Part shown: positions 1 through 17,148 of the stretch, one piece after another
Layout: each line of letters starts with the position of its first letter
How positions within the stretch are numbered: the first letter of the stretch is position 1
Assembly: GCA_030064795.1 (NCBI GenBank)
Contig: JASJEI010000207.1
Span: forward strand, 1-17,148
DNA from: Pleurocapsa sp. MO_226.B13
GTDB taxonomy: Bacteria; Cyanobacteriota; Cyanobacteriia; Cyanobacteriales; Xenococcaceae
Direction: 5' to 3'
DNA: 17,148 nucleotides
Notes under the pieces: model-generated
What the model was told of the DNA's origin: nothing
The model's input: only the letters and a program-made list of their open reading frames with translations
Database searches by the model: none
Translations under genes and position numbers: made by a program

Positions 1-10
1 AGTGATTTAG

Positions 11-2239
11 TTCGAGCTTAGTTATCGTAAAATTTACGCTAACCAACTCTCCTTTCTCCCACACATTTTTTCGCTCACCCCGCAGCTACATACTCATGCA
101 GTAATAATCAACGGAACTCAGAATAGCGAGGGTAAATGGTACAGCCTCAATAGCGACGAACTATTTAGAAATCAAAAGCTGTTAGGTCAGATTTATCAAA
201 ATGAGCTAGCAAACCGCGCTCAGAAGTTAGGGTATGAGATAGAACAACGTGGAAACGGGCAATTTGACTTAAAAGGATACACTCAGGAGCATCTAGACTA
301 TTATTCCAAACGCAGGAAGCAGATTGTAGAAGCAGCAGGCGAGGACGCATCCAGAAAGCAGATTGAACTGGCTGCACTCAAAACTCGAAAACCCAAAGGC
401 AAAGAAATACCCAGAGAAGAGTTACAGAAATACTGGAAAGCAGAAGCTAAAACTATTGGCATTCAACATCCCCAACCAAATAAGGTGTATCAAAAAAAGG
501 GTGTTGATAATTCAGATAAAGCAGTCGCCGAAGCCATCGCCCATGCTTCGGAAAGAAAGGTTAATTTCAAACTTGAGGAACTAGAAAAGTTTGCTCTAAA
601 TGAAATCGGTAACTATTCCTGGCGTGACTTACAAAAATCGATTAACCAAAATCAAAATCTACTCAAAGCCAAAGATAATCAATACACTACGCTGTCGGCT
701 CTAAACCGCGAACTGGATACCATCAGAATAGTTAACGAGGGTAAAGGATCATTCGATCGAGTTACCCAATCAAAAGCAGTACAAGAACAACTCAAAGATA
801 AAGAACTAACAGAAGGACAATATAACGCCGTCATGACTGCCAGCACCTCCTTTGATTCAATCATCGCCTGGCAGGGTAAAGCAGGAGCGGGTAAAACCTA
901 TGCTCTTAATGAATTCAAACAGATTGCTGAAAATAAAGGATACACGGTTAAGGGTTTTGCCCCTTCAGCAGAAGCAGCTAAAGTACTGGGTGAGGAATTG
1001 GGAATTAAATCTAATACTGTTGCCAGGAAACTTGTCAGTCAACCGAACGAAGAAAATAAGCAGCAAATTTGGATAGTTGATGAAGCTGGGTTGCTCAATG
1101 CCAAAGATACCCATTCACTACTTAAAAAAGCAGAAGAGGAAAGAGCGAGAATTTTATTGGTTGGGGACACGCGACAACTATCGGCAGTAGAAGCTGGCAA
1201 TCCCTTTAAATCCCTACAGAAAGCAGGAATAGAGACAGCCTATCTAAATCAATCCCTGAGACAAAAAACCGCAGATTTAAAAGCAGCAGTAAATAAAATC
1301 TCAGACGGGCAAATTAACGATGGCGTTAAAATTCTAGATGAAAACGGCAGAATCAAAGACTCTGGAGATAAAAGAGCCGAACAAATTGCCAACGATTATA
1401 TTAACCTAAGCCCAGAAGAAAGAAAAAAGACTTTAATACTAGCTGGCACTCACGCAGATAGAGAAGAAATCCTCAACGAGATTAGAACACGACTTAAGGA
1501 GGAAGGAAGTTTAGGGCAGCAGGAAACGGTTGGCACTAGACTAAAATCTAAAGACCTTACTAGAACACAAATGAAGTATACCCATCATTACCAGGTGGGC
1601 GATACAGTGATGCCTTTAAGAAATTACGGGCAGCTAGAAAAGGGTAAATTGTACACGGTTGCTGGTATAGAAAAAGATATCCTCACACTAAATAGAAGTG
1701 GAAATTTACACTACTTCAATCCATCACAGTTTGAAAAAGCAGTTTACGAGAGAAAAAGAATAGGCATACTCAAAGGCGATCGCCTGAAATGGACGCGAAA
1801 TGATACCAAACTCGGCAGAAGAAATGGTCAGGAATTTAATGTAATCGGGATCAATCAAAACTTTGCCACCATTCAGTACGATAACGGCAAACGAGAAAAC
1901 ATTAACTTGAATAAACCTCAGAACTTAGATCATGCCCTAGTCTCCACTACCTACAGCAGCCAGGGTAAAACGGCTAATAGAGTTTTAGTCTCTGCTACTT
2001 CAGATAAAACTTTAAGCAAGGAAAGTTTTTATGTTGCTGCCTCCCGCGCTAAGTTCAATCTAACTATTTATTCTCAAGACCAAGAAAAACTGCTAGCTAG
2101 AGCGCAGGAAAGCCAAGCTAAACTCAATCCGCTAGAGGTCTTAGAACAGCAGTCCAAGGCTGCAAAGAAAATCGATACTAACCTTCAGGGAATTTTCAAT
2201 AGCTACCGACAGAAAGCAGCCCAGTCAAGGTTAAGTTAA
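11..2239 (+). CDS. MobF (TrwC/TraI-like) relaxase-helicase, 5'-truncated and with replaced C-terminus
   Basis: MobF relaxases nick plasmid DNA at oriT and unwind the strand to be transferred. The frame is open from 11 to 2239 but has no ATG, GTG or TTG before GTG 485, and an in-frame TAG lies at 8-10. Relaxase homology starts at about 80 with the metal-binding end of motif III, PQLHTHAVIING (two His codons, 89-97), followed by WYSLNSDELF. The catalytic tyrosine region and the usual H-x3-SR before this motif are absent. The helicase half is complete: Walker A GKAGAGKT (875-898), Walker B IVDEAG (1073-1090), LVGDTRQLSAVE, STTYSSQGK and FYVAASRAK. The last seven codons (AAQSRLS) and the stop come from the IS4 element; the native tail lies at 4258-4370. 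About 742 codons remain, so relaxase activity is probably lost. A helicase-only product from GTG 485 is possible, although no Shine-Dalgarno precedes it. Confidence 0.82.
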   Translation, partial: FELSYRKIYANQLSFLPHIFSLTPQLHTHAVIINGTQNSEGKWYSLNSDELFRNQKLLGQIYQNELANRAQKLGYEIEQRGNGQFDLKGYTQEHLDYYSKRRKQIVEAAGEDASRKQIELAALKTRKPKGKEIPREELQKYWKAEAKTIGIQHPQPNKVYQKKGVDNSDKAVAEAIAHASERKVNFKLEELEKFALNEIGNYSWRDLQKSINQNQNLLKAKDNQYTTLSALNRELDTIRIVNEGKGSFDRVTQSKAVQEQLKDKELTEGQYNAVMTASTSFDSIIAWQGKAGAGKTYALNEFKQIAENKGYTVKGFAPSAEAAKVLGEELGIKSNTVARKLVSQPNEENKQQIWIVDEAGLLNAKDTHSLLKKAEEERARILLVGDTRQLSAVEAGNPFKSLQKAGIETAYLNQSLRQKTADLKAAVNKISDGQINDGVKILDENGRIKDSGDKRAEQIANDYINLSPEERKKTLILAGTHADREEILNEIRTRLKEEGSLGQQETVGTRLKSKDLTRTQMKYTHHYQVGDTVMPLRNYGQLEKGKLYTVAGIEKDILTLNRSGNLHYFNPSQFEKAVYERKRIGILKGDRLKWTRNDTKLGRRNGQEFNVIGINQNFATIQYDNGKRENINLNKPQNLDHALVSTTYSSQGKTANRVLVSATSDKTLSKESFYVAASRAKFNLTIYSQDQEKLLARAQESQAKLNPLEVLEQQSKAAKKIDTNLQGIFNSYRQKAAQSRLS
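2207..2231. repeat. Left target duplication and left terminal repeat of the IS4 element
   Basis: 2207-2216 is CGACAGAAAG, the target copy, still in the relaxase frame (Arg-Gln-Lys). 2217-2231 is CAGCCCAGTCAAGGT, the left terminal repeat, and is translated as the artificial end of the relaxase. Confidence 0.93.
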
Positions 2240-2395
2240 TAAAAGCTGAAAGCCATGTTCAGACTAGTTTGATGGACAATGAGAATTTAAAAGTGGGTTG
2301 TACAATTGTCTGAGTTTCTAACCTTAACCTCAAAAAGATAGAGTCAAGACGAAAAAAGTGCCATGTTTCGGGTTCAATCACGGGGATTTGAGTCC

Positions 2396-2619
2396 AAAAA
2401 TCTGAGCTTCTGTTTCCTCTCTTATTGGAAGCTATTATCATCAAGTTCAGAGTGACAGGAGTCTCCTCTATGGGGAAAAAGTTAGCGTATGTTTTCCGCT
2501 AACAAAACCGCTCTATCCTGCTCCCTTAAGAGCAGCCAAAAAATCTGACCGTTTTTTCCGCAGATTATTGAGAGAGTTATCATCAAGTTCAGAGTGATAA
2601 CAGGAGTTTCCCCGATGTG
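2396..2619 (+). repeat. Imperfect duplication (period about 145 bp) in the transposase leader
   Basis: 2396-2473 and about 2538-2619 are imperfect direct copies. Both contain TTATCATCAAGTTCAGAGTGA followed by an AGGAG ribosome-binding site and an ATG eight bases further on (AGGAG 2457-2461 with ATG 2470; AGGAG 2602-2606 with ATG 2615). The second copy is the transposase start. The first starts a mini-ORF. The duplication lies wholly inside the IS and may be part of its expression control or simply a local tandem duplication. Confidence 0.8.
2470..2502 (+). CDS. 10-codon mini-ORF upstream of the IS4 transposase
   Basis: ATG 2470 encodes MGKKLAYVFR and stops with TAA at 2500-2502. It has an AGGAG eight bases upstream, the same signal and spacing as the transposase gene 145 bp downstream. 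It could be a short leader peptide, or just the first copy of the duplicated start region, decaying. Nothing but the ribosome-binding site supports translation. Confidence 0.35.
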   Translation: MGKKLAYVFR

Positions 2620-3997
2620 GTTCAGTCCCATTTTTGAGCGCTTTGTAGAAAAGAGTCCAGTCACTGTCATGGTCAGAGCCATGATGGAAGTGATTCTGGC
2701 TCCTGAGAAGCTCGATGAGTTATTTGAGCAGACGGCGCAAACTGGGTATACTCGGGAACTGCTCTTCTCTACCTTGGTCATGATGATGACCCAAGTGGTA
2801 TGCAGTATCCGTCAAAGCATGGGGTCAGTCTATAAGGCGATGTCCGCTGAAATTGGTGTGTCCAAAACTGCCGTCTACGACAAGCTGAATCGCCTAGAAC
2901 CGAATGTCAGTAAAGCTTTAGTTAAATCCACTGCTATTGACCTGACCACTATTATTCATCAATTAGGGATGGAACTTCCAGTCCTGTTGCCAGGATATCG
3001 AGTTAAAATTCTCGATGGCAATGGTCTCGGAGCCACAGAGCATCGTCTTGAGGTGCTGCGAAACACCCGAGCTGGACCCCTACCTGGAAAATCCTTAGTT
3101 GTGCTTGACCCTCAACTGGGTTTAGCCAGCGATATTTTCCCTTGTGAGGATGGTTACACTCAAGAACGCGCGCTTTTATCAGAAGTCCAAAGGACAGTCG
3201 AAGCAGGAGACTTGTGGATTGGTGACCGCAATTTCTGCACGACCGGCTTCATCTTTGCCATTGAGTCCAAGCAAGCTTTTTTCCTGGTGCGCCAACATCA
3301 AAATCTCCCTTGGCAAAAGACCAGTGCCTTGGTTGAGTCGGGAAAGACTGAAGGGGGAGTGGTGTTTGAGCAGACAGGAGTGGTCAGTTACGAAGGTCAA
3401 GAGCTTCATTGTCGCCGAGTTGTGGTGCAATTAGACCGACCGACGCGGGATGGGGAGACCGAAATCGCCCTGTTGACCAATTTACCAAAAACCGATGCTC
3501 CTTCTGTCTTAGTAGCACAATTGTATCGAAAACGTTGGCGGGTGGAAACTTTATTTCAAGTAGCTACAGAGACTTTTCACTGTGAAATTAAGACTTTGGG
3601 CTATCCCCGAGCCGCGCTCTTTTCTTTTTGCATGGCGTTGGTTGCTTACAATCTATTTTCAACTCTCAAGGGAGTTCTGGCTAGTGTTCATGGTAGCGAC
3701 TGTCACGACAAACTGTCCTATTACTATCTGGGAGAAGAACTCGACGCCACTTATCAGGGCATGATGATTGCTCTCCCGCCAGAAGATTGGTCAGACTTGG
3801 GAACCATGAGCCAGTCTCAATTTTCTTCTCTGCTGCAAGACTGGGCGCAGTCAGTTAACCTACAAGCTTTTACTTCAACTAAGAGAAAACCCAAAAAGAA
3901 AAAGCCCAAGCCGCCTTATGACCCCCTTCATCCCCATGTCTCCACGGCTCGGCTACTGGCCGAGAAAAAGAAATCTCGGGCTTCGCCAAACAAATGA
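2615..3997 (+). CDS. IS4-family transposase
   Basis: DDE transposase that cuts and joins the ends of the surrounding 2031-bp element. I place the start at ATG 2615 (460 residues, beginning MWFSPIFERF) because AGGAG lies at 2602-2606 with an eight-base spacer; the frame also opens at GTG 2594 without such a signal. The catalytic residues are visible: the first Asp in KILDGNGLG (about D134), the second in WIGDRNF (about D204), and Glu in YRKRWRVETLFQ (about E311). The last has the Y-x2-R-x3-E spacing of the IS4 YREK motif, although the final Lys position is Thr. The C-terminus is very basic, with a Lys-rich stretch before the end. No frameshift or stop interrupts it, so it is probably functional. 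Confidence 0.93.
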   Translation: MWFSPIFERFVEKSPVTVMVRAMMEVILAPEKLDELFEQTAQTGYTRELLFSTLVMMMTQVVCSIRQSMGSVYKAMSAEIGVSKTAVYDKLNRLEPNVSKALVKSTAIDLTTIIHQLGMELPVLLPGYRVKILDGNGLGATEHRLEVLRNTRAGPLPGKSLVVLDPQLGLASDIFPCEDGYTQERALLSEVQRTVEAGDLWIGDRNFCTTGFIFAIESKQAFFLVRQHQNLPWQKTSALVESGKTEGGVVFEQTGVVSYEGQELHCRRVVVQLDRPTRDGETEIALLTNLPKTDAPSVLVAQLYRKRWRVETLFQVATETFHCEIKTLGYPRAALFSFCMALVAYNLFSTLKGVLASVHGSDCHDKLSYYYLGEELDATYQGMMIALPPEDWSDLGTMSQSQFSSLLQDWAQSVNLQAFTSTKRKPKKKKPKPPYDPLHPHVSTARLLAEKKKSRASPNK

Positions 3998-4084
3998 GTC
4001 AGCTGGAGGGGCATTCGCGAATTAATGTTTTCTTTATTTGACTGCCCCAAGAGAGCAGAAGAAACCTGCTGTCTAAAAATCAGG

Positions 4085-4111
4085 TAGTTCGCGACATCTG
4101 GCCGCGAACTA
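4085..4111. other. Perfect 9-bp hairpin in the IS4 right tail
   Basis: TAGTTCGCG (4085-4093) and CGCGAACTA (4103-4111) are perfect inverted copies with a nine-base loop. A related palindrome, ATTCGCGAAT, lies near 4015. Neither is followed by a T-run, so an intrinsic terminator is not supported. They may be subterminal transposase-binding sites or block read-through transcription. Confidence 0.6.
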
Positions 4112-4232
4112 ATTCTTGAAGATCAGTTCCCTTCTTGTATTTTTCTCAAGTTAAGAATAATAATTGATCAAGAGAAACAACTTATTGATAATACCTCTCT
4201 TCTATTGAGAATCAGTTCCTTGGGCTCATGCC

Positions 4233-4257
4233 ACCTTGACTGGGCTGCGACAGAAAG
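4233..4257. repeat. Right terminal repeat and right target duplication of the IS4 element
   Basis: 4233-4247 is ACCTTGACTGGGCTG, a perfect reverse complement of the left terminal repeat. 4248-4257 is the second CGACAGAAAG target copy. Identity between the two ends stops after 15 bases. Confidence 0.93.
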
Positions 4258-4370
4258 TTACAGAGCGAGAAAAATCTCAAAAACCCCAACGACCAAAACA
4301 TCAAGTCGAAACTGCTTCTCAACAGTCAGAACAGTCAGAACTAAAACCGATAAGAAAATTAAAGAGATAA
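4258..4370 (+). pseudogene. Detached C-terminal tail of the MobF relaxase
   Basis: Read through the target duplication in the relaxase frame (CGA CAG AAA GTT ACA GAG), this stretch encodes 37 residues starting VTEREKSQKPQRPKHQVETA and ending in a basic LKPIRKLKR, then TAA at 4368-4370. It is hydrophilic and charged, as expected for the end of a relaxase. The IS4 insertion separated it from the helicase part; it has no start codon or ribosome-binding site of its own. Confidence 0.85.
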
Positions 4371-4456
4371 CTAAAAGATAACCAGTTCGATAAATGAGCC
4401 TAGAAATTAATGTAATCCTTGCTACATCTTGAATTAAATTGTCTCAAAAAGTGTGA

Positions 4457-4780
4457 ATGAATATAAATTTATGCTTAATAACTGGTTTTTTAAAAGGTTT
4501 TCAAAGTAAACTTCTTGGCAAAACAAATTACTTTAAACGCACAATGTCAGGGACACGCTTTTATATCCAAAGCAAGCAATTGAAAGAACTAAATAGAGAA
4601 AGCCAAGTTTTGGGAATTGGATTAAACGAATTAATTTCTCTAAAACTAAAGCGAGAATTATTTGAAAGTCTACCCGATTCAAAACTTTCGCTCAGGCTAG
4701 AAAGATGTGAATTAATTCTCAGTCAACTAAGTGAGGATTTGAACTTGGTAAGAAACGCGACAAGTAATTGCCACAAATAA
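4457..4780 (+). CDS. Small putative ribbon-helix-helix DNA-binding protein
   Basis: Up to 107 residues. The core TRFYIQSKQLKELNRESQ followed by GIGLNELISLKLKRELFE looks like a short beta strand and two helices, the pattern of ribbon-helix-helix proteins. In other MobF plasmids such a protein (TrwA in R388) sits beside the relaxase and coupling protein and binds oriT as relaxosome accessory factor. Here it lies between the relaxase tail and the coupling ATPase, which fits that role. The start is uncertain: ATG 4457 gives an unusual hydrophobic-basic 29-residue leader, while ATG 4544 (MSGTRFYIQ) starts right at the predicted domain. Neither has a clear Shine-Dalgarno. Fold and role are inference; another MobC-like protein or repressor is possible. 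Confidence 0.6.
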   Translation: MNINLCLITGFLKGFQSKLLGKTNYFKRTMSGTRFYIQSKQLKELNRESQVLGIGLNELISLKLKRELFESLPDSKLSLRLERCELILSQLSEDLNLVRNATSNCHK

Positions 4781-4797
4781 ATATTAGAGAGAAGCCA

Positions 4798-5103
4798 ATG
4801 CAAATTAAAGATTCACAACAGAAAGATTCGCAGAAGATTAATATTAGTCAACAAGAAGCTCAAGCCTGGAAACAAGAGGCAATTGAACTCGGTCGCTCGC
4901 AGTCTCATCTCAAGAAAATCGACCAAACTATCAATAACGCTCCAAAAACTAATATAGGAAAAGAGCAAGGATTAACTTTGGATCGCAAAGATGCTTTAGC
5001 GATGAAAAAAGACCGCTCGGATTTTCAAGAGTTAAAACTAAATAACAATCAGAGTCAAAATCAGACCGAACAAATTAGTCAGTCTAAGGGAATCAGGAGG
5101 TAG
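4798..5103 (+). CDS. Hypothetical hydrophilic protein between relaxosome gene and coupling protein
   Basis: 101 residues from ATG 4798, which has GAGAG a few bases upstream. The frame also opens at TTG 4768 and would then overlap the previous gene. The product is rich in Gln, Lys, Asn and Ser, with no membrane segment and no motif I recognise. The central part (SQQEAQAWKQEAIELGRSQS) is probably helical. It ends three bases before the coupling-protein start, and the AGGAGG for that gene lies within its last codons, so the two are likely translated together. A role in the relaxosome is suggested only by position. Confidence 0.55.
   Translation: MQIKDSQQKDSQKINISQQEAQAWKQEAIELGRSQSHLKKIDQTINNAPKTNIGKEQGLTLDRKDALAMKKDRSDFQELKLNNNQSQNQTEQISQSKGIRR
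5095..5100 (+). promoter_or_regulatory. Strong ribosome-binding site of the coupling protein
   Basis: AGGAGG sits six bases before TTG 5107. It is a perfect anti-16S match and decides the TTG start of the coupling-protein gene. Confidence 0.85.
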
Positions 5104-5106
5104 CTA

Positions 5107-6921
5107 TTGAAATTTAGCGACTCTGGTTTCGGACAAGAAATTACCAAAAATAATTGGGAGATTAAATTCCAAAATTTCTACTGGCTATTGTTAGTTTCCT
5201 TTGTCTGTGGTCTAATAATCACTTTTGTTATCTTTGCTCTGCTTGCCCCTAAAGATTCTTTTGGGATTGTCCACTGGTATTTTGCCTCATGGCTATCTTG
5301 CAAAATTCCTCTGGCTTGCTCTGCTGAGGCTATTAATAATATGCGAGTCTTACAGCCTCAAATGGAGCGGTTGGGAAGTCTGCTAGGTTTCAGCAAATTT
5401 ATCTTGGCTATAAGCACTGCTGGCTCGTTCTTCGGACTGAGATATTATTTCAAGGAGCAAGGAAAACTTTTTTCCACCGAGAAATATTTAAGGGGAGCAA
5501 AGTTTCTCTTGCCCCCACAGTTACAAGCTGTAATCGATCTTCAAGATCAAGAAACAGAATTCGATTTAGAAATAGGAAGAGAACAGATTCGACTCCCTGA
5601 ATTTTTAACTTTCCGTCACATTAGCTTTGCGGGCGCATCGGGTACGGGAAAAACCCAGGCTATCAGCGGATTACTTACTCAGTTACAGGAGAAAAGAAAT
5701 CAAAAATGTTTGATTTTGGATCTCAACGGACAATATTATTCTAGATTCGGTCGAAAAGGCGATGTAATTCTCAGTCTTTACGATAAAAGAAGTAAAGCCT
5801 GGAATTTTTGGAGCGAGGACGCGCCCGCTGAATTCTTTGCCGAAGCTCTAATCGAAGCCGATGATAAGTTTTTTGCTCCCGCTGGTCGAGCATTGCTAAC
5901 AGATCTTCTCAGGATTAACTCTGATATTGATGGATTGTGGAAAGATTTAATTTCTCAACCAAAAGACTTGATTCAGCGATTGAAGGGCGGTATAAGCCCC
6001 GCGCTGATAGGAGCAGAGGAACAAGCAGCAGGGGTTCAGGCTACAGCTTTATTACAATTCAACTTTCTACAATATTTAAATCACTGGTGTAAAGATTCCG
6101 AACCATTTCAATTGACCCAATGGTGTAAAGATAGTCAAGAAAACTGGATTTTTCTGATTGTCAGAGATCGCGATTTGGCAGCTTGTAAATCCCTGCTCAG
6201 AACTTGGGTAGACCTTACCGTCTTGGGGGTTTTACAGCGAGAAGAAGATAAGAACTATCCCCACCTTTGGCTGATTGCCGATGAATTAGCAGGATTGGGC
6301 AAACTGCCGACTTTGGGTAAATTACTCTCGCAGGGTCGTAAATACAAAGCTACAGCTTTGGTGGGATATCAAACATCGGGACAGATTGAAGATATCTACG
6401 GTAAGGATGGGGCAAAAGAAATTTTACAAGGGTTGCAAAATAAATTTGTGTTTCGCTGCTCTGACTCCGATACTTCTAAAAAATCCTCTTTACAACTTGG
6501 AGAGCAGGAAATCGAAGAAATCGCCACAACAATTCAGTTTGGCAAATTAGCCAGCAACGACCGCAATTCTTTAAATAGAAGCATCAAAACCCGTCCCGTC
6601 GTAATGCCATCGGAAATACAGAATTTGCCAGATTTGCAAGCCTATATTAAATTCTGCGATTTAAATCCTTCTAAAATCCATTTTAACTATCAAAAATATC
6701 CACAGATTAATCCTCCAAATAATTCAGAAATTCCCGAAATAAAGCTTCAAATAGTAGATATAAATACTAAATCGAAACCAGAACCAGAATACGATTTCGA
6801 CCCGAATGAATGTTTTGATCCAGAAGATACAGAGACTGAGACAGAGACAGAAACTCAATACAATTTTGACCCCGAAGAAGACGATAACAAAAACGAAGAC
6901 AATAACTTTTTACAGTTTTGA
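5107..6921 (+). CDS. Type IV coupling protein (TrwB/TraD/VirD4-like ATPase)
   Basis: Hexameric inner-membrane ATPase that links the relaxase-DNA complex to the conjugative type IV secretion channel. Of 604 residues, two N-terminal membrane segments (about 23-46 and 92-112) are followed by the motor domain. This has Walker A GASGTGKT (176-183), Walker B LWLIADE (387-393) and the conserved stretch LGKLPTLGKLLSQGRKYKAT with the downstream Gln in GYQTSGQ (422). TTG 5107 is chosen as start because of the AGGAGG six bases upstream. The C-terminus from about 550 is strongly acidic, rich in Asp, Glu and Asn, and contains a TETETETETQ run encoded by short near-identical repeats. Acidic tails of coupling proteins are thought to contact relaxosome partners. 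The gene is intact although the relaxase beside it is broken. Confidence 0.9.
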   Translation: MKFSDSGFGQEITKNNWEIKFQNFYWLLLVSFVCGLIITFVIFALLAPKDSFGIVHWYFASWLSCKIPLACSAEAINNMRVLQPQMERLGSLLGFSKFILAISTAGSFFGLRYYFKEQGKLFSTEKYLRGAKFLLPPQLQAVIDLQDQETEFDLEIGREQIRLPEFLTFRHISFAGASGTGKTQAISGLLTQLQEKRNQKCLILDLNGQYYSRFGRKGDVILSLYDKRSKAWNFWSEDAPAEFFAEALIEADDKFFAPAGRALLTDLLRINSDIDGLWKDLISQPKDLIQRLKGGISPALIGAEEQAAGVQATALLQFNFLQYLNHWCKDSEPFQLTQWCKDSQENWIFLIVRDRDLAACKSLLRTWVDLTVLGVLQREEDKNYPHLWLIADELAGLGKLPTLGKLLSQGRKYKATALVGYQTSGQIEDIYGKDGAKEILQGLQNKFVFRCSDSDTSKKSSLQLGEQEIEEIATTIQFGKLASNDRNSLNRSIKTRPVVMPSEIQNLPDLQAYIKFCDLNPSKIHFNYQKYPQINPPNNSEIPEIKLQIVDINTKSKPEPEYDFDPNECFDPEDTETETETETQYNFDPEEDDNKNEDNNFLQF

Positions 6922-6924
6922 TTT

Positions 6925-6928
6925 GGAG
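6925..6928 (+). promoter_or_regulatory. Stranded Shine-Dalgarno of the gene at 9070
   Basis: GGAG follows the coupling-protein stop and precedes TAAGTTTTAAT. If the element 6940-9065 and one TTTAAT copy are removed, this GGAG lies nine bases before the ATG now at 9070. It is therefore the original ribosome-binding site of that gene, left 2.1 kb away by the insertion. Confidence 0.72.
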
Positions 6929-6939
6929 TAAGTTTTAAT

Positions 6940-7109
6940 CCCACATTCATCAGCCCCACAGATGAAGTACATCAGAAATCGGAATGGAAAAGCGATGCAA
7001 TAAAGAAAAAGAACCAGAATGAACTGGATCGAGTGAGAATAAGGAAAATTCCGAGGGAGTGCGATCGCTAAAATGCCTCATTCTCATGAAGCATCTCTTC
7101 ATGAGAATG
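6940..7109. repeat. Left long inverted repeat of the IS1634-like element
   Basis: The arm contains a chain of small palindromes: GATG/CATC near 6961-6973, ATCG/CGAT, CCAG/CTGG, and at its inner end a 13-bp stem CATTCTCATGAAG (7079-7091) with CTTCATGAGAATG (7097-7109) around a five-base loop. It also contains a HIP1 octamer at 7061-7068. It pairs with 8896-9065 on the opposite strand. Confidence 0.8.
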
Positions 7110-7202
7110 AATAAAAGAATAAATAATTAAGAATTCAGAATAAGGAGTCAAAAATCAAGATAATTGAAAAGAAGAACAAAAAAGATAAATTATTAAGTAA
7201 AA

Positions 7203-8801
7203 GTGCTAAGAGGGATAGAAGTCAAAACCATTAACCATTTAGGAATAATAGCAGGAATAATTGATGAAATTGACATCGTAAATATCGTTAACCGAGAATT
7301 AGGAATCGAAGAGCAAGAGATAGTTAATTCAGGAGAAATAGTTAAGGCAATTATTCTTAATGGATTGGGTTTTGTTTCTCAGCCATTATATTTATTCCCC
7401 AAGTTTTTTGAAGATAAAGCAACGGAACATCTTCTAGGAAGAGGAATTTTACCTGAGCATTTAAACGAGCATAAAATAGGGCGAGTAATGGATAAGCTCT
7501 ACAACTATGGACTATCAGAATTATTTCTCTTAATTGCCCTATCAGCCGTCAAAAAATATCAAATAAATCTCGATTTTTCTCACCTAGACTCTAGCTCTTT
7601 TTCGGTGCATGGTCAATACAATCAGATTTTATCGTCATCATTAGAATCCCAGGGAAAAGAGTTAGAGAGTGAACCAATACCGATTAAGATAACCTATGGA
7701 TATTCCAAAGATCGTAGACCAGATTTAAAACAATTTATTTTGAATTTAATCGTCACGGGAGATGGCAATATACCAATATTTCTCGAAGCAGCGTCGGGGA
7801 ATCAAAGCGATAAAAAAGTTTTTGGCGACATAGCTAAAAATTATCAAAAACAACTGAAATCAGAAACTACCATAGTGGGAGATAGTGCATTATACAGTAA
7901 AGATAACTTAGAATTACTGCAACAAATCAAATGGCTAACTAGAGTTCCTCTCTCAATAAAAGAAGCCAAAAATTTGATGAGTACAATTAAAGATTCAGAA
8001 TTTACAATTAGTGCAATATCTGGTTATAGTTGGGTAGAAAGAGAAAGTAATTATGGTGAAATACGCCAAAGATGGTTAGTTGTTAAAAGTGAGGCAAGAA
8101 CGAAATCAGATTTGGCTTCTCTAGAGAAGAAAATCGCCAAAGAATCGGAATCAATTCCGAAAAAATTAACTAAGCTCTCTCAGAAAACTTTTCAGAGCGA
8201 GACTGAAGCGGAATTAAATTTAAAACTAATTCAAGGTCAACTCAAATTCCATGTAATTAATGAGGTGAAAATCACAGAAAATCAGGATAAAACTTATCAA
8301 ATAACTGGAGTAATTAAAGCCCATAATGATGTCATTGAAGCTGATAAAAATCGTGCGGGCAAATTTATTATTGCCACTAATCGACTAGATCGTGAATCGT
8401 TTAGTTGCGATGAAATGCTCCTTAAATATAAAGAACAGCAACATGTAGAAAGAGGTTTTGCTTTCTTAAAAGACCCTCTATTTTTTGCCGATAGTGTATT
8501 CTTAAAATCCCCGCGCCGAATCTCGACAATGGCGATGCTCATGGGTTTATGTTTAATGGTCTATTCTTTGGGACAAAGAGAAGTTCGTCGCCAATTAAAT
8601 CAGGCTCAAACGGGAATTCCCAATCAGTTAGGAAAATTAACCGACCGCCCCACATTACGTTGGATATTTCAATGTTTTCAAGGGATTCATTTGTTAGTTC
8701 ATCAAGGAATTAAACAAGTGGTTAATTTAACAGAAGAACGTCAATTAACTCTCAAGTTTTTCTCCAAATCTAGTCAAGAATATTATTTTTTATCTGGATA
8801 G
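7203..8801 (+). CDS. IS1634-family (DUF4277-type) transposase
   Basis: 532 residues from GTG 7203. The N-terminus (HLGIIAGIIDEIDIVNIVN) matches the helical domain usual in this family. The DDE catalytic triad is visible as LDSSSFSVHG (D129), VGDSALYSKDN (D227) and EQQHVERGFAFLKDP (E416), with the long insertion between the second Asp and the Glu that is typical of these enzymes. The C-terminus carries the expected MAMLMGLCLMVYSLGQRE and TDRPTLRWIFQCF regions. The start is not certain because no convincing Shine-Dalgarno precedes the GTG. No stop or frameshift disrupts it, so it may still be active. Confidence 0.9.
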   Translation: MLRGIEVKTINHLGIIAGIIDEIDIVNIVNRELGIEEQEIVNSGEIVKAIILNGLGFVSQPLYLFPKFFEDKATEHLLGRGILPEHLNEHKIGRVMDKLYNYGLSELFLLIALSAVKKYQINLDFSHLDSSSFSVHGQYNQILSSSLESQGKELESEPIPIKITYGYSKDRRPDLKQFILNLIVTGDGNIPIFLEAASGNQSDKKVFGDIAKNYQKQLKSETTIVGDSALYSKDNLELLQQIKWLTRVPLSIKEAKNLMSTIKDSEFTISAISGYSWVERESNYGEIRQRWLVVKSEARTKSDLASLEKKIAKESESIPKKLTKLSQKTFQSETEAELNLKLIQGQLKFHVINEVKITENQDKTYQITGVIKAHNDVIEADKNRAGKFIIATNRLDRESFSCDEMLLKYKEQQHVERGFAFLKDPLFFADSVFLKSPRRISTMAMLMGLCLMVYSLGQREVRRQLNQAQTGIPNQLGKLTDRPTLRWIFQCFQGIHLLVHQGIKQVVNLTEERQLTLKFFSKSSQEYYFLSG

Positions 8802-8895
8802 TTATTGCCAGAAGTATTTGAGTTTCAATCAGTTTCAATTATTAATTCTATTTTCTCTAACTCATCAGCTATGGGCTAAATTTTGGCTGGTTATC

Positions 8896-9065
8896 CATTC
8901 TCATGAAGGAACTCTTCATGAGAATGAGGGGACAAAAACGATCGCCAATCCTGAATTTTGACTCATTCTCACTGCGTCGAGTTCATACTCGTTCTTTTTC
9001 TTTATTCCATCGCTTTTCAACCTCGATTTCAGATGTGCTTCATCCGTGGGGCTGCTGGATGTAGG
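8896..9065. repeat. Right long inverted repeat of the IS1634-like element
   Basis: Reverse complement of the left arm with scattered substitutions. The inner hairpin is repeated exactly (CATTCTCATGAAG 8896-8908, CTTCATGAGAATG 8914-8926), but its loop differs. Read on the minus strand, the CCAG/CTGG stem of the left arm appears as CGAG/CTCG, a paired change. The outer end abuts the ATG of the downstream gene. Confidence 0.8.
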
Positions 9066-9069
9066 TTTA

Positions 9070-9771
9070 ATGCAAATTTTTAATCAGTTACTCGGCAAAA
9101 TCATTTGGGCTGTTATAGTAATGATTTTATTAATTGGTGGATATATTTATCTAGTAAAAAATCTGGTTAAGCCTCCACAAATTGTTAATAACCAACCCAT
9201 ACCAACAACTCCACCAACACCAAACACTAATAATTCTAATCCTACAGTAGTTCAATCTGTTCCTGACAACAATGCAGATTTATCAGGCGATATCTTACCC
9301 GCAATTGCCCAACCCGATGGCGTTATTATTGAAGCTCCAGAAAGATTAGAACCAGGAGGCATTTTAAAAGTTTATACAAATAATAATGGTGCAGAATATC
9401 CAGACCCTCTTAATTATAGCCCTTCAAAGGTAATAAAAACTAATGGGCTGTCCATGGTAAATGTAGAGAAAGAATCGAGGAAATTTCAAGAGGCATCAGG
9501 CTATTTTTTAGTGCCAGAAACAGGCGATTATAATTTTGTAGTTGAGCTTCCTGAAAGCTACAAAGATGTAGAAATCGGCTCTTTAAATGTAAAGGTTGAT
9601 GGCATAGTTCTGTCGTCTCCAGATGGGGGTGAAATTTATCTCGAACAAGGATATCACCAGATTTCGTTATTAAATAGTTATTCGGTAAAAGGCGATTACC
9701 CTACAATTAATTGGGCAGCTACAGGAGAAGAAGTTAAACCTCTAAAAGTATTTCGCGAAGTAGAAGAATAA
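9070..9771 (+). CDS. Membrane-anchored protein with a possible PA14-like beta domain
   Basis: 233 residues from ATG 9070. The frame also extends to GTG 9046, but that codon lies inside the IS end. One membrane segment (about 10-29) is followed by a Pro/Asn/Thr-rich linker (35-67) and a beta-rich domain. Residues about 133-217 contain SGYFLVPETGDYNFVVELP, LNVKVDGIVL, GEIYLEQGYHQISLL and PTINWAATGEE. This order (tG-Y-F, V-D-G, L-x-G-x-H-x-I, then W) resembles PA14-type sugar-binding domains, but the match is by eye. The domain would face the periplasm. The gene heads a three-gene operon but has lost its GGAG to the IS; a weak TAGG supplied by the IS end is now its only nearby signal. Function unknown. 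Confidence 0.75.
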   Translation: MQIFNQLLGKIIWAVIVMILLIGGYIYLVKNLVKPPQIVNNQPIPTTPPTPNTNNSNPTVVQSVPDNNADLSGDILPAIAQPDGVIIEAPERLEPGGILKVYTNNNGAEYPDPLNYSPSKVIKTNGLSMVNVEKESRKFQEASGYFLVPETGDYNFVVELPESYKDVEIGSLNVKVDGIVLSSPDGGEIYLEQGYHQISLLNSYSVKGDYPTINWAATGEEVKPLKVFREVEE

Positions 9772-9800
9772 ATAGAAAAAATTACTACTGAGAATTTATT

Positions 9801-11099
9801 ATGGTTTTAAAAATTATTGGTTGGCTGATAGCTATCTGGCTAGTTTTTTGGTTGTTAGGAATTTTGTTACTTCTACTGCCAACTATCTTTTTCGCGTTCC
9901 TGTCGGCGATCGCACTACTTTGTATTTATTCTTTGCTGCCATCCAAATTCAGAATTAATGCTTTTGAGCAGTGGTTGGGAGTTCAGAGAAAACCTAAAAC
10001 TCAAAACACCAGTCCAGTTTCATCTACACCAATAAACGGTCTGGATGATAGCAGTAATAGCTCCACAAATAACAATAGAACAACGCCTGAAAGTGATTCC
10101 GAGCCAATTGAACCAATTTTGACTCCTCCCACAGTTCAGCCAAAACCCAAACCCGAACCAGAGTTAATGCAACCAGAACTGAGGTTCGATACTATCAAAT
10201 TCAACTTTGGTGGGAAACTACCAGATCGAGAAGAACTCAAAGCTAGCCTTAAGAAGAAGGTAATCGGTCAGGATACAGCGCTCGAGACTCTTGTAAGGGT
10301 TGTACTCGGTAAATTAGCCTCGAAAAACAATAAACCTTTGGTAGTTTTCCTCCCAGGCCCTACTGGCAGTGGTAAAACAGAATTGTCCAAAGCTTTGGCT
10401 GAAACTTTAAAAACTAAACTAACTCGCTTCGATATGGGTGAGTATGCCGAAAGCCACAAAGCCTCTAATCTCTTTGGTTCACCTAAAGGATATGTCGGAT
10501 CTACAGAAGGTGGGGCTTTGCCTAACGCCTTGAGAACCAGCAAAAAAACGTGCATTCTGTTATTTGATGAAGTTGAGAAAGCAAATCAAAGCTTGTGGAG
10601 ACAGCTTTTAGCTTTCTTTGATGAAGGACGGGTATCGGATACTATAGGACAAACTCTAGCTCCGAAAAACACAATTTGTCTGCTAACCAGCAATTTAGAA
10701 GCTGACAAGATTGCAGAAAATCCAGAGGCAGCCAAAGATATTATCAAACAGGGTCGTTATTTTCCGCCAGAGTTTTTAGGCAGAATTGATAAGGTTATTC
10801 CTCTTCTAAGACTCGATACTGCCGATACCGCAAGACTGACGGTAGTTTTAGCTAGAAGGGTTGCGGATAGATTTGATATTAACCTGATTATCGAGCAAGA
10901 AGCTCTTGAGGAATTAGTTAATGCTACTTTTGATGAGGGGCAAAAATACGGCGGAAGAGGAATTATGGAAAAAGTCGGCGACTTAATTGGAGACGATTTA
11001 TTAGATTTACAGGGTCAGCAGATTTATCAGGCAAAATTAATTGTTGAAAACGATAGATTAAAAGCAGTTCCGTTGATGGCGGAAGCGGAGGTTAAATAA
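9801..11099 (+). CDS. Membrane-anchored Clp/Hsp100 D2-type AAA+ ATPase
   Basis: 432 residues. A long hydrophobic stretch (5-46), probably two membrane segments, is followed by a Ser/Pro/Glu linker (65-125) and one AAA+ module of the ClpA/ClpB second-domain type. Visible are VIGQDTA (154-160), Walker A GPTGSGKT (186-193), RFDMGEY, the pore-loop GYVG (230-233, Tyr231), Walker B LLFDEVEK (D256, E257), sensor 1 TSN (N298), the Arg finger in EFLGRID (R328) and sensor 2 GGRG (R386). All key residues for ATP hydrolysis and substrate threading are present. Full Clp proteins have an N-domain and often two AAA+ rings; here these are replaced by a membrane anchor. I see no ClpP-docking loop, so it may remodel or extract proteins at the membrane rather than degrade them. 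It starts 29 bp after the previous gene and is followed two bases later by the next. Confidence 0.88.
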   Translation: MVLKIIGWLIAIWLVFWLLGILLLLLPTIFFAFLSAIALLCIYSLLPSKFRINAFEQWLGVQRKPKTQNTSPVSSTPINGLDDSSNSSTNNNRTTPESDSEPIEPILTPPTVQPKPKPEPELMQPELRFDTIKFNFGGKLPDREELKASLKKKVIGQDTALETLVRVVLGKLASKNNKPLVVFLPGPTGSGKTELSKALAETLKTKLTRFDMGEYAESHKASNLFGSPKGYVGSTEGGALPNALRTSKKTCILLFDEVEKANQSLWRQLLAFFDEGRVSDTIGQTLAPKNTICLLTSNLEADKIAENPEAAKDIIKQGRYFPPEFLGRIDKVIPLLRLDTADTARLTVVLARRVADRFDINLIIEQEALEELVNATFDEGQKYGGRGIMEKVGDLIGDDLLDLQGQQIYQAKLIVENDRLKAVPLMAEAEVK

Positions 11100-11101
11100 T
11101 T

Positions 11102-12118
11102 ATGAACAGCAACGAGATCAAAAATCGCGCTTCTTCTTTCTTTGAAAGGTTGAAAGTCTATGGAGCTTTCCTAGTAAGATATATCGTATTTATCTGTCGT
11201 AAATATCCATTGATAGCTGTTATTTTTCTGGTTTTCTATGCTTTTTTTCTGTATAGGTTTTTAAGTCCAAATTTCTCTATTAGTAGCAATAAGAATCTAC
11301 CGATACCACAACAACAAACACTCCCTAACTCTCAGACAGCTAATCCTAACACTAACAACTTACCAAGTACAACTCCATCTCCTGTTGTTCCCGCTCAAGT
11401 TACCGCAGTTCATTCGGGTTCTAAACTATCGATAAAGTGGACTGAATCAATTGAAGACCCTTTAATTTATTCGGAAAGAGGTCTAATTGATTCTAACTGT
11501 ATATCAAGAAGTTGTAGCATTAATTTATCCGAACCTATATCCCAAATTGAAGTTTATTGGAGACAAGGAGGGAAAAGATATGTCAAGAACTTCAAAGTCG
11601 ATAAAACAGTAACTAGCAATACTGCAAGCCAAGAGGAGCTAAGAGAACAGGCTGTAGCCAAACTCGAAGAAAAGCACCAACAGTTAAAGCAAAAAAGATT
11701 GTCAGCAGCCCAAGAAGTATTCGCTAAGGGCAAGGTTTTTGAGGGAACAATTTCTTATCGAGAAGAATCTCAACCAATTAAGATAGCAATAAGCGATCTG
11801 GTTGCAAATAGCTATATTGTTGAGATTTCTAACCCGGTAAAAGAAACTACTCAAATTTTTGAGGGAGAAATAACTGAAGTTTTCAAAGGTGAAAATTATC
11901 GATTCAATTTTCCTGAATACAGTCCCGAAAAAGCGTCGGCTTTTTTGTCTTTAAAATCGAGATCGCCACAAAGCGACTTACCTGACGACGCTTGGAGATT
12001 TTACAAGGAGGAAGTTATTTTGCTTCTTGATAGTACAGACTTAGGAGTTGATGGTGTGGCAGAATCAATTAATTATAACGGGATTTCTGGGTGGGATTAT
12101 AAAATTACTCTTAGGTAA
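11102..12118 (+). CDS. Membrane-anchored hypothetical protein, partner of the AAA+ ATPase
   Basis: 338 residues. A basic N-terminal cytoplasmic segment (1-34) is followed by one membrane helix (about 35-55), a Pro/Asn/Gln/Thr-rich linker (60-100), a small beta-rich region (about 97-165) with two cysteines five residues apart (C133, C138), a charged helix likely to form a coiled coil (about 175-206), and a C-terminal beta-rich domain. I do not recognise a family. The start follows the ATPase stop by two bases, and GGAGGT lies about ten bases upstream inside the ATPase's last codons, so the two are translationally coupled. It shares with the product at 9070 the plan of anchor, low-complexity linker and outer domain. 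The two cysteines fit a disulfide outside the cytoplasm. Confidence 0.75.
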   Translation: MNSNEIKNRASSFFERLKVYGAFLVRYIVFICRKYPLIAVIFLVFYAFFLYRFLSPNFSISSNKNLPIPQQQTLPNSQTANPNTNNLPSTTPSPVVPAQVTAVHSGSKLSIKWTESIEDPLIYSERGLIDSNCISRSCSINLSEPISQIEVYWRQGGKRYVKNFKVDKTVTSNTASQEELREQAVAKLEEKHQQLKQKRLSAAQEVFAKGKVFEGTISYREESQPIKIAISDLVANSYIVEISNPVKETTQIFEGEITEVFKGENYRFNFPEYSPEKASAFLSLKSRSPQSDLPDDAWRFYKEEVILLLDSTDLGVDGVAESINYNGISGWDYKITLR

Positions 12119-12138
12119 ATCTAGTAGAGTTTTCAATA

Positions 12139-12630
12139 TTAGCTTTTACACCAAGCGATTGCTTTGTCCATTGATTTTTTTCGGTTTTCTATAATATTTT
12201 TTTCATGGTTAAATCTAGCTTCGATTTCTGGGGATTCAAAGCCATATATTTTTGAGTTTTGCACCCCCTCCATGATCTCGTTGTAGCTTGCTACAACATC
12301 TCGTTGCTCCCACTTCAAAGTCTGGCAATAAATCGGTTTAGGAATGATCTTTTCCGTCGATAAGTATAACTCTTGTATCAGAGAAAATACAAAAGGAATA
12401 AATAAAACGGAAAAACCAATAATTCCTAATAATATTGCCAACCAATCGTAGAGGGCAATTTGTTTTATTAATAAGACACCACTCGGAGCTTCTTGTTGAG
12501 AACAAAGACTAAGCCCCAGTGAACTCAAATCCTGTTTACTGTACAGAATTCCCTTTTCTTCATCAATATAAGTATCCTGTAAACTATCAGCTAAATGTCT
12601 ATTTTGTTCGGTGAGTTTATATTTTTTCAT
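12139..12630 (-). CDS. Small membrane protein of unknown function
   Basis: 163 residues from ATG 12630. The frame also opens at TTG 12639, directly after the upstream stop. A polar N-terminal region of about 50 residues is followed by a hydrophobic segment of one long or two short helices (about 52-90, core DWLAILLGIIGFSVLFIPFV) and a charged, probably helical C-terminus. No family is recognised. It is the last gene of a four-gene minus-strand operon and ends 20 bp from the stop of the + strand block, with no clear terminator between the two. Confidence 0.65.
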   Translation of the reverse strand: MKKYKLTEQNRHLADSLQDTYIDEEKGILYSKQDLSSLGLSLCSQQEAPSGVLLIKQIALYDWLAILLGIIGFSVLFIPFVFSLIQELYLSTEKIIPKPIYCQTLKWEQRDVVASYNEIMEGVQNSKIYGFESPEIEARFNHEKNIIENRKKSMDKAIAWCKS

Positions 12631-12639
12631 TATAAACAA

Positions 12640-13182
12640 TCAAATATTTAGAGCTTTTTGAATGGCAAGTTTTAGCTTTTGTTCCGAATCACGAGAACAT
12701 TTTTCTATGCAATCAAACGCTCCTAGCTGTTCGGCTCTTTCTTTGTAATCCCTGTGACTTACTAATGTACTATAAAAAATTACGGGAATTCTAAATTCTA
12801 GATCAAGCTCGTCCAAACGCTGAAAAATATTAAGACCGTATCCCATGTTCGTTTCACCTTTTTTTAGTTTACCCGCAAGCATTTCATGCCAACAAGATAC
12901 GAATAACTCACAGATAATTAAATCTGGAGGATCTACCTGTATCTGTGCTGAAGCTTCCGAAAAATTTCTAGCAAAGTAGAAATTGAGCAGATTGTTTTCA
13001 ACTTCTTCAGAAAAATAAAAATAAATAAAATCCTCGCGACTGCAAATATCGTACAGATCGCAATCGATTATTAAAATCTTGGCTGGATATTCTATAGACT
13101 TGAGTGGCTTTAAAGGTTTGTTCTGTTTATCTTCTGCTTTGAAGATTCCCAAAAAAGATTGAATTTTTTCAGCGATCGCCAT
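12640..13182 (-). CDS. Receiver-like (CheY-type) protein with Glu at the phosphoacceptor site
   Basis: 180 residues with a 33-residue N-terminal extension and one receiver-like domain. The pattern matches response regulators: KILIIDCD (D40, D42, acidic pocket), PDLIICEL (E92 where the phosphorylated Asp normally lies), IPVIFYST (S138/T139, switch) and GAFDCIEK (K161). The Glu in place of Asp would prevent ordinary phosphorylation and may mimic the active state. No output domain follows, so it probably works by protein contact. The start ATG overlaps the previous gene by 14 bp and has AGGA about nine bases upstream. A HIP1 octamer covers codons 2-4. Identification rests on motif order and spacing, and the partner is unknown. 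Confidence 0.7.
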   Translation of the reverse strand: MAIAEKIQSFLGIFKAEDKQNKPLKPLKSIEYPAKILIIDCDLYDICSREDFIYFYFSEEVENNLLNFYFARNFSEASAQIQVDPPDLIICELFVSCWHEMLAGKLKKGETNMGYGLNIFQRLDELDLEFRIPVIFYSTLVSHRDYKERAEQLGAFDCIEKCSRDSEQKLKLAIQKALNI

Positions 13183-13501
13183 AATTTTTGTTCCTCTCTC
13201 TAAGTTGTTCTGCTATAGCTAGTAAAATTTCTTCAAAAGTTTCCGAAGGCAGACTTTTAATCTTGTCCACAATCAGATCGGAAGTTTCTTTGTCTGTGGT
13301 CTGAAGCACGATCGAGTTCAAAATTAGATTTTTACTCCCATTACCGTTGCCGTTTAAAACCAGCGTAGCTCCAGTGTTCTGTTCAATTTCTTTGAAAAAT
13401 TCTTTAATGATAGCTTCTTTATCTTCTATATCCATTTCTTCAAGATTGCTACCATTGATACTGTTTTTTTCGCTTTCTTTAATTTTATTTTTTCTTACCA
13501 C
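13169..13501 (-). CDS. Hypothetical 110-residue protein
   Basis: Starts with GTG 13501, directly after the stop of the HTH gene, and overlaps the receiver-like gene by 14 bp. Such tight packing implies co-translation. The N-terminus is very charged (Lys, Glu, Asn). The middle has a short hydrophobic-glycine stretch, GATLVLNGNGNGSKNL, that may be a beta turn. The C-terminus SETFEEILLAIAEQLRER looks amphipathic-helical. There is no membrane segment and no family I recognise. Confidence 0.6.
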   Translation of the reverse strand: MVRKNKIKESEKNSINGSNLEEMDIEDKEAIIKEFFKEIEQNTGATLVLNGNGNGSKNLILNSIVLQTTDKETSDLIVDKIKSLPSETFEEILLAIAEQLRERNKNYGDR

Positions 13502-13837
13502 TTAGTTATCTATTATCCTATTCTGCCTTAGCTTATACGCGCTGCTTTCAAGCCGATCGGCAATATCTAATTCAAGAGCGCGATCGCTTGCTTGGGGCGA
13601 TTCGCCTTCTAACAATAGCAAATAGTACTGCCTTCTCAGTTTTTCAGGCAGAGCGTCCAAAAGCTTTTGATAATTTGAATTGTAGATATCCGCTCCTTTT
13701 CTGAATTTAGAAATATTTGCCTCAGAAATTCCGCTTCTTCTACTTATCTCTCTGGCAGTTACTCTGCCTAGCTTTAGGACTTGGAAGTAACAGCTTACAA
13801 TTTTGCTTTGCTTTGTCTTTTCTTTGTGAAGGCTCAT
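13502..13837 (-). CDS. HTH (XRE-like) transcriptional regulator
   Basis: 111 residues. The segment TAREISRRSGISEANISKFRKG (about 27-48) followed by YQKLLDALP is a helix-turn-helix of the XRE/Cro type. The C-terminal half is helical and probably dimerises. It is the first gene of the minus-strand operon. No Shine-Dalgarno precedes ATG 13837, and a perfect 20-bp inverted repeat begins three bases upstream, so the mRNA leader is either very short or structured. The position suggests it binds that repeat, controls its own operon and perhaps the divergent replication gene. This regulatory role is inferred from context. Confidence 0.78.
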   Translation of the reverse strand: MSLHKEKTKQSKIVSCYFQVLKLGRVTAREISRRSGISEANISKFRKGADIYNSNYQKLLDALPEKLRRQYYLLLLEGESPQASDRALELDIADRLESSAYKLRQNRIIDN

Positions 13838-13840
13838 TTT

Positions 13841-13896
13841 AGTATAATTGTTGAAGGCAATAAAAAATAAATATTGTTGCCTTCAACAATTATACT
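13841..13896. promoter_or_regulatory. Perfect 20-bp inverted repeat with a -10-like box in each arm (putative divergent promoter-operator)
   Basis: Arm 13841-13860 (AGTATAATTGTTGAAGGCAA) and arm 13877-13896 are exact reverse complements, with a 16-base AT-rich spacer. Each arm holds TATAAT: on the + strand at 13843-13848, pointing to the replication gene, and on the - strand at 13894-13889, pointing to the HTH operon. Transcripts from both would overlap by roughly 30 bases in the centre. No good -35 hexamer is seen on either side. The most likely role is an operator for the adjacent HTH protein. Confidence 0.72.
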
Positions 13897-13947
13897 GAAT
13901 TAAGCTGCTATACTGGCACATAGTTCAAACAACTTTTAAATAGTTTA

Positions 13948-13975
13948 AGCCCCAACCTCATACAAGATTGGGGCT
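13948..13975. other. Hairpin in the replication-gene leader
   Basis: AGCCCCAA (13948-13955) and TTGGGGCT (13968-13975) form a perfect 8-bp stem with a 12-base loop (CCTCATACAAGA). No T-run follows on either strand, so it is not a plain terminator. A GC-rich stem with a single-stranded loop in this position could be a target for an antisense RNA. Between 13976 and 14144 I see only short weaker stems (for example GAAAATC/GATTTTC around 14031-14047) and no other gene. Confidence 0.5.
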
Positions 13976-14095
13976 ATCGAAAAATCTACGCTTCCCTTTT
14001 TTGAAAGTTACCAGCTTTCAGGAAAAAGCGAAAATCGTCCGAGATTTTCTTCAAAACTTAATCTCAGCATAGCACGATTTTCTCTCAGTAGAAGC

Positions 14096-14173
14096 GTGGA
14101 AGCTAAAAATTCACAGAGGCTTCTAATTGTGCTTATTTTCAGTAGCACCTCCAGCTTGGAAGGTGCAAAGTGA
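14096..14173 (+). CDS. Possible 25-codon leader peptide overlapping the replication-gene start
   Basis: GTG 14096 opens a frame of 25 codons (starting V-E-A-K-N-S, with a hydrophobic LLIVLIF centre) that ends at TGA 14171-14173. The stop overlaps the replication-gene start as GTGA. Ribosomes translating it would pass through and open the hairpin at 14145-14166. Only a weak GTAGAAG precedes the GTG. Leader peptides of this kind are known for IncFII and related replicons, but here it is a hypothesis. Confidence 0.3.
   Translation: MEAKNSQRLLIVLIFSSTSSLEGAK
14145..14166 (+). promoter_or_regulatory. Hairpin sequestering the replication-gene ribosome-binding site
   Basis: GCACCTCC (14145-14152) pairs with GGAAGGTGC (14158-14166) through six outer and two inner base pairs, with one bulged A and a five-base AGCTT loop. 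The 3' arm contains the GGAAGG Shine-Dalgarno (14158-14163), six bases before GTG 14170. In the folded state the site would be hidden from ribosomes. Confidence 0.6.
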
Positions 14174-17148
14174 GATTTACCCCAACCAACCATCGCAATC
14201 CCTGCCCAATCTGCCAGGACGCTTCTGGAGACTGTCGAACTACCCCAGATCACCTAATTCTCTGCCACAGCTTCATAGACCTCGATTCGGGTATAGCTGG
14301 CTTTAAATGGACTAAAGTATCTTCCAATGGCGTTTGGGGGGTTCACGTTCCTGACAATGGCAAGGAATTCGATCGGGAACAATACGAGCGTTATTTGGCT
14401 CAGAAACAAGCCCAAGAGCGCGATCAAAAACAGTTTTTAGCTGACAATGCCCTTGATGCCGATGGCAGAGATCGAGCCATCAGAAAGCTAGCCCGTCATG
14501 TTGGATTAAACAGTCGCGACCGTAAAGATCTAACTCGTAGAGGATTGAGCGACGCGAAGATCGAAGCTGGTCTATTTTTCTCGCTCGATCCTTGGAAACG
14601 GTTTAATTTAGACCTACCTGAGAATTTGCCAGGAATTCATGAAAAAGGCGATCACTTTGCTACCAAAGATACTGGTTATGCCTGTCCCATCTTCGATAAA
14701 GAGGGACGGGCGATCGGTTGGCAGCTTCGAGTGGAGGGAGTAACAAAGGGCAACAAGTACAAATGGGCTAAAGGTACATTCTCATCTCATTTACCAAATG
14801 GCGAACTACCTCTTACCGTAGTCAAGCCTAACCTCAATTCTTCTAAAACGCTTTATTTATCTGAGGGCATACTCAAACCTTATATAGCTAGTTATCTTCA
14901 CAATATAGCCGTTTGTGGGGCTGCTAATAACGGTTATTTTTCTGGCAGCCCAAAGCAGTTAACGGAAACAGTCTCCGACTATGAGGAACTGGCCATCGCT
15001 CCTGACGGTGGCGATGTAATAAATCCGCAGGTCATGCAGCGGTGGCAGAGGCAAATTGATTTTCTCAAGCGATTTAATAAACCGATTAAGATCCTGTGGT
15101 GGGGACAGGTAGAAAAGACCGATGGCGATCTTGATGAAATTGATTCGGTTACTTTTTCAAATGCCGAGTATCTGACACCAGAGGAATTCAGTCAAATAGC
15201 AGAGTCACGCTGCAAAGTTGTCGAAGTTGAACGATGGAAAAAACAACAGGAGGCAGCTAAAAACAAAACCTGGGAGCAACTAACTAGTTTGACTGCTAAA
15301 CCCTGGTTAGAAGTAAACACTCCCGACCTTAACGAAATCGGGTTAGAAAATAAGCTAGAGCGAGGACATATTTATTTATTGAAGAGTGCAAAATCTACGG
15401 GCAAAACTAAGACAGTAATACCATTTGTCGAGAAGTTTACTAATATTTACTCCTGGTTCAATCGTATTGCTTTAGGGCGGGAAGAATGTCACAAATTAGG
15501 ACTCGATTATAAGGAGGATTTAAAGAGTTATCAAGGATTTTTAAAGGCTGGCTTTTGTGCCAACAGTAGCTACCAATTTAATCCCGTCAATCTGAAAAAC
15601 AATGGCTTGCTTTTAGGCGATGAATCCGACCAACTTTTTAGCTATTTATTCGAGTCTATCTGCAACAAAAACGGCATCAGACCAGCTATTCTAAAAGCTT
15701 TTGAGGCGCATTTAAAAGCAGCGATTGCAGGAGATGGCATGGCGTTATTCATGTCAGCCGATAACAGCGATATCGAGTATGAATTCCTCAAGCAAATTAC
15801 TCCCCCTGGCTGTGAAGTTAGGGTAATAGTAAATCACTACCAACCGCCAAAAGGTCTGGTTAATTTTGACGTTTCAAATACTCCCGATGGTTCAATTGAT
15901 AAGTTAGTCGATCACCTGAAAAATGGCATTCCTTGTTTCGTTATCGATGATATCAAAAACGGAGTCAAAGGCGGTAAATCAATTGCCGAATATGTTAGAA
16001 ATACTCTGCCAGATCAAGCCGGTTCGATTGTAGAAATTAACTCGGATACTTCTGGCAGCGAAGAGATTAAAAACTATCTTAAAAACATTAACCAGGCATC
16101 AAAAGATACTTTGTTGCTAATCTGTTCGCCTAGCGTTATCTCTGGAATTAGTATTGAAAACGGACATTTTCAACAGGGGTATGGTTTTTACAATGGGGTT
16201 CTGACTACCAAAGAAGCCAGTCAAAGCTTGGTTAGGGTTCGTGGATTGTCCAATTTAACAGTTTGGGCAGCCAAAAAAGGATTTACTTGGAGGAGCGATC
16301 GCTCTTTGACTCCAGAGGGAATTAAGGGATATTACCAACGGAATTACAACAGCAACAGTAAATATCTCTCCAGCTTTGACGTAGACTACGATCCGCTAAC
16401 TGATGAGTGGTCTAGCCCTTGGTTCGAGCTTTATTGTAAATATGCCGCCTATCGCAATTTATCCATGAGCGATCTTAGATTGAGGCTTAGAGAGAAGCTG
16501 GAAGAGGAAGGATACACGATTGAGTTAGTAGCTCCAGAGCCTCAAGAGGATACAGAACTCAAGCTTAAAGAGTCTTGGGGTAATATTAACCTCGAACGAG
16601 CGACGAGGATTGAATCGGCAAATATTCTGACTGACGAGGAACTAGAAAAATTGTCCAATAGTAAGGAAACTCCTACTCCCTCACAGCAGCTAGATCTTGA
16701 AAAGACTATATTGCTAAAACGATACGGACAACATTTAATTGATGCAGTTACCCACATAGATAAGTACACGGGAGAAACTTTGACGGGGTATGCTGCCTTG
16801 TACCTCAAAGATGACGGCGGTTCGTGGTATCGCCAATTAAAGCAACTTTATTATCTGATTGATAATTACGACGAGGCGGTTAGAAGCGATCGCCATAGGG
16901 AAAGTCAGCAAGAATTTCACGGTACTAGATTGGGGAGCGATATTAGCTGGAATGCCCGAAAACGCAAATGTCGTCTGCATTTAGGGGTGGACAAGCTACT
17001 CGATACCGAATGGCGAAACTCCCAAGAATACGAGCAACTAGCCAGCCTAGCTAAAAAATCCCACTGCCGAGTTAAAGATACGATTGGATTGTCGGTTAAA
17101 AAATTAACTCCCGCGCAGGTTTACACCGAACTAATCCGCCAGCTTGGG
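14170..17148 (+). CDS. CyRepA1-like plasmid replication protein (primase/helicase-like), 3' end outside window
   Basis: 993 codons are open to the last base, with no stop reached. GTG 14170 is chosen because GGAAGG lies six bases upstream and a TAG blocks the frame at 14143. The N-terminus has a CHC2-like zinc cluster, NPCPICQDASGDC...LILCH (C12, C15, C22, C32/H33). Next comes a DUF3854/TOPRIM-like domain with YLSEGILKP (E232), APDGGDV (D279, D282) and WWGQVEKTDGDLDEID (about 308-325). A superfamily-2-type helicase domain follows, with Walker A SAKSTGKT (406-413), Walker B LLLGDESD (480-487) and a QSLVRVRG arginine motif (685-692). This combination is that of the cyanobacterial plasmid replication proteins named CyRepA1, of which Synechocystis Slr7037 on pSYSA is an example known to me. 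It probably primes and unwinds plasmid DNA. It diverges from the HTH operon and is likely controlled by the leader structures upstream. Confidence 0.87.
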   Translation, partial: MRFTPTNHRNPCPICQDASGDCRTTPDHLILCHSFIDLDSGIAGFKWTKVSSNGVWGVHVPDNGKEFDREQYERYLAQKQAQERDQKQFLADNALDADGRDRAIRKLARHVGLNSRDRKDLTRRGLSDAKIEAGLFFSLDPWKRFNLDLPENLPGIHEKGDHFATKDTGYACPIFDKEGRAIGWQLRVEGVTKGNKYKWAKGTFSSHLPNGELPLTVVKPNLNSSKTLYLSEGILKPYIASYLHNIAVCGAANNGYFSGSPKQLTETVSDYEELAIAPDGGDVINPQVMQRWQRQIDFLKRFNKPIKILWWGQVEKTDGDLDEIDSVTFSNAEYLTPEEFSQIAESRCKVVEVERWKKQQEAAKNKTWEQLTSLTAKPWLEVNTPDLNEIGLENKLERGHIYLLKSAKSTGKTKTVIPFVEKFTNIYSWFNRIALGREECHKLGLDYKEDLKSYQGFLKAGFCANSSYQFNPVNLKNNGLLLGDESDQLFSYLFESICNKNGIRPAILKAFEAHLKAAIAGDGMALFMSADNSDIEYEFLKQITPPGCEVRVIVNHYQPPKGLVNFDVSNTPDGSIDKLVDHLKNGIPCFVIDDIKNGVKGGKSIAEYVRNTLPDQAGSIVEINSDTSGSEEIKNYLKNINQASKDTLLLICSPSVISGISIENGHFQQGYGFYNGVLTTKEASQSLVRVRGLSNLTVWAAKKGFTWRSDRSLTPEGIKGYYQRNYNSNSKYLSSFDVDYDPLTDEWSSPWFELYCKYAAYRNLSMSDLRLRLREKLEEEGYTIELVAPEPQEDTELKLKESWGNINLERATRIESANILTDEELEKLSNSKETPTPSQQLDLEKTILLKRYGQHLIDAVTHIDKYTGETLTGYAALYLKDDGGSWYRQLKQLYYLIDNYDEAVRSDRHRESQQEFHGTRLGSDISWNARKRKCRLHLGVDKLLDTEWRNSQEYEQLASLAKKSHCRVKDTIGLSVKKLTPAQVYTELIRQLG

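Follow-up and report, generated by a model that had tools for sequence, protein, structure and literature searches.

A membrane-tethered Clp-type ATPase and two anchored partner proteins as a candidate accessory module of cyanobacterial MobF/TraD elements

What could a Clp-type ATPase be doing between two membrane-anchored proteins in a cyanobacterial contig that also carries DNA-transfer genes? The locus lies in contig JASJEI010000207.1 of Pleurocapsa sp. MO_226.B13, in a stretch of 17,148 nt that was analysed as a whole and is called the window here. An original prediction had singled out three adjacent genes (P1, ATPase and P3, together the trio), each with an N-terminal anchor, a linker and a C-terminal domain, and all three are indeed intact open reading frames of the + strand with this build. 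Our analysis is entirely in silico: gene order, gene overlaps and the ATPase family with its motifs were observed, and protein folds were predicted. Relatives of each protein were found on other contigs, with up to 84% identity for the closest ATPase relatives, 82% for the best P1 relatives and 74% for those of P3, so the trio ORFs are more than chance open frames.

The + strand of the window carries, in order, an incomplete MobF relaxase-helicase gene, a first insertion sequence (IS-A), two small accessory genes, a TraD coupling protein gene, a second insertion sequence (IS-B) and the trio; 3′ of P3 there are four small minus-strand genes and then a long open frame from 14170. The relaxase lacks its N-terminal part at the left edge, where the reading frame was taken from a PQLHTH motif at nt 80, and its C-terminal tail is interrupted by IS-A; the relaxase is 67.6% identical over 638 columns to the relaxase of locus L178 (genome G531). 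Since this relaxase is broken, the window copy of the element may no longer be transfer-competent. The interval between TraD and P1 (6922-9069) is occupied by IS-B, and the trio therefore probably adjoined TraD before IS-B arrived. The start shared by the P1 family is the ATG at 9070, giving 233 aa, and the alternative GTG at 9046 falls within IS sequence. Relatives of the first accessory gene also precede TraD in L178 and L192.

Features of the window and their coordinates (percentages are identities; L numbers are loci on other contigs)
Feature	Position	Strand	Description
MobF (TrwC/TraI-type) relaxase-helicase, incomplete	80..2215	+	AAA_30 and TraI helicase domains; TraI/TraA models below their cut-offs
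IS-A	2216..4248	+	DDE transposase; 16-nt perfect terminal inverted repeats; identical 8 bases on both sides
Small accessory gene upstream of TraD	4544..4780	+	Relatives 44% (L178), 35% (L192)
Small accessory gene	4768..5103	+	Relatives 40% (L184), 26% (L193), 29% (L178)
F-type TraD coupling protein (T4CP)	5107..6921	+	TrwB_AAD_bind 1.1e-75; TIGR02759 9.8e-68, under curated cut-off
IS-B	6935..9070	+	DUF4277/DDE transposase; 114-nt imperfect terminal inverted repeats
P1	9070..9771	+	N-terminal anchor res. 11-29, Pro/Asn linker, predicted PA14-fold domain res. ~89-233
Putative membrane-tethered single-ring Clp D2-type AAA+ ATPase	9801..11099	+	Hydrophobic N-terminus res. 8-46, linker, D2 res. ~145-425
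P3	11102..12118	+	N-terminal helix and TM res. 37-55; predicted Ig-like domain 98-167, helix 177-206, calycin-type beta barrel 209-338

The central gene had been read as a single ATPase of the ClpA/ClpB D2 type, and this reading holds. Two hydrophobic segments (residues 8-26 and 28-46) and a linker rich in Pro, Ser, Thr and Asn are followed by one AAA+ domain (Pfam AAA_2, 7.8e-35), to which the NCBIfam ClpA and ClpB models align over their D2 part only. Walker A (K192/T193), Walker B (D256/E257), sensor 1 (N298), the Arg finger (R328) and sensor 2 (R386) are present in 36/36 aligned family members, and the pore-loop Tyr (Y231, in a KGYVG loop) in 35 of them. A ClpP-type tripeptide (IGL/IGF) between sensor 1 and the Arg finger was absent from all 71 relatives, out of 72, in which this stretch could be located, and the alignment with ClpC has a 14-residue gap where the ClpP loop would be. 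The conserved pore Tyr and Arg finger, together with the absence of a ClpP loop, indicate that the protein is most likely a remodeller or unfoldase and not a protease partner. By a simple hydropathy scan, one or two N-terminal hydrophobic segments occur in 69 of the 74 relatives (P0001-P0074), and the remaining five are short pieces of 258-367 aa. The Pro between the two segments (Pro27) and the Arg after them (Arg51) are nearly invariant in the family, which suggests a membrane hairpin with both ends of the protein in the cytosol, where ATP is.

The two partners share a general plan: an anchor at the N-terminus is followed by a linker of low complexity, and the C-terminal part is rich in beta structure. 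The predicted structure of the P1 domain (pLDDT about 90) matches PA14 and flocculin glycan-binding domains, and the suggestion that one partner might be PA14-like is thus borne out by structure prediction, with the Pfam PA14 profile at 13.7 bits against a cut-off of 24. P3 is predicted to consist of an Ig-like domain, with a Cys pair (133/138), and a calycin-type barrel, and its domain make-up differs among relatives. Both partners had also been expected to face outwards. For P3 a periplasmic C-terminal part is well supported; for P1 the side is unsettled, since the flanking charge is more positive after the anchor in 13 of 15 and so points, if anything, away from the periplasm. Translational coupling of ATPase and P3 was another part of the prediction, and it is plausible given the spacing of the ATPase stop (TAA, 11097-11099) and the P3 start (ATG, 11102) and a GGAGG at 11087-11091. 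Profiles of P1 and P3 gave no significant match among PDB sequences. Resemblance of P3 to IcmG/DotF was rejected (17.5 bits against a cut-off of 200, confined to anchor and linker), as were matches to Zeta toxin and peroxynitrite isomerase, which scored below cut-off.

Is the trio a recurring unit, and what company does it keep? In L178, whose ATPase contains letter for letter the relative P0028 from Xenococcaceae cyanobacterium MO_188.B29, the order is relaxase (981 aa), accessory gene, TraD, P1, ATPase and P3, and the TraD and P1 genes overlap by 8 nt. Locus L001/L184 (G001, Prochloraceae cyanobacterium MO_167.B51) reads TraD, relaxase, four diverged P1 copies, ATPase, P3, a small accessory gene and ParA, with an overlap of 4 nt between the relaxase and the first P1 gene. 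A third locus (L180, genome G578) has the ATPase and then P3 at the end of a contig that breaks off inside the ATPase, the N-terminus lying beyond it. Counting the window, P3 directly follows the ATPase in 4/4 loci, P1 precedes it in the three where that side is visible, and the trio is in identical order in 3/3 loci with both sides visible (window, L178 and L001). The Pfam TrwC relaxase profile matches in L001 and L178, and a relaxase and a T4CP, the components of a MOB module, lie next to the trio. Two further TraD loci (L192, 5.7 kb, and L193, 9.4 kb) have no visible trio, and as both break off within the relaxase or shortly after it they are not decisive on its presence. We conclude that linkage of the trio to DNA-transfer genes is well supported by gene order, in few loci, and that, on the evidence of conserved order, the trio is an accessory module of MobF/TraD elements in cyanobacteria that is real, recurs and had not been described before. 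The proposal of an undescribed module has thus stood up, as no named system was found. A search of open-licence papers, in the portions of them available, likewise gave no description of a comparable module, and the accessible main text of PMC8600333, which treats MPF_C-type systems on cyanobacterial plasmids, contains neither ClpB nor AAA as a term.

The trio-kind ATPase family is rare in species genomes. In the order-level and phylum surveys 4 to 6 candidates were scored per genome and the genome draws overlap, so that all counts are lower bounds: at 1e-60 the ATPase profile found at least 13 of 388 genomes of the order (three with the trio kind and 10 with long soluble proteins), a second, overlapping draw of 281 genomes returned the same three trio genomes, and the phylum draw gave at least 1/386 at 1e-70. 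Within the family of G531 two of 27 genomes matched at 1e-100, and within that of G635 none of 50 at 1e-60. The window TraD was found at 1e-60 in at least 3/388 genomes of the order, in four places (up to three candidates scored per genome). Two genomes have both the trio-kind ATPase and TraD, and the chance of two or more shared genomes would be 1.2e-4 if the genes were independent. Of the genomes with one gene only, G635 has TraD on a contig of just 5.7 kb and no ATPase at E<=1e-60, and G578 has the ATPase, on the contig that ends inside it, and no TraD that we found. Contigs equal in size to ATPase contigs were noted for 4/14 P1 relatives and 4/13 P3 relatives against 0/45 controls, a circumstantial match since the sizes are those of each cluster's longest contig. 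Aligning the ATPase with genome contigs gave mostly ClpB-like loci, and among the best 80 only L001 reached 56% identity, the rest being at 34-44%. Viral sequences contained loci at 32-38% identity to the ATPase and no match to P1 or P3. On plasmids, none of the 2153 matched PLSDB records covers 80% of the ATPase, and P1 and P3 have no PLSDB match. For four stretches of Nostoc plasmids (of 25 records), which encode MobF relaxases related at about 46% identity, the gene table, itself incomplete, has no trio annotated. Such relaxases can evidently do without it, and the trio does not seem to be general to related MobF relaxases.

As for the secretion channel, the original prediction had proposed a survey for linkage to coupling proteins or type IV secretion. 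The first half is seen in the adjoining TraD and relaxase; the second is not, as no VirB4 match (P-loop_TraG, TraC) was obtained on the trio contigs of 19.6-20.8 kb, which may be incomplete and in which a VirB4-like protein, scoring weakly in general, could have been missed. Terminal repeats that would indicate circularity were absent from the three contigs tested (the window, G531:C149 and G578:C95). Elsewhere in the trio genomes, P-loop_TraG matched non-trio contigs in two of the three, with a single match over the cut-off, and gave no match anywhere in G531; TraC_F_IV was found in 0/4 genomes. One contig (G578:C48) combines genes for a MobF relaxase and an M23 peptidase with a VirB4-like gene and a TrbI-like one, the last below cut-off, and for G001 no P-loop_TraG or TrbI match reaches the cut-off. 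There is thus a putative T4SS-like locus in one host (G578), with weaker traces in a second (G001) and none found in the third (G531). Given the lack of VirB4 on their contigs, the trio elements look mobilizable rather than self-transmissible, and mobilizable elements are described in the available part of PMC11389934 as often bringing their own relaxase and coupling protein.

With this gene company, our tentative preference, held at somewhat less than even confidence, is that the trio belongs to the operon for DNA transfer in a family of mobilizable elements of cyanobacteria. Its tethered unfoldase, with P1 and P3 anchored as its partners, would make a protein substrate ready to be exported through TraD, the relaxase being the likeliest candidate. 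The ATPase, its hydrophobic hairpin presumably in the inner membrane and its single Clp-type ring in the cytosol, would act beside TraD, possibly in physical contact with it. Threading of polypeptides is the most likely activity of a Clp ATPase that has a single ring and an aromatic pore loop, and because its operon overlaps the coupling-protein or relaxase gene, the likeliest polypeptide sits in the transfer complex. The KGYVG pore loop could then pull on the MobF relaxase bound to the T-strand, and this pulling would unfold the relaxase or strip the relaxosome and so allow entry into the export channel. P3, and probably P1, would reach the periplasm and hold the complex in place against glycans of the wall or surface and against the secretion channel, which would presumably be supplied in trans by a resident T4SS acting as helper. 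The more specific version, in which the ATPase is a dedicated operon-encoded relaxase unfoldase at the coupling protein and the PA14 and barrel proteins are its anchored, partly periplasmic half, seems doubtful to us, and the relaxase-unfolding role with its presumed substrate is put forward as a testable guess. Relaxases are folded in the donor and need unfolding to pass the channel, according to the accessible portion of PMC5826034, and the corresponding portions of this source and of PMC6362355 state that an ATP-driven unfoldase for the exported relaxase is unclear or unknown. If true, the proposal would supply a specific, testable candidate for this missing unfoldase of conjugative protein export.

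The predicted likeness of P1 to PA14 and flocculin domains would also fit a mating-pair or surface module, in which P1, as an adhesin-like protein, and P3 would attach to glycans on the partner cell or its wall, and the ATPase would serve to assemble, turn over or remodel the two anchored proteins; the four diverged P1 copies of L001, as for a varying ligand, and the variable domains of P3 agree with this. However, the charges flanking the P1 anchor disfavour an exported domain, no route to the cell surface was identified, and a fixed motor with changing adaptors accounts at least as well for an ATPase that is the most conserved of the three while its partners vary, so we regard a surface function as unlikely. 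That relaxase, TraD and trio form a minimal transfer apparatus needing no classical T4SS is suggested by the missing VirB4 on the trio contigs, by the lack of P-loop_TraG in G531 and by the absence of TraC_F_IV; but these contigs, without terminal repeats in the three tested, may be incomplete, weakly scoring VirB4-like proteins could have escaped detection, VirB4-like and TrbI-like genes (mostly below cut-off) do occur elsewhere in G578 and G001, and no outer-membrane pore was recognised in the trio, which makes such a channel highly improbable.

The soluble relatives bear on whether the trio is envelope quality-control or stress cargo sitting in a transfer region by chance: in favour of such cargo, at least 10/388 genomes encode longer, soluble proteins that share this AAA+ domain, one with an Hsp70-like gene nearby. 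Chance placement fits poorly with reading frames that overlap TraD and relaxase, and with the recurrence of this gene company in two other elements, and we hold stress cargo to be quite unlikely. A role in defence or exclusion, with kinship to DolB or PDC-M37B, themselves single Clp-type ATPases, was considered because the PADLOC models of both (6e-25 and 1.4e-26) match the AAA domain. This match is limited to the AAA+ domain and reaches 86-92 bits (86 for DolB, whose model carries no cut-off) against 171 and 167 for ClpA and ClpB, neither P1 nor P3 has a PADLOC match at E<=0.01, and the two minus-strand proteins that were also scanned gave none either; we consider such a defence or exclusion system very improbable.

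In a tree of AAA+ domains, a single clade (SH-aLRT 100, stem branch 1.36) unites the ATPase family with its relatives of soluble, fused and multi-membrane type and stands separate from 12 sequences labelled ClpB/ClpC; this was a quick tree of 63 domains chosen from 134 extracted, without bootstrap, with a long-branch warning and with group labels of our own. The soluble members (767-925 aa, in at least 10 of the 388 genomes of the order-level survey) occur outside transfer loci, and two of their genes lie on contigs of 6.9 and 7.7 Mb and are thus chromosomal. One soluble relative has a nearby ORF that we named Hsp70-like by our own reading. Like the D2 ring of HSP100 proteins (ClpB, ClpC and ClpA), the ATPase has Walker, sensor and Arg-finger residues and an aromatic pore loop, but in contrast to them it has one ring only, no N-domain and no ClpP loop, is apparently tethered to the membrane and falls in a separate clade. 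To judge from its sequence, the Clp family gains with it a branch that has a single ring and a membrane tether.

The relaxase and T4CP that adjoin the trio are of the same families as in F-type TraD and MobF modules, and we know of no Clp-type ATPase alongside the relaxase of the F plasmid or R388. P1 shares its predicted fold with PA14 domain proteins, but scores below the Pfam PA14 cut-off; the predicted barrel of P3 can be likened, by fold only, to the GID4 substrate receptor and other calycin-type barrels. The Pfam Torsin domain matches the ATPase at 28.2 bits (cut-off 27), over 64 residues only. As described in the available part of PMC5425593, TorsinA and TorsinB are single AAA+ ATPases with a membrane-associated N-terminus and the single-pass partners LAP1 and LULL1, and they lack the Arg finger and aromatic pore loops. 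On that account, the trio resembles torsin with LAP1/LULL1 in being a single AAA+ ATPase at the membrane with anchored partners, and differs in that its ATPase has both the Arg finger (R328, 36/36) and the aromatic pore loop and that its ring should be cytosolic; in build, then, the trio ATPase appears comparable to the eukaryotic torsins.

The long open frame at the right end of the window, for which no Pfam match was found at E<=0.1, possibly encodes a replication protein. It shares 26% identity over 527 columns with a DUF3854/helicase-like protein of L178, another cyanobacterial locus with a relaxase, TraD and the trio, in which its gene lies downstream of the trio. Among the four small genes on the opposite strand, the products include a receiver-domain-like protein (23.5 bits) and an HTH-like protein, both below the cut-off, and a hydrophobic stretch was seen by eye in another of the four.

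Features of the window and of loci with a window-type TraD
Feature	Position	Strand
Long open frame, continuing past the window end	window 14170-17148	+
Four small genes	window 12139-13837	-
VNQEQVxIxLRDNGxEDGD-like protein	L178:3062-3622	-
VNQEQVxIxLRDNGxEDGD-like protein	L192:4353-5288	
VNQEQVxIxLRDNGxEDGD-like protein	L193:5585-6127	

Near the window-type TraD in three genomes, we observed by eye proteins sharing a similar C-terminal domain (VNQEQVxIxLRDNGxEDGD-like), with an N-terminal hydrophobic stretch in those of L178 and L193; none was noticed in the window. Divergent T4SS-like loci, whose VirB4-like and TrbI-like proteins gave weak scores, occur elsewhere in two genomes carrying a trio-kind ATPase (L194 in G578:C48; L195 and L196 in G001).

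Relatives of the ATPase also include proteins of about 890 aa in L181, L182 and L183, whose central AAA+ domain is of the same kind as that of the window ATPase and which appear by eye to have a CbbX-like end; in L182 an Hsp70-like gene lies close by. Four further relatives (P0083, P0084, P0086 and P0087), each with 5 or 6 predicted TM segments, form their own supported group in the tree.
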